DNA from: Akkermansia muciniphila
Lineage (GTDB): Bacteria > Verrucomicrobiota > Verrucomicrobiia > Verrucomicrobiales > Akkermansiaceae
DNA length: 41,511 nt
NCBI GenBank assembly: GCA_945873305.1
Contig: CAMCCX010000018.1
Coordinates: forward strand, 1-41,511
Direction: 5' to 3'
The position numbers and the translations under genes were made by a program. This document shows positions 1 through 41,511 of the stretch, one piece after another. The notes under the pieces are model-generated. The model had not been told where the DNA came from. It saw only the letters and a list, made by a program, of their open reading frames with translations, and did no database searches. How positions within the stretch are numbered: the first letter of the stretch is position 1; each line of letters starts with the position of its first letter.

Positions 1-2
1 CC

Positions 3-86
3 GGTGTCGTCATCGAGATCTCCGAGGAATGGGAAACGGGCAAAGTCTACCTCCAACCCGAAACCAAAAAACAACAACCGAACTAA
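3..86 (+). CDS. 3' end of an unidentified gene (partial)
   Basis: The first bases contain an open frame that enters from outside the window and stops with TAA at 84-86. The 27 visible codons mostly end in G or C and encode a charged, hydrophilic tail (it ends in KKQQPN). This composition looks coding, and the frame is convergent with the flippase gene that ends at 152. Nothing in the tail identifies a family. A longer frame that overlaps it from base 4 has a basic, low-complexity translation and is not credible. Whether this is a real gene end depends on the sequence to the left. Confidence 0.4.
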   Translation, partial: GVVIEISEEWETGKVYLQPETKKQQPN

Positions 87-151
87 CCGCAAAACTCTAG
101 CAGCCCAGATCTCAATCAGAAAATTTTACAGAAAAAAATTTGCGCGGCCCA

Positions 152-1627
152 TTACGCTACTTCGCGTCCGCGCAACATCGCTCCTGCAGATTGAAGAAAC
201 TCCCGGTAGGTCTTGTGGTTGGTTGCCGCGCTTGCTGCCACATATACCGTGACCCCAACGGCAACCGCGACCACTAGTTCGATGCTTTCTGGAACGGATC
301 CGGCTTCTTCAAGAATCGGCATCAGGATACGGACGGCGACGAACATCAGGCCGGCCGCAAATGCCGGCCGAAGCATCGACATGAACAGATTGATCGGAGA
401 GAGATTCAAATACTTCGTTACAAGAATAAACGCTATTAATGATGATGTGATCATGGGTATTAACACTGCATAGCATATTCCTGCTAGTTCATGACGCTGC
501 AATCCGAACAAAAGCGCGAGTTTGGTGGAGTGATGGAGAATGCTCGTGTAGAATAGCGCGTTTGGCTTGCCGATCGCCTGGAAGACCGGGCCGGTGATGG
601 AGGAAATGGCCAACGCCAATCCATAGAAAGTGAGGATGTTGATCAGCGGAATAGTGGGCAGCCATTTCGGGCTGAGGAGCACGCTGACTAAGAGCGGGCC
701 GACCGCCAGAATACCAATGGACGCCGGAAACGCGAGAATCGCCACGTGAGCGAGCGCCTTACGAAAGGCGTCGCGAAGGTTCTCGCTATCGTGATTGAGT
801 TTGCTGAAAAGCGGAAAGGTCACCCGGTTGACGATGCCGCTGATATTTGCCACCGGAAACATGATTAAAACAAATGCCATCGAATAGACTCCAAGATCCG
901 CCGCGCTGTAGAAGCGGCCGACAAAAAGCTTGTCCATGGCGTCCCCAAAGCCCGATAGCAGGGCGAATGCCCAGATGAACTTTCCAAAATTGAAGAGTTC
1001 CCGGGCGAATATCCCATCGAAGATAAAGCGTGGTCTCCACTTGACTGCTCGGAATAGCAGCACCGAAACCACTACTTTCGAGGTGAGATCTCCGACAATA
1101 ATACTCCATGCCCCCGCGTTGGCGAATGCCATGCAAACTGCCACAACCGTATAAACACATACCTGTGATACCTCACATAGAGACAATGACTTGAACTGCA
1201 TTCGCTTCAGAAGTTCGAAAGAAGGAACCGTGCTCACGATATCCAGAAGAATCGATAGAAGCAAAACCCGAAGCAATGGCCCTGCCTGGGGAACTTTGAA
1301 GTAAGACACGATAAGCGGCGTCGCGGCCGTGGCTGCAACATATAGCGAAACATTGCAGAATGCTCCGATCCAGAATATCGTGTTCGCGGCTCGGCGCTCG
1401 TCTTCGGGGTTGGAATAGTGGCGTTGGACATATGCGGTGCCGAAACCGAGCTCACTCAGCATCCGGATGAGTTCCACCGTTACGTTGGTAATAGCGACGA
1501 GACCGAACGCCTCTGGTGCGAGAAGACGCGCTAGGACAAATGTTGAAAGCAATCGTGCCGCACGAGTGGCAATCATCGAAATGGAAGCCCATTTGATACC
1601 GCCACACACTTGGTTTTTCAGGGTCAT
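152..1627 (-). CDS. wzx: Lipopolysaccharide/exopolysaccharide flippase (Wzx, PST family)
   Basis: Predicted integral inner-membrane flippase of 491 residues that would move lipid-linked repeat units to the periplasmic face. The N-terminus (GGIKWASISMIATRAARLL) and the following 'LARLLAPEAFGLVAI' stretch are typical of the WzxC/TuaB branch of the MOP/PST superfamily. About a dozen hydrophobic segments run through the whole protein, and its length is normal for the family. It is the last minus-strand gene of the cluster, 56 bp downstream of the 985-residue secreted protein. Together with the Wzy-like gene at 6928 it makes this a Wzx/Wzy-dependent pathway. Base composition is visibly more AT-rich than in the housekeeping genes on the right, as is common for flippases and fits transfer. 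The substrate cannot be read from sequence. Confidence 0.9.
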   Translation of the reverse strand: MTLKNQVCGGIKWASISMIATRAARLLSTFVLARLLAPEAFGLVAITNVTVELIRMLSELGFGTAYVQRHYSNPEDERRAANTIFWIGAFCNVSLYVAATAATPLIVSYFKVPQAGPLLRVLLLSILLDIVSTVPSFELLKRMQFKSLSLCEVSQVCVYTVVAVCMAFANAGAWSIIVGDLTSKVVVSVLLFRAVKWRPRFIFDGIFARELFNFGKFIWAFALLSGFGDAMDKLFVGRFYSAADLGVYSMAFVLIMFPVANISGIVNRVTFPLFSKLNHDSENLRDAFRKALAHVAILAFPASIGILAVGPLLVSVLLSPKWLPTIPLINILTFYGLALAISSITGPVFQAIGKPNALFYTSILHHSTKLALLFGLQRHELAGICYAVLIPMITSSLIAFILVTKYLNLSPINLFMSMLRPAFAAGLMFVAVRILMPILEEAGSVPESIELVVAVAVGVTVYVAASAATNHKTYREFLQSAGAMLRGREVA

Positions 1628-1683
1628 GGTGATTGTCTGGAATTCCTTCTATGGATTCGCCAGTTTCCGGGACATGCTTTGGA

Positions 1684-4641
1684 TCATTCAGGAGCTATAA
1701 AATCGCCTCTAAGTCGTGCGAAGAGTTTGCCATTCACTTCAAGAGACCGCGGAATGTAAACCCTCACCCGCTTCACCCCTTCCTCCGCGACAATTTCATC
1801 CGGCAGAATAACCACATCGTCAACTCCGTCATCAGCGATCCTCCACGGCGTCTTAAAATCAGCGCTCCACTCGACCTTGATGCTCACGGTTGGATCGACC
1901 CCAGCACGATCACTCCTCCGGTAGGTGAAGAGGAGATATTCCGAATTGGTCAGATCCCCGTCTGGATCGGCAAGGACGAGTTGGACCGTGGGTGACAGGT
2001 TCAGATCGTTGCGATTATCGGGATCTCCACCAATGATATATTCGATGATGTTTTTGATGCTGTCACCGTCGGTATCGATGGTCGGGTCCGCAGGGAGCGT
2101 GTTCTCGGCTAGCCAGTCGCGAAAGTCGCCAACTGGTGCGGGTGCCACCGTGATTTCGAGCGTCGCGTCGTCGAACTTGCCGGCGAGGTCGCTCACCCGG
2201 ATGGTGAAGCTGTTCGGGCCGACGTGGCTGTTAGCCGGCGTGCCGGACAGTGTGCCGTCGCTCGCCACGCCCAGCCAGGACGGGCCGGATTGCAGGCTGT
2301 AGCTCAGCGTGTCGCCCGCGTCGACGTCGCTGGCGGAACCGGCGACCGTGCCGACGTAGGCGGAGTCCTCGGTCGCGCCGGCTCCGGCGATCGGATCGGC
2401 GGTGAAGACCGGATCGTCGTTGGCGTTGACCACTGTGATTTCAAGCGTCGCGTCGGCGAACCTGCCGGCGAGGTCGCTCACCCGGATGGTGAAGCTGTTC
2501 GGGCCGACGTGGCTGTTAGCCGGCGTGCCGGACAGTGTGCCGTCGCTCGCGACGCCCAGCCAGGACGGGCCGGATTGCAGGCTGTAGCTCAGCGTGTCGC
2601 CCGCGTCGACGTCCGTCGCAGAACCCGCGACAGTGCCGACATAGGCGGCGTCCTCGGTCGCGCCGGCTCCGGCGATCGGATCGGCGGCGAAGACCGGTGC
2701 CTGGTTTGGCTGCCGACTTGTGGAGATGTGAAAGTAATCGATGAGCGCAGTGTGGGCTGCAGTGTGGTTGCCCACGTAGAGACCTGCGGCATGAACGAGC
2801 ATGTTCAGGGAGAATGGATCCTCAGGGATCCAGCCAGCGCCGTCTGAGGAATGAGCGATCACCCAGGAGTCGCCCGTGCGGGCAACCCGCATATACTTGG
2901 TTGTAGCCGTAATGCCATTGAAAATATGCACGGTCGGAACCGTATTCTCGAAACTGGCAACAAAGAGCTTAGTCGCCCTGCCGTCGTGATGAAATTCAAC
3001 GCGCAGCAGCCTGTCACCGTCACCCTCGATGATGATGCCCTGCATCTGGTAGCAACTTGTTAAATCCGAGTCAAACTTGGTCCCGATCACAAAATCCTCA
3101 TCGACCACCATCTGTGTTACCCTGGCCACATTGTATCCACCGGGCCACCATGTGTCATGATCCGTGTCGGCGGGCAAGGAAAGCGAGAGCTGTGAGCCGG
3201 TCATGGCCAGAGTCCCGTCACCCAGAGGATTGACGAAGGTCCAGAGGCCGGTATCCAGCAATGGCGAGTTGAATTCATCAGTCCCGGTGGTGTCGCCGCC
3301 CGAAACGGGGCTGAAAGACGCGGTGATCATTTTGTCTCCATCCATCACAAATGTGGCTGAACTGTCGGATCCACCAAGATCCCCGCTCCATCCGGAAAAC
3401 GTATGGCCACTCACAGGTTGTGCCTTCGCGGTCACGATCGTTCCATTCGGATAGATAGCCATATCAGGACTGAGAGTGACGGATCCACTCCCCAATACCG
3501 AGCTCTTGATTCCATGCACGAACTGGGAGGGAGGAACAATGGTGACATTGCCGAACGTCGCATCGACTTCGTGCGCGACGAGCAGGAGCGATCCACTCGA
3601 AAGATCATCGGCATCTTCCTGTCCCTCCAGCAGCCAGGAAATTGGCTCCGGAGTGCCGCTCTCCCAAATTTTGAACCGATAGCGACCGCCCCCATTTCCG
3701 GACGGAAGGGATTGCACCCTAGTCCTGGTCATATAAGTGACGTCAAAGCTTAATTGCTTGTATGTTGGGTCCAACAGATGGAGTCCATTTTCACCACCCA
3801 GCGAAAGCCGGCCCGAGCCATTGATAAAATACTCATTCCACCAAGTTGCCCCTTGGGGCCGCCAGCCAATCACCGGTTGCCATGGGCCTCCAAGCTGGCC
3901 GCCCCAGTCACTATGTCCCCGCCAACGCATGACCAAACCGAGGCCGGGACCAACACTGGTAGGAGATGAAAAACTCGCCGGATCAATGGCGTGGACCGTG
4001 ACAGGGACGGTGATTTCATAGTCCGTCCAGCCCATATCCCCGATCGCAAGGATGCGGTCGTAGCCCATGTGAAGTGGTCTGACACCCGCCGAAGAGAAGC
4101 CCCATTCCCCGTCAACTTCCTGCACCACATCCTGCAGATTCGTAACGGCTCCCCAATCAATCGAATATGACAGCGGCCATGGGGAATTGTTGCCAAAATG
4201 AATCGTCACCGTTGTCGTGCTGGTATCGCCAAGTTGGTCCTGCGCGGTGAGCACAACGGTATTGTTGCCTTGATTGAGATTGGTTACATCCAACTCGGCA
4301 TTGAAGTCGCCCGGGCGCGCCAGACGCCGCGTATCCGGCCCTATGGAGAGACTTCGAGACTGGCCGCCATTCAACGAATAAGTCAGCGAGGCCACTCCAT
4401 CAGGGTCTGAAACGGTTCCTAAAAGATTCACCCACCGCTGCGGCACGCCCAGATCGCCGAAGCTTTGAGTTGTGCCCCGCCAGACGTTGATGTTTGGTCC
4501 CGCGCCATTGTCAGCATGCAAAATCCCGCATGCGAATGACCAAAGTGCAAGCGCCACCGACAAGCCGGATTTCAATCCGAGCATCTCGGAAAAATCGAAA
4601 CATATCCGCTTATCGTCAGATTTTCGTGTGGTTATTTTCAT
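1684..4641 (-). CDS. Large secreted multidomain protein with tandem Ig-like repeats
   Basis: A 985-residue protein of unknown function. Residues 20-43 form a signal peptide with a likely cleavage after LHA. Next come an Ig-like segment with a 'VSDPDG' motif (about 50-150), a jelly-roll-like region (about 150-375) and an InlB/Listeria-type repeat with 'FSGWSGDL' (about 380-447). A DUF1349-like beta-sandwich (about 453-640) is followed by two nearly identical 95-residue putative-Ig (He_PIG, cadherin-like) modules at 649-743 and 744-838. The C-terminus carries 'DWLAENTLPADPTIDTDGDS' followed by an EY..GGDP motif, a tail common on exported Verrucomicrobiota proteins. No catalytic motif was recognised. 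It lies between a GT2 gene and wzx in the same direction, so a matrix, adhesin or glycan-binding role is plausible but inferred. The upstream spacer at 4642-4807 is AT-rich and may hold its own promoter. Confidence 0.8.
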   Translation of the reverse strand: MKITTRKSDDKRICFDFSEMLGLKSGLSVALALWSFACGILHADNGAGPNINVWRGTTQSFGDLGVPQRWVNLLGTVSDPDGVASLTYSLNGGQSRSLSIGPDTRRLARPGDFNAELDVTNLNQGNNTVVLTAQDQLGDTSTTTVTIHFGNNSPWPLSYSIDWGAVTNLQDVVQEVDGEWGFSSAGVRPLHMGYDRILAIGDMGWTDYEITVPVTVHAIDPASFSSPTSVGPGLGLVMRWRGHSDWGGQLGGPWQPVIGWRPQGATWWNEYFINGSGRLSLGGENGLHLLDPTYKQLSFDVTYMTRTRVQSLPSGNGGGRYRFKIWESGTPEPISWLLEGQEDADDLSSGSLLLVAHEVDATFGNVTIVPPSQFVHGIKSSVLGSGSVTLSPDMAIYPNGTIVTAKAQPVSGHTFSGWSGDLGGSDSSATFVMDGDKMITASFSPVSGGDTTGTDEFNSPLLDTGLWTFVNPLGDGTLAMTGSQLSLSLPADTDHDTWWPGGYNVARVTQMVVDEDFVIGTKFDSDLTSCYQMQGIIIEGDGDRLLRVEFHHDGRATKLFVASFENTVPTVHIFNGITATTKYMRVARTGDSWVIAHSSDGAGWIPEDPFSLNMLVHAAGLYVGNHTAAHTALIDYFHISTSRQPNQAPVFAADPIAGAGATEDAAYVGTVAGSATDVDAGDTLSYSLQSGPSWLGVASDGTLSGTPANSHVGPNSFTIRVSDLAGRFADATLEITVVNANDDPVFTADPIAGAGATEDSAYVGTVAGSASDVDAGDTLSYSLQSGPSWLGVASDGTLSGTPANSHVGPNSFTIRVSDLAGKFDDATLEITVAPAPVGDFRDWLAENTLPADPTIDTDGDSIKNIIEYIIGGDPDNRNDLNLSPTVQLVLADPDGDLTNSEYLLFTYRRSDRAGVDPTVSIKVEWSADFKTPWRIADDGVDDVVILPDEIVAEEGVKRVRVYIPRSLEVNGKLFARLRGDFIAPE
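2128..2697 (-). repeat. Tandem 285-bp coding repeat (two He_PIG-type modules)
   Basis: Two head-to-tail 285-bp units (2413-2697, then 2128-2412) encode two 95-residue Ig-like modules that differ at only about five residues. Long stretches are also identical at DNA level, including synonymous positions, so the duplication is recent or is being homogenised. The match fades in the last 15-20 bases of the left unit. Such units can expand or contract by recombination. Confidence 0.85.
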
Positions 4642-4807
4642 ATAATTTGGATGTTGATTATTATCTCTCGATTTGACTCAATTTTAACGCGTAATGCCTC
4701 ACTGAAACCGGTGTCCACTCTATCTATTATGAATGGAGTTGTTCTGCTTCCTTCGTGACTCTCTATTTTCTATCGGAAACCATCATGGTAAATACATCCA
4801 GCCCTAT

Positions 4808-5755
4808 TTACGCATCCTCTTTGATCCGTGATCTGGACTTCAAATCCGCTCCGATTGCATTGAGCAGCGTCCGTTTCCATTCTCCAGCAATAAACCGCCA
4901 CCGCTTCCATAGCCAAACCGCTATGACTCTAGCGCATGACGCACGGGTCGCGAAAGAAAGCGGAGAAACTCGAACCATCCAGCAATAGTCGGCCAGCATC
5001 TTGCTAAAGGAGCAGGAGACCCCGACATGGTTTCGAGGATCAAACCAAGCCGCATATGCTTCGAAATCGGGGACTGCCTCACGATATGCAACTCCGAAAA
5101 CATACATCGACTGCTTATCATGACGCCTTGAATACAGAAGCAGGTCCTGAAGCTCTATGAAACGTCCCAGGAGGGAGAGATGCGCCAACAGCACGCCGTC
5201 TCCGTGGTAGTAGCATCCGATCATGCCGGTTTGAAGCAGTTCGCTTCTGCGGATCAGCCCGAATATCTCATAGCAACGCCCCCCTCCCCGCATCATTTCG
5301 GAAAACCGGACGGCGGGATTTGGATCTCCGATACGAAAGGGTGAAGCATACTCTTCATGCGGGTTTCCCGAGGCGTCAATATAGCGAATCCTCGTGGAGG
5401 CGAGGACAGCGGTGGCATCCCGATCAAGAGCGTCGACGCAAACGGCCATGTAAGAAGGAGCGATGACATCGTCGTGCGCCATCCATTTGAAATACCGCCC
5501 TCTTGCCTCGGCAACCAGAATGTTAAAGTTTCGAGCGGCACCGATGTTTGCAGATTGACGAATGTAACGGATGCGCGGGTCCTGAAGACAAAATTTCCGA
5601 CAAATGCTTTCGGTCGCATCGGTTGAAGCATTGTCGCTGATTACCAATTCAAAGTCTCGGTATGATTGGAGAAGTATCGAGGTAATCGCCTCGCGCAGGT
5701 AGTTTTCACCATTGAATACGGGAATGACGATACTTACTGTAGGAATGCGTGACAT
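4808..5755 (-). CDS. Family 2 glycosyltransferase
   Basis: A 315-residue GT-A fold glycosyltransferase. It begins with the GT2 signature (VSIVIPVFNGENYL) and 'ELVISDNASTD' in the nucleotide-binding half, followed by 'AHDD' at the DxD position that binds the metal and sugar-nucleotide. The C-terminus has several hydrophobic and basic stretches that could touch the membrane. The start was set at the ATG just before SRIPTVS. An in-frame extension to 6115 would overlap the neighbouring gene and encodes Arg/Gly/Ser-rich sequence unlike any GT2, so it was rejected. No clear Shine-Dalgarno precedes the chosen ATG. The gene follows another GT2 gene 47 bp upstream in the same direction. Donor and acceptor are unknown. 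Its codons are more AT-rich than those of its neighbours. Confidence 0.85.
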   Translation of the reverse strand: MSRIPTVSIVIPVFNGENYLREAITSILLQSYRDFELVISDNASTDATESICRKFCLQDPRIRYIRQSANIGAARNFNILVAEARGRYFKWMAHDDVIAPSYMAVCVDALDRDATAVLASTRIRYIDASGNPHEEYASPFRIGDPNPAVRFSEMMRGGGRCYEIFGLIRRSELLQTGMIGCYYHGDGVLLAHLSLLGRFIELQDLLLYSRRHDKQSMYVFGVAYREAVPDFEAYAAWFDPRNHVGVSCSFSKMLADYCWMVRVSPLSFATRASCARVIAVWLWKRWRFIAGEWKRTLLNAIGADLKSRSRIKEDA

Positions 5756-5802
5756 ACTTGAATAATAACGAGCTGCATGGGCTAGACTTGTCGGCTCGCT
5801 CC

Positions 5803-6807
5803 CTAATTCTGTTGCCGCTGCGGCGTTATATGGGGGATAGGAGAGGACGCGTCCAATGACAGGGAACCCGAGGGCAGCGAATCGAAAGCTTGGACGCGCG
5901 GCCACCCGGGCATTCTCCGCCGTAGTGCGTGATGCTTTCGCATCCAAAACATCCATATTCTGGCGCCAAGACGACCCAGAAAACCGGAGTCGCCCAACAT
6001 TTCCACGGCGCGAACCTCCACTTTCACGTCGGCCAAGGCGCGGCGCACCAACGACCCAACCTTTGGGTCGTCGCAAATCGGCCCGCGGAGAAAGCCCTCG
6101 AGCACTCCCTGCCAAGCCCGCGAGTGAACCAGCGGATCGTGCATCGCAAGGACGCCGATACCATGGGTGTCGTTATGTTTTTCAACCAACGGCTCCGAAA
6201 TGAAGGCCCATGGACCTAACATGGACAGGCGGAAGGCGAGGTCGTGGTCTTCAAGCAGCCGTATTTCCGGCTTGAAGCCACCGACCTTTTCGAAGGCGTC
6301 GCGTCGGATGATGACGACCTGATTGAACAGGACGAATCGAGTCGCGATAACCGGAGCCGGATTCATCCAAAATCCTTCCTGCAAATCGCTCATCACATCC
6401 GAAAGCTCGAACGAAGTTGTGTCCCCACCCTTGCCATCGGTCAATAAGGCATTGCAGATGCAACAAGGGACCCTTTCGCCGCCCGCAAGCATCAACCGGA
6501 CCTGCCAGGCGACTTTTGCCGGCTTCCAAGTATCATCCGAGTCGAGGAAGGCGATAAATTCGCCGCTTGCCAGACCTGCCCCCGCATTGCGGGCGACCGA
6601 TGGCCCGCCGTTTTCCTGATGGATGAAAAGGATGCGGTCGCCGTATTCCTGCAACACTTCCCGCGTCGCGTCAGTTGAACCGTCGTCCACCACAATGATT
6701 TCGATGGGACAATACGATTGCTCAAGCACGCTGTCGATCGACCGTCGGACGGTATCCGCCCGGTTGTAGGTCGGGATAACGACTGATACTAAGGGAGGCG
6801 CCATCAT
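5803..6807 (-). CDS. Family 2 glycosyltransferase
   Basis: A 334-residue GT2 enzyme. The N-terminus reads 'VSVVIPTYNRADTVRRSI', followed by 'IIVVDDGSTD' and then 'FLDSDDTW', which holds the DxD metal site. 'LLEDHDLAFRLSMLG' matches the ED/Y region that positions the acceptor. It should act at the cytoplasmic face of the membrane and add one sugar to the lipid-linked repeat unit. Two ATG codons stand next to each other at the start and cannot be separated. It lies 120 bp downstream of the polymerase gene and 47 bp upstream of the next GT2 gene, all on the minus strand. The last 30 residues are low-complexity and probably disordered. The specificity cannot be predicted. Confidence 0.88.
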   Translation of the reverse strand: MMAPPLVSVVIPTYNRADTVRRSIDSVLEQSYCPIEIIVVDDGSTDATREVLQEYGDRILFIHQENGGPSVARNAGAGLASGEFIAFLDSDDTWKPAKVAWQVRLMLAGGERVPCCICNALLTDGKGGDTTSFELSDVMSDLQEGFWMNPAPVIATRFVLFNQVVIIRRDAFEKVGGFKPEIRLLEDHDLAFRLSMLGPWAFISEPLVEKHNDTHGIGVLAMHDPLVHSRAWQGVLEGFLRGPICDDPKVGSLVRRALADVKVEVRAVEMLGDSGFLGRLGARIWMFWMRKHHALRRRMPGWPRVQAFDSLPSGSLSLDASSPIPHITPQRQQN

Positions 6808-6927
6808 CGGGAATTAGCGGAGGCGGAGGTGACAACGAAGTCCGGGGTGCATGATGAGTTTTCCCAGAGCCTAGAATTTTTGCAAACAACAGAGAGCCAG
6901 CCTTGTAGCGCGAGGGCGGTTCGAAAA

Positions 6928-8343
6928 TCAGCGGGGATCGCCTAACGGGGCACCAGCCGCAGTATGCCACTTCTGGCGGTGCCATTCGGCGTTGGCCTGG
7001 GTGATCGCGGCGGGATCGGCGAGGGCCCCGGCGCTGATTTTATCGTCAAATTCCGAAGCCTCCGTGCCGATGCCCCCGGATTCCTGATTCAAATGCACGA
7101 TCGAGCAGATCGAGCTGATCACTGCGACACTCAGCCAAAAATAAAGCATCGATTGGTCAAAGTAGGCCACCGAGATGCTAGTCACGGCGTGGGAAAACAG
7201 GCATGCGCCGAAACACCAGATCATGAAGCTTTGGCTCGGCCACTCCGCCAGCCGCGTGTCGTGGATCTGGCCGACCCAGCGGAAGGCAACAAGCAACATC
7301 CAGATCACCAACAGCATCGCCGGCAATCCGGCCGTCACGCCGTGACCAATGTAGTAATTAGTGATATCGGTGTGATGGGGATCTCTTGCGATGCCTTGGT
7401 TTGGCATCCAGTGCCGGGTCTCGTCGGTGCCGAAAAGCCACCACTCGGACAGGTGGGAGAAAGTCTGTTCAATCAGGAATGCCCGGTGCCAACCCGTGCT
7501 GCCGCCCGAAATATCGATCCGGGAAATCAGGTAATACGGCGGCCTCGCCATCAAGAACATCAGCCCGACATAGAGTGCCACCGCGCCACCGCGCAATGCC
7601 TTGAGGCGGTCCTTGAATCGCCACAGCGCCAAGGCTCCGGCACCGGCGAGCAGGCTCATCACGGGACCGCTGGAAGCCGAGGTGAAAACAATGACGACAC
7701 CCGCTCCAATGCCAGCCATGGCCTCATGTCGATGGCGCTTGAGGATTCCTACGAATAGCGGGATGCAGGTTGCGCCCACGGTGCCGGCCAGGATCGGGTG
7801 GCGGAAAGGCCCCTGGGCCCGCAGTTTTCCCTCGCGAATCATGACGTAGTCCGGCACCCCGCCGAAAACCGCGAAACTGTTCCTGCCGGTGACCTTTTCG
7901 ATCGTCATCTCGATAGCGATCGGCACCATTAGCAGCGCCACGATCCGGATCACGTCGCTGACTTCTTCCAAATCAGCACACCAGATCCGTATCAGGAAAT
8001 AGATCAGAGTTTGATTGAAAACCAAGCCACAGGCATAGATCGGACCGGCCCGCTCCGGGTCGTGGAAAAAACTCGCGAACACCACCCAGACGCCCCATGC
8101 GATCATCAGTTTATCAATGAGATTGAAGCCACCCGGAAGCGACTCGCCCTTCGTGATCACCCGGATGACGCCGACGAGAAGCAGCATTCGGTAAATCGGC
8201 AGCGACAGCGGCCCCAGCTCGATTCCCTGCCCAAGCGTCATGTAGGTGCAGCCAAGCAGAAGCGGCACCGGTGCCCATTTGCGCGGCACCGCGAGCAAAG
8301 CCGTGGCGCAGATCATGAAGAAGCCCAGAGCTAACGGATTCAT
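6928..8343 (-). CDS. wzy: O-antigen polymerase/ligase family membrane protein (Wzy-like)
   Basis: A 471-residue polytopic membrane protein with about 10-12 predicted hydrophobic segments and one large periplasmic loop in the second half (around 'GTDETRHWMPNQGI' and 'DPHHTDITNYYIGHG'). That layout is typical of the Wzy/WaaL superfamily. A conserved-looking 'AQGPFRHPILAGT' segment precedes the loop; similar RxxxxxHP sequences occur in WaaL/Wzy proteins from polysaccharide loci. As the only such protein in a locus that also has Wzx and a Wzz-like co-polymerase, it is most likely the repeat-unit polymerase. A ligase role cannot be excluded from sequence alone. The last 45 residues are hydrophilic. 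The methyltransferase gene lies 47 bp upstream. Confidence 0.8.
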   Translation of the reverse strand: MNPLALGFFMICATALLAVPRKWAPVPLLLGCTYMTLGQGIELGPLSLPIYRMLLLVGVIRVITKGESLPGGFNLIDKLMIAWGVWVVFASFFHDPERAGPIYACGLVFNQTLIYFLIRIWCADLEEVSDVIRIVALLMVPIAIEMTIEKVTGRNSFAVFGGVPDYVMIREGKLRAQGPFRHPILAGTVGATCIPLFVGILKRHRHEAMAGIGAGVVIVFTSASSGPVMSLLAGAGALALWRFKDRLKALRGGAVALYVGLMFLMARPPYYLISRIDISGGSTGWHRAFLIEQTFSHLSEWWLFGTDETRHWMPNQGIARDPHHTDITNYYIGHGVTAGLPAMLLVIWMLLVAFRWVGQIHDTRLAEWPSQSFMIWCFGACLFSHAVTSISVAYFDQSMLYFWLSVAVISSICSIVHLNQESGGIGTEASEFDDKISAGALADPAAITQANAEWHRQKWHTAAGAPLGDPR

Positions 8344-8390
8344 CTCGTTTGATTTGGAGCCTCATCCAAGCATTCGCGGCTTCAATTACC

Positions 8391-9083
8391 CTACTCGGGT
8401 CCCGTCTGGAAATACATGGCGGGGATGCCTCGTGCGCCCGGAAAGGTCTGTTCCCCCGTTTGCTCAAGCCAATCGCATTTGGCGAACGTCTTCCGGTGAT
8501 CATTCTCAGGATGGATGTAGACCATTCTGATCCGTCGGGAATTTGTCATGAGACTGCTTCGAATCTGATCCAAAACCGTCTCCAATGTTTGTGCGCCGAA
8601 CGGGTTGCAAAACAGAAAGACGGTCCCCTCGGAGTAGTCCTCAGTCGATGCATCCGCCTGCCGGATCTCGATTGGCGGATGGGGCAAGCGGATTTTGGAG
8701 GCATTCGTTCGCGCCAGTTCGCTCAAGCGCCTGGAAAGCTCAAGTCCCACGCAACGTTTCACCCCGCACAAGGCCGCCACAAACAGGAGCCGTCCCGCGC
8801 CACAGCCGATATCATACACCACATCCTCCGCCTCAAGCCGGGCTGGTCGCAAATAAAGCCAGTTCAAGTAATAGGACTTGGATTCATACCAGAATGAATC
8901 GTCATGAACGGAGCCGACTTCAGGGTAATCGCCCTTTCGTGACCCAAGGGTGGAGACCCCGAGAACGGTGTCTCCCAAGACCGCCTCGAAGGCTCGGATC
9001 GCACTCTTGATTCGCATGGCGGCAATTCTTTTGTCTATCGAAAGCGAGGTCCAACCGGCCGGCAACCGCCACGGTCCAATCAC
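8391..9083 (-). CDS. Class I SAM-dependent methyltransferase
   Basis: A 230-residue Rossmann-fold methyltransferase. Motif I is 'VVYDIGCGAGRLLF', with an acidic 'GLELS' strand 2, and 'FLFCNPFGAQTL' stands at the motif IV position. The GTG start overlaps the stop of wecE in a 4-bp GTGA, so the two genes are probably translationally coupled. An internal ATG at 9017 is an alternative that would remove 22 residues. Within a polysaccharide locus it may O- or N-methylate a sugar of the repeat unit or cap the chain. The sequence does not show which. It ends shortly before the Wzy-like gene on the same strand. Confidence 0.78.
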   Translation of the reverse strand: MIGPWRLPAGWTSLSIDKRIAAMRIKSAIRAFEAVLGDTVLGVSTLGSRKGDYPEVGSVHDDSFWYESKSYYLNWLYLRPARLEAEDVVYDIGCGAGRLLFVAALCGVKRCVGLELSRRLSELARTNASKIRLPHPPIEIRQADASTEDYSEGTVFLFCNPFGAQTLETVLDQIRSSLMTNSRRIRMVYIHPENDHRKTFAKCDWLEQTGEQTFPGARGIPAMYFQTGPE

Positions 9084-10261
9084 TTGATCCGGAACGACAA
9101 GACTCCGGCAACCACCCGGTCGAGGTCGGCATCTGTCAAATCGTTATAGAAGGGGAGTCGCAACAGACGGTTGCTTACGTCCTCGGTCACGGGACAATCA
9201 CCGGCCTTGCCACCGAATTCCTTGCCCTTGTCGGACAGGTGGAGCGGCAGGTAGTGAAACGGGCTGGTGATTCCCAGAGCGCAGAGGTGAGAAATCAACG
9301 ACTGCCGATCCCGGTGGGTGGGCAGCAGTAGATAGAACATGTGGTAAGCCTGCTCGCAGTGCTTCGGAACGATGGGTAGCCGCACGCCATTCCCGGACGC
9401 CCATGCTTCCAAGCTCCGTTGATAATGTGTCCAGATTCGCTTCCGTATTTTCTGGATCTGCCGGCTCGTCTCGAACTGGGCATACAGATAAGCCGCCAGC
9501 ATGTCGGACGGTAGGTAGCTGGATCCGATGTCCACCCAAGTGTATTTGTCCACTTGGCCACGGAAGAAGCGACTTCGGTTAGTCCCTTTCTCCCGGACAA
9601 TCTCGGCGCGGTTCGCAAATGTCCGGTCATTGATCAGCAGCGCCCCGCCTTCGCCGCAGTTGAAATTCTTGGTTTCGTGAAAGCTCTGCGTCGCCAATGC
9701 TCCGAAGGTCCCGAGATAGCGGCCCTTGTATTTTCCGAAAAGCCCGTGCGCGTTGTCTTCCACGACCGGAACTCCGTGACGCCCTGCGATTTCCATAATG
9801 GCGTCCATCTCGCAGCCGATTCCGGCGTAGTGGACCGGGATGATCGCCTTGGTCTTCGGGCCAATCAGGCGTTCAACCGCCGATTCATCGAGATTAAGCG
9901 TGTCCGCGCGGACATCGCAGAAGACCGGGGTCGCACCGTGAAGAACGAAAGCATTGACCGTTGAGACGAAAGTGAAGGAGGGAAGGATAATCTCGTCCCC
10001 GGGGCCGATGCCCAGCAGCAGGGCACACATTTCCAGCGCGTCCGTGCAGGATGTCGTCAGCAAGGCTTTGGCCACGCCCAATTGCTCTTCGAGGAACGCA
10101 TGGCACTTCTTGGTGAAGGGTCCGTCGCCGCAGGTGTGGGCGTTGGCGATCGCCTGCCGCATATATTCAAACGACTTTTCTGCGGCATACGGCCGGTTGA
10201 AATGGATCACGGGCGGAGTGCTCCGTGTCGAAATCGCAGTGGTTGGTGAATGGGCGATCAT
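9080..10261 (-). CDS. wecE: dTDP-4-amino-4,6-dideoxygalactose transaminase (WecE/RffA)
   Basis: A PLP-dependent sugar aminotransferase of the DegT/DnrJ/EryC1/StrS family that makes dTDP-Fuc4N from dTDP-4-keto-6-deoxyglucose with glutamate. The whole protein follows E. coli WecE closely: 'CGDGPFT', 'LLTTSCTDALEM', 'PSFTFVSTVNAFVL', 'IIPVHYAGIGCEMD', then 'VVEDNAHG' with the PLP-binding Asp169. 'SFHETKNF' carries the Schiff-base Lys198, and 'REKGTNRS.FFRGQVDKYTW' follows. The ATG at 10261 is preferred. A TTG six codons upstream (10279) would add MLQCSS. dTDP-glucose synthesis genes (rmlA/B) are not in the window. The stop overlaps the methyltransferase start. The product predicts Fuc4N or a derivative in the glycan. 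Confidence 0.92.
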   Translation of the reverse strand: MIAHSPTTAISTRSTPPVIHFNRPYAAEKSFEYMRQAIANAHTCGDGPFTKKCHAFLEEQLGVAKALLTTSCTDALEMCALLLGIGPGDEIILPSFTFVSTVNAFVLHGATPVFCDVRADTLNLDESAVERLIGPKTKAIIPVHYAGIGCEMDAIMEIAGRHGVPVVEDNAHGLFGKYKGRYLGTFGALATQSFHETKNFNCGEGGALLINDRTFANRAEIVREKGTNRSRFFRGQVDKYTWVDIGSSYLPSDMLAAYLYAQFETSRQIQKIRKRIWTHYQRSLEAWASGNGVRLPIVPKHCEQAYHMFYLLLPTHRDRQSLISHLCALGITSPFHYLPLHLSDKGKEFGGKAGDCPVTEDVSNRLLRLPFYNDLTDADLDRVVAGVLSFRIK

Positions 10262-10336
10262 GGAAGAGCATTGCAGCAATTCGGGGCAGGCAGGGGGAAG
10301 GCTGCCAATGGCCGAGTCGGTCCGAAGGTCCGTGAT

Positions 10337-11572
10337 TCAAGTCACCGTCTCTTGGCGCGGATTTCCCGCAGACCCGCCGGCCGTCGCCCGATGCCGATCG
10401 ACGATCTTGCGGTAGGTATCGAGCATCTTGCGGCCGGCCGACGCCCAAGTCAGCTCGCCCGAAGTCTCCAGAGAAGCCGCCCGCAAACGGGCTAGCAAGG
10501 CCCTATCTTCGTGGAGCCGGCTAAAATGGCTGGCGAGGGCCGCGACGTCACCGGTCCGATGCACCAACGCGTTTTTCTCGTGTTCGCAAACCGCGCCGGA
10601 GGAATCCGAGACCAAAAGCACGCTGCCAGCCCCTCTGGCATCGTAGGTCACCAAGGCGCTCCCTTCCTCGATGCTTGGCAAAACCATCACGTCGCTCGCC
10701 CGCATGACATCGGAAAGGTCCTTGCGGTATCCGAGCAGGCTCACGCTCGGATGGCCTAGCTGGGTTGAGAGTTTTTCGGCGTATCCCGGGATGAAGTCGC
10801 CAATAACAAGGAACTTGCCGTCGTGACAGGCGCTGGATTCCAGCCAAGCCTCAAGCGCGTAGTGCAGCCCTTTCCGGGGAGCGCAGCCGGCCGCGAACAA
10901 CACGGTCAATCCGGGTTTGTCACCGCCTGGCCCGGCGCGCGGATAGCAGGTGCTTGTATCAAAACCATACTGGAATCTCACCAACCTTTCCCGGGAAAAC
11001 CCGCGGTCCTCGAAGGTCCGCGCCACGAACTCTGACGGGCAGAACAGGTAGTCGGCCGCGTCGTATTCCTCTTCCTCACGCCTCAGATTCTCCGCGTTGA
11101 ACGCATGGGAATGGCCCGCTGGCATCTCAATCCCGAGCTTCTCACATTCCTTCTCTACCACCTCGAAAGCGAAACGGGTATGGGCATTGCAACGTTCCAA
11201 CACGGTCGGAATTCCCAGTTTTTTCGCCATGCGGAGGGTTTCCAAGGATCCCAGGGCAAATCCATGCACGATGTCAAACTCGGCCGCTATTTTGCGGAGC
11301 CGCCGGGCCACGATCCGGTCGTGAATCCTGCATGACCCCAAGCGTCCGAAGACTTTGTAGGGAATCCTTAATTTTCCCCGGCTCAGTGTCGGTCGCACCC
11401 GGATGCCGGATGGAAACGGCTTGTTGAGGACTCCGGGAAACACCGTCACTTCCGCACCGGCGTCGCGAAGGCCCATCACATGCTGCCAAGCGGCATAACA
11501 GATTCCGCCGGCTCCGATCTTATGCGGGAAACTGTATAGGACGCGAAGCGGGCTGTCGTTCTCGTTAGCCAT
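10337..11572 (-). CDS. Family 4 glycosyltransferase (GT-B fold)
   Basis: A 411-residue GT-B enzyme. The N-terminal half has the glycine-rich 'HKIGAGGICYAAW' loop. The C-terminal nucleotide-binding half has 'VLFAAGCAPRKGLHYALEAW', 'LLGYRKDLSDVMRASDVMVLPSI', then 'EEGSALVTYDARGAG'. The usual EX7E motif reads E-x7-D here, a conservative change at the second acidic residue. Retaining transfer from a nucleotide sugar to the growing lipid-linked unit is the family activity. The gene sits between the secreted CHB_HEX protein gene and wecE. The 125-bp spacer before it contains a long inverted repeat, so it may be partly uncoupled from the gene upstream. Confidence 0.87.
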   Translation of the reverse strand: MANENDSPLRVLYSFPHKIGAGGICYAAWQHVMGLRDAGAEVTVFPGVLNKPFPSGIRVRPTLSRGKLRIPYKVFGRLGSCRIHDRIVARRLRKIAAEFDIVHGFALGSLETLRMAKKLGIPTVLERCNAHTRFAFEVVEKECEKLGIEMPAGHSHAFNAENLRREEEEYDAADYLFCPSEFVARTFEDRGFSRERLVRFQYGFDTSTCYPRAGPGGDKPGLTVLFAAGCAPRKGLHYALEAWLESSACHDGKFLVIGDFIPGYAEKLSTQLGHPSVSLLGYRKDLSDVMRASDVMVLPSIEEGSALVTYDARGAGSVLLVSDSSGAVCEHEKNALVHRTGDVAALASHFSRLHEDRALLARLRAASLETSGELTWASAGRKMLDTYRKIVDRHRATAGGSAGNPRQETVT

Positions 11573-11579
11573 CGTATTC

Positions 11580-11668
11580 GGGAGTGCGGGGTGATCAGGA
11601 AAACATCAAATCCGTCCGCAGCCCTCTGCCCGGCTGGGAGCCGGGGTTCTTCTTTAACCCGCACTCCC
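11580..11668. repeat. Inverted repeat with 11-bp perfect arms between two cluster genes
   Basis: GGGAGTGCGGG at 11580-11590 is exactly complementary to CCCGCACTCCC at 11658-11668, with 67 bases between. The enclosed sequence contains further GC-rich complementary tracts that could stack on the stem. It lies between the stop of the secreted-protein gene (11698) and the start of the GT4 gene (11572). No T-tract follows, so it is not a standard intrinsic terminator. A transcript-stabilising or attenuating structure is possible. Confidence 0.5.
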
Positions 11669-11697
11669 CAACCGCACCGCTGGCCCGTTGACATCAA

Positions 11698-13995
11698 TCA
11701 CTGTCCGCGAATTCGAAGCCCTTGGGGTATCGGCGGTGTTTCAGCGACCAGTCCGTGATTTGACACCGCTTGACTGCCAATCGTCGCAATCAGCGCCATA
11801 TTGTTAAAACTCGCAAGCGACGCCTGCTCCAGGCGGAACGCGTAGTTCTGAGCGATGAGCACCGCCACGCCGCCATTGACCGACACGGTGACACTGTAGG
11901 TTTTTGCCGCGGTATCCACGATCATGCGGACGGAATAGACGTTACCGACAGAATACGGCATATCAACCAAGGCGGCATATCCGCCGCCATTGCGGACATC
12001 GATCTTGCCGCTGCTGTTGAAACGGACGATGCAGGCCAAGTCTGCGTAGCCAGTCACCGGGGTGACTCCGCCGAGGCCCACGACCGCATCGATATTGTTA
12101 GCCGAGGCGGCCATGTCGAATCCGTAGGTGAAAGCCCCCGTCCGGGGCCCGAACGCGACCGAAGCCCATGTTGGCGTGCCCACAACCGCACCGATCAAGT
12201 AGTTCCCGGTGGCTATCGAGCTTGAGGCGATGCCGGACTTGACCGCGATTGCTTTAATGGTGGTGGAAGCCGTAACGGACACCGGATTCACGTAAACCGG
12301 ACTGCTGGTGTTCGGGTCGCTGCCATCGGTGGTGTAGTGGATCGTCGCACCTGAGGTGCCGCTCGTCAGAGTAACCGACTGTGCGCCGGAATAGCCCCCC
12401 GGAGCCGGGCCAAAGATCGGCGGCACGGCCGTAAAGGCCAACTCCGCGGTCGTCACCCCACTGGGATCGACGCCAGTCGCATAGGCGACCGCTTTGATCG
12501 TCTTTGTGGATGATACTGCGATCGGCCCCGCATAGATCGGATCAGAGGTACCAGGCGTGACCCCATTGAGCGTGTAGCGGATCGTCGCGGAAGGCGTGGT
12601 GGTGGAGATTGTCACCGATTGAGGCGTGTCAAAATAGCCGCTTGAAGGTGTGATAGTCGGATTCACCGCGGATTGGGGCGGAGGGGTGATCGTGGCGCTT
12701 TGCTTGTGAGCGGCATACATTGCCGCAGTGAATGTCGCACCGTCCCCGGCCAAGGTGTGGAATCGCTCCATATAGGCAAATGCCGCGGGATGATTCCAAA
12801 CCGACTGCGCGCCCATCAAATAGGCCGCGAGCCACGGACCCATCATTGCCGGCCCAACCACCGAGCGGTAGGTGGCGCTCCAGCTTCGGTTGTCCTGAAT
12901 AGGCTCCCAGCGATGTCTGATTCCCCATTCCCCCATGCCCACATCTTCCTGCCGGTACTGTAAAAACTCACGTCCATACCAGCTGTCTCCAGGCGGGGCG
13001 ACCCAGATCACGCGACCGACATCACTCTGCGTCACTATCCATACCTGCGTGTCTTCCTGGAAAATATCAGGGTTACCGGCCATCGCCTTCAATTCCGTGT
13101 CATTGAGCATCATCGCGGCGAGCACCAGCGGAAGCTTGCGGCCGCACTTGTGCCCGCCATCATGGTAGAATCCGCCCCCGTGCTTGACGTAGGCGTAGAT
13201 ATCCAGGCCGTTCTGCACCATCTGGATAGCGATGGCCTGCTTGTCGGCAAGCGGTTGATTGGTATTCAGCCATAATCCCACCTGACCGAATTTGGCGGCG
13301 GTCTCGCGGCCATATTGCTTGTCACCATCCGCGGTATTGTCTTTAGGCTGGAGGCTGTTTCCAGACCAGATTGGTGCCCATTCGAACCAAGGAAGCGGGG
13401 GCACTTGAGCCGCGATCGTGGCTTTGGAAGGAGTCGATGCGACCGCCGTGTAATTCTTGAGCACCGCCCAATTCAACTGGCTGACATTCCATTTCACCGT
13501 CCGGTCGGCCCCAAAAATGCTGGGGCGAAAGCTGCCAACCGGGGGCGCGCTACCTAGAACCGTGAGCGCGCATACGGTCTTCAAAAAGGTCGGATACGCC
13601 CCTCCCTGGCAATTGGCCGATACGAGCACGTCATTCACCTGCAGGTTGATCGGGAAAGAAAGGGCGACGTTCTTTGCCGCTTGGTAGCTGACGGCGGAGG
13701 AGATTGACGGATGGCTGTCGAAGCCAAAAGCCGTGTTCGGGATCGGATTGATCATCGAACCATGTTGCACCCCGCTCACACTCTGGGTCGGATTTGGATT
13801 GATGTTGGTGATCGTCACCGGTCCGATGACCCACGGCTCGCCGTTCGCGAAGGTCCCAGTAGGACGATCCGACGAAAAGGTCCACGTGATTCCATAATGG
13901 GACACCGAACTCGCCGCGGATGCTGGAATCTGCAGCAAGCAACCGAGTGCGATGGTAGGTAAAAGTCGCTTTGTAAAATATATCAACGAGTTCAT
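11698..13995 (-). CDS. Secreted protein with chitobiase/hexosaminidase C-terminal-like repeats (CHB_HEX)
   Basis: A 765-residue exported protein with a signal peptide at residues 1-28 (cleavage near ASA). An N-terminal beta region (about 30-210) opens with 'SHYGITWTFS'. A central, probably helical region (about 215-430) has 'GGGFYHDGGHKCGRKLPLVLA' type sequence and 'QEDTQVW'. Two CHB_HEX-like modules follow (about 440-520 and 523-600, with 'ATIRYTLNG' and 'ATIHYTTDGSDP'), then a C-terminal jelly-roll-like domain (about 605-750, with 'IVRFNSSGKIDVRNGG'). The central part resembles toroid-type polysaccharide lyases in motif density, but no catalytic set was confirmed. It is clearly paralogous to the protein at 31130-33385. 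Its place inside the cluster suggests a role on the surface glycan. Confidence 0.8.
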   Translation of the reverse strand: MNSLIYFTKRLLPTIALGCLLQIPASAASSVSHYGITWTFSSDRPTGTFANGEPWVIGPVTITNINPNPTQSVSGVQHGSMINPIPNTAFGFDSHPSISSAVSYQAAKNVALSFPINLQVNDVLVSANCQGGAYPTFLKTVCALTVLGSAPPVGSFRPSIFGADRTVKWNVSQLNWAVLKNYTAVASTPSKATIAAQVPPLPWFEWAPIWSGNSLQPKDNTADGDKQYGRETAAKFGQVGLWLNTNQPLADKQAIAIQMVQNGLDIYAYVKHGGGFYHDGGHKCGRKLPLVLAAMMLNDTELKAMAGNPDIFQEDTQVWIVTQSDVGRVIWVAPPGDSWYGREFLQYRQEDVGMGEWGIRHRWEPIQDNRSWSATYRSVVGPAMMGPWLAAYLMGAQSVWNHPAAFAYMERFHTLAGDGATFTAAMYAAHKQSATITPPPQSAVNPTITPSSGYFDTPQSVTISTTTPSATIRYTLNGVTPGTSDPIYAGPIAVSSTKTIKAVAYATGVDPSGVTTAELAFTAVPPIFGPAPGGYSGAQSVTLTSGTSGATIHYTTDGSDPNTSSPVYVNPVSVTASTTIKAIAVKSGIASSSIATGNYLIGAVVGTPTWASVAFGPRTGAFTYGFDMAASANNIDAVVGLGGVTPVTGYADLACIVRFNSSGKIDVRNGGGYAALVDMPYSVGNVYSVRMIVDTAAKTYSVTVSVNGGVAVLIAQNYAFRLEQASLASFNNMALIATIGSQAVSNHGLVAETPPIPQGLRIRGQ

Positions 13996-14093
13996 GGTTT
14001 AAGTTTCAAATTATTGATTCAAACCTCCCGGTAATTTGACCGACCGCAAATCTAATTTCAAAAATTCCGGTTTTGACGCCACCCGCCGCAGTG

Positions 14094-15017
14094 TCAATCG
14101 GTGGCAGGGGTTTCAGCGGGATGAACTCTCCGGAGTTTCCCAATTCGCCGCAAAGTCCTCATTTTCAAAGGCTTTCTGGATGCAATCAAGTGGCGGCTCT
14201 TCGTGACCGCATCACTCATCGCGCGATGAAACTCGGCAAGGTGCCCCCCCTTGAGCGCCTTGAGAAATTGGAAAATGACACGGGGCGCCAAGAAGGCGAC
14301 ACACTTCGGAAGAGGAAAACACGAAACCGCCAGCAGCACTTGATTCCGCGGCTTGTAAAACACTTGGATTTCGCTTCTCCGCGAGACTTCATCGGCGTGG
14401 TGCACGACCTTGAAATCGGGGCGGTAAATGATCGAACCGCCGGCGTCCAGGACCCGTAAAGCAAGCGCCACCTCCTCATAGTGCATATAGAGAATCTCGG
14501 GATAAAGACCCGCCTCGATCAAAACTTCCCGTCGGAAGGCGTATGCCGTGCCGCTGAAATAATCCGTCTCGAAGCGGAGATCGCTTCCCCGCGCGCAGGG
14601 GACCGGGTGCCACCAGCGCGGGGCGTCATCCGCACGTCCGTCGGTCGAGAGAATCCGCAGCGCGAAACCGCTTGCGTCCGGTGATTCGGCGAAGGCCTGC
14701 CTCACCTTTGCCAGCAGGTGATGGTCAGGCACCGTGACATCGCAATCGAAGCCGACCACGAACTCACCGCGAGCGGCGCGAATTCCCCGGTTGCGTGCGA
14801 CGCAGGGCCCTCCGTTGGAATCATTCACCAGAAGGGACACCTGCGGAAACTCGCGTCGCACCGCCTCAGCGGTGTCATCGGCTGACGCGTCATCCACCAC
14901 GATCACTTCAAAGTCAGCTCCTTCCTGAGCGCGGACATCCCGCAGCAACTCCAGGACGCGCTCTTTCCTGTTATAGGAAGGAATGACAATGCTGATCATG
15001 GGCGGTTCAAAACTCAC
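14094..15017 (-). CDS. Family 2 glycosyltransferase
   Basis: A 307-residue GT2 enzyme with 'ISIVIPSYNRKERVLELL' at the N-terminus, 'VIVVDDASADDT' and 'GGPCVARNRGIRAA'. The DxD-type site is 'GFDCDVTVPD', and 'YMHYEEVALALRV' stands at the acceptor-positioning motif. Some similar enzymes carry a C-terminal hydrophobic patch as here ('VAFLAPRVIFQFLKAL'), which suggests membrane association. The start is a GTG whose first bases overlap the stop of the next upstream gene as GTGA (15014-15017). An internal ATG at 14999 is the alternative. Coupling with that gene implies that the two transferases act in the same repeat-unit assembly. Donor and linkage are unknown. Confidence 0.86.
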   Translation of the reverse strand: MSFEPPMISIVIPSYNRKERVLELLRDVRAQEGADFEVIVVDDASADDTAEAVRREFPQVSLLVNDSNGGPCVARNRGIRAARGEFVVGFDCDVTVPDHHLLAKVRQAFAESPDASGFALRILSTDGRADDAPRWWHPVPCARGSDLRFETDYFSGTAYAFRREVLIEAGLYPEILYMHYEEVALALRVLDAGGSIIYRPDFKVVHHADEVSRRSEIQVFYKPRNQVLLAVSCFPLPKCVAFLAPRVIFQFLKALKGGHLAEFHRAMSDAVTKSRHLIASRKPLKMRTLRRIGKLRRVHPAETPATD

Positions 15018-15979
15018 CTGAGTTCGCTCGATGCCGGGCGGTCATCCAGACCGGGGTATCCTTTGAGCCACTCGTCTCGCCTGCTCCACAGCGTTTGCCA
15101 CCTCCCGGCCGCTTCCGGCGGGCGACTCAGGGAAGCGAGCGAACTCACTGTCGCGCGCAGTCCCGTGCCTGCCATCAGCAGGAACAAGCCGAGCGCCCTT
15201 GGGCCCCCCTTCCAATGGCGCCTCACCAAAGATGCCTTGCCGCGATACAGCAACATCGTCTTGTGAACCGGCGACTCCGAACTCCGGCCCACCTCGTGAA
15301 TCAACTTGGCGTCCGGACAAATGACCGGGCGGTATCCAAGCGCCCTCGCGCGAAGCGCGAGATCCACATCCTCTCCATACATGAAGTAGCACTCGTCGAG
15401 GCCGCCGAGTTCCCGCCAGACAGCGGACGAAGCGAGCAGGAAGCAACCGGTGACAACCCCGACCTCACGCACGCTGTCACGCTGCCACCCCCCCAACGAT
15501 TCAGGGTCGAGCCAGCGATTCCTCGGAGCCAGGGTAGTGATCCCGAAGGCGAAAAGCGCCATGCTCCAAAGGGTGGGTGCGCCCCAGCACGAGGAGGGCT
15601 CCAGGCTGCCGTCAGGCTTGAGGGTCCGCCCGCCGTAGAGTCCGTGGCACGGCTGTTTGCCCGCAAACTCGACAAGCACGTCCACCGCGTTTTCGAGGAT
15701 CACGGTATCGGGATTGAGCAAGAGCACGTATTCCGCATTCGAGTGATTCACCCCGAGGTTCACGCCCTTCGCAAAACCGAGGTTCTCTCCCGGCAGCACC
15801 AGTTCCACTTCCGGGAAACGATTCCGGACAAGCGCCACGGTGCCGTCCCGCGACTTGTTATCCACCACGATGACTTGCTGCGTTACGCTCCTCCTCTGGG
15901 CGAACACGCTCGTGAGGCAGGCCTCGATCTGCTCCTCGGAATTATACGTCACGATGACGATGGCGACCTTGGATTTCAT
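15014..15979 (-). CDS. Family 2 glycosyltransferase, rhamnosyltransferase-like
   Basis: A 321-residue GT2 enzyme. The N-terminus is 'VAIVIVTYNSEEQIEACL', followed by 'IVVDNKSRDGT', 'NLGFAKGVNLG' and 'VLLLNPDTVI'. Then come 'VTGCFLLASSAVWRELGG' and 'YGEDVDLALRARALG', the arrangement seen in WbbL/RfbF-type rhamnosyltransferases and relatives. The ATG at 15979 is chosen: it has an AGGGT ribosome-binding-like sequence just upstream and overlaps the acetyltransferase stop as ATGA. A longer frame reaching 16147 encodes a Gly/Arg-rich run antisense-like in character and is rejected. A C-terminal hydrophobic segment ('ALGLFLLMAGTGLRATV') may anchor it to the membrane. Rhamnose as donor is only a family-level guess. 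Confidence 0.88.
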   Translation of the reverse strand: MKSKVAIVIVTYNSEEQIEACLTSVFAQRRSVTQQVIVVDNKSRDGTVALVRNRFPEVELVLPGENLGFAKGVNLGVNHSNAEYVLLLNPDTVILENAVDVLVEFAGKQPCHGLYGGRTLKPDGSLEPSSCWGAPTLWSMALFAFGITTLAPRNRWLDPESLGGWQRDSVREVGVVTGCFLLASSAVWRELGGLDECYFMYGEDVDLALRARALGYRPVICPDAKLIHEVGRSSESPVHKTMLLYRGKASLVRRHWKGGPRALGLFLLMAGTGLRATVSSLASLSRPPEAAGRWQTLWSRRDEWLKGYPGLDDRPASSELR

Positions 15980-16524
15980 ACCCTGGCGATTTGACCGGCT
16001 TCCTGACGTTGCCCCACGACTCTGGCCGGCACTCCCGCCGCGATGCAGTCGGCCGGCAAATCCCGGGTCACCACCGCTCCGGCACCCACGATGCAGCCGT
16101 CGCCCACCGTCACTCCGGCAGTGACCACCACCCCGGCGCCCAACCACACGTCATTGCCGATCCGGATGTCGCGCTCCAGTCTGGGCTGCTCCCGAAACGG
16201 AAGCCCGGACACGAATTGATAATCTGAAGCCGTTATGAAAACCCCGGGAGCGAGTGACACATGGTCGCCTATCTCAATGCGGCCCGTCGTATCACCCGCC
16301 CACAGGAAACAACGCTCCCCGACATGACAGCCACGGCCCATTCGGATGCGCTCGCCATTCCGCAAGGAAACATTCGGCGCGATCCCGGTGCCCTCACCCG
16401 CCTGCAGCCGCCGCCGCGGCCGCACATGGCTGTAACCATAATAATGGATCAAACGGAACAAGTGAACATAAGAACGTGGATCGCACGCCGATGCGATGGC
16501 ATTGATCCACGCGGGAATTTTCAT
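15976..16524 (-). CDS. Left-handed beta-helix acyltransferase (WcaF-like O-acetyltransferase)
   Basis: A 182-residue hexapeptide-repeat protein. From about residue 50 the sequence shows the [LIV]-G-x4 periodicity: 'IRMGRGCHVGERCFL', 'IEIGDHVSLAPGVFIT', 'IRIGNDVWLGAGVVVTAGV' and 'GCIVGAGAVVTRDLP'. It closes with 'IAAGVPARVVG', as in NodL/WcaF/CysE-type acetyltransferases. The predicted role is acetyl-CoA dependent O-acetylation of a sugar in the repeat unit. The first 45 residues are helical and contain an aromatic 'RLIHYYGYSHVRPRRR' segment that could sit on the membrane. It overlaps the following GT2 gene by 4 bp and lies 23 bp after the PssE-like gene. Confidence 0.86.
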   Translation of the reverse strand: MKIPAWINAIASACDPRSYVHLFRLIHYYGYSHVRPRRRLQAGEGTGIAPNVSLRNGERIRMGRGCHVGERCFLWAGDTTGRIEIGDHVSLAPGVFITASDYQFVSGLPFREQPRLERDIRIGNDVWLGAGVVVTAGVTVGDGCIVGAGAVVTRDLPADCIAAGVPARVVGQRQEAGQIARV

Positions 16525-16547
16525 GACAGTAACAGGAATTCAAGAGC

Positions 16548-17033
16548 TCAGCTCTTGCTGGAGAAAATGAAATCACGGATGCCGGACAACAGGCTGTCGC
16601 TGGCGAAGCCGCCGATCTTCCGCCCGCTTGCCAGATCATCCAGGCGATCGAGTTTTGCCCGCAGCTCCTGCTCGTCGAACGCCACATTCACGCCGCCAAC
16701 CTCCATCATCCGGCGGGCGGTGGCAGTCTGGTGCTCGTTGCGGTGCTCCCCGAGACTCGCCTTCTTCGGCATCACCAAAATCGGCTTCCCTTGATACAAC
16801 GCGGTGAGAATCGTCCCCATCCCCGCGTGCGAAACAATCACACTGGCCGAAGTGAAATATTCCGCAAACTCCTTTGGCGGCAGGAAATGGGCGAACCGCA
16901 TGTGCCGCGGCTCCCACCCGCCCTCGCCGATCTGGGCGAACACGTCCCGCCGACCGGTCTCGCCGGCCCAATCATCCACCACCCGAACCATCCGGTCGAA
17001 CGGCAGGTCTGTTCCGACAGTGACGAGTATCAT
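16548..17033 (-). CDS. pssE: Glycosyltransferase catalytic subunit, PssE/Alg13-like
   Basis: A 161-residue protein corresponding to the nucleotide-sugar-binding C-terminal half of a GT-B (GT28-type) enzyme. It begins 'MILVTVGTDLPFDRMVR'. The conserved donor-site region is 'VSHAGMGTILTALYQGKPILVMPKK', followed by 'GEHRNEHQ'. In PssD/PssE, Cps14F/G and eukaryotic Alg14/Alg13, this small soluble part pairs with a membrane-anchored partner to form one active transferase. That partner is encoded directly upstream and overlaps by 4 bp (ATGA). By family analogy the pair would add the second sugar (for example glucuronate, galactose or GlcNAc) to the undecaprenyl-linked primer. The exact sugar is not known. 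Confidence 0.85.
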   Translation of the reverse strand: MILVTVGTDLPFDRMVRVVDDWAGETGRRDVFAQIGEGGWEPRHMRFAHFLPPKEFAEYFTSASVIVSHAGMGTILTALYQGKPILVMPKKASLGEHRNEHQTATARRMMEVGGVNVAFDEQELRAKLDRLDDLASGRKIGGFASDSLLSGIRDFIFSSKS

Positions 17034-17488
17034 AAAACGCTTCCTAAAAATCGCGGGCCATTCTCACGCGCCAAATGCGCCCATTGCGTCAGCCAAAGGT
17101 CGGAAAACGCACCGGCCATGTCGCCGGACATCGAAAGTCCCCCGGCATTAGCCACGCTATCCACCCAAATCACGCGCGCTCCCATCCACTTCCCGAATCT
17201 CGCTCCGAAATACCCGGGAGCCGCGCCCGTCGTGATCACGATGTCCGGCCTGACCCGCAAGAGGAGACAGATGATTCCGAGAGCCGAGCGCACCAAGTTG
17301 AGCTTACTCCAGCGGTTCGCGTCGTGGATCACGTGGAATTCGGCATCGCCGACATCCGCGCGGCAGCCTCCCCTAACGGTCGCGTAGGTCACGTCACAGC
17401 CCGCGAAGGCGGGCCGCAAGCGGAGCAGTTGGACCCAATGTCCTCCGCCGGAAGAAATCGCCAATACTTTCTGGGGAGAGGCCGACAT
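17030..17488 (-). CDS. pssD: Glycosyltransferase membrane-anchor subunit, PssD/Alg14-like
   Basis: A 152-residue partner of the PssE-like protein. It starts with 'KVLAISSGGGHWVQLLRLRPAF', the Alg14 signature of glycine-rich loop plus helix, and continues with 'DVTYATV', a hydrophobic 'SALGIICLLLRVRPDIVITTGAAPGY' helix/strand and 'VIWVDSVANAGGLSMSGDM'. In the family this half recruits the catalytic half to the membrane and contributes the acceptor site. The stop overlaps the PssE-like start as ATGA. The gene starts 12 bp after the stop of the full-length phosphoglycosyltransferase, which suggests that this heterodimer performs the step right after priming. Confidence 0.86.
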   Translation of the reverse strand: MSASPQKVLAISSGGGHWVQLLRLRPAFAGCDVTYATVRGGCRADVGDAEFHVIHDANRWSKLNLVRSALGIICLLLRVRPDIVITTGAAPGYFGARFGKWMGARVIWVDSVANAGGLSMSGDMAGAFSDLWLTQWAHLARENGPRFLGSVL

Positions 17489-17500
17489 CGCGTTTCCAAG

Positions 17501-18943
17501 TCAAGATGCTCCCCGGCTGAACAGAACGGCGGGGATGGTTTCCAAGAGGATTTTCAAATCAAGCCACAGCGACCAGTTCTCGACGTATTCGTGATCCATC
17601 TCCATCCAGCGGTCGAAGGAGACGTTGTCACGCCCACTGACCTGCCAAATGCAGGTGACGCCCGGCTTGACCGACAGGCGCTTGCGGTAGAGCCACTCGT
17701 AGCGCGTCACTTCCTCCGGCAGGGGCGGACGAGGGCCCACAAGGCTCATTTCCCCGCACAGGACATTGAACAACTGGGGCAGCTCGTCGATGCTGGTCCT
17801 GCGGAGAAACCTGCCGATCCAAGTGGTGCGGGGGTCCTTCTCGATCTTGAACACCGGACCGTCCCTCTCGTTCAGATGCTGAAGCGCCGATTTGCGCTCC
17901 TCGGCGTCAACCACCATGGAGCGGAACTTGTAGAGCTTGAACTGGCGTTGATTCATCCCCACGCGGTTCTGCGCGAATAACACAGGCCCGGAACTTGTCA
18001 GCTTGATGAGCACGGTCACCAGAACCAGAAAAGGAAACAGAGCAACCAACGCGGCCAGTGAGACCGTCGCGTCGATCAACCGCTTTGCCAACAGCTGCAT
18101 CAGCAATTGCTCCCTGAACAAGGTCACGACATACTCATCCTCGAATTCCTCGATGTGCATGCTCTTTAACAAGGCTCCGTCCGCGATCTCCGGCATGAGA
18201 CGAACCACGATTCCCAAATCGCGGGCGTGTTGCACGATCATCGTGATGTCACTGAAGCGCGCATCCACGGGGAGGCAGACGACAATCTCGTCAACCCGCT
18301 CCGCAATCAGGATTTCCCGCAGGTTTCCGAGAAGACCGAGCACTTTCCATGTTCCGTGCTCCCGCGATTCCCATTCCGCCATAGCCTCTGGATTTTCAGC
18401 CACGAATCCATCAATCTTGTACCCGAGTTCCGGCCTCTCATCGATCTTGATAGCCGTTTGGAGGGCACGCTCGCTCGCCCCTATCACAAGCAGGTAGCGG
18501 TAATTGTAACCCGAACGCCTGAAACCTAGCAGCAACAGGCGCAGAAGCAGTCGGCTCACGACCCCGACAGCGGTGACCACCGCGAAAAAAATCAGAACAT
18601 TGAAGATGTTGAGGCTTTTGACCGAGAAGACGGTGCAGATGATCATCAACCAGAACGCGGCGGCTCCTGTTGCCTTCACCAGATTTTTCAACTGGGTATT
18701 GAGAGCGACCAGGCGGTCCGCCTTGTAGCGGATGAAGTAGTCGAAAATCCCGACCCATCCGACGGCAAGGATGAGCATGCCGATCGCGTCTTCAAGGTGG
18801 AAGGTCGCGTCGAGGAGGTGGCTCCCCCCCTGCATCACGATTTCAGGGCGGAAGAAGATGATGATTGCGGCCGTGGCGATCAGGACCAGCTGATCGAACA
18901 GCCGGAACATGTGGATCAACAACTTATGGCGAAGCCTGATCAT
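17501..18943 (-). CDS. Full-length polyprenyl glycosylphosphotransferase (WcaJ/WbaP-like)
   Basis: A 480-residue initiating sugar-phosphate transferase. The N-terminal half holds four or five membrane helices (about residues 10-125) and a Rossmann-like CoA-binding domain ('[18 protein letters not shown]', about 145-260). The C-terminal catalytic sugar-transferase domain (about 285-480) starts with the re-entrant hydrophobic helix '[28 protein letters not shown]'. It continues with '[13 protein letters not shown]', '[11 protein letters not shown]', '[26 protein letters not shown]' (with the DE dyad) and '[12 protein letters not shown]'. It transfers a sugar-1-phosphate onto undecaprenyl phosphate at the inner membrane. 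A second, shorter enzyme of the same family is encoded at 22898-23866. The gene lies between the co-polymerase and pssD. Confidence 0.92.
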
Positions 18944-19024
18944 GAATTGACGAAAGTTTCAGGGCGGCCATATCACGTGAAGTCCGCTCGCTTGGACCGT
19001 GCCCCTGCTTCAATTTACCTGACT

Positions 19025-21271
19025 TCATGTTCCTCCGATCACCCAGCCGGGGACATGCGCTCGCGTCTTGTTAAAAACACAAGACACATCCGCCCTTCCC
19101 TTGACCAGCTCGGAGTAACCCCACTTCAAGGCGTCGCGGCTGGTATTCTCGGCATCCAGAACCAAGATCACCTTATCCATCAGGCCCGCCATGGTGAGCG
19201 TGCGGCTGGTCTGGTCGACAGCCGGCATGTCAAAGATGATATAGTCAAATTCGCTGGCCTGCAGCTCGGGCATGAGCTCATAGAGGTGATGGGGCGTGAA
19301 TGTCGTCAATCCACTATCATCTCTCCGGGCCATGGCACTCGCGTAATAGAGCTTCTGCGGGCTTTTCCTGAAGTTGGAATGATTTGCCACATGCAAGGCC
19401 CCGTTGAGCGAATGCCGTGGCACTTCCCCCAGCAACGGGCTGTCTTCCGGGTGATATGAACTCAGGTCGACGAGCAAGACCTTCGCGCCCTTGATCTCCG
19501 AAAATGATTTCGCCAGTCCTGCGGCGATGGTCGAGGCGCCGGCACCTTCCGACAAGCCGGTAACAGCCACCAGCTTGGGCTTGTGGGTCACATTGTTGAT
19601 TTCAAAATTGAAAACGACGCGGTCGCGGATTGCTTCCGAATAGGGCAAAATGAAGTGATTCGCCTTTCTCACGCCACATGTGAAAGAGTCCTGGTTGATA
19701 GTAGCCGGAAGCTCCGGGTTCTCGCCCTGTGCGATCCGTGGCTTTCCGGACTCATGGGAAAGCATCAGCCCTCCACGGTTTTTCGCCCGGATGTATGGAA
19801 TCACCAGCAGAAGGGGCAACTGAAGGCGGGTCTGAATCTCGATGGGCCGTTTGATTCTTGGGTTGAAGAGCAGTTCGATCATGAATGCAAGGCCCACTCC
19901 AATCACCATTCCTCCGCCAGCCAGCCCGAGAATAATTTTTTGGACTTTCTTGTCATAGGTCCGGATCGGTTCGGTTGGCTGCTGGACTACCGTGATGTTC
20001 GGCATCCTCGAAGGGTCGAGCGTCTGATCGACTTTGGCGTTCTTCAAGTTCGCCTCAAGCGAGCGGTATTCGGCGTCTTCCATCTGTTTGCGGCGATCCA
20101 TCTCCTCGATTTGCGCGCCGATAGCGTATTGCCGGCCGAACTGCTCGGTGATTTCCTGAAGATGGGTATCGAACATTGCGATTTTCGCAGTGACAGACGC
20201 GAGGCGCGCCTTTTCCATGATCAGGTTCCATGCGGGATTATCGGCATTCTTCTCCAAGACCTCCGACTCTGCGGCGAGCCCAGGGTATCGAACAACCAAG
20301 TCCCGCCGCTTCCCGTCGTAGGTGCTGATTTGCCGCTGGTTGTTGGCTAGCAGCGGGTTCCCTGGCTTGAATTTGAGGTGCAGATCCATGTCCCGCTTTT
20401 GCAAGAACCCGAGCATTTCCATAACCGTCCGGTATTCGGTAATCACCTGTGCTGGCGGCGGGTCGCTCGTGTCCTTGGAGGATTCGCCCCCCTTTGGGAG
20501 CTCGTCCCCGTTGGCGAAGGTCTTTCCGAGTGATTCGATGCCCGCCTTGCGCTCGGCGAACTCGGCCTTGGCATTCATCAAGTCTTCCTGGGTCTTGGCC
20601 CGCTGGGACAGCAGGGCGCTGGTCGCGTCCGCCAATGACAAGATTCCCGAATCAGTTCTGAGCATGTTCAGCTGCTTCTCGGTTTCTTTCAAACGCTCAC
20701 GCACCTCCTCCGCCTGTTTCGCGACCAGATCAAACGCGGCGGCCGAGCGGTGAATCTCCAGGTGCTTTTCGAAATAGCGCTCGACGATTTCCCTCAGCAC
20801 TTTCTTTGATAGTTCCGGATCCGGGCTTCCATACACGACGCGAAGAACGTTGCCGCTCTGTCCGAGACCTACTTGCATGTCATCAATAATACTGCCTGCC
20901 GCATGCGACAGGGTGACCTTTCCCAAAAAATCAGGGACCACGACGTCGGCGCCGATTTTCCCGGCGACCTCCAAAGCGAGATCCTTGCTCGTGAGAATTT
21001 CGATTTCCGTATTGATGACGCTATCGCCGGCAATGATATTCGGGCGTGAGGAATCCTGGAAGGTGTCCTCCGACGCTCTTTCCAGCACATAGCGGACGAG
21101 CAGCTTGGCCTCGGATTGATAGATCGGAGGCCTGGTCAAATAGACGGCGGCGGCGGCACCGAGGCCCAGCAACGAGAGCAGGACAATCATCCATTTGTGT
21201 TTGAACACCACAAACAAGACATCCTGCACGCCGAACGCCTCCGCGGAGGCCTGTGGTTGGGATTTTTGCAT
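19025..21271 (-). CDS. Wzz/Wzc-like polysaccharide co-polymerase with degenerate kinase domain
   Basis: A 748-residue protein built like a GumC/ExoP/Wzc protein. The first membrane helix is near residues 28-48, with the 'RPPIYQSEAKLLV' Wzz motif after it. A long periplasmic part with coiled coils (about 180-240 and 330-425) leads to a second helix (about 445-470, 'ILGLAGGGMVIGVGLAFMIE') and a cytoplasmic ParA/BY-kinase-like domain from about 550. The Walker A loop reads GLSEGAGAST, where the invariant Lys of GEGK[ST]T is Ala. Walker A' reads 'VLLVDLSS' without the second Asp, and Walker B is 'YIIFDMPA'. There is no C-terminal tyrosine cluster. It should control chain length together with Wzy, but autokinase activity is doubtful. 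'Tyrosine autokinase' would be a misleading name. Confidence 0.88.
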   Translation of the reverse strand: MQKSQPQASAEAFGVQDVLFVVFKHKWMIVLLSLLGLGAAAAVYLTRPPIYQSEAKLLVRYVLERASEDTFQDSSRPNIIAGDSVINTEIEILTSKDLALEVAGKIGADVVVPDFLGKVTLSHAAGSIIDDMQVGLGQSGNVLRVVYGSPDPELSKKVLREIVERYFEKHLEIHRSAAAFDLVAKQAEEVRERLKETEKQLNMLRTDSGILSLADATSALLSQRAKTQEDLMNAKAEFAERKAGIESLGKTFANGDELPKGGESSKDTSDPPPAQVITEYRTVMEMLGFLQKRDMDLHLKFKPGNPLLANNQRQISTYDGKRRDLVVRYPGLAAESEVLEKNADNPAWNLIMEKARLASVTAKIAMFDTHLQEITEQFGRQYAIGAQIEEMDRRKQMEDAEYRSLEANLKNAKVDQTLDPSRMPNITVVQQPTEPIRTYDKKVQKIILGLAGGGMVIGVGLAFMIELLFNPRIKRPIEIQTRLQLPLLLVIPYIRAKNRGGLMLSHESGKPRIAQGENPELPATINQDSFTCGVRKANHFILPYSEAIRDRVVFNFEINNVTHKPKLVAVTGLSEGAGASTIAAGLAKSFSEIKGAKVLLVDLSSYHPEDSPLLGEVPRHSLNGALHVANHSNFRKSPQKLYYASAMARRDDSGLTTFTPHHLYELMPELQASEFDYIIFDMPAVDQTSRTLTMAGLMDKVILVLDAENTSRDALKWGYSELVKGRADVSCVFNKTRAHVPGWVIGGT

Positions 21272-21292
21272 GGATTCGGGGGAACCGGGGGT

Positions 21293-22420
21293 TCAGGCGA
21301 TCCCCGCAGCTAGGGAGCAGGTGACGGACTCCGTCACGGCGGCCGTGACAAAAGCGATTTGATCCGGGGTCAGCTCCGGAAACATCGGCAGGGAAACCAA
21401 TTCGTCCGCGCTTTGTTCGGCTACCGGGAAATCGCCTCGCCGGTATCCGAGGTGACGATATGCCGGCTGGAGGTGGACAGGAGCCGGATAGTGAAGACCG
21501 CATTCGATTTGCCTCGCCCCGAGCGTGGCGATCAAGTGCCGCCTGTCACGGGCCCTCAATGCATATAGATGGAAAACGTGACTTCTATCATTCACTACGG
21601 CCGGCAGGACAAGTCCGGGAAGATCCGCCAGAGCCCGGTTGTAGCGCAGCGCGTGGTCCCGGCGCAGCCTGTTTTCGCGATCAAGATGTCGCAGCTTGAT
21701 GCGAAGCACCGCCGCTTGAATGCCATCCATCCGGCTGTTCCACCCCACCAGGGAGTGGACGTTCTTGCGAGACTGCCCGTGATTGGCGAGCATGCGGATC
21801 TGGTTCGCGAGCTCGTCATTTCCCGTGACGACGGCACCTGCCTCGCCGAACGCGCCCAGGTTTTTCCCGGGGTAGAAGCTAAAGCACCCGGCATCGCCGA
21901 TCAATCCGGCTTTGCGCCCCTTATATTCCGCGCCGTGGGCCTGGGCGGCGTCTTCGATCACCCGCAAACAGTGCTTGCGAGCGAATTCAAGAATCGGATC
22001 CATGTCGGCGGGCTGGCCGAACAGATGAACCGGAATAATCGCCTTGGTGTTGCGAGTCCGCACGCTCTCGAGAGCCGCCGGATTGATCGTGTAAGTCCGC
22101 GCGTCAATATCGGCGAAAACCGGCGTGGCGCCTGCCAGGCAAATAGCCTCTACGGTGGCGGCGAAGGTAAGCGGCACGGTGATCACTTCGTCGCCGGGAC
22201 CGATTCCCAGCGCCAGCAAGGTCAGCCACAAAGCCTCCGTGCCGCTACCCACGCCAATCGCGTGCCGCGTGCCGCAGTAGGCGGCGAATTCGTTTTCAAA
22301 CCGCTCGACGAACGGCCCTCCGGAAAAGGCCCCGGAATCGATGATCTCCCCGATGGCCTGCATGTATTCCTCCCGCAGAGGAGCGGTGCGTGCTTTCATG
22401 TCGAGAAAGGGAACCATCAT
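21293..22420 (-). CDS. Nucleotide-sugar 3-aminotransferase (WbpE/WlbC/FdtB-like)
   Basis: A 375-residue DegT/DnrJ/EryC1/StrS PLP enzyme. Motifs in order are 'VPFLDMKA', 'GVGSGTEALWLTLLALGIGPGDEV', 'PLTFAATVEAI', 'IPVHLFGQPADMD', 'VIEDAAQAHGAEYKG' (PLP-binding Asp157) and 'GCFSFYPGKNLGAFGEAG' (Schiff-base Lys186). The late 'CGLHYPAPVHLQPAY' block is characteristic of the branch that aminates C3 of 3-keto sugars (WbpE, WlbC, QdtB/FdtB). The gene overlaps the following-in-transcription acetyltransferase partner (ATGA at 22417-22420; that gene is upstream), a pairing typical of 3-acetamido-sugar pathways. No dehydrogenase (WbpB/WlbA) or keto-isomerase (QdtA/FdtA) is in the window, so the precise sugar remains open. 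Confidence 0.86.
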   Translation of the reverse strand: MMVPFLDMKARTAPLREEYMQAIGEIIDSGAFSGGPFVERFENEFAAYCGTRHAIGVGSGTEALWLTLLALGIGPGDEVITVPLTFAATVEAICLAGATPVFADIDARTYTINPAALESVRTRNTKAIIPVHLFGQPADMDPILEFARKHCLRVIEDAAQAHGAEYKGRKAGLIGDAGCFSFYPGKNLGAFGEAGAVVTGNDELANQIRMLANHGQSRKNVHSLVGWNSRMDGIQAAVLRIKLRHLDRENRLRRDHALRYNRALADLPGLVLPAVVNDRSHVFHLYALRARDRRHLIATLGARQIECGLHYPAPVHLQPAYRHLGYRRGDFPVAEQSADELVSLPMFPELTPDQIAFVTAAVTESVTCSLAAGIA

Positions 22421-22917
22421 GGATTTTCCGGGTTCGGCGGCGGAATGGGGCGGGCGGGATTTCCCACGACGGTCATGCCCGCAGGGACGTCGCGGGTGAC
22501 TACGCTGCCCGCACCGACCATCGCGTTTTCACCGATGACAAGTCCGCCCAGGATGGTGGCGCCGGAGCCGATCGACGCGCCATTTTTCACCAGTGTCGGC
22601 TGACATTCCCAACCTGAATCAGATAAAGGCGCGCCGTCCTCCGCCACGGCGCGGGGCCGGCGGTCGTTGGCAAACATCACGCCGTGGCCAACGAAAACGC
22701 CGTCCCCGATGGTCACCCCTTCACAAATAAAGGTGTGGCTCGAAATCTTGCACCGCGCGCCAACTTTCGCGCCTTTTTGAATTTCGACGAAGCAGCCGAT
22801 CCTTGTTTCATCGCCGATCTCGCAACCATACAGGTTCACAAGGCCAAAGAGCCTGACTCCCTCACCAAGCCTGACGTCTGACGCCACCCGGAGACCCTCA
22901 TGATTGCCCTCGATCAT
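22417..22917 (-). CDS. Nucleotide-sugar N-acetyltransferase (WbpD/WlbB/QdtC-like)
   Basis: A 166-residue left-handed beta-helix acetyltransferase. Hexapeptide turns run from about residue 15 to 150, with 'NLYGCEIGDETRIGCFVEIQ', 'ISSHTFICEGVTIGDGVFVGHGV' (containing the catalytic-type His and Asn in '..VMFANDRRPRA'), 'ASIGSGATILGGLVIGENAMV', 'GAGSVVTRDVPAGMTVVGNPAR'. The 'HGVMFANDRRPRA' block is typical of the WbpD/WlbB/QdtC group, which N-acetylates a 3-amino (or 2-acetamido-3-amino) nucleotide sugar. Its ATGA overlap with the aminotransferase gene supports a two-step conversion of a 3-keto sugar to a 3-acetamido sugar. Its own start overlaps the end of the phosphoglycosyltransferase gene by 20 bp. 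Confidence 0.87.
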   Translation of the reverse strand: MIEGNHEGLRVASDVRLGEGVRLFGLVNLYGCEIGDETRIGCFVEIQKGAKVGARCKISSHTFICEGVTIGDGVFVGHGVMFANDRRPRAVAEDGAPLSDSGWECQPTLVKNGASIGSGATILGGLVIGENAMVGAGSVVTRDVPAGMTVVGNPARPIPPPNPENP

Positions 22918-23866
22918 ATTTTGACTTGTGACCCCGGCCTGGATCTACCACCCATGCCGCGACTGCATGAAATGTCCGTGCCACCGAGGGAATTTCATCT
23001 AATCTGGCCGGGCCGTTGGGGAACGCCGCCTGCCGTGGGTTGCCTGCGGACGGCTCAAACCTCGCGCGTTGACTGCGAGCCTTCTTCTGCTGGGAAGCCT
23101 GGCACATCTGGAGCAGCAAAGCGGACGGAGTCCTCATCATGATGCCGATGTCCAAGGCAGGCGAAGCATGATTTGCATAATACACGTCCATGAGGTTCAT
23201 TTCGCGGAATGTCGTCTGGTTCTTGCCATTTACCTGCCAAATGCCAGTAAGACCGGGAAGCACCATGAACCTTGCCCTCTGTTTCGCGGAAAAAAACCGA
23301 TATTCTTCAGGTAGGCAGGGCCGCGGCCCCACCAAGCTCATTTCACCCCGGAGCACATTCAGGAGTTGCGGCAACTCATCAAGACCCGCAGACCTCAGGA
23401 GGCAACCGCCGGGGATCACCCTGGAGTCACAAAGAAGATCCAGCTTGATCATCGGGCTGTTGGAAGTGACCAGGTTCCTGAGATATGCTTCATGCAGACT
23501 CGTTCCGCAGTTCACCCTCATACTGCGGAACTTATATAGGACGAACCGCTTTCCATCCTGCCCGATCCGTTCTTGGCGGAACAAGGCGGGCCCGCGTGAG
23601 ACCAGCCGGATCCATAGCACGATCACGCCCATCAAAGGCATCACGATTGGCAGGCTGAGCAGGATGCAAGAGAGGTCCAGAACCCGTTTCCAACCCAGAA
23701 TTGGCAGCGAGTTCAACCGTGAGGATGCTAATTCCCCCGCCATCGCAGAAGTGGCTTCGTGTGCAGTGGTCATGAGGGTGGTGGGCGGGGGCTGGGGGTA
23801 TAGGCGCAACTGCGGGTATTGATATGATCCTCGTTGAATGTTCCGGATCCCCATGTCGGATTTCAT
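22898..23866 (-). CDS. Short phosphoglycosyltransferase (sugar transferase, monotopic core)
   Basis: A 322-residue initiating transferase that contains only the monotopic catalytic core. A single re-entrant hydrophobic helix ('VLDLSCILLSLPIVMPLMGVIVLWI', about 62-86) is followed by 'GPALFRQERIGQDGKRFVLYKFRSM', '[27 protein letters not shown]' (DE catalytic dyad) and 'PGLTGIWQVNGKN'. About 70 hydrophilic residues after the core have no recognised domain. The first 50 residues are poorly conserved, so the true start could be the ATG before TTAHEA. It is the first cytoplasmic gene of the cluster in transcription order, with a candidate promoter upstream. Having this and the full-length enzyme at 17501 in one locus is unusual. 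Confidence 0.88.
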   Translation of the reverse strand: MKSDMGIRNIQRGSYQYPQLRLYPQPPPTTLMTTAHEATSAMAGELASSRLNSLPILGWKRVLDLSCILLSLPIVMPLMGVIVLWIRLVSRGPALFRQERIGQDGKRFVLYKFRSMRVNCGTSLHEAYLRNLVTSNSPMIKLDLLCDSRVIPGGCLLRSAGLDELPQLLNVLRGEMSLVGPRPCLPEEYRFFSAKQRARFMVLPGLTGIWQVNGKNQTTFREMNLMDVYYANHASPALDIGIMMRTPSALLLQMCQASQQKKARSQRARFEPSAGNPRQAAFPNGPARLDEIPSVARTFHAVAAWVVDPGRGHKSKYDRGQS

Positions 23867-24252
23867 GGTGATAATCCATCGTTTTGGGTAGATACGCTAC
23901 CGCCCGTGGTCGATAAAACGCTTATATCACTAAAATCAATTTTGAAAGAGTCAGTCAAGATACAAATGGCAGCTTCATGTTATTCGCGATATTTGCCCGC
24001 AAGAATTGTTCACCTATAAGTGACAGGCGGTGGAACCGCTTCTATTTTGGCGAGTTTGGCCGGAGAGGTGGATTAGAAGCGCGAGGGCCGAGAAGGGATT
24101 GGGGCGGCCAAACGACCCTCAACAAAATACGGAGTTCCTGAGTAAATTCCATCCCCGACGTGAAATAACAGGGGGGAAAGTGCTCAACTGAACCGGTTTC
24201 GATGGTCGGCGGGGATTGACTCGGCAAGATCTGGCAGATGACAGGAATCCGC
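23867..24252. other. 386-bp intergenic region upstream of the glycosyl cluster
   Basis: No credible gene lies here; open frames are short and have poor codon use. The right half is the 3' flank of the beta-barrel gene and shows no hairpin followed by a T-tract, so transcription from that gene may read through. The AT-rich left half (about 23880-24000) contains the candidate promoter at 23929-23958. A short inverted repeat (GCGGT/ACCGC, near 24028-24045) has only 5-bp arms and is not convincing as a terminator. Confidence 0.5.
23929..23958 (-). promoter_or_regulatory. Candidate sigma70-type promoter for the polysaccharide cluster
   Basis: On the minus strand, TTGACT (23953-23958, five of six to the -35 consensus) is followed after 18 bases by TTTAGT (23929-23934, four of six to the -10 consensus). 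It lies about 65 bp before the first ATG at 23866 in AT-rich sequence. The same TTGACT with an 18-bp spacer precedes the beta-barrel gene. Start-site data would be needed to confirm it. Confidence 0.35.
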
Positions 24253-25503
24253 TCAGAACTGGATCCCAAGACCGATCGACACTTGAACCTGAGACCAGTC
24301 CTCCTGTCCGTCGTTAACCAGATAGGAGATTTTGGACTGGAAGTCCAAGCGATCCAGAAGGAATTTTCGGTTATATAATATGAACGCGCCCATGCTATTG
24401 TCATCTTCGAGCACGGTCGAAGCCGTTCCGACCTGCTCATAGTTGGCGAAGTTGAAATCCAGCCCCAGGCCGACGGATCCCTGGAGTAGTTTGCGGCTCA
24501 GAGCTGTCGATATCATGAGATTATTGATCACGTAGTCCACATCCGCCGGCGATGGCAAGGTGATGTAGCGGATGGATCCACTCCATGCGAGCTTCTCGCT
24601 GATTGCATAGGTGGCGGCCAGGCTGCCGGTGAGCCCTACCGAGCCATCTCCCTCATCCCGGGAGTTGGTCGCGTATTCCACGCCGAGCGAGGCAGCGAAT
24701 TGAATCTTTTCACGCAGCTTGTATTGAGTCTGCATCAATAACTCCCATGCTTCACGAGTGCCCGTGTTGTCTGACTTCGCTGTGGCATAGCGGATGGCCG
24801 GACCCAGGCTGAAGCGTTCCGTGGCAGACCAATATCCTCCGACGTAGCCCGTGTAGATTTCCGAGCCCTCGATGGAATCGTCATCATAGTCCGACATCGC
24901 GGCCGTCAAGCTCGCGGACAGGGACGTTCTAGGAGCGATCTGGTAGGAACCCTCGATGCCGGCGCTGAAGAGCGATTCGTTGACGAACTCTCCGATGATC
25001 CGGTCGGCTCCGGAATTCTGGGCATAATTCAGATGGGCTGATATCAGCGACTTGGCGCCCTGGATTTTTATCGACACGTCGCCGGACTGATCGACTCCGT
25101 TGTAGTCCGTGTTTTCCATATAGGTCTTGAAGACCGGTCGATAGTTGGCGGTTATGGAAACCTCAGCTCCTCCTTCGGGGTCGGTCCCATAGCTGATCCA
25201 TGGCAGAAAATTGATACCGAGCTCGCTATCAGGGTCGTCTTCCTCGAGGAAAAAATTCGAGTCGTAAATGGCGTCCATCCCGAGCCCGTAGTAAACCCCA
25301 CCTTTGAAACCGGGTCCCGTAGTTGTCTCGAATACCTGCCCGACGGGTGAAAGCGCATTAATCCCCACGGTCTCCGAGTCTGCAATCCGGCTGGCGAAGC
25401 TCGCCGCTTGCGCCGGACACCATGCTAGCGACCACGCGATGAGAGTCGCGATCACCCATGTGCTCGCTGTCTTGTTATCATCAAACCGGAGGGGATTGGA
25501 CAT
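24253..25503 (-). CDS. Outer-membrane beta-barrel protein
   Basis: A 416-residue predicted outer-membrane protein. Residues 1-34 form a signal peptide ending in 'AQAA'. After a short periplasmic-like segment, alternating amphipathic strands run to the end with aromatic girdle residues. The last residues are 'VSIGLGIQF', with the C-terminal Phe recognised by the BAM machinery. It resembles the BBP2/EpsL-type barrels found beside exopolysaccharide loci in Verrucomicrobiota and Proteobacteria. It may be the outer-membrane partner for glycan export, because no Wza-type OPX protein is visible. Acidic runs such as 'EEDDPDSE' and 'DYDDDS' fall in predicted loops. A promoter and an AGGAA ribosome-binding-like sequence precede it. 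Confidence 0.8.
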   Translation of the reverse strand: MSNPLRFDDNKTASTWVIATLIAWSLAWCPAQAASFASRIADSETVGINALSPVGQVFETTTGPGFKGGVYYGLGMDAIYDSNFFLEEDDPDSELGINFLPWISYGTDPEGGAEVSITANYRPVFKTYMENTDYNGVDQSGDVSIKIQGAKSLISAHLNYAQNSGADRIIGEFVNESLFSAGIEGSYQIAPRTSLSASLTAAMSDYDDDSIEGSEIYTGYVGGYWSATERFSLGPAIRYATAKSDNTGTREAWELLMQTQYKLREKIQFAASLGVEYATNSRDEGDGSVGLTGSLAATYAISEKLAWSGSIRYITLPSPADVDYVINNLMISTALSRKLLQGSVGLGLDFNFANYEQVGTASTVLEDDNSMGAFILYNRKFLLDRLDFQSKISYLVNDGQEDWSQVQVSIGLGIQF

Positions 25504-25529
25504 GGACGTGTTCCTGATAAAACAACGTT

Positions 25530-25559
25530 ATCATTAAGACATCGCCTGTTTGGAGTCAA
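25530..25559 (-). promoter_or_regulatory. Candidate sigma70-type promoter of the beta-barrel gene
   Basis: Minus-strand TTGACT (25554-25559) and AATGAT (25530-25535, four of six to the -10 consensus) are separated by 18 bases, and lie about 27 bp before the ATG at 25503. The leader contains AGGAA at a suitable distance from the start. The arrangement matches the candidate upstream of the glycosyl cluster. Confidence 0.42.
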
Positions 25560-25651
25560 CATCATTAGCGTCTGCGGGCGCGTTCCGCAAGCGTGCCTGG
25601 CTCCACCTAACCAAATCGGGCCGCGCCGGCGGGCGCTCCGCGGCGGCGCGT

Positions 25652-26422
25652 TCAATCCATCCGCGCGGCGTGAAAGCGGGTCGAAATCCCCTGTCCCGCG
25701 ACGATTTCCGCCAGCCGCTCCGGGTGGCGGCCGTGGGCGATGTGGGTCTCGATCCCGGCGTCCACGGCGAATTTAACGGCGGAGAGTTTCGACGCCATCC
25801 CGCCCATCGAGAAGCGACCCTTGTCCTCGCGGACGTGGCGGAAAACGTTGTCGATGTCGGTCACCTCGGGGATGAGCTGGTTGGTTGCCGGATCGAGCAG
25901 GCCATCAACGCTGGTGAGCAGGATGACGCGCTTGGCGCCGGCGAGTTTCGCGACGCGGACGGAGAGCATGTCGTTGTCTCCGAATTTCAATTCCTCAACC
26001 GCAACCGAGTCGTTTTCATTGATGATCGGCAAAATGCCCGGTTCGGAAAGCAGCCGCTCGAGCGTGTCCGAGACGTAGCCCGCGCGCTCCGGCGTGCCGA
26101 GATCGCCGGCGGTGAGCAGCACTTGGGCGATGGTGATTTCGAAGTTGGAAAACAAGCTGCTGTAAGTCTGCATCAGCCGCGCTTGGCCGACCGCCGCGCA
26201 GGCTTGGCGGGTGGCGGTGTCCTGCGGATACTCGGTCAGCCCCAACGCGGAAACGCCCGATCCGACGGCGCCCGACGAGACGAAAAGGCAGCGATGCCCG
26301 GCGTTCACCAAGCCGGCGATGGCCGAAACGAGGTGGACCAGCGCGGCGCGGTCGAGCGTGCCGTCGTTCGCTTTCGTGAGGACGCCGGTGCCGGCCTTGA
26401 TGAGGGTGAGATCGGGAATCAT
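25652..26422 (-). CDS. proB: Glutamate 5-kinase, catalytic domain only
   Basis: Phosphorylates L-glutamate with ATP in the first step of proline synthesis in the cytoplasm. The 256-residue amino-acid-kinase fold has 'IKAGTGVLT' at the N-terminus (phosphate-binding lysine), 'VSSGAVGSG', 'GQARLMQTYSSLF', 'ITIAQVLLT', 'PIINENDSVAVEELKFGDND' and 'LLTSVDGL', closing with 'GRFSMGGMASKLSAVKFA'. It ends after the kinase domain, so the C-terminal PUA domain of the roughly 367-residue enterobacterial enzyme is absent, a known short form. It is divergent from the siroheme decarboxylase gene, with about 150 bp between the starts. proA is not in the window. Confidence 0.92.
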   Translation of the reverse strand: MIPDLTLIKAGTGVLTKANDGTLDRAALVHLVSAIAGLVNAGHRCLFVSSGAVGSGVSALGLTEYPQDTATRQACAAVGQARLMQTYSSLFSNFEITIAQVLLTAGDLGTPERAGYVSDTLERLLSEPGILPIINENDSVAVEELKFGDNDMLSVRVAKLAGAKRVILLTSVDGLLDPATNQLIPEVTDIDNVFRHVREDKGRFSMGGMASKLSAVKFAVDAGIETHIAHGRHPERLAEIVAGQGISTRFHAARMD

Positions 26423-26575
26423 GGGAAATTTCGCCGCGGGGCGGGCAGCGGCATAGCGGGAAAATTCCGTTCGTGCCAGTGCAAGCTGGCGAAATCTGAC
26501 GCAGGAAATCGCATTTCATCAGCGGAAATGGCCGTTTTCTTCCGTCGTCGGGATGCCATGGTAATTTCGCGGCCG

Positions 26576-27613
26576 ATGAATGCCACCGATGCCGCCTTGC
26601 TGGGAGTTTTGCAGGAAACCGTGCCGTTTACCCTGCGGCCGTTCGCCGGTCTTGGAAACCGCTGCGGGCTCACCGAGGACGAGACACTCGCCCGGGTGAA
26701 GGCGCTCAAGGAAGAAAAAGTCATCCGCCAGATCAGCGCGATTTTCGACACCCGCAGCCTCGGCTACGCCTCCAGCCTGGTCGCCGCCAAGATTGCGCCG
26801 GAGAATCTCGATGCCGCCGTCGCCGTCATCAACTCCCACCCCGGAGTCAGCCACAACTACCTGAGAAACCACGAGTTCAACCTCTGGTACACCATCGCCG
26901 TGCCGCCCACCAGCTCGCTCGGCCTTGAAAAAACCGTGGACCTCCTGCACCGCCTGTCCGGCGCGGAAAGCACCCGCCTGCTGCCCACACTGCGGCTTTT
27001 CAAAATCGGCGTGCGCTTCGACGTCGAGGGCGGCGCGAAACCCGGCGACCAGTCCGCGCCCGCCTACACCGAGGCGAACCGCCGGGAAACGGAGCCGCTC
27101 ACCGCCAAGGAAATCGAGTTCGTGCGCGTGATGCAGCGCGACCTCCCGATCATCCCCGAGCCCTTCGCCGCCGTGGCGGACGAGCTCGGAATCTCCTTCG
27201 ATGAGGCCGCCGCCATGCACCAGCGCTTTCTAGCCACCGGCCGGATGCGCCGTTTCGCCGCCGTGCTCCACCACCGCAAGGCCGGCTTCGGCGCCAACGC
27301 CATGGGCGTCTGGGCCGGTCCGCAGGATGATCCGGATGCGCTCCGAAAACTCGGCGAAACCATGGCCGGCTTCAGCGCGGTGAGTCATGCCTATCAGCGC
27401 CCGAGCTACCCGGAATGGCCCTACAACCTCTTCACCATGGTCCACGGCAAGAGCGAGGAGGAATGCGAGCAAACGCTAACCGCCATCGCCGAAGCCACCG
27501 GCATCACCCACCGCCACGCGCTCTACTCGACCCGGGAATTCAAAAAAGTCCGCGTGAAATATTTCACCGACGAAGAGACGCAGTGGGAGGAAATGAACCG
27601 CCGCCACTCCTAA
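26576..27613 (+). CDS. Fused siroheme decarboxylase (AhbA-AhbB / NirDL type, Lrp/AsnC fold)
   Basis: A 345-residue protein of two related halves, each with an AsnC/Lrp-type helix-turn-helix and a ferredoxin-like domain. Half 1 (about 1-165) has 'ISAIFDTRSLGYASSLVAA' and 'SHNYLRNHEFNLWYTIA'. Half 2 (about 170-345) has 'MRRFAAVLHHRKAGFGANAM' and 'SHAYQRPSYPEWPYNLFTM'. The second set is diagnostic for AhbB/NirL-like siroheme decarboxylases, which remove acetate carboxyls from siroheme to give 12,18-didecarboxysiroheme on the way to heme b or d1. Automatic annotation often calls such proteins Lrp regulators. The ATG at 26576 is chosen; 26558 is an in-frame alternative adding six residues. No other heme gene is nearby. 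Confidence 0.82.
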   Translation: MNATDAALLGVLQETVPFTLRPFAGLGNRCGLTEDETLARVKALKEEKVIRQISAIFDTRSLGYASSLVAAKIAPENLDAAVAVINSHPGVSHNYLRNHEFNLWYTIAVPPTSSLGLEKTVDLLHRLSGAESTRLLPTLRLFKIGVRFDVEGGAKPGDQSAPAYTEANRRETEPLTAKEIEFVRVMQRDLPIIPEPFAAVADELGISFDEAAAMHQRFLATGRMRRFAAVLHHRKAGFGANAMGVWAGPQDDPDALRKLGETMAGFSAVSHAYQRPSYPEWPYNLFTMVHGKSEEECEQTLTAIAEATGITHRHALYSTREFKKVRVKYFTDEETQWEEMNRRHS

Positions 27614-27651
27614 CCCTTCCCGAACATCCCGCGCGGCGCGGCAGATCCAAA

Positions 27652-28792
27652 TCAATCCTCCTCGTCCTTCGCGCCCTTCACCCGAACCTTGCCGCGGAGC
27701 TTGGCTTCGATGAAGGCATCGAGGTCGCCATCCATGGTCGCTTGGATGTTGTTCGTTTCCTCGCCGGTACGGAGGTCGAGGACCTTTTGATAGGGTTGGA
27801 AAACGTAGGAACGGATCTGGTTGCCCCAGGAGACGTCGCCTTTTTCACCGTAGGCGCGGTCGGCCTCGGCTTTCTGTTTGTCCTCCTCGATGGTGTAGAG
27901 CTTGGCCTTGAGGATCTCGAACGCGAGCTCGCGGTTAGCGCCCTGCGTCCGCGCGGCGGTCGAGCGGATGAGGATGCCGGTGGGAAGGTGGCGCAGGATG
28001 ACGGCGGTTTCCACCTTGTTGACGTTCTGACCACCCTTGCCGCCGGAGCGGGTGGTGGTGATCTCGATGTCCTTCTCGTTGATCTCGATTTTGATCTCCT
28101 TGGAAATCTCCGGCGTCGCGTCGATGGAGGCGAACGACGTGTGGCGCTTGGCGGCGGAGTCGAAGGGGGAGATCCGGACCAGCCGGTGCACGCCGCGCTC
28201 GTTCTTGAGGAAGCCGTAGGCGTAGTCGCCGGTGATCTTCAACGTCGCGGTGCGCAGGCCCGCTTCGTCGCCGTCCTGCCAGTCGAGCGTCTCGACCGTG
28301 TAGCCCTTGCGCTCGGCCCAGCGGGTGTACATGCGGTGGAGCATTTGCGCCCAATCGCACGCTTCCGTGCCGCCCGCGCCGGCGGAAATCACGAGGAAAC
28401 ACGGGGAAATGTCGCTCGGCTGGTCGAGCAAGGTCAGCAATTCGTAAGAGCGGATGTCCGCCTCCAGGCTCTTCGCGTTAGTGATCGCCTCGCGGGCGAG
28501 ATCGGCGTCGTCGTATTCCTTGGCGAGGGAAATCCCTTCGTCGATGTCCGCCACGCGGGATTCGAGCTTGAGGAATCCTTCGAGTTTCTTCTTCAACCCG
28601 GCGGCCTTGGAGCTGATGGATTTCGCCTTGTCCGAGTCGTTCCAGAACTCGGGCGCGCCCATGGCTTCCTCGAGCGTGTTGATTTCGTTTTCGAGTTTCG
28701 GGACGTCAAAGATACCTCCTGAGTTTCGACAAGCGGCTTTTCAAGCCAGCCGTGTCGAGCGCCAGGAGGTCAGCGGTAGGAAGTGAAGACAT
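27652..28792 (-). CDS. prfB: Peptide chain release factor 2 with programmed +1 frameshift
   Basis: Recognises UGA/UAA stop codons and triggers hydrolysis of peptidyl-tRNA. The main frame contains the RF2 'SPF' codon-recognition tripeptide (in [16 protein letters not shown]) and the catalytic GGQ loop ([13 protein letters not shown]). The gene begins at the ATG at 28792. A 28-codon leader ([16 protein letters not shown]...) runs to an in-frame UGA at 28706-28708. There the ribosome must slip +1 on CUU-UGA to continue as [21 protein letters not shown]. Full product is about 379 residues. A start at the internal Met at 28662 would remove part of the N-terminal domain and is rejected. The gene is convergent with the decarboxylase gene, 38 bp apart. 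Confidence 0.93.
28706..28720 (-). promoter_or_regulatory. prfB: Programmed +1 frameshift site of prfB
   Basis: On the minus strand the bases read AGGAGG-TAT-CTT-TGA followed by C. That is an internal Shine-Dalgarno-like element placed three bases before the slippery CUU codon and a UGA in the poor-termination UGAC context. The layout matches the E. coli prfB element (AGGGGG-TAT-CTT-TGA-C). Low RF2 slows termination at this UGA, favours the slip and raises RF2 synthesis. Confidence 0.93.
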
Positions 28793-28902
28793 GCGGGCGG
28801 GAAGAAACGCGATCCGGCGAGATGACGCAAGGCGGAACGTGAAATCGGGCATTTCGAGCCCACCTCGCCACGGAGGAGCGATCCGAGCGGTGATGGCAGC
28901 GG

Positions 28903-30231
28903 TTAAATTTCCGGGGCCTCAAGGAACCACTGGATGGCTGGGATGATTTCGATAGATTCAGGGACGGCGGTGCCGGGCGGAAGCGGGTCGAGGAGAATCA
29001 GAAGGGTCCGGGTGTCCGGATTTTGGGCCTTGGCTTCAAGGAGGGAGCGGATTTCGCGTTGGAGGGTGGCGGGGTTGCTGGCGTTGGCGCAGACTTGGAT
29101 GTGCAGGGTGTTTCCCGCCGGATCGGCGGCGTGGAAATCCACTTCATTGCCTTGGGAGGTGCGGAAGTAATGGACGTCGCAGCCACGGCGCAGGAGTTCG
29201 ATGAAGACGGCGGTTTCGAGGGCGTGACCGAGGTTGTCGCGGCCTACCCGTTCGTAGATCGGGATGAGGCCCGGATCAATCGGATAGGCCTTGCGGGGGT
29301 TGACCATGCGCTGGCGCTCGGAGGCGGTGAAAAGCGAGGTCGTCCGGATCAGGAAGGCGTCTTCGAAGTAGGCGAGGAAGGCATGGAGGCTGTCCTTGGA
29401 AATGGGTAGGCCCTGGGATTTCAGCGCATCGTAGAATTTCTGAATGCTGAAAGGGGCGGTGGGGTCTCCGAGGAGATGACGCTGGAGCCAGCGGAGGGCG
29501 ATGGGATTGGAGATGCCGTGACGCTCGATGATGTCGCGCAGGACGGCGACATCGACATAGCCTTGCAAAAGCGGCCGACGGTCGCGGATGGCGATGTCTT
29601 GGGCCTCTGGAAAGCCACCATCGGTCAGATAGGTGCGGAAGGCATTTTCGAGGGTGGACCGGCGCGCCTTGGGGAGGGCGCTCCAATCCTGGTCCGGCAG
29701 GAGTCCCCGATGGAGGAGGGCCTCGCGAAAGCTGAAAGGAAAGACCGTCACTTCCATGGCTCGTCCGCGCATGCTGGTATGGACCTCCCGGCTGAGCATG
29801 GAGGCCGATGAGCCGGAAAGGAACAGGCGGACTTTTTCGCTGTCGAGGATGCGCCGGGCGAAAGTTTCCCACCCGGAGACCAGCTGGATTTCGTCGAGAA
29901 ACAGGGTGACTTGGGTATGATCTCTGAACTCCGGATGGCGTTGGTAATAGGCTTCGAGAAGGAAGGAAAGGTCGGAGGCATCCATTCCGGCGAGGCGATC
30001 ATCCTCGAAGTTCATGAGAACGAGCGACTCACGGGGAGCTCCGGCGGCAAGGAGGTCCGTCATGCACTGGGAAAGGAAGCAGGTCTTGCCACTGCGGCGC
30101 ATGCCGATGACCGCCAATGCCTTTCCTGGGACTCCCGGCAATCGAATCTCCCGGCGCGTGAGCGTGGGGATTCCGGCAACGAGGGAATCGTTGAGCTTTT
30201 GGGTGAGGGTGGTTTGGATTTCTCCTTTCAT
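28903..30231 (-). CDS. AAA_14/DUF4143 family ATPase
   Basis: A 442-residue P-loop ATPase of the AAA_14 plus DUF4143 family. Walker A is 'GMRRSGKTCFLSQ' (about residue 43-50). Walker B is 'TLFLDEIQLVSGWE', followed by sensor 1 'LFLSGSSASML' and then 'SMRGRAMEVTVFPFSFREAL', the usual arginine-rich segment. The DUF4143 part (about 215-400) has 'ALETAVFIELLRRG' and 'YFRTSQGNEVDFHA', which resembles a PD-(D/E)XK-like core (E...D/EVDF). Family members are frequent, often in multiple copies, in anaerobes and soil or aquatic bacteria. Their cellular role is not established. The gene stands alone, divergent from nth, with a perfect 15-bp palindrome in its upstream region. Confidence 0.85.
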   Translation of the reverse strand: MKGEIQTTLTQKLNDSLVAGIPTLTRREIRLPGVPGKALAVIGMRRSGKTCFLSQCMTDLLAAGAPRESLVLMNFEDDRLAGMDASDLSFLLEAYYQRHPEFRDHTQVTLFLDEIQLVSGWETFARRILDSEKVRLFLSGSSASMLSREVHTSMRGRAMEVTVFPFSFREALLHRGLLPDQDWSALPKARRSTLENAFRTYLTDGGFPEAQDIAIRDRRPLLQGYVDVAVLRDIIERHGISNPIALRWLQRHLLGDPTAPFSIQKFYDALKSQGLPISKDSLHAFLAYFEDAFLIRTTSLFTASERQRMVNPRKAYPIDPGLIPIYERVGRDNLGHALETAVFIELLRRGCDVHYFRTSQGNEVDFHAADPAGNTLHIQVCANASNPATLQREIRSLLEAKAQNPDTRTLLILLDPLPPGTAVPESIEIIPAIQWFLEAPEI

Positions 30232-30255
30232 CGGGGAAGTTTGTGAGTCATTATG

Positions 30256-30270
30256 TCCTTTTTAAAAGGA
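30256..30270. promoter_or_regulatory. 15-bp palindrome upstream of the ATPase gene
   Basis: TCCTTTTTAAAAGGA has perfect 7-bp arms around one central base. It lies 25 bp upstream of the ATPase ATG and about 120 bp before nth. It could be an operator for either gene, but AT-rich palindromes of this size can also occur by chance. Confidence 0.3.
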
Positions 30271-30392
30271 GAAAATTGAGGGTCGGCGACCGGTGATCGC
30301 CGAGTCGGATCCAACCTCGCAGCAGCCAGCGTTTTCGCATTTCAGGAGGCAAAACGATTGCAGGTTCGCCACAAGCCCCGGAAACTCGCCGC

Positions 30393-31019
30393 ATGCTCAA
30401 GCAACAACGCGCCGACCACGTCCGGCGGCGGCTCCAGGAACTCTATCCGGAAACCCCGATTCCGCTCGATCACAAGGACGCCTACACCTTGCTGGTCGCC
30501 GTCCTGCTGTCCGCCCAATGCACCGATGTGCGCGTGAACCAAGTCACGCCCGCGCTGTTCAAACTCGCCGACAACCCGCGCGACATGATGCGTGTGCCGG
30601 TCGCGGAAATCCAGGCGATCATCCGCCCCTGCGGCCTCTCGCCGAAGAAAGCCGCGGCCATTTCCGAGCTCTCGAAGATTCTGGTAGAAAACCACGGCGG
30701 CGAGGTTCCGGCGGATTTCGACGCGCTCGAAGCCCTGCCCGGCGTGGGCCACAAGACCGCTTCCGTGGTGATGGCGCAGGCCTTCGGCGTGCCGGCCTTC
30801 CCGGTGGACACCCACATCCACCGCCTCGCCACGCGCTGGAAACTCACCTCCGGCAAAAACGTCGTGCAAACCGAGCGCGACCTCAAAAAACTCTTCCCGC
30901 GCGAGTCGTGGAACAAGCTCCACCTGCAAATCATTTTCTTCGGCCGCGAGCATTGTTCCGCACGCGGCTGCGACGGCAAAAGCTGCCTGCTGTGCCGCGA
31001 GCTTTTCGCCAAAGGCTGA
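30393..31019 (+). CDS. nth: Endonuclease III (DNA glycosylase/AP lyase)
   Basis: A base-excision repair enzyme that removes oxidised pyrimidines and nicks the abasic site. The 208-residue length is close to that of the E. coli enzyme. The helix-hairpin-helix is 'LPGVGHKTASVV' with the catalytic Lys121, and 'FPVDTHIHR' holds the catalytic Asp139. The C-terminal iron-sulfur region has cysteines at 188, 193, 198 and 201, i.e. C-x4-C-x4-C-x2-C. The usual spacing is C-x6-C-x2-C-x5-C, so the cluster loop is rearranged or the cluster is bound differently. The start is an ATG with no strong ribosome-binding site. The gene is divergent from the ATPase gene and precedes the CHB_HEX gene by 110 bp. Confidence 0.92.
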   Translation: MLKQQRADHVRRRLQELYPETPIPLDHKDAYTLLVAVLLSAQCTDVRVNQVTPALFKLADNPRDMMRVPVAEIQAIIRPCGLSPKKAAAISELSKILVENHGGEVPADFDALEALPGVGHKTASVVMAQAFGVPAFPVDTHIHRLATRWKLTSGKNVVQTERDLKKLFPRESWNKLHLQIIFFGREHCSARGCDGKSCLLCRELFAKG

Positions 31020-31129
31020 GTTTCAACCACTCGCGCCCGGTTCCAAAAACCCCTTGGCAAGGGGGAAAGGCCGCTTACCGTTTTATGGTTCCTCCTTGAG
31101 GTTTTCGTATTTCATCCGCGCCATATCCC

Positions 31130-33385
31130 ATGAAAATCCTTTCTCTAACCTGCCGGGCGCTCGCCATCGTGCTTGCCTTCGCCGCTCTTCAGGCACCGCG
31201 TCTCTCCGCCGCGACGACAAGTTCTATCAGCCAGCACGGCATCACCTGGACCTTCAGCCAACCGGTCACTTACGGGCAGTTCGTCAACGGCGACTTCTGG
31301 GTCGTCGGTCCGGTCACGGTCGCCAGCGTTTCTCCCGCGCCGTCAGTGGCGCCGCCGGACGAGGTCAACAATCTCGGCACCAACCAATGGGGCGACACCG
31401 GCTTGCAAAGCAACACCACCCGCCGCAACGGCTCGATGGTCGTGATGTCTCCGGGCACCAGCCAGGGCTACGATTCGCGCGGCGTCACCTACAACGCCGC
31501 CACCTCGATTTCCTTTCCCTACACGCTGGCCGTCAACCGCTCGCTGATCTCCTCGAAGAGCCGGCTAACCATTCCCAGCCAGCAAATGCACCACGCGATC
31601 ATGTGGACTTCGGAGAAAAACGGCCACCAGGTCATGCAGACCGCCGCCATTCTAACTTGCCTGGCCGCGGCACCACCGGCCGACGCGTTCCGCCCCACCT
31701 ACATCGGCGGCAACAAACCGATTTTCACCCTCGGCCAAGTGCGCTGGGACCGGCTGATGAGCTTGCCCGCAGGCTCCGGCATGCCGTCGTGGGCCCAGTG
31801 GGAGCGCTATCTGGAGCGCCCGTGGATCGACCACCTGAACGGCACCTGGCAACAGCAGTGGCTGCTTCCGATCGAAAACATGCCCGCCTACGGCCGCGAG
31901 TATCCGCGCATCCTCGGCATCGCCGGCTTGATGCTGCACAGCGACGCGTCCCAGGCCCAGAAGCGGACGCTGCTCATCCGGCTGCTGCAAATCGGCATCG
32001 ACTGGCGCGGCGTGGTCCAGGCCGGCGGCTATTGGAACGAAGGCGGCGGCGTCACCAACGGCAGGAAATTCCCCGTCGTGTTCGCCGCCAGACTGATAGA
32101 CGATCCGTATTTCACCGCGGAAATGCCCGCGTCCGCCGTCATTCACGAGGACACCCAGTGCTACTACGGCAACGGCTGGGCGGGGATGAAGGCGCTGTGG
32201 CAAATGGTCATGCACCATGGCCCGCGCCTGCCCTACATGCACCTGCACCCCAGCCAGTATTCCAGTTACGACGGCGGCTGGGCGGCGACCTCGGAGGACT
32301 ATCGGAAATGCTGCACCATCAAGGCGTGGCCCGCGCAGGCGCTCGCCACCTTGTTAGCAGGCGGCAAGGCGGCTTGGAACCACGACTCGTTTTTCGACAA
32401 CGTGGACGACTGGATGCGCTACGAGGACCGCTACGCCGCCGGCCGCGGAGGCGTGGCCCGGCCGGGGGAAGAAACCACCGTCTTTGATTCCTTCGCGCGG
32501 ACCATGTGGGATCTCCACCGCAACTCGGTGCCCACCCAACCCGGCGGCACGCTGTTCCGCATGTGGAACGCTTCCACCAGCCAGTGGGAACCTAACGCGC
32601 CACCCGGCGGCATGCCGGTTTCAACGCCTGTTTTCAATCCTCCAGGCGGAAATTTCACCAGCGCGCAGAACGTCACCATCGCCACCAGCACCAGCGGCGC
32701 GAGCATCCGCTTCACCACCGACGGCAGCACTCCGAGCCCGACGGCGGGCACCTTGTATGCGAGTCCGCTCCCGCTCTCCGCCACCACCACTTTGAAGGCG
32801 GTCGCTTACAAAAGCGGCATTCCGGATAGTTCCGTTAGCACCGCCAACTTCACTTTCTATCCGCCAGGCACGGTGGTGGCGACCGCCGGCGGCTCCTTCC
32901 AAAACACCGCCTTCGCTTCGCAAACCGGCGGCTTCAACGCGACCTTCACCGCCACGCCCTCGGCCTCGCCCACCGACGGGGTCGTCGGCCTCTCCGCCGC
33001 CGCGGCCGGGACTTACGCCGATCTGGCAGTGATCGTCCGTTTCAACAACGCTGGTCTGATAGACGCCCGCAACGGCGGCGTCTATCAAGCCGCCGCCAGC
33101 ATTCCCTATTCGGCAAACACCAGCTACGCCTTCCGCCTCGTCGTCAACGTGGCCAATCACACGTATTCCGCCCACGTCACTCCCGCCGGCGGCGCGGAAC
33201 AGACGATCGGGCTCAACTACGCGTTCCGCACCGAGCAAGGCGGCGTGGCCAGCCTGAACACCTGGAACGCGAATGTGGACGCCGCCGCTTTCGGGAACTC
33301 GCTCGCGGTCAGCAATTTTTCCGCAGGAACCACCACCGCGTCACCCACCGCGCCCACCGGCTTGAAGGTGAAACCCGGTCCGTAG
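31130..33385 (+). CDS. Secreted CHB_HEX-repeat protein, paralogue of the 11698-13995 product
   Basis: A 751-residue exported protein with a signal peptide at residues 1-28 ('LAIVLAFAALQAPRLSA'). The N-terminal region opens with 'SQHGITWTFS', as in the paralogue. The central region (about 200-420) has 'YGREYPRILGIAGLML', 'GGYWNEGGGVTNGRKFPVVFA' and 'HEDTQCYY'. One CHB_HEX-like module (about 495-577, 'ASIRFTTDGSTPSP') is followed by a C-terminal jelly-roll-like domain (about 580-735, 'IVRFNNAGLIDARNGG', 'NYAFRTEQGG'). The conserved GGGxxxxGRKxP and EDTQ blocks shared with the paralogue are candidate active-site elements. A polysaccharide lyase or hydrolase activity is possible but unproven. It is followed by rapA on the same strand. 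Confidence 0.82.
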   Translation: MKILSLTCRALAIVLAFAALQAPRLSAATTSSISQHGITWTFSQPVTYGQFVNGDFWVVGPVTVASVSPAPSVAPPDEVNNLGTNQWGDTGLQSNTTRRNGSMVVMSPGTSQGYDSRGVTYNAATSISFPYTLAVNRSLISSKSRLTIPSQQMHHAIMWTSEKNGHQVMQTAAILTCLAAAPPADAFRPTYIGGNKPIFTLGQVRWDRLMSLPAGSGMPSWAQWERYLERPWIDHLNGTWQQQWLLPIENMPAYGREYPRILGIAGLMLHSDASQAQKRTLLIRLLQIGIDWRGVVQAGGYWNEGGGVTNGRKFPVVFAARLIDDPYFTAEMPASAVIHEDTQCYYGNGWAGMKALWQMVMHHGPRLPYMHLHPSQYSSYDGGWAATSEDYRKCCTIKAWPAQALATLLAGGKAAWNHDSFFDNVDDWMRYEDRYAAGRGGVARPGEETTVFDSFARTMWDLHRNSVPTQPGGTLFRMWNASTSQWEPNAPPGGMPVSTPVFNPPGGNFTSAQNVTIATSTSGASIRFTTDGSTPSPTAGTLYASPLPLSATTTLKAVAYKSGIPDSSVSTANFTFYPPGTVVATAGGSFQNTAFASQTGGFNATFTATPSASPTDGVVGLSAAAAGTYADLAVIVRFNNAGLIDARNGGVYQAAASIPYSANTSYAFRLVVNVANHTYSAHVTPAGGAEQTIGLNYAFRTEQGGVASLNTWNANVDAAAFGNSLAVSNFSAGTTTASPTAPTGLKVKPGP

Positions 33386-33440
33386 CGATCATTCGCCGCC
33401 GCGCTTGCATTCAGTCGTGAAAAGGCTTCGATCGGCCGGA

Positions 33441-36167
33441 ATGTCGGAGCAAGCGGGGACGGAAAACACATGGACGCGCGGGCAGCGCTGGGTCAGCGAC
33501 GGCGAGCCGGAACTCGGCCTCGGCATCATCCGCAAGAGCGGCGAGGGGCGGGTGGAAATCGCCTTTCCCGCAGCCGGGGAAACCCGGATCTACGCCATCG
33601 ACACCGCGCCGTTGCGGCGGGTGAAATTCATGCCCGGCGACCGGGTCAAAATCCACTCCGGCGCGGAAATGACCGTGGAGCGGGTGCGCGAGGAGCGCGG
33701 CCTGCGGATCTATCAAACCGACGGCGGCGAGGTCACCGAGGCCGATCTCTCAGACTCCATCAGCTTCAGCAAGCCCGAGGAGCGGCTGTTCGGCGGCAAG
33801 CTCGACGAACATGCGGATTTCGACCTGCGCGGCGAGGCCCTGCACCGCCGGGCGGCCATGCGCCGCTCGCCCGTCCGCGGGCTGGCCGGCGCGCGGATGG
33901 ATTTGATCCCGCACCAGCTCTTCATCGCCGACGAGGTGGCGAACCGCCCGCGGCCGCGGGTTTTGTTAGCCGACCAGGTGGGCTTGGGCAAAACCATCGA
34001 GGCGTGCTTGATCCTGCACCGCCTGGTTCTAACCGGCCGCGCCGAGCGCGTGCTCATCCTCGTGCCGGAGCCGCTCGTGCACCAGTGGTTTGTGGAGCTG
34101 CTGCGGCGTTTCCAGCTCTCCTTCAGCCTGTTTGACGAAGGCCGCTGCGAGGCCATCGAGTATGGCGATCCGGAGTGCAATCCGTTTCTCGACAGCCAGT
34201 GGGTGCTCGCCGCCGTCGATTTCCTCGCCGAAAACGAGCGCCGCGCCACCCAGGCGCGCGAGGCGGGCTGGGACGTGTTAGTCGTGGACGAGGCGCATCA
34301 CCTCGAGTGGTCGCCGGAAGCGCCCGGAGCGGCCTATGAAATGGTGCGCGGCCTCGCGGAGACGACGGAAGGCCTGCTGCTGCTCACCGCCACACCGCAG
34401 CAACTCGGGCCGGAAGGCCATTTCGCGCGGCTGAAATTGCTAGATCCGGACCGCTACACCGACCTCGCTCAATACCGCGAGGAAACGCTGCACTACGAGG
34501 AGGTCGCGGACGTCGTGGAATCACTCGCGGCAGGCGGCGCGGTGGACGCGCGGGTGGGAAAAATCGTCGCGGGTCGTCATCGGCTGGAGCAGCGCGTGGC
34601 GGATTTGATCGCGGAGAAACCCGGCGCCCGCGAGCGCCTGATCGCGGATTTGCTCGATGGTTTCGGCGTCGGGCGGGTGATGTTCCGCAACACCCGGGCC
34701 AAGCTCGGTGGCTTTCCGCAGCGCGAGCCGCGGATCGAACCGGTGACCGACAAGGTGAAGTGGCTGGGCGAGCTGTTGGAGAAACTCGGTGACGAAAAAA
34801 TCCTCGTCATCACCCAAACCCGCGAGCTGGCGGCGGAGGTGCTCGACGAACTCCACCACGCGACCGGGGTGAAAGGCGTGCTTTTCCACGAGGATCTCAC
34901 GCTGCTCCAGCGCGACCGGAACGCGGCGTTTTTCGCGGAAAAAGAAGGCGCGCGGGTGTTGGTCTGCTCGGAGATCGGCAGCGAGGGCCGGAATTTCCAG
35001 TTCGCCCGGCACCTGGTGCTTTACGACCTGCCGGAAGACGTGGATTTGCTAGAACAGCGGATCGGCCGGCTCGACCGGATCGGCCAGAAGGGCACGATCC
35101 AGGTGCATGCGCCCTACCTGCCAAGCAGCGCGGAGGAAATCCGGATGCGCTGGCTGGAGGAGGGCCTCGACGCCTTCCGCGCGAGTCCGCCCGGCGCGGC
35201 GGAGATCCAGCGCGAGCTGCGGTTCGACCTGGAGGAAGCCATCGGCGAGCGCGAGGGCATCGACGAGTTGATCGAAAAGACGCTCGCCTGCCGCAAGCGG
35301 ATTTGCGAGCGGCTGGCGCGCGGGCAGGATCGCCTGCTAGAGCGCAGCTCGCACCGTCCGGAGCGGTCGGCGTGGCTGGTGAGAAAGATCCGCGAGTGGG
35401 ACGAGGACGCGGGCTTTGAGGATTTCCTGCTGCGCTTGTTCGAGTTCTCCGGCCTGCACATCGAGGAGCTCGGCAGCCGCCGTTATTTCCTGCTGCCGGG
35501 GAATTTGAAATCCGACGCGTTTCCGTCACTCCCTCAGGACGGCATGAGCGTGACGCTCGACCGCCAGCGCGCGCTGGAGCGCGAACAAGAAGCGTTTCTA
35601 ACGTGGGATCACCCGATGGTCCGCGGCGCGCTGGATCTCATGCTCGGCTCGGCGGCGGGCAACGCGACCTTCGGGGTGTGGGACGCCGCCGGCGAGAAAG
35701 TTATTTTGCTAGAAGCGTGGGTCGTCATCGAGTGCGTGGCTCCGGCGAAGTTGCACGTCGAGCGGTTCCTGCCCCAGACGCCGCTGCGGATCCTGGTCGA
35801 TCACAAGGGCGGCGACCACTCCGAGGACGCCGCCTTCACCAAGCCGCCGCTGCGCAAAGGAGATCCGGCCGGGCTGCTGAGGAACGAGGCGGTGAAGCGG
35901 AAATTCCTGCCAGCGATGCTCGAAAGAACCCGCGCTCTCGCCACCGCGAAAAGCCGCGCCGTCATCGCGGACGCGCTGGCCTCGATGCACGCCGAGATGG
36001 CGGCGGAAATCGCCCGACTCCGCGACCTCGCCGAGGTGAACGACCACATCAAACCGGAGGAAATTGCCGCCCTCGAAGAACGTGAAGCCGAAGTGGCGGG
36101 CGCCATCCAGAGCGCTCGCGTCCGGCTCGACGCGGTGCGCCTGATCTGGAAGGCCCCGCCCGACTGA
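33441..36167 (+). CDS. rapA: RNA polymerase-associated SNF2-type ATPase RapA
   Basis: A Swi2/Snf2 ATPase that recycles RNA polymerase; 908 residues versus 968 in E. coli. The N-terminal Tudor-like region matches RapA ('QRWVSDGEPELGLGII', 'FSKPEERLFGGKLDE'). Helicase motifs in order are 'LLADQVGLGKTIEA' (Walker A, about 173-186), 'DEAH' (about 281), 'LLLTATPQQLG', 'LVCSEIGSEGRNFQF' and 'LLEQRIGRLDRIGQ' (motif VI, about 535-548). The C-terminal spacer and effector domains follow. Compared with E. coli, motif I reads ADQVG where ADEVG is usual. The ATG at 33441 fits the family N-terminus; a TTG at 33405 would add 12 residues. The gene stands 34 bp before the oxidoreductase gene. Confidence 0.93.
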   Translation: MSEQAGTENTWTRGQRWVSDGEPELGLGIIRKSGEGRVEIAFPAAGETRIYAIDTAPLRRVKFMPGDRVKIHSGAEMTVERVREERGLRIYQTDGGEVTEADLSDSISFSKPEERLFGGKLDEHADFDLRGEALHRRAAMRRSPVRGLAGARMDLIPHQLFIADEVANRPRPRVLLADQVGLGKTIEACLILHRLVLTGRAERVLILVPEPLVHQWFVELLRRFQLSFSLFDEGRCEAIEYGDPECNPFLDSQWVLAAVDFLAENERRATQAREAGWDVLVVDEAHHLEWSPEAPGAAYEMVRGLAETTEGLLLLTATPQQLGPEGHFARLKLLDPDRYTDLAQYREETLHYEEVADVVESLAAGGAVDARVGKIVAGRHRLEQRVADLIAEKPGARERLIADLLDGFGVGRVMFRNTRAKLGGFPQREPRIEPVTDKVKWLGELLEKLGDEKILVITQTRELAAEVLDELHHATGVKGVLFHEDLTLLQRDRNAAFFAEKEGARVLVCSEIGSEGRNFQFARHLVLYDLPEDVDLLEQRIGRLDRIGQKGTIQVHAPYLPSSAEEIRMRWLEEGLDAFRASPPGAAEIQRELRFDLEEAIGEREGIDELIEKTLACRKRICERLARGQDRLLERSSHRPERSAWLVRKIREWDEDAGFEDFLLRLFEFSGLHIEELGSRRYFLLPGNLKSDAFPSLPQDGMSVTLDRQRALEREQEAFLTWDHPMVRGALDLMLGSAAGNATFGVWDAAGEKVILLEAWVVIECVAPAKLHVERFLPQTPLRILVDHKGGDHSEDAAFTKPPLRKGDPAGLLRNEAVKRKFLPAMLERTRALATAKSRAVIADALASMHAEMAAEIARLRDLAEVNDHIKPEEIAALEEREAEVAGAIQSARVRLDAVRLIWKAPPD

Positions 36168-36201
36168 GGTTCCCCTGAAAAAAATCCAAATCTCAACAAG
36201 T

Positions 36202-37590
36202 ATGAATCCCGACATGACTTCCATCAACCGCCGCCGTTTCATGTGGACCACCGGAGCCGCAGGAATCGGGCTTTCCTCCATCGTCCGCGCCCAGTCGCGC
36301 GAGCCCGCGGTTTCTCCAAATTCCAAACTCCGCGTGCTCTCGATCGGCGTCGTGGGAACCATCGGCAAGGTGGACCGCACGCAGGTTTCGCAGCATCCCG
36401 CCGTCGAAATCAGCGGACTCTGCGATGTGGATTCCAATGCCCTCAACCAGGCCGCCAACGACCATCCGGGCGCTTTCACCTGCCGCGATTACCGCGAGGC
36501 GTTTTCGAAATACGGCGACAAGTTCGACGCGGTGATCGTTTCCACGCCCGACCACAGCCACGCGCCGATCATGCTAACCGCACTGGCCAATCACAAACAC
36601 GTCTATGGCCAGAAACCGCTGGTCCATCAGCTAGAAGAGTTGGTGATGATGGAAAAGGCGGTCGCCGCGCGGCCGAATCTCGTGACGCAAGTCGGCAACC
36701 AGCGGATGGCCGCCGCCGGACGCCGCGCCGCCGTGGAGATCCTGCGGAGCGGAGCGCTTGGCAAAGCGGTCGAAGCCCACGTCTGGGTCAACTCGCCGAA
36801 CGCGCGCGAGTATTTCAACCTGGACCGCGCCGTCGGCGAACCCAAGCCCGCGCCCGCGAACCTGGAGTGGGACCTGTGGCTCGGCCCCTGTGAGAAAGCC
36901 GAATACCGCGACGGCATCGCGCCCGTCGTCTGGCGCTCGTTATGGGACTATGGCAGCAACGGGCTCGGCGATTGGGGGCTCCACGTGCTGGATGTTATTT
37001 TCTACGGCTACGATGAACTGGTCTCGCCCATCGCGGTACAGACGCATTGCGAAGCCTCGCCCAACCCGCTCTTCCACAGCCACCCGTGCCACTCGACGAT
37101 CACTTACGCGGTGGGTTCGGAGAAATTCGCCCGCAAGCAATTCGCCATTTATTACAGCGACTCTTCCCAAGCTCCGTCGCGCGCCGCGCTGGGCCTGCCA
37201 CCGGGGAAATATCCGGACACGAACATGACGGTGGTCGTCTGCGAGGGCGGCGTGCTTTGCCTAACCGCCGAGGGCCGCCTTGAAATCTGGCGCGACGGGA
37301 TCATGACCTCCGGCCTGAAAATGCCGGGTCTGCCAGATTTCCCGAAGATGAACCACTGGCACGCCTGGGTGGACAATTGCCTCGGCATCAAAACCGAGCT
37401 CCGCAGTCCGTTCAAGGACGCCGTCCGCATGACCGAGGCCACCCAGCTCGCCGTCAAGGCCACGCGTTTTCCGGGCGAGGAACTGCGGTGGGACAAGTCC
37501 ACGCTGTCCTTCAGCAACCACGAGGAAGCCACGAAAACCATCATCCGCCGCAGCTACCGCGATGGCTTCGCGCCACCGCCGGTCGTTTGA
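36202..37590 (+). CDS. Tat-exported Gfo/Idh/MocA family oxidoreductase
   Basis: A 462-residue NAD(P)-dependent oxidoreductase of the Gfo/Idh/MocA family. It starts with a twin-arginine signal ('NRRRFMWTTGAAGIGLS'), so it is folded before export to the periplasm. The Rossmann half has 'LRVLSIGVVGTIGKVDR', 'VEISGLCDVD' and 'DAVIVSTPDHSHAPI'. The catalytic-site lysine lies in 'YGQKPLVH', where most relatives have EKP. The C-terminal half has 'GLGDWGLHVLDVIFYGY' and ends with 'RRSYRDGFAPPPVV'. Such secreted members are numerous in Planctomycetes and Verrucomicrobiota, near sulfatases and DUF1080 proteins as here, and are thought to act on oxidised sugars. The substrate is unknown. Confidence 0.88.
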   Translation: MNPDMTSINRRRFMWTTGAAGIGLSSIVRAQSREPAVSPNSKLRVLSIGVVGTIGKVDRTQVSQHPAVEISGLCDVDSNALNQAANDHPGAFTCRDYREAFSKYGDKFDAVIVSTPDHSHAPIMLTALANHKHVYGQKPLVHQLEELVMMEKAVAARPNLVTQVGNQRMAAAGRRAAVEILRSGALGKAVEAHVWVNSPNAREYFNLDRAVGEPKPAPANLEWDLWLGPCEKAEYRDGIAPVVWRSLWDYGSNGLGDWGLHVLDVIFYGYDELVSPIAVQTHCEASPNPLFHSHPCHSTITYAVGSEKFARKQFAIYYSDSSQAPSRAALGLPPGKYPDTNMTVVVCEGGVLCLTAEGRLEIWRDGIMTSGLKMPGLPDFPKMNHWHAWVDNCLGIKTELRSPFKDAVRMTEATQLAVKATRFPGEELRWDKSTLSFSNHEEATKTIIRRSYRDGFAPPPVV

Positions 37591-37601
37591 GCGGCGGGCG
37601 G

Positions 37602-37934
37602 CTAGATCACCGCGAAGTGCTTGAGAAGCGCTGCTAGAACGAGAGTGCCGCCCACCACCCCGGTGGTGATCGAGGCGGCGCGGCTCTTGGCGTTGTGTCG
37701 GATTCCGTCAGCCGGGATGACTCGATAGGACGAGCCCAGCCAAAGCCGGTCACCGTGGTAGGATGCGAGCGCGGCACCGATGAACGCCGCGCCTAGAAGG
37801 AAAGCGGGGATCGCTTCCGAGGCCATCCAGAAGCCGTGGCGCCGGCGCGTGATCAGCACGGCACCGAGAACACAGCCGACGATTAGACCCAGAATAAACT
37901 GAAGCGACCATCCCAGCCAGTCAGCGCCTTTCAT
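37602..37934 (-). CDS. Small membrane protein, function unknown
   Basis: A 110-residue protein with three hydrophobic segments (about 8-28, 41-61 and 88-107). The positively charged 'RRRHGF' between the first and second and a short hydrophilic stretch ('RHNAKSR') before the third suggest membrane topology. No family was recognised. It begins 7 bp after the DUF1080 gene on the same strand and is probably translated from the same message. It is convergent with the oxidoreductase gene, only 11 bp away. The codon use is ordinary for the region. Confidence 0.6.
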   Translation of the reverse strand: MKGADWLGWSLQFILGLIVGCVLGAVLITRRRHGFWMASEAIPAFLLGAAFIGAALASYHGDRLWLGSSYRVIPADGIRHNAKSRAASITTGVVGGTLVLAALLKHFAVI

Positions 37935-37941
37935 CGACCGT

Positions 37942-38799
<858 letters not shown>

Positions 38800-38898
38800 G
38801 AGCTTCAGAGTTGCGCCATTGCCCCACTGACAGCACGCCGAAGCAAGTTTTCATTGAGATTTCTCGGCAGCGTCGGTCCTGAGTAGCCGGTCATCCAT

Positions 38899-38931
38899 AA
38901 AAAAAACCGCACCCGAATTGGACGGATGCGG
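38899..38931 (-). terminator. Rho-independent terminator after the sulfatase gene
   Basis: Reading the minus strand, a 9-bp stem CCGCATCCG/CGGGTGCGG (one G-U pair) closes a 7-base loop and is followed by eight T residues. It begins about 22 bp after the sulfatase stop, so it ends the aqpZ-sulfatase transcript and separates it from the DUF1080 gene. Confidence 0.88.
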
Positions 38932-38953
38932 CTAGCGGAGAGGAAGTCTTTTG

Positions 38954-40486
38954 CTATTGCTTGGAACCGGAGGTGACGGCTTCCATCACGCGGTCCAGGT
39001 TGAAGCTGCCGGGCTTCTGGCGCGGCGGGAATTCCTTGAAGCTTTGCAGCCACTGGCCGACGTAGGCGCCGGCGGGGGCGATGATGAACATGCGCTCCAT
39101 GTACCATTGCTGATAGCCCATGGCGTTCTCATAATCCGCGCGTTCGAAGGGATCCATGCGCAGGTTGCAGATTTTCGGCGCACGGAGTTCGGTGAACGGA
39201 TTCTGCCAGACTTTGAGTCCGTGTTCTTCTTGTTCGAGGAAGGTGACCTTCCAATTGTTATAGCGCAGGGCGGCGACGCTGCCGTCGTCGGTCCAGTAGA
39301 TGAACTCCTTGCGCGGCCACTCCGCTTCGCCCTTGAGGGCGGGGCCGAGGTCATAGCCGTCGAGGTGGACCTTGTAGGTGGTGTCGCCGATCTTGCGGCC
39401 CTTCAGCAGGTCTTCCTTGGCGGTGGTGTCGCCGGCGGCGGCGACGAGGGTGGCGAGCATGTCTTCGTGCGCACCGATTTCGTTCACGATGGTGCCGGGC
39501 TTGATGGTGCCGGGCCATTTCACGAGGGTAGGGACGCGGTAGCCGCCTTCCCACTGGGTGTTTTTCTCGCCGCGGAACATGGTGGTGCCGCCGTCGGGCC
39601 AGGTGAAGGTTTCGGCACCGTTGTCCGAGGAATACATGATGATGGTGTTTTCATCGAGGCCGAGCTCCTTGAGTTTGGCGAGCACTTGGCCGATGTGGGC
39701 GTCGTGTTCAGCCATGCCATCGGCATAAATACCGAGTCCGGTTTTCCCCACCGAGCCTTCCTTGAGGTGGGTGAAGATGTGCATGCGAGTGGAGTTCCAC
39801 CAGAGGAAGAACGGCTTGTCGGCCTTGGCGGCGCGCTCCATGAAGTCGAGCGCCTTGACGTTGACTTCCTCGTCGATGGTTTCCATGCGCTTCTTGGTGA
39901 GCGGGCCGGTATCGGTGATGCGGCCGTCGCCGAAGCTGTGGATGACGCCGCGCGGGCCGAATTTCTTCTTGAAATCAGGGCTCTTCGGATAGTCCGCGTT
40001 CTCCGGCTCTTCCTCGGCGTTGAGGTGATAGAGATTGCCGAAAAACTCGTCGAAGCCGTGGTTGGTGGGAAGCATCTCGTCGCGGTCGCCGAGGTGGTTC
40101 TTGCCGAACTGGCCGGTCATGTAGCCTTGCGCCTTGAGCAGGGTGGCGATGGTGGGATCTTCTTTTTTCATGCCTTCGGGCATGCCCGGCAGGCCGACCT
40201 TGGTGAGGCCGGTGCGGATGGGCGACTGTCCGGTGATGAAAGCGGCGCGGCCGGCGGTGCAGCTTTGCTGGCCATACCAGTCGGTGAACAGCGCGCCTTC
40301 CTTGGCGAGGCGGTCGATGTTCGGCGTTTTGTAGCCCATCATGCCCATGTTGTAGGCGCTGATGTTGAACTGGCCGATGTCGTCTCCCCAGATGATGAGG
40401 ATGTTAGGCTTCTTGGCTTGCGCTTGCGACGCGGTGAGCGCGAGCGCGCCGCACAAGACGGCTTGTAGGATTCGTGTGAATTTCAT
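38954..40486 (-). CDS. Secreted arylsulfatase (formylglycine type)
   Basis: A 510-residue type I sulfatase that hydrolyses sulfate esters in the periplasm or outside the cell. A signal peptide spans residues 1-24 ('AVLCGALALTASQAQA'). Metal ligands lie in 'ILIIWGDDIG' (Asp35, Asp36). The modification site is 'CTAGRAAFITGQ' with Cys76, in the C-x-A-x-R form that is converted to formylglycine. 'FFLWWNSTRMH', 'IMYSSDNGAE' and 'RGEKNTQWEGGYRVP' complete the active site. A maturase (anSME or FGE) is not in the window. The gene follows aqpZ by 28 bp on the same strand and ends at a strong terminator. The likely substrates are sulfated polysaccharides, but a small-molecule ester cannot be excluded. 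Confidence 0.93.
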   Translation of the reverse strand: MKFTRILQAVLCGALALTASQAQAKKPNILIIWGDDIGQFNISAYNMGMMGYKTPNIDRLAKEGALFTDWYGQQSCTAGRAAFITGQSPIRTGLTKVGLPGMPEGMKKEDPTIATLLKAQGYMTGQFGKNHLGDRDEMLPTNHGFDEFFGNLYHLNAEEEPENADYPKSPDFKKKFGPRGVIHSFGDGRITDTGPLTKKRMETIDEEVNVKALDFMERAAKADKPFFLWWNSTRMHIFTHLKEGSVGKTGLGIYADGMAEHDAHIGQVLAKLKELGLDENTIIMYSSDNGAETFTWPDGGTTMFRGEKNTQWEGGYRVPTLVKWPGTIKPGTIVNEIGAHEDMLATLVAAAGDTTAKEDLLKGRKIGDTTYKVHLDGYDLGPALKGEAEWPRKEFIYWTDDGSVAALRYNNWKVTFLEQEEHGLKVWQNPFTELRAPKICNLRMDPFERADYENAMGYQQWYMERMFIIAPAGAYVGQWLQSFKEFPPRQKPGSFNLDRVMEAVTSGSKQ

Positions 40487-40514
40487 GGATGTGGAATCGA
40501 TTGATAGCTGGGCG

Positions 40515-41240
40515 TCAGGCGTTTTTCTTTCCGCCCGAGATGAGCGGATAGACGACGCCTGCCAGGGCGGCGCCGACGATGGGGGCGAGCCAGAACAGCC
40601 AGAGCTGCGAGATGTATGCGCCGCCGGCGAAAAGGGCGGGGGCGGTGCTGCGGGCCGGGTTCACCGAGAGGTTGGTGACCGGGATGCCGATGAGGTGGAT
40701 GAGCGTGAGGCCGAGACCGATGGCGATGGGGGCGAATCCCTTGGGCGCGCGTTTGTCGGTGGCACCGAGGATGATGAGCAGGAAGAAGAAGGTGAGCACG
40801 ATTTCCGAGACGAGGGCGGCGACCATCGAGTATTTCCCGGGCGAAAGCTCGCCGAAGCCGTTGGAAGCGAAGCCGCCCGCCGCATCGAAGCCGGCCTTGC
40901 CGCTGGCGATCAGATAGAGCATGCCCGCGCCGGCGATGCCGCCGAGCACTTGGGCGATGATGTAGGGAACGGCCTCCGATACCGGATGGCGGCCGCCGAC
41001 CACCAGGCCGACGGTGACGGCGGGATTGAGATGGCAGCCGGAGATGTGGCCGATGGCGTAGGCCATGGTCATCACGGTGAGGCCGAAGGCGAGCGAGACG
41101 CCGACAAAGCCGATGCCGAGGTTGACCGGCGTGTCGCCGCCAGAGAGGAACATGGCCGCGAGGACCGCGCTGCCGCAGCCGCCGAAGACGAGCCAGAAGG
41201 TGCCGAAGAATTCTGCGAGTGTTTTGTGTTTCAGTGTCAT
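40515..41240 (-). CDS. aqpZ: Aquaporin Z
   Basis: A 241-residue MIP-family water channel in the inner membrane. Six membrane helices are visible, with the two half-helix NPA motifs '[12 protein letters not shown]' and '[14 protein letters not shown]'. The sequence follows E. coli AqpZ closely, including '[10 protein letters not shown]', '[18 protein letters not shown]' and '[17 protein letters not shown]'. The His in '[13 protein letters not shown]' and the Arg after the second NPA fit the narrow, water-selective ar/R filter rather than a glycerol channel. It is upstream of the sulfatase gene by 28 bp in the same direction. Why a water channel and a sulfatase share a transcript is unclear. 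Confidence 0.93.
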
Positions 41241-41368
41241 GGTGTGTGTTGTGTTAGTTGCTCAGAGGCGGGAGGAATTTGCCAAGCCGTAACCTAGCTA
41301 TCCGCGGAGTCTGCGGGATTTTAGGGCCCGGCATCAAGACAGAAACCTGCATGCCCGCTGCACGCGCA

Positions 41369-41445
41369 TTGCGCCAAGTAGAATGACACCGGAGAGGAGC
41401 TGAGGAATCGGCTTTCGTCGGTCGTTGCGCCAGAAAGAATGACAC
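41369..41445. repeat. Direct repeat at the left end of a putative insertion sequence
   Basis: Two copies of a 20-22 bp motif (TTGCGCCA..AAGAATGACACC type) lie at 41369-41390 and 41425-41445. They differ at a few positions and are spaced about 56 bp start to start. They directly precede the transposase-like start codon at 41471. Repeated terminal motifs of this kind are typical transposase-binding sites at the end of an insertion sequence. Confidence 0.55.
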
Positions 41446-41470
41446 CCGGATGAAATCACTATCTGGGATC

Positions 41471-41511
41471 ATGAGCCACACGAGCAAAGAAGAATATCTG
41501 GAGAGCTGCCG
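41471..41511 (+). CDS. Start of a transposase-like gene (partial)
   Basis: The final 41 bases open with ATG and encode MSHTSKEEYLESC, running out of the window. The short peptide resembles the N-termini of integrase-core (DDE) transposases that begin with a 'K.EYL...R.RY' segment. A TCTGGGA sequence lies just before the start. Thirteen residues are not enough for a firm family call. The repeated 20-22 bp motif upstream supports a mobile element. Confidence 0.4.
   Translation, partial: MSHTSKEEYLESC

Follow-up and report, generated by a model that had tools for sequence, protein, structure and literature searches.

The gene, its surroundings and its paralogue

The window (the whole 41,511-nucleotide stretch of DNA analysed here) holds on its minus strand a set of genes for exopolysaccharide (EPS) assembly, among which the gene of interest stands at 11698..13995. 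To one side of it are genes for a Wzx-like polysaccharide flippase (152..1627; Polysacc_synt_3, E 1.8e-71), a Wzy-like polymerase or ligase of the O-antigen ligase family (6928..8343; Wzy_C, E 2.7e-5, below cut-off) and, adjoining, a GT4-type glycosyltransferase (10337..11572). To the other are an adjoining GT2-type glycosyltransferase (14094..15017), a second of GT2 type whose start codon is uncertain (15014..16147), a hexapeptide-repeat acyltransferase-like protein (15976..16524), the PssE/Alg13-like (16548..17033) and PssD/Alg14-like (17030..17488) halves of a two-part glycosyltransferase, a priming polyprenyl glycosylphosphotransferase (17501..18943; TIGR03025 at 389 bits, cut-off 295.6) and a Wzz-type chain-length determinant with a kinase-like C-terminus (19025..21271), all likewise on the minus strand; DegT aminotransferases are also found in the cluster around the gene. 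The Wzz-type product is above the cut-off of Pfam Wzz and below those of the NCBIfam chain-length and autokinase models. Pfam Glyco_tran_28_C and Alg14 recognize the two glycosyltransferase halves above their cut-offs, while the NCBIfam matches (PssE, E 8e-27, and WelK, E 6e-22, for the first half; PssD, E 9e-16, for the second) are below theirs and so do no more than hint at uronic acid in the polymer. That the gene is embedded in a glycan assembly cluster, as originally predicted, is thus borne out by the priming transferase, Wzz, Wzx-like, Wzy-like and glycosyltransferase genes around it. The order Wzz, priming transferase, Alg14/Alg13-like pair, acyltransferase, GT2, GT2, gene of interest, (GT4), Wzy recurs in Verrucomicrobiota; Planctomycetota, and two records with Pseudomonadota in the title, show related arrangements. 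An excerpt of PMC7356697 describes Pontiella (class Kiritimatiellae) as a producer of a sulfated glycosaminoglycan-like EPS.

The coding strand of 11698..13995 is the minus strand: the reverse frame is open, for 765 aa, and stops interrupt the forward one. The product has a putative signal peptide ending ...PASAA (read by eye from the sequence), followed at residues 30–435 (12691..13908) by the domain that defines the family considered below, in which AlphaFold2 distinguishes a beta-sandwich part (13546–13908) and a helical part (12691–13545). Next come two CHB_HEX_C_1/Fn3_assoc modules (12208..12660; Pfam, two stretches, E 4.4e-37), the best stretch being residues 530–596 and the limits of the first module approximate. 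Membership of CHB_HEX_C_1 (PF13290), at 126.3 and 64.3 bits against a cut-off of 22, concerns accessory modules only. A C-terminal domain of about residues 600–750 (11746..12198), which occurs on other N-terminal domains too, leads to a short tail, PPIPQGLRIRGQ (11701..11736), of the type P-x-x-P-x-(G/N)-(L/V)-(R/K)-(V/I); all of these parts are on the minus strand.

The paralogue, of 751 aa, is encoded on the plus strand at 31130..33385, and both open reading frames of the predicted pair are present, with about 17.1 kb between them. Its architecture is the same, with one CHB_HEX module: common to the two are a signal peptide (by eye), an N-terminal domain of ~405 residues (31217–32569 in the paralogue), CHB_HEX, the C-terminal domain and the short tail (from 33344). 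BLASTP aligns them over 612 aa with 29% of residues identical (E 5e-55). A further alignment, at 44% over about 250 residues, corresponds to a CHB_HEX module and the C-terminus; compared alone, the C-terminal domains are 45% identical. No family copies besides these two were found in the 3.06-Mb assembly. The paralogue and two relatives of about 89% identity, from two genomes, have one conserved non-EPS neighbourhood in common.

Most of the features that the original prediction read as common to the pair can be recognized. The ‘GITWTFS’ block is in both products, as is ‘EDTQ’ (QEDTQVW and HEDTQCYY), and Pfam finds CHB_HEX_C_1 twice in the first product and once in the other. The proposed ‘GGGxxxxGRKxP’ does correspond to a related block in each, but as a pattern it is loose (GGHKCGRKLP against GGGVTNGRKFP), the family consensus being GGHxxGRKxP. 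Similarly, the common C-terminal domain is real, but for its description as a jelly-roll the backing is a sub-threshold match to Sialidase-like_CBM (PF22585; E 0.005, 17.1 bits, cut-off 27).

A family in bacteria and phages

The central domain had been proposed as a possible new polysaccharide-active fold or family, and the searches made did not place it in any curated family: the N-terminal domain of 24 members gave no match above any Pfam or NCBIfam cut-off, a PDB sequence-profile search with the family domain gave none at E up to 10, and among the papers listed by literature searches none dealt with a family of this kind. Relatives are present in 12 of 288 genomes in an even draw of the phylum. 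A search of GTDB contigs with the alignment of 24 members yielded 325 family-encoding stretches, many ending at contig ends, and the best 80 by similarity to the 765-aa protein were fetched. By record title these best 80 comprise 38 from Planctomycetota, 15 from Verrucomicrobiota, 6 from Spirochaetota and the rest from others, with Pseudomonadota, Chloroflexota and Bacteroidota at 3 each. The taxon labels are those of MAG titles, and since L060 (Pseudomonadota) and L042 (Planctomycetota) are 82% identical in a beta-helix region, one of those two may be wrong. Left out before counting were repeats of named loci (L120, L129 and L130) and two L074 pieces, and from the tree L194, L200, L201 and any piece of the domain shorter than 300 aa.

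Conservation of the polar blocks, another element of the prediction, is strong over 116 cellular members. With positions numbered along the domain of the 765-aa protein (P0030), R128, Q232 and D236 are invariant in all 116; Y199 and R257 are kept in 115, Y347 and R348 in 114, D64 in 113 and E285 in 111. H253 is present in 82, and at position 187, where H is usual in the family, the 765-aa protein has Q. Various members have the domain fused to CBM_6, LamG, CHB_HEX or dockerin modules, and in L042 and L044 it is fused to a beta-helix region (PF13229 at 25.4 and 31.0 bits respectively, cut-off 25.9).

The family extends to phages. A Foldseek search of viral models returned two strong matches (E 5e-27 and 3e-26), and tblastn found the family in 22 of 50,697 phage records, 20 of them from Mycobacterium phages (one phage entered twice), grown on M. 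smegmatis, and 2 from Microcystis phages. In phage Halley the relative, of 706 aa with a LamG module, is annotated as a minor tail protein, and its gene closes the minor-tail block, with lysin A two genes further on. That of Mwe-JY25, of 1171 aa, adjoins a tail-fibre gene and is annotated as a carbohydrate esterase, though it has no Pfam match. In most of the Mycobacterium phage records the protein is entered as ‘hypothetical’, and in that of Redno2 as lysin A. D64, R128, Y199, Q232, D236, H253, R257, Y347 and R348 are kept in both the Halley and the Mwe-JY25 proteins, and E285 is D in one of these two; of other positions well conserved in the family, H332 is kept in neither, K258, D286 and W9 are not kept in Mwe-JY25, nor R382 in Halley. 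A scan of viral contigs with the whole protein, by exact short peptides, found no relative and was too insensitive, since the annotated phage collection did hold relatives.

Occurrence beside the polymerase

How closely is the family tied to EPS loci? With an EPS locus counted as one having two or more marker classes, 27 of the 80 fetched loci qualify against 0 of 20 control stretches (p 8e-4), a share that may be biased upwards since the 80 were the best of 325 by similarity to the 765-aa protein; the other 53 of these 80 do not qualify. The controls came from three family-bearing genomes, apart from the genomes of the 80 loci save for one Lentisphaerota contig. Among the best 80 the share is 9 of 15 in Verrucomicrobiota, 14 of 38 in Planctomycetota and 4 of 27 in the others. 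In the phylum draw the surroundings could be seen in 11 of the 12 family-bearing genomes (G229 and two G151 contigs, C19 and C103, being excluded), and three of these, our own, G215 and G223, have an EPS-located copy; in the remaining 8 the family is only outside EPS loci, where its copies may serve catabolism. The expectation that homologues recur in polysaccharide loci therefore holds for the fetched set as against controls, but in the phylum draw for only 3 of 11 genomes. On a tree of 116 rows (a quick method, with SH-aLRT only, and the paralogue scored ‘EPS’ since it shares the window, a scoring put right for the residue counts) the EPS label has to switch 18 times, or no fewer than 15 by starred branches, against 34.8 when shuffled, and these 18 changes imply that EPS linkage was gained or lost repeatedly. 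The neighbour labels AhbB, helicase, GFO_IDH, DUF1080, sulfatase and MIP were given by eye.

Within the genus the association is with one particular polymerase. In 73 genomes the family is found in 16 and the cluster's Wzy in 17, with both in 15 (Fisher p 1.4e-12, uncorrected for kinship), always on one contig and within about 4.5 kb of each other. The single genome with the family only (G298) has a copy of paralogue type. In the two with Wzy only (G299 and G347) the slot between the GT4 and GT2 genes holds a secreted-looking protein in which an unrelated N-terminal domain, A4, is joined to the same C-terminal domain and tail. Over the 288 phylum genomes the cluster's Wzy is in seven. The family occupies the slot in our own genome, G215 and G223; in G178 and G251, which are outside the genus, the slot again has the A4 domain, followed by that C-terminal domain and the tail; and in G139 and G177 there are beta-helix-like proteins near Wzy, the slot occupant in these two having been picked post hoc as a large secreted-looking protein near that gene. 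That of G177 scores 34.4 bits with PF13229 (cut-off 25.9); that of G139 has no PF13229 match in Pfam and is related to the beta-helix region of L042 (27%, 457 aa, E 5e-19). The 22 distinct Wzy-bearing genomes thus have 16 family proteins, 4 A4 domains and 2 beta-helix-like proteins in the slot. Six family copies are present in G177 as well, within about 62 kb of a contig other than the one with its Wzy.

The family and the A4 domain occur together in 0 of the 288 phylum genomes, and comparison of the two revealed no homology. A4 was suspected by eye of being a beta-helix; Pfam, a PDB profile search and hhalign against the fused beta-helix regions were all blank for its fold. Nor is the replacement strict: one genome (G088) has two A4 copies outside EPS loci and without the C-terminal domain, and the common C-terminal domain is on only 6 of the 15 genus slot copies of the family.

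The short proline-rich tail fits 18 of the 22 slot proteins whichever domain precedes it, those of G215, G223, G334 and G353 being the four not fitted. A strict expression, written after five tails were known, picks out 11 distinct frames of 9420 (overlapping loci included), and all 11 are family or slot proteins. A relaxed expression gives 21 of 30, which is not an independent test since it was written after the tails had been seen. Our own genome has 30 matches to the tail pattern, and those that clearly lie within 14 codons of the end of a long frame are in the two family proteins alone. L250 gives a doubtful further match, 18 codons short of its stop and at the end of a contig. The tail may be a sorting or docking tag or else, given its resemblance to the first strand of an fn3 domain, a remnant of such a strand.

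Predicted fold and possible roles

From an alignment of 89 sequences AlphaFold2 models the family domain with a pLDDT of 94.0 and a pTM of 0.94, as a beta-sandwich (about residues 1–120 of the domain) and then helices; modelled alone, the helical part has a pLDDT of 92.6. Foldseek against the PDB gave no significant match, the best E being 0.64 for the whole domain and 1.3 for the helical part. VIA places the whole domain nearest to a PL8 hyaluronate lyase, at a Z of 4.7 (148 aligned, rmsd 4.3) which by VIA's own guidance is perhaps just a common arrangement, and the helical part nearest to ExoMA2 (Z 4.5; 193 aligned, rmsd 4.9), with hyaluronate lyase B at Z 4.0 (137 aligned). Among the Foldseek rows for the helical part, 26 of 37 have titles naming carbohydrate enzymes, although one protein accounts for several of them, and all have E >1. 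Rows for complement C5, antibody and fibronectin were set aside as common arrangements. The model thus hints at an (alpha/alpha) arrangement, perhaps toroid-like, for the helical domain, and the comparison with lyase and hydrolase toroids recommended at the outset lends that idea weak support, with Z no higher than 4.7 and no significant Foldseek match in the PDB. In (alpha/alpha)-toroid lyases a catalytic Tyr/His acts with an Arg/Asn/Gln neutralizer in one cleft. Candidates for such a set, Y199, Q232, R257, Y347 and R348, are conserved in the family sequences, with H253 in 82 of the 116.

What might such a protein do? The fusions to binding modules, the fusion to, or replacement by, beta-helix-like regions, the place among phage tail genes and the tie to one polymerase argue for a polysaccharide-cleaving enzyme, and we consider it rather probable that the N-terminal ~405 residues form a secreted domain of that kind, perhaps a lyase, acting on the cell's own EPS. 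The activity, substrate, lyase chemistry, location and physiological role that we infer would be as follows. The signal peptide would export the enzyme, the CHB_HEX and C-terminal domains would hold polysaccharide, and the N-terminal domain would cleave the EPS made by the neighbouring Wzy pathway, with chain-length trimming, the clearing of misrouted polymer or cell release as the possible consequence. As to the likeliest chemistry, our guess would be a uronate lyase rather than a hydrolase, given the two PssD/PssE-like halves, which resemble a glucuronosyltransferase, and the conserved set of Tyr, His, Arg and Gln residues. Several observations count against a cleaving enzyme: the lack of a significant fold match in the PDB, the 53 fetched loci that do not qualify as EPS loci and the 8 phylum genomes with the family only outside them, the well-conserved positions that the phage proteins do not keep, Q at position 187 of the 765-aa protein, the ‘hypothetical’ and lysin A annotations in Mycobacterium phages, and A4, with its unassigned fold and its G088 copies away from EPS loci.

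Could the protein merely hold the polymer? A glycan-binding or matrix protein (a lectin, adhesin or polymer anchor) fixing EPS to cell or matrix without cutting it would accord with fusion to so many binding modules and with the lack of a significant enzyme fold match, and the tail that unrelated slot proteins carry might serve as an anchoring tag. Beta-helix and LamG modules are also found in adhesins and can be structural. However, near-invariant Arg, Gln, Asp and Tyr across several phyla and phages are more than binding usually needs, and the beta-helix-like fusion and replacement fit an enzyme role, without proving it, so that we regard a binding protein as rather unlikely. Its model would be RbmA, RbmC and Bap1, named as Vibrio biofilm proteins in an excerpt of PMC11637428, with the polymer fixed and not cut.

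Modification of the polymer in place of its cleavage, by a C5-epimerase, deacetylase or transglycosylase for instance, would make the slot a site for interchangeable tailoring enzymes. The Mwe-JY25 relative is annotated as a carbohydrate esterase, albeit without a Pfam match, and beta-helix proteins include epimerases; yet the place among phage tail genes fits cleavage better and no known tailoring fold was matched, which leaves modification distinctly improbable. Slightly less credible still is a general catabolic enzyme feeding on environmental glycans and by chance a neighbour of Wzy, which would suit the 8 of 11 phylum genomes with the family outside EPS loci and the six G177 copies apart from Wzy, but not the 15 genomes that have it together with this one Wzy, its return to one slot in different lineages or EPS linkage that arose or was lost repeatedly (18 tree changes).

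A cleaving enzyme encoded with EPS genes would have company. EPS operons commonly include a gene for a hydrolase or lyase according to an excerpt of PMC9894940, which also links the alginate lyase AlgL to EPS biosynthesis, a likeness to the role proposed here. RbmB, as an excerpt of PMC11637428 describes it, is the VPS lyase encoded in the biofilm cluster of V. cholerae, and a beta-helix is predicted for it. It is a secreted protein that cleaves polysaccharide and has its gene among those for the same EPS, as the family protein would if it cleaves. By that description its beta-helix recalls the slot proteins of G139 and G177; it differs from the family domain in fold, and RbmB's activity is known whereas that of the family is a proposal. 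In structure AlgL (7sa8) comes out as a weak neighbour of the helical part, with Z 3.1 over 172 aligned positions, short of a significant fold match. It is not known to have the N-terminal beta-sandwich or the CHB_HEX modules. PL8, PL33, GH8, GH9, GH94, GH116 and GH127 belong to the (alpha/alpha)-barrel fold class, enzymes of which are, by title, weak neighbours of the helical part (all E >1, Z <5). Phage tail depolymerases offer a further parallel, with the Halley and Mwe-JY25 relatives among minor-tail and tail-fibre genes, these phage relatives being known by annotation only.

If an enzyme, the protein would probably found a new carbohydrate-enzyme family. Tentatively, and at somewhat less than an even chance, we propose a new polysaccharide-cleaving family with a new combination of folds, common to bacterial EPS clusters and phage tail proteins, together with, in one type of EPS cluster, at least three interchangeable slot modules near Wzy whose mostly common tail would act as a novel signal for the sorting or docking of enzymes that process EPS. 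Little is known of the EPS of Verrucomicrobiota and Planctomycetota, and an unannotated family marking such clusters is a handle on them; since phages of Microcystis and of M. smegmatis have it too, the function can be tested directly. The swapping of unrelated modules at one site amounts to a natural experiment on the role of that site, and a third unrelated N-terminal domain with the common C-terminal domain is found in a further genome (G335, locus L210).

A recurrent neighbour of the family gene

In eight loci (L039, L042, L066, L072, L080, L083, L094 and L101) a protein of about 259 residues is encoded no more than six genes from the gene for the family, the unclassified N-terminal domain of the secreted protein at 11698-13995, and in all of them it is on the opposite strand. 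By eye, this neighbour resembles the exosortase-associated EpsI protein.

A short C-terminal tail and other proteins of the EPS loci

Proteins with otherwise unrelated domains have in common a tail, P-x-x-P-x-(G/N)-(L/V)-(R/K)-x, which is a possible sorting tag. It is encoded at 11701-11736 in the window gene of interest and at 33344-33382 in its paralogue, and is also borne by proteins in L203, L204 and L226-L229. A similar tail is present in a 438-aa frame (8333-9646) upstream of the family gene in the EPS locus L058, together with an end of beta-helix-like appearance. At the end of the window's EPS cluster is a large, secreted-looking Ig-repeat protein (1684-4641), with a sub-threshold match to DUF1349, and it is found in some sister clusters too.

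Family copies and the shared C-terminal domain elsewhere

The paralogue's surroundings (25550-37590), which by eye comprise a decarboxylase/regulator-like unit, the paralogue itself, a helicase and an oxidoreductase, are conserved in two further genomes of the genus (L191 and L192). One genome of Lentisphaerota, G177, has six family copies inside about 62 kb of a single contig, C29 (about 82-145 kb; L129-L132), with its Wzy locus on a different contig. The C-terminal domain of the protein at 11698-13995 also occurs at L210 1-1974 on a third, unrelated N-domain, for which searches of Pfam and PDB gave no match; the protein adjoins one that, by eye, is like a glycoside hydrolase.
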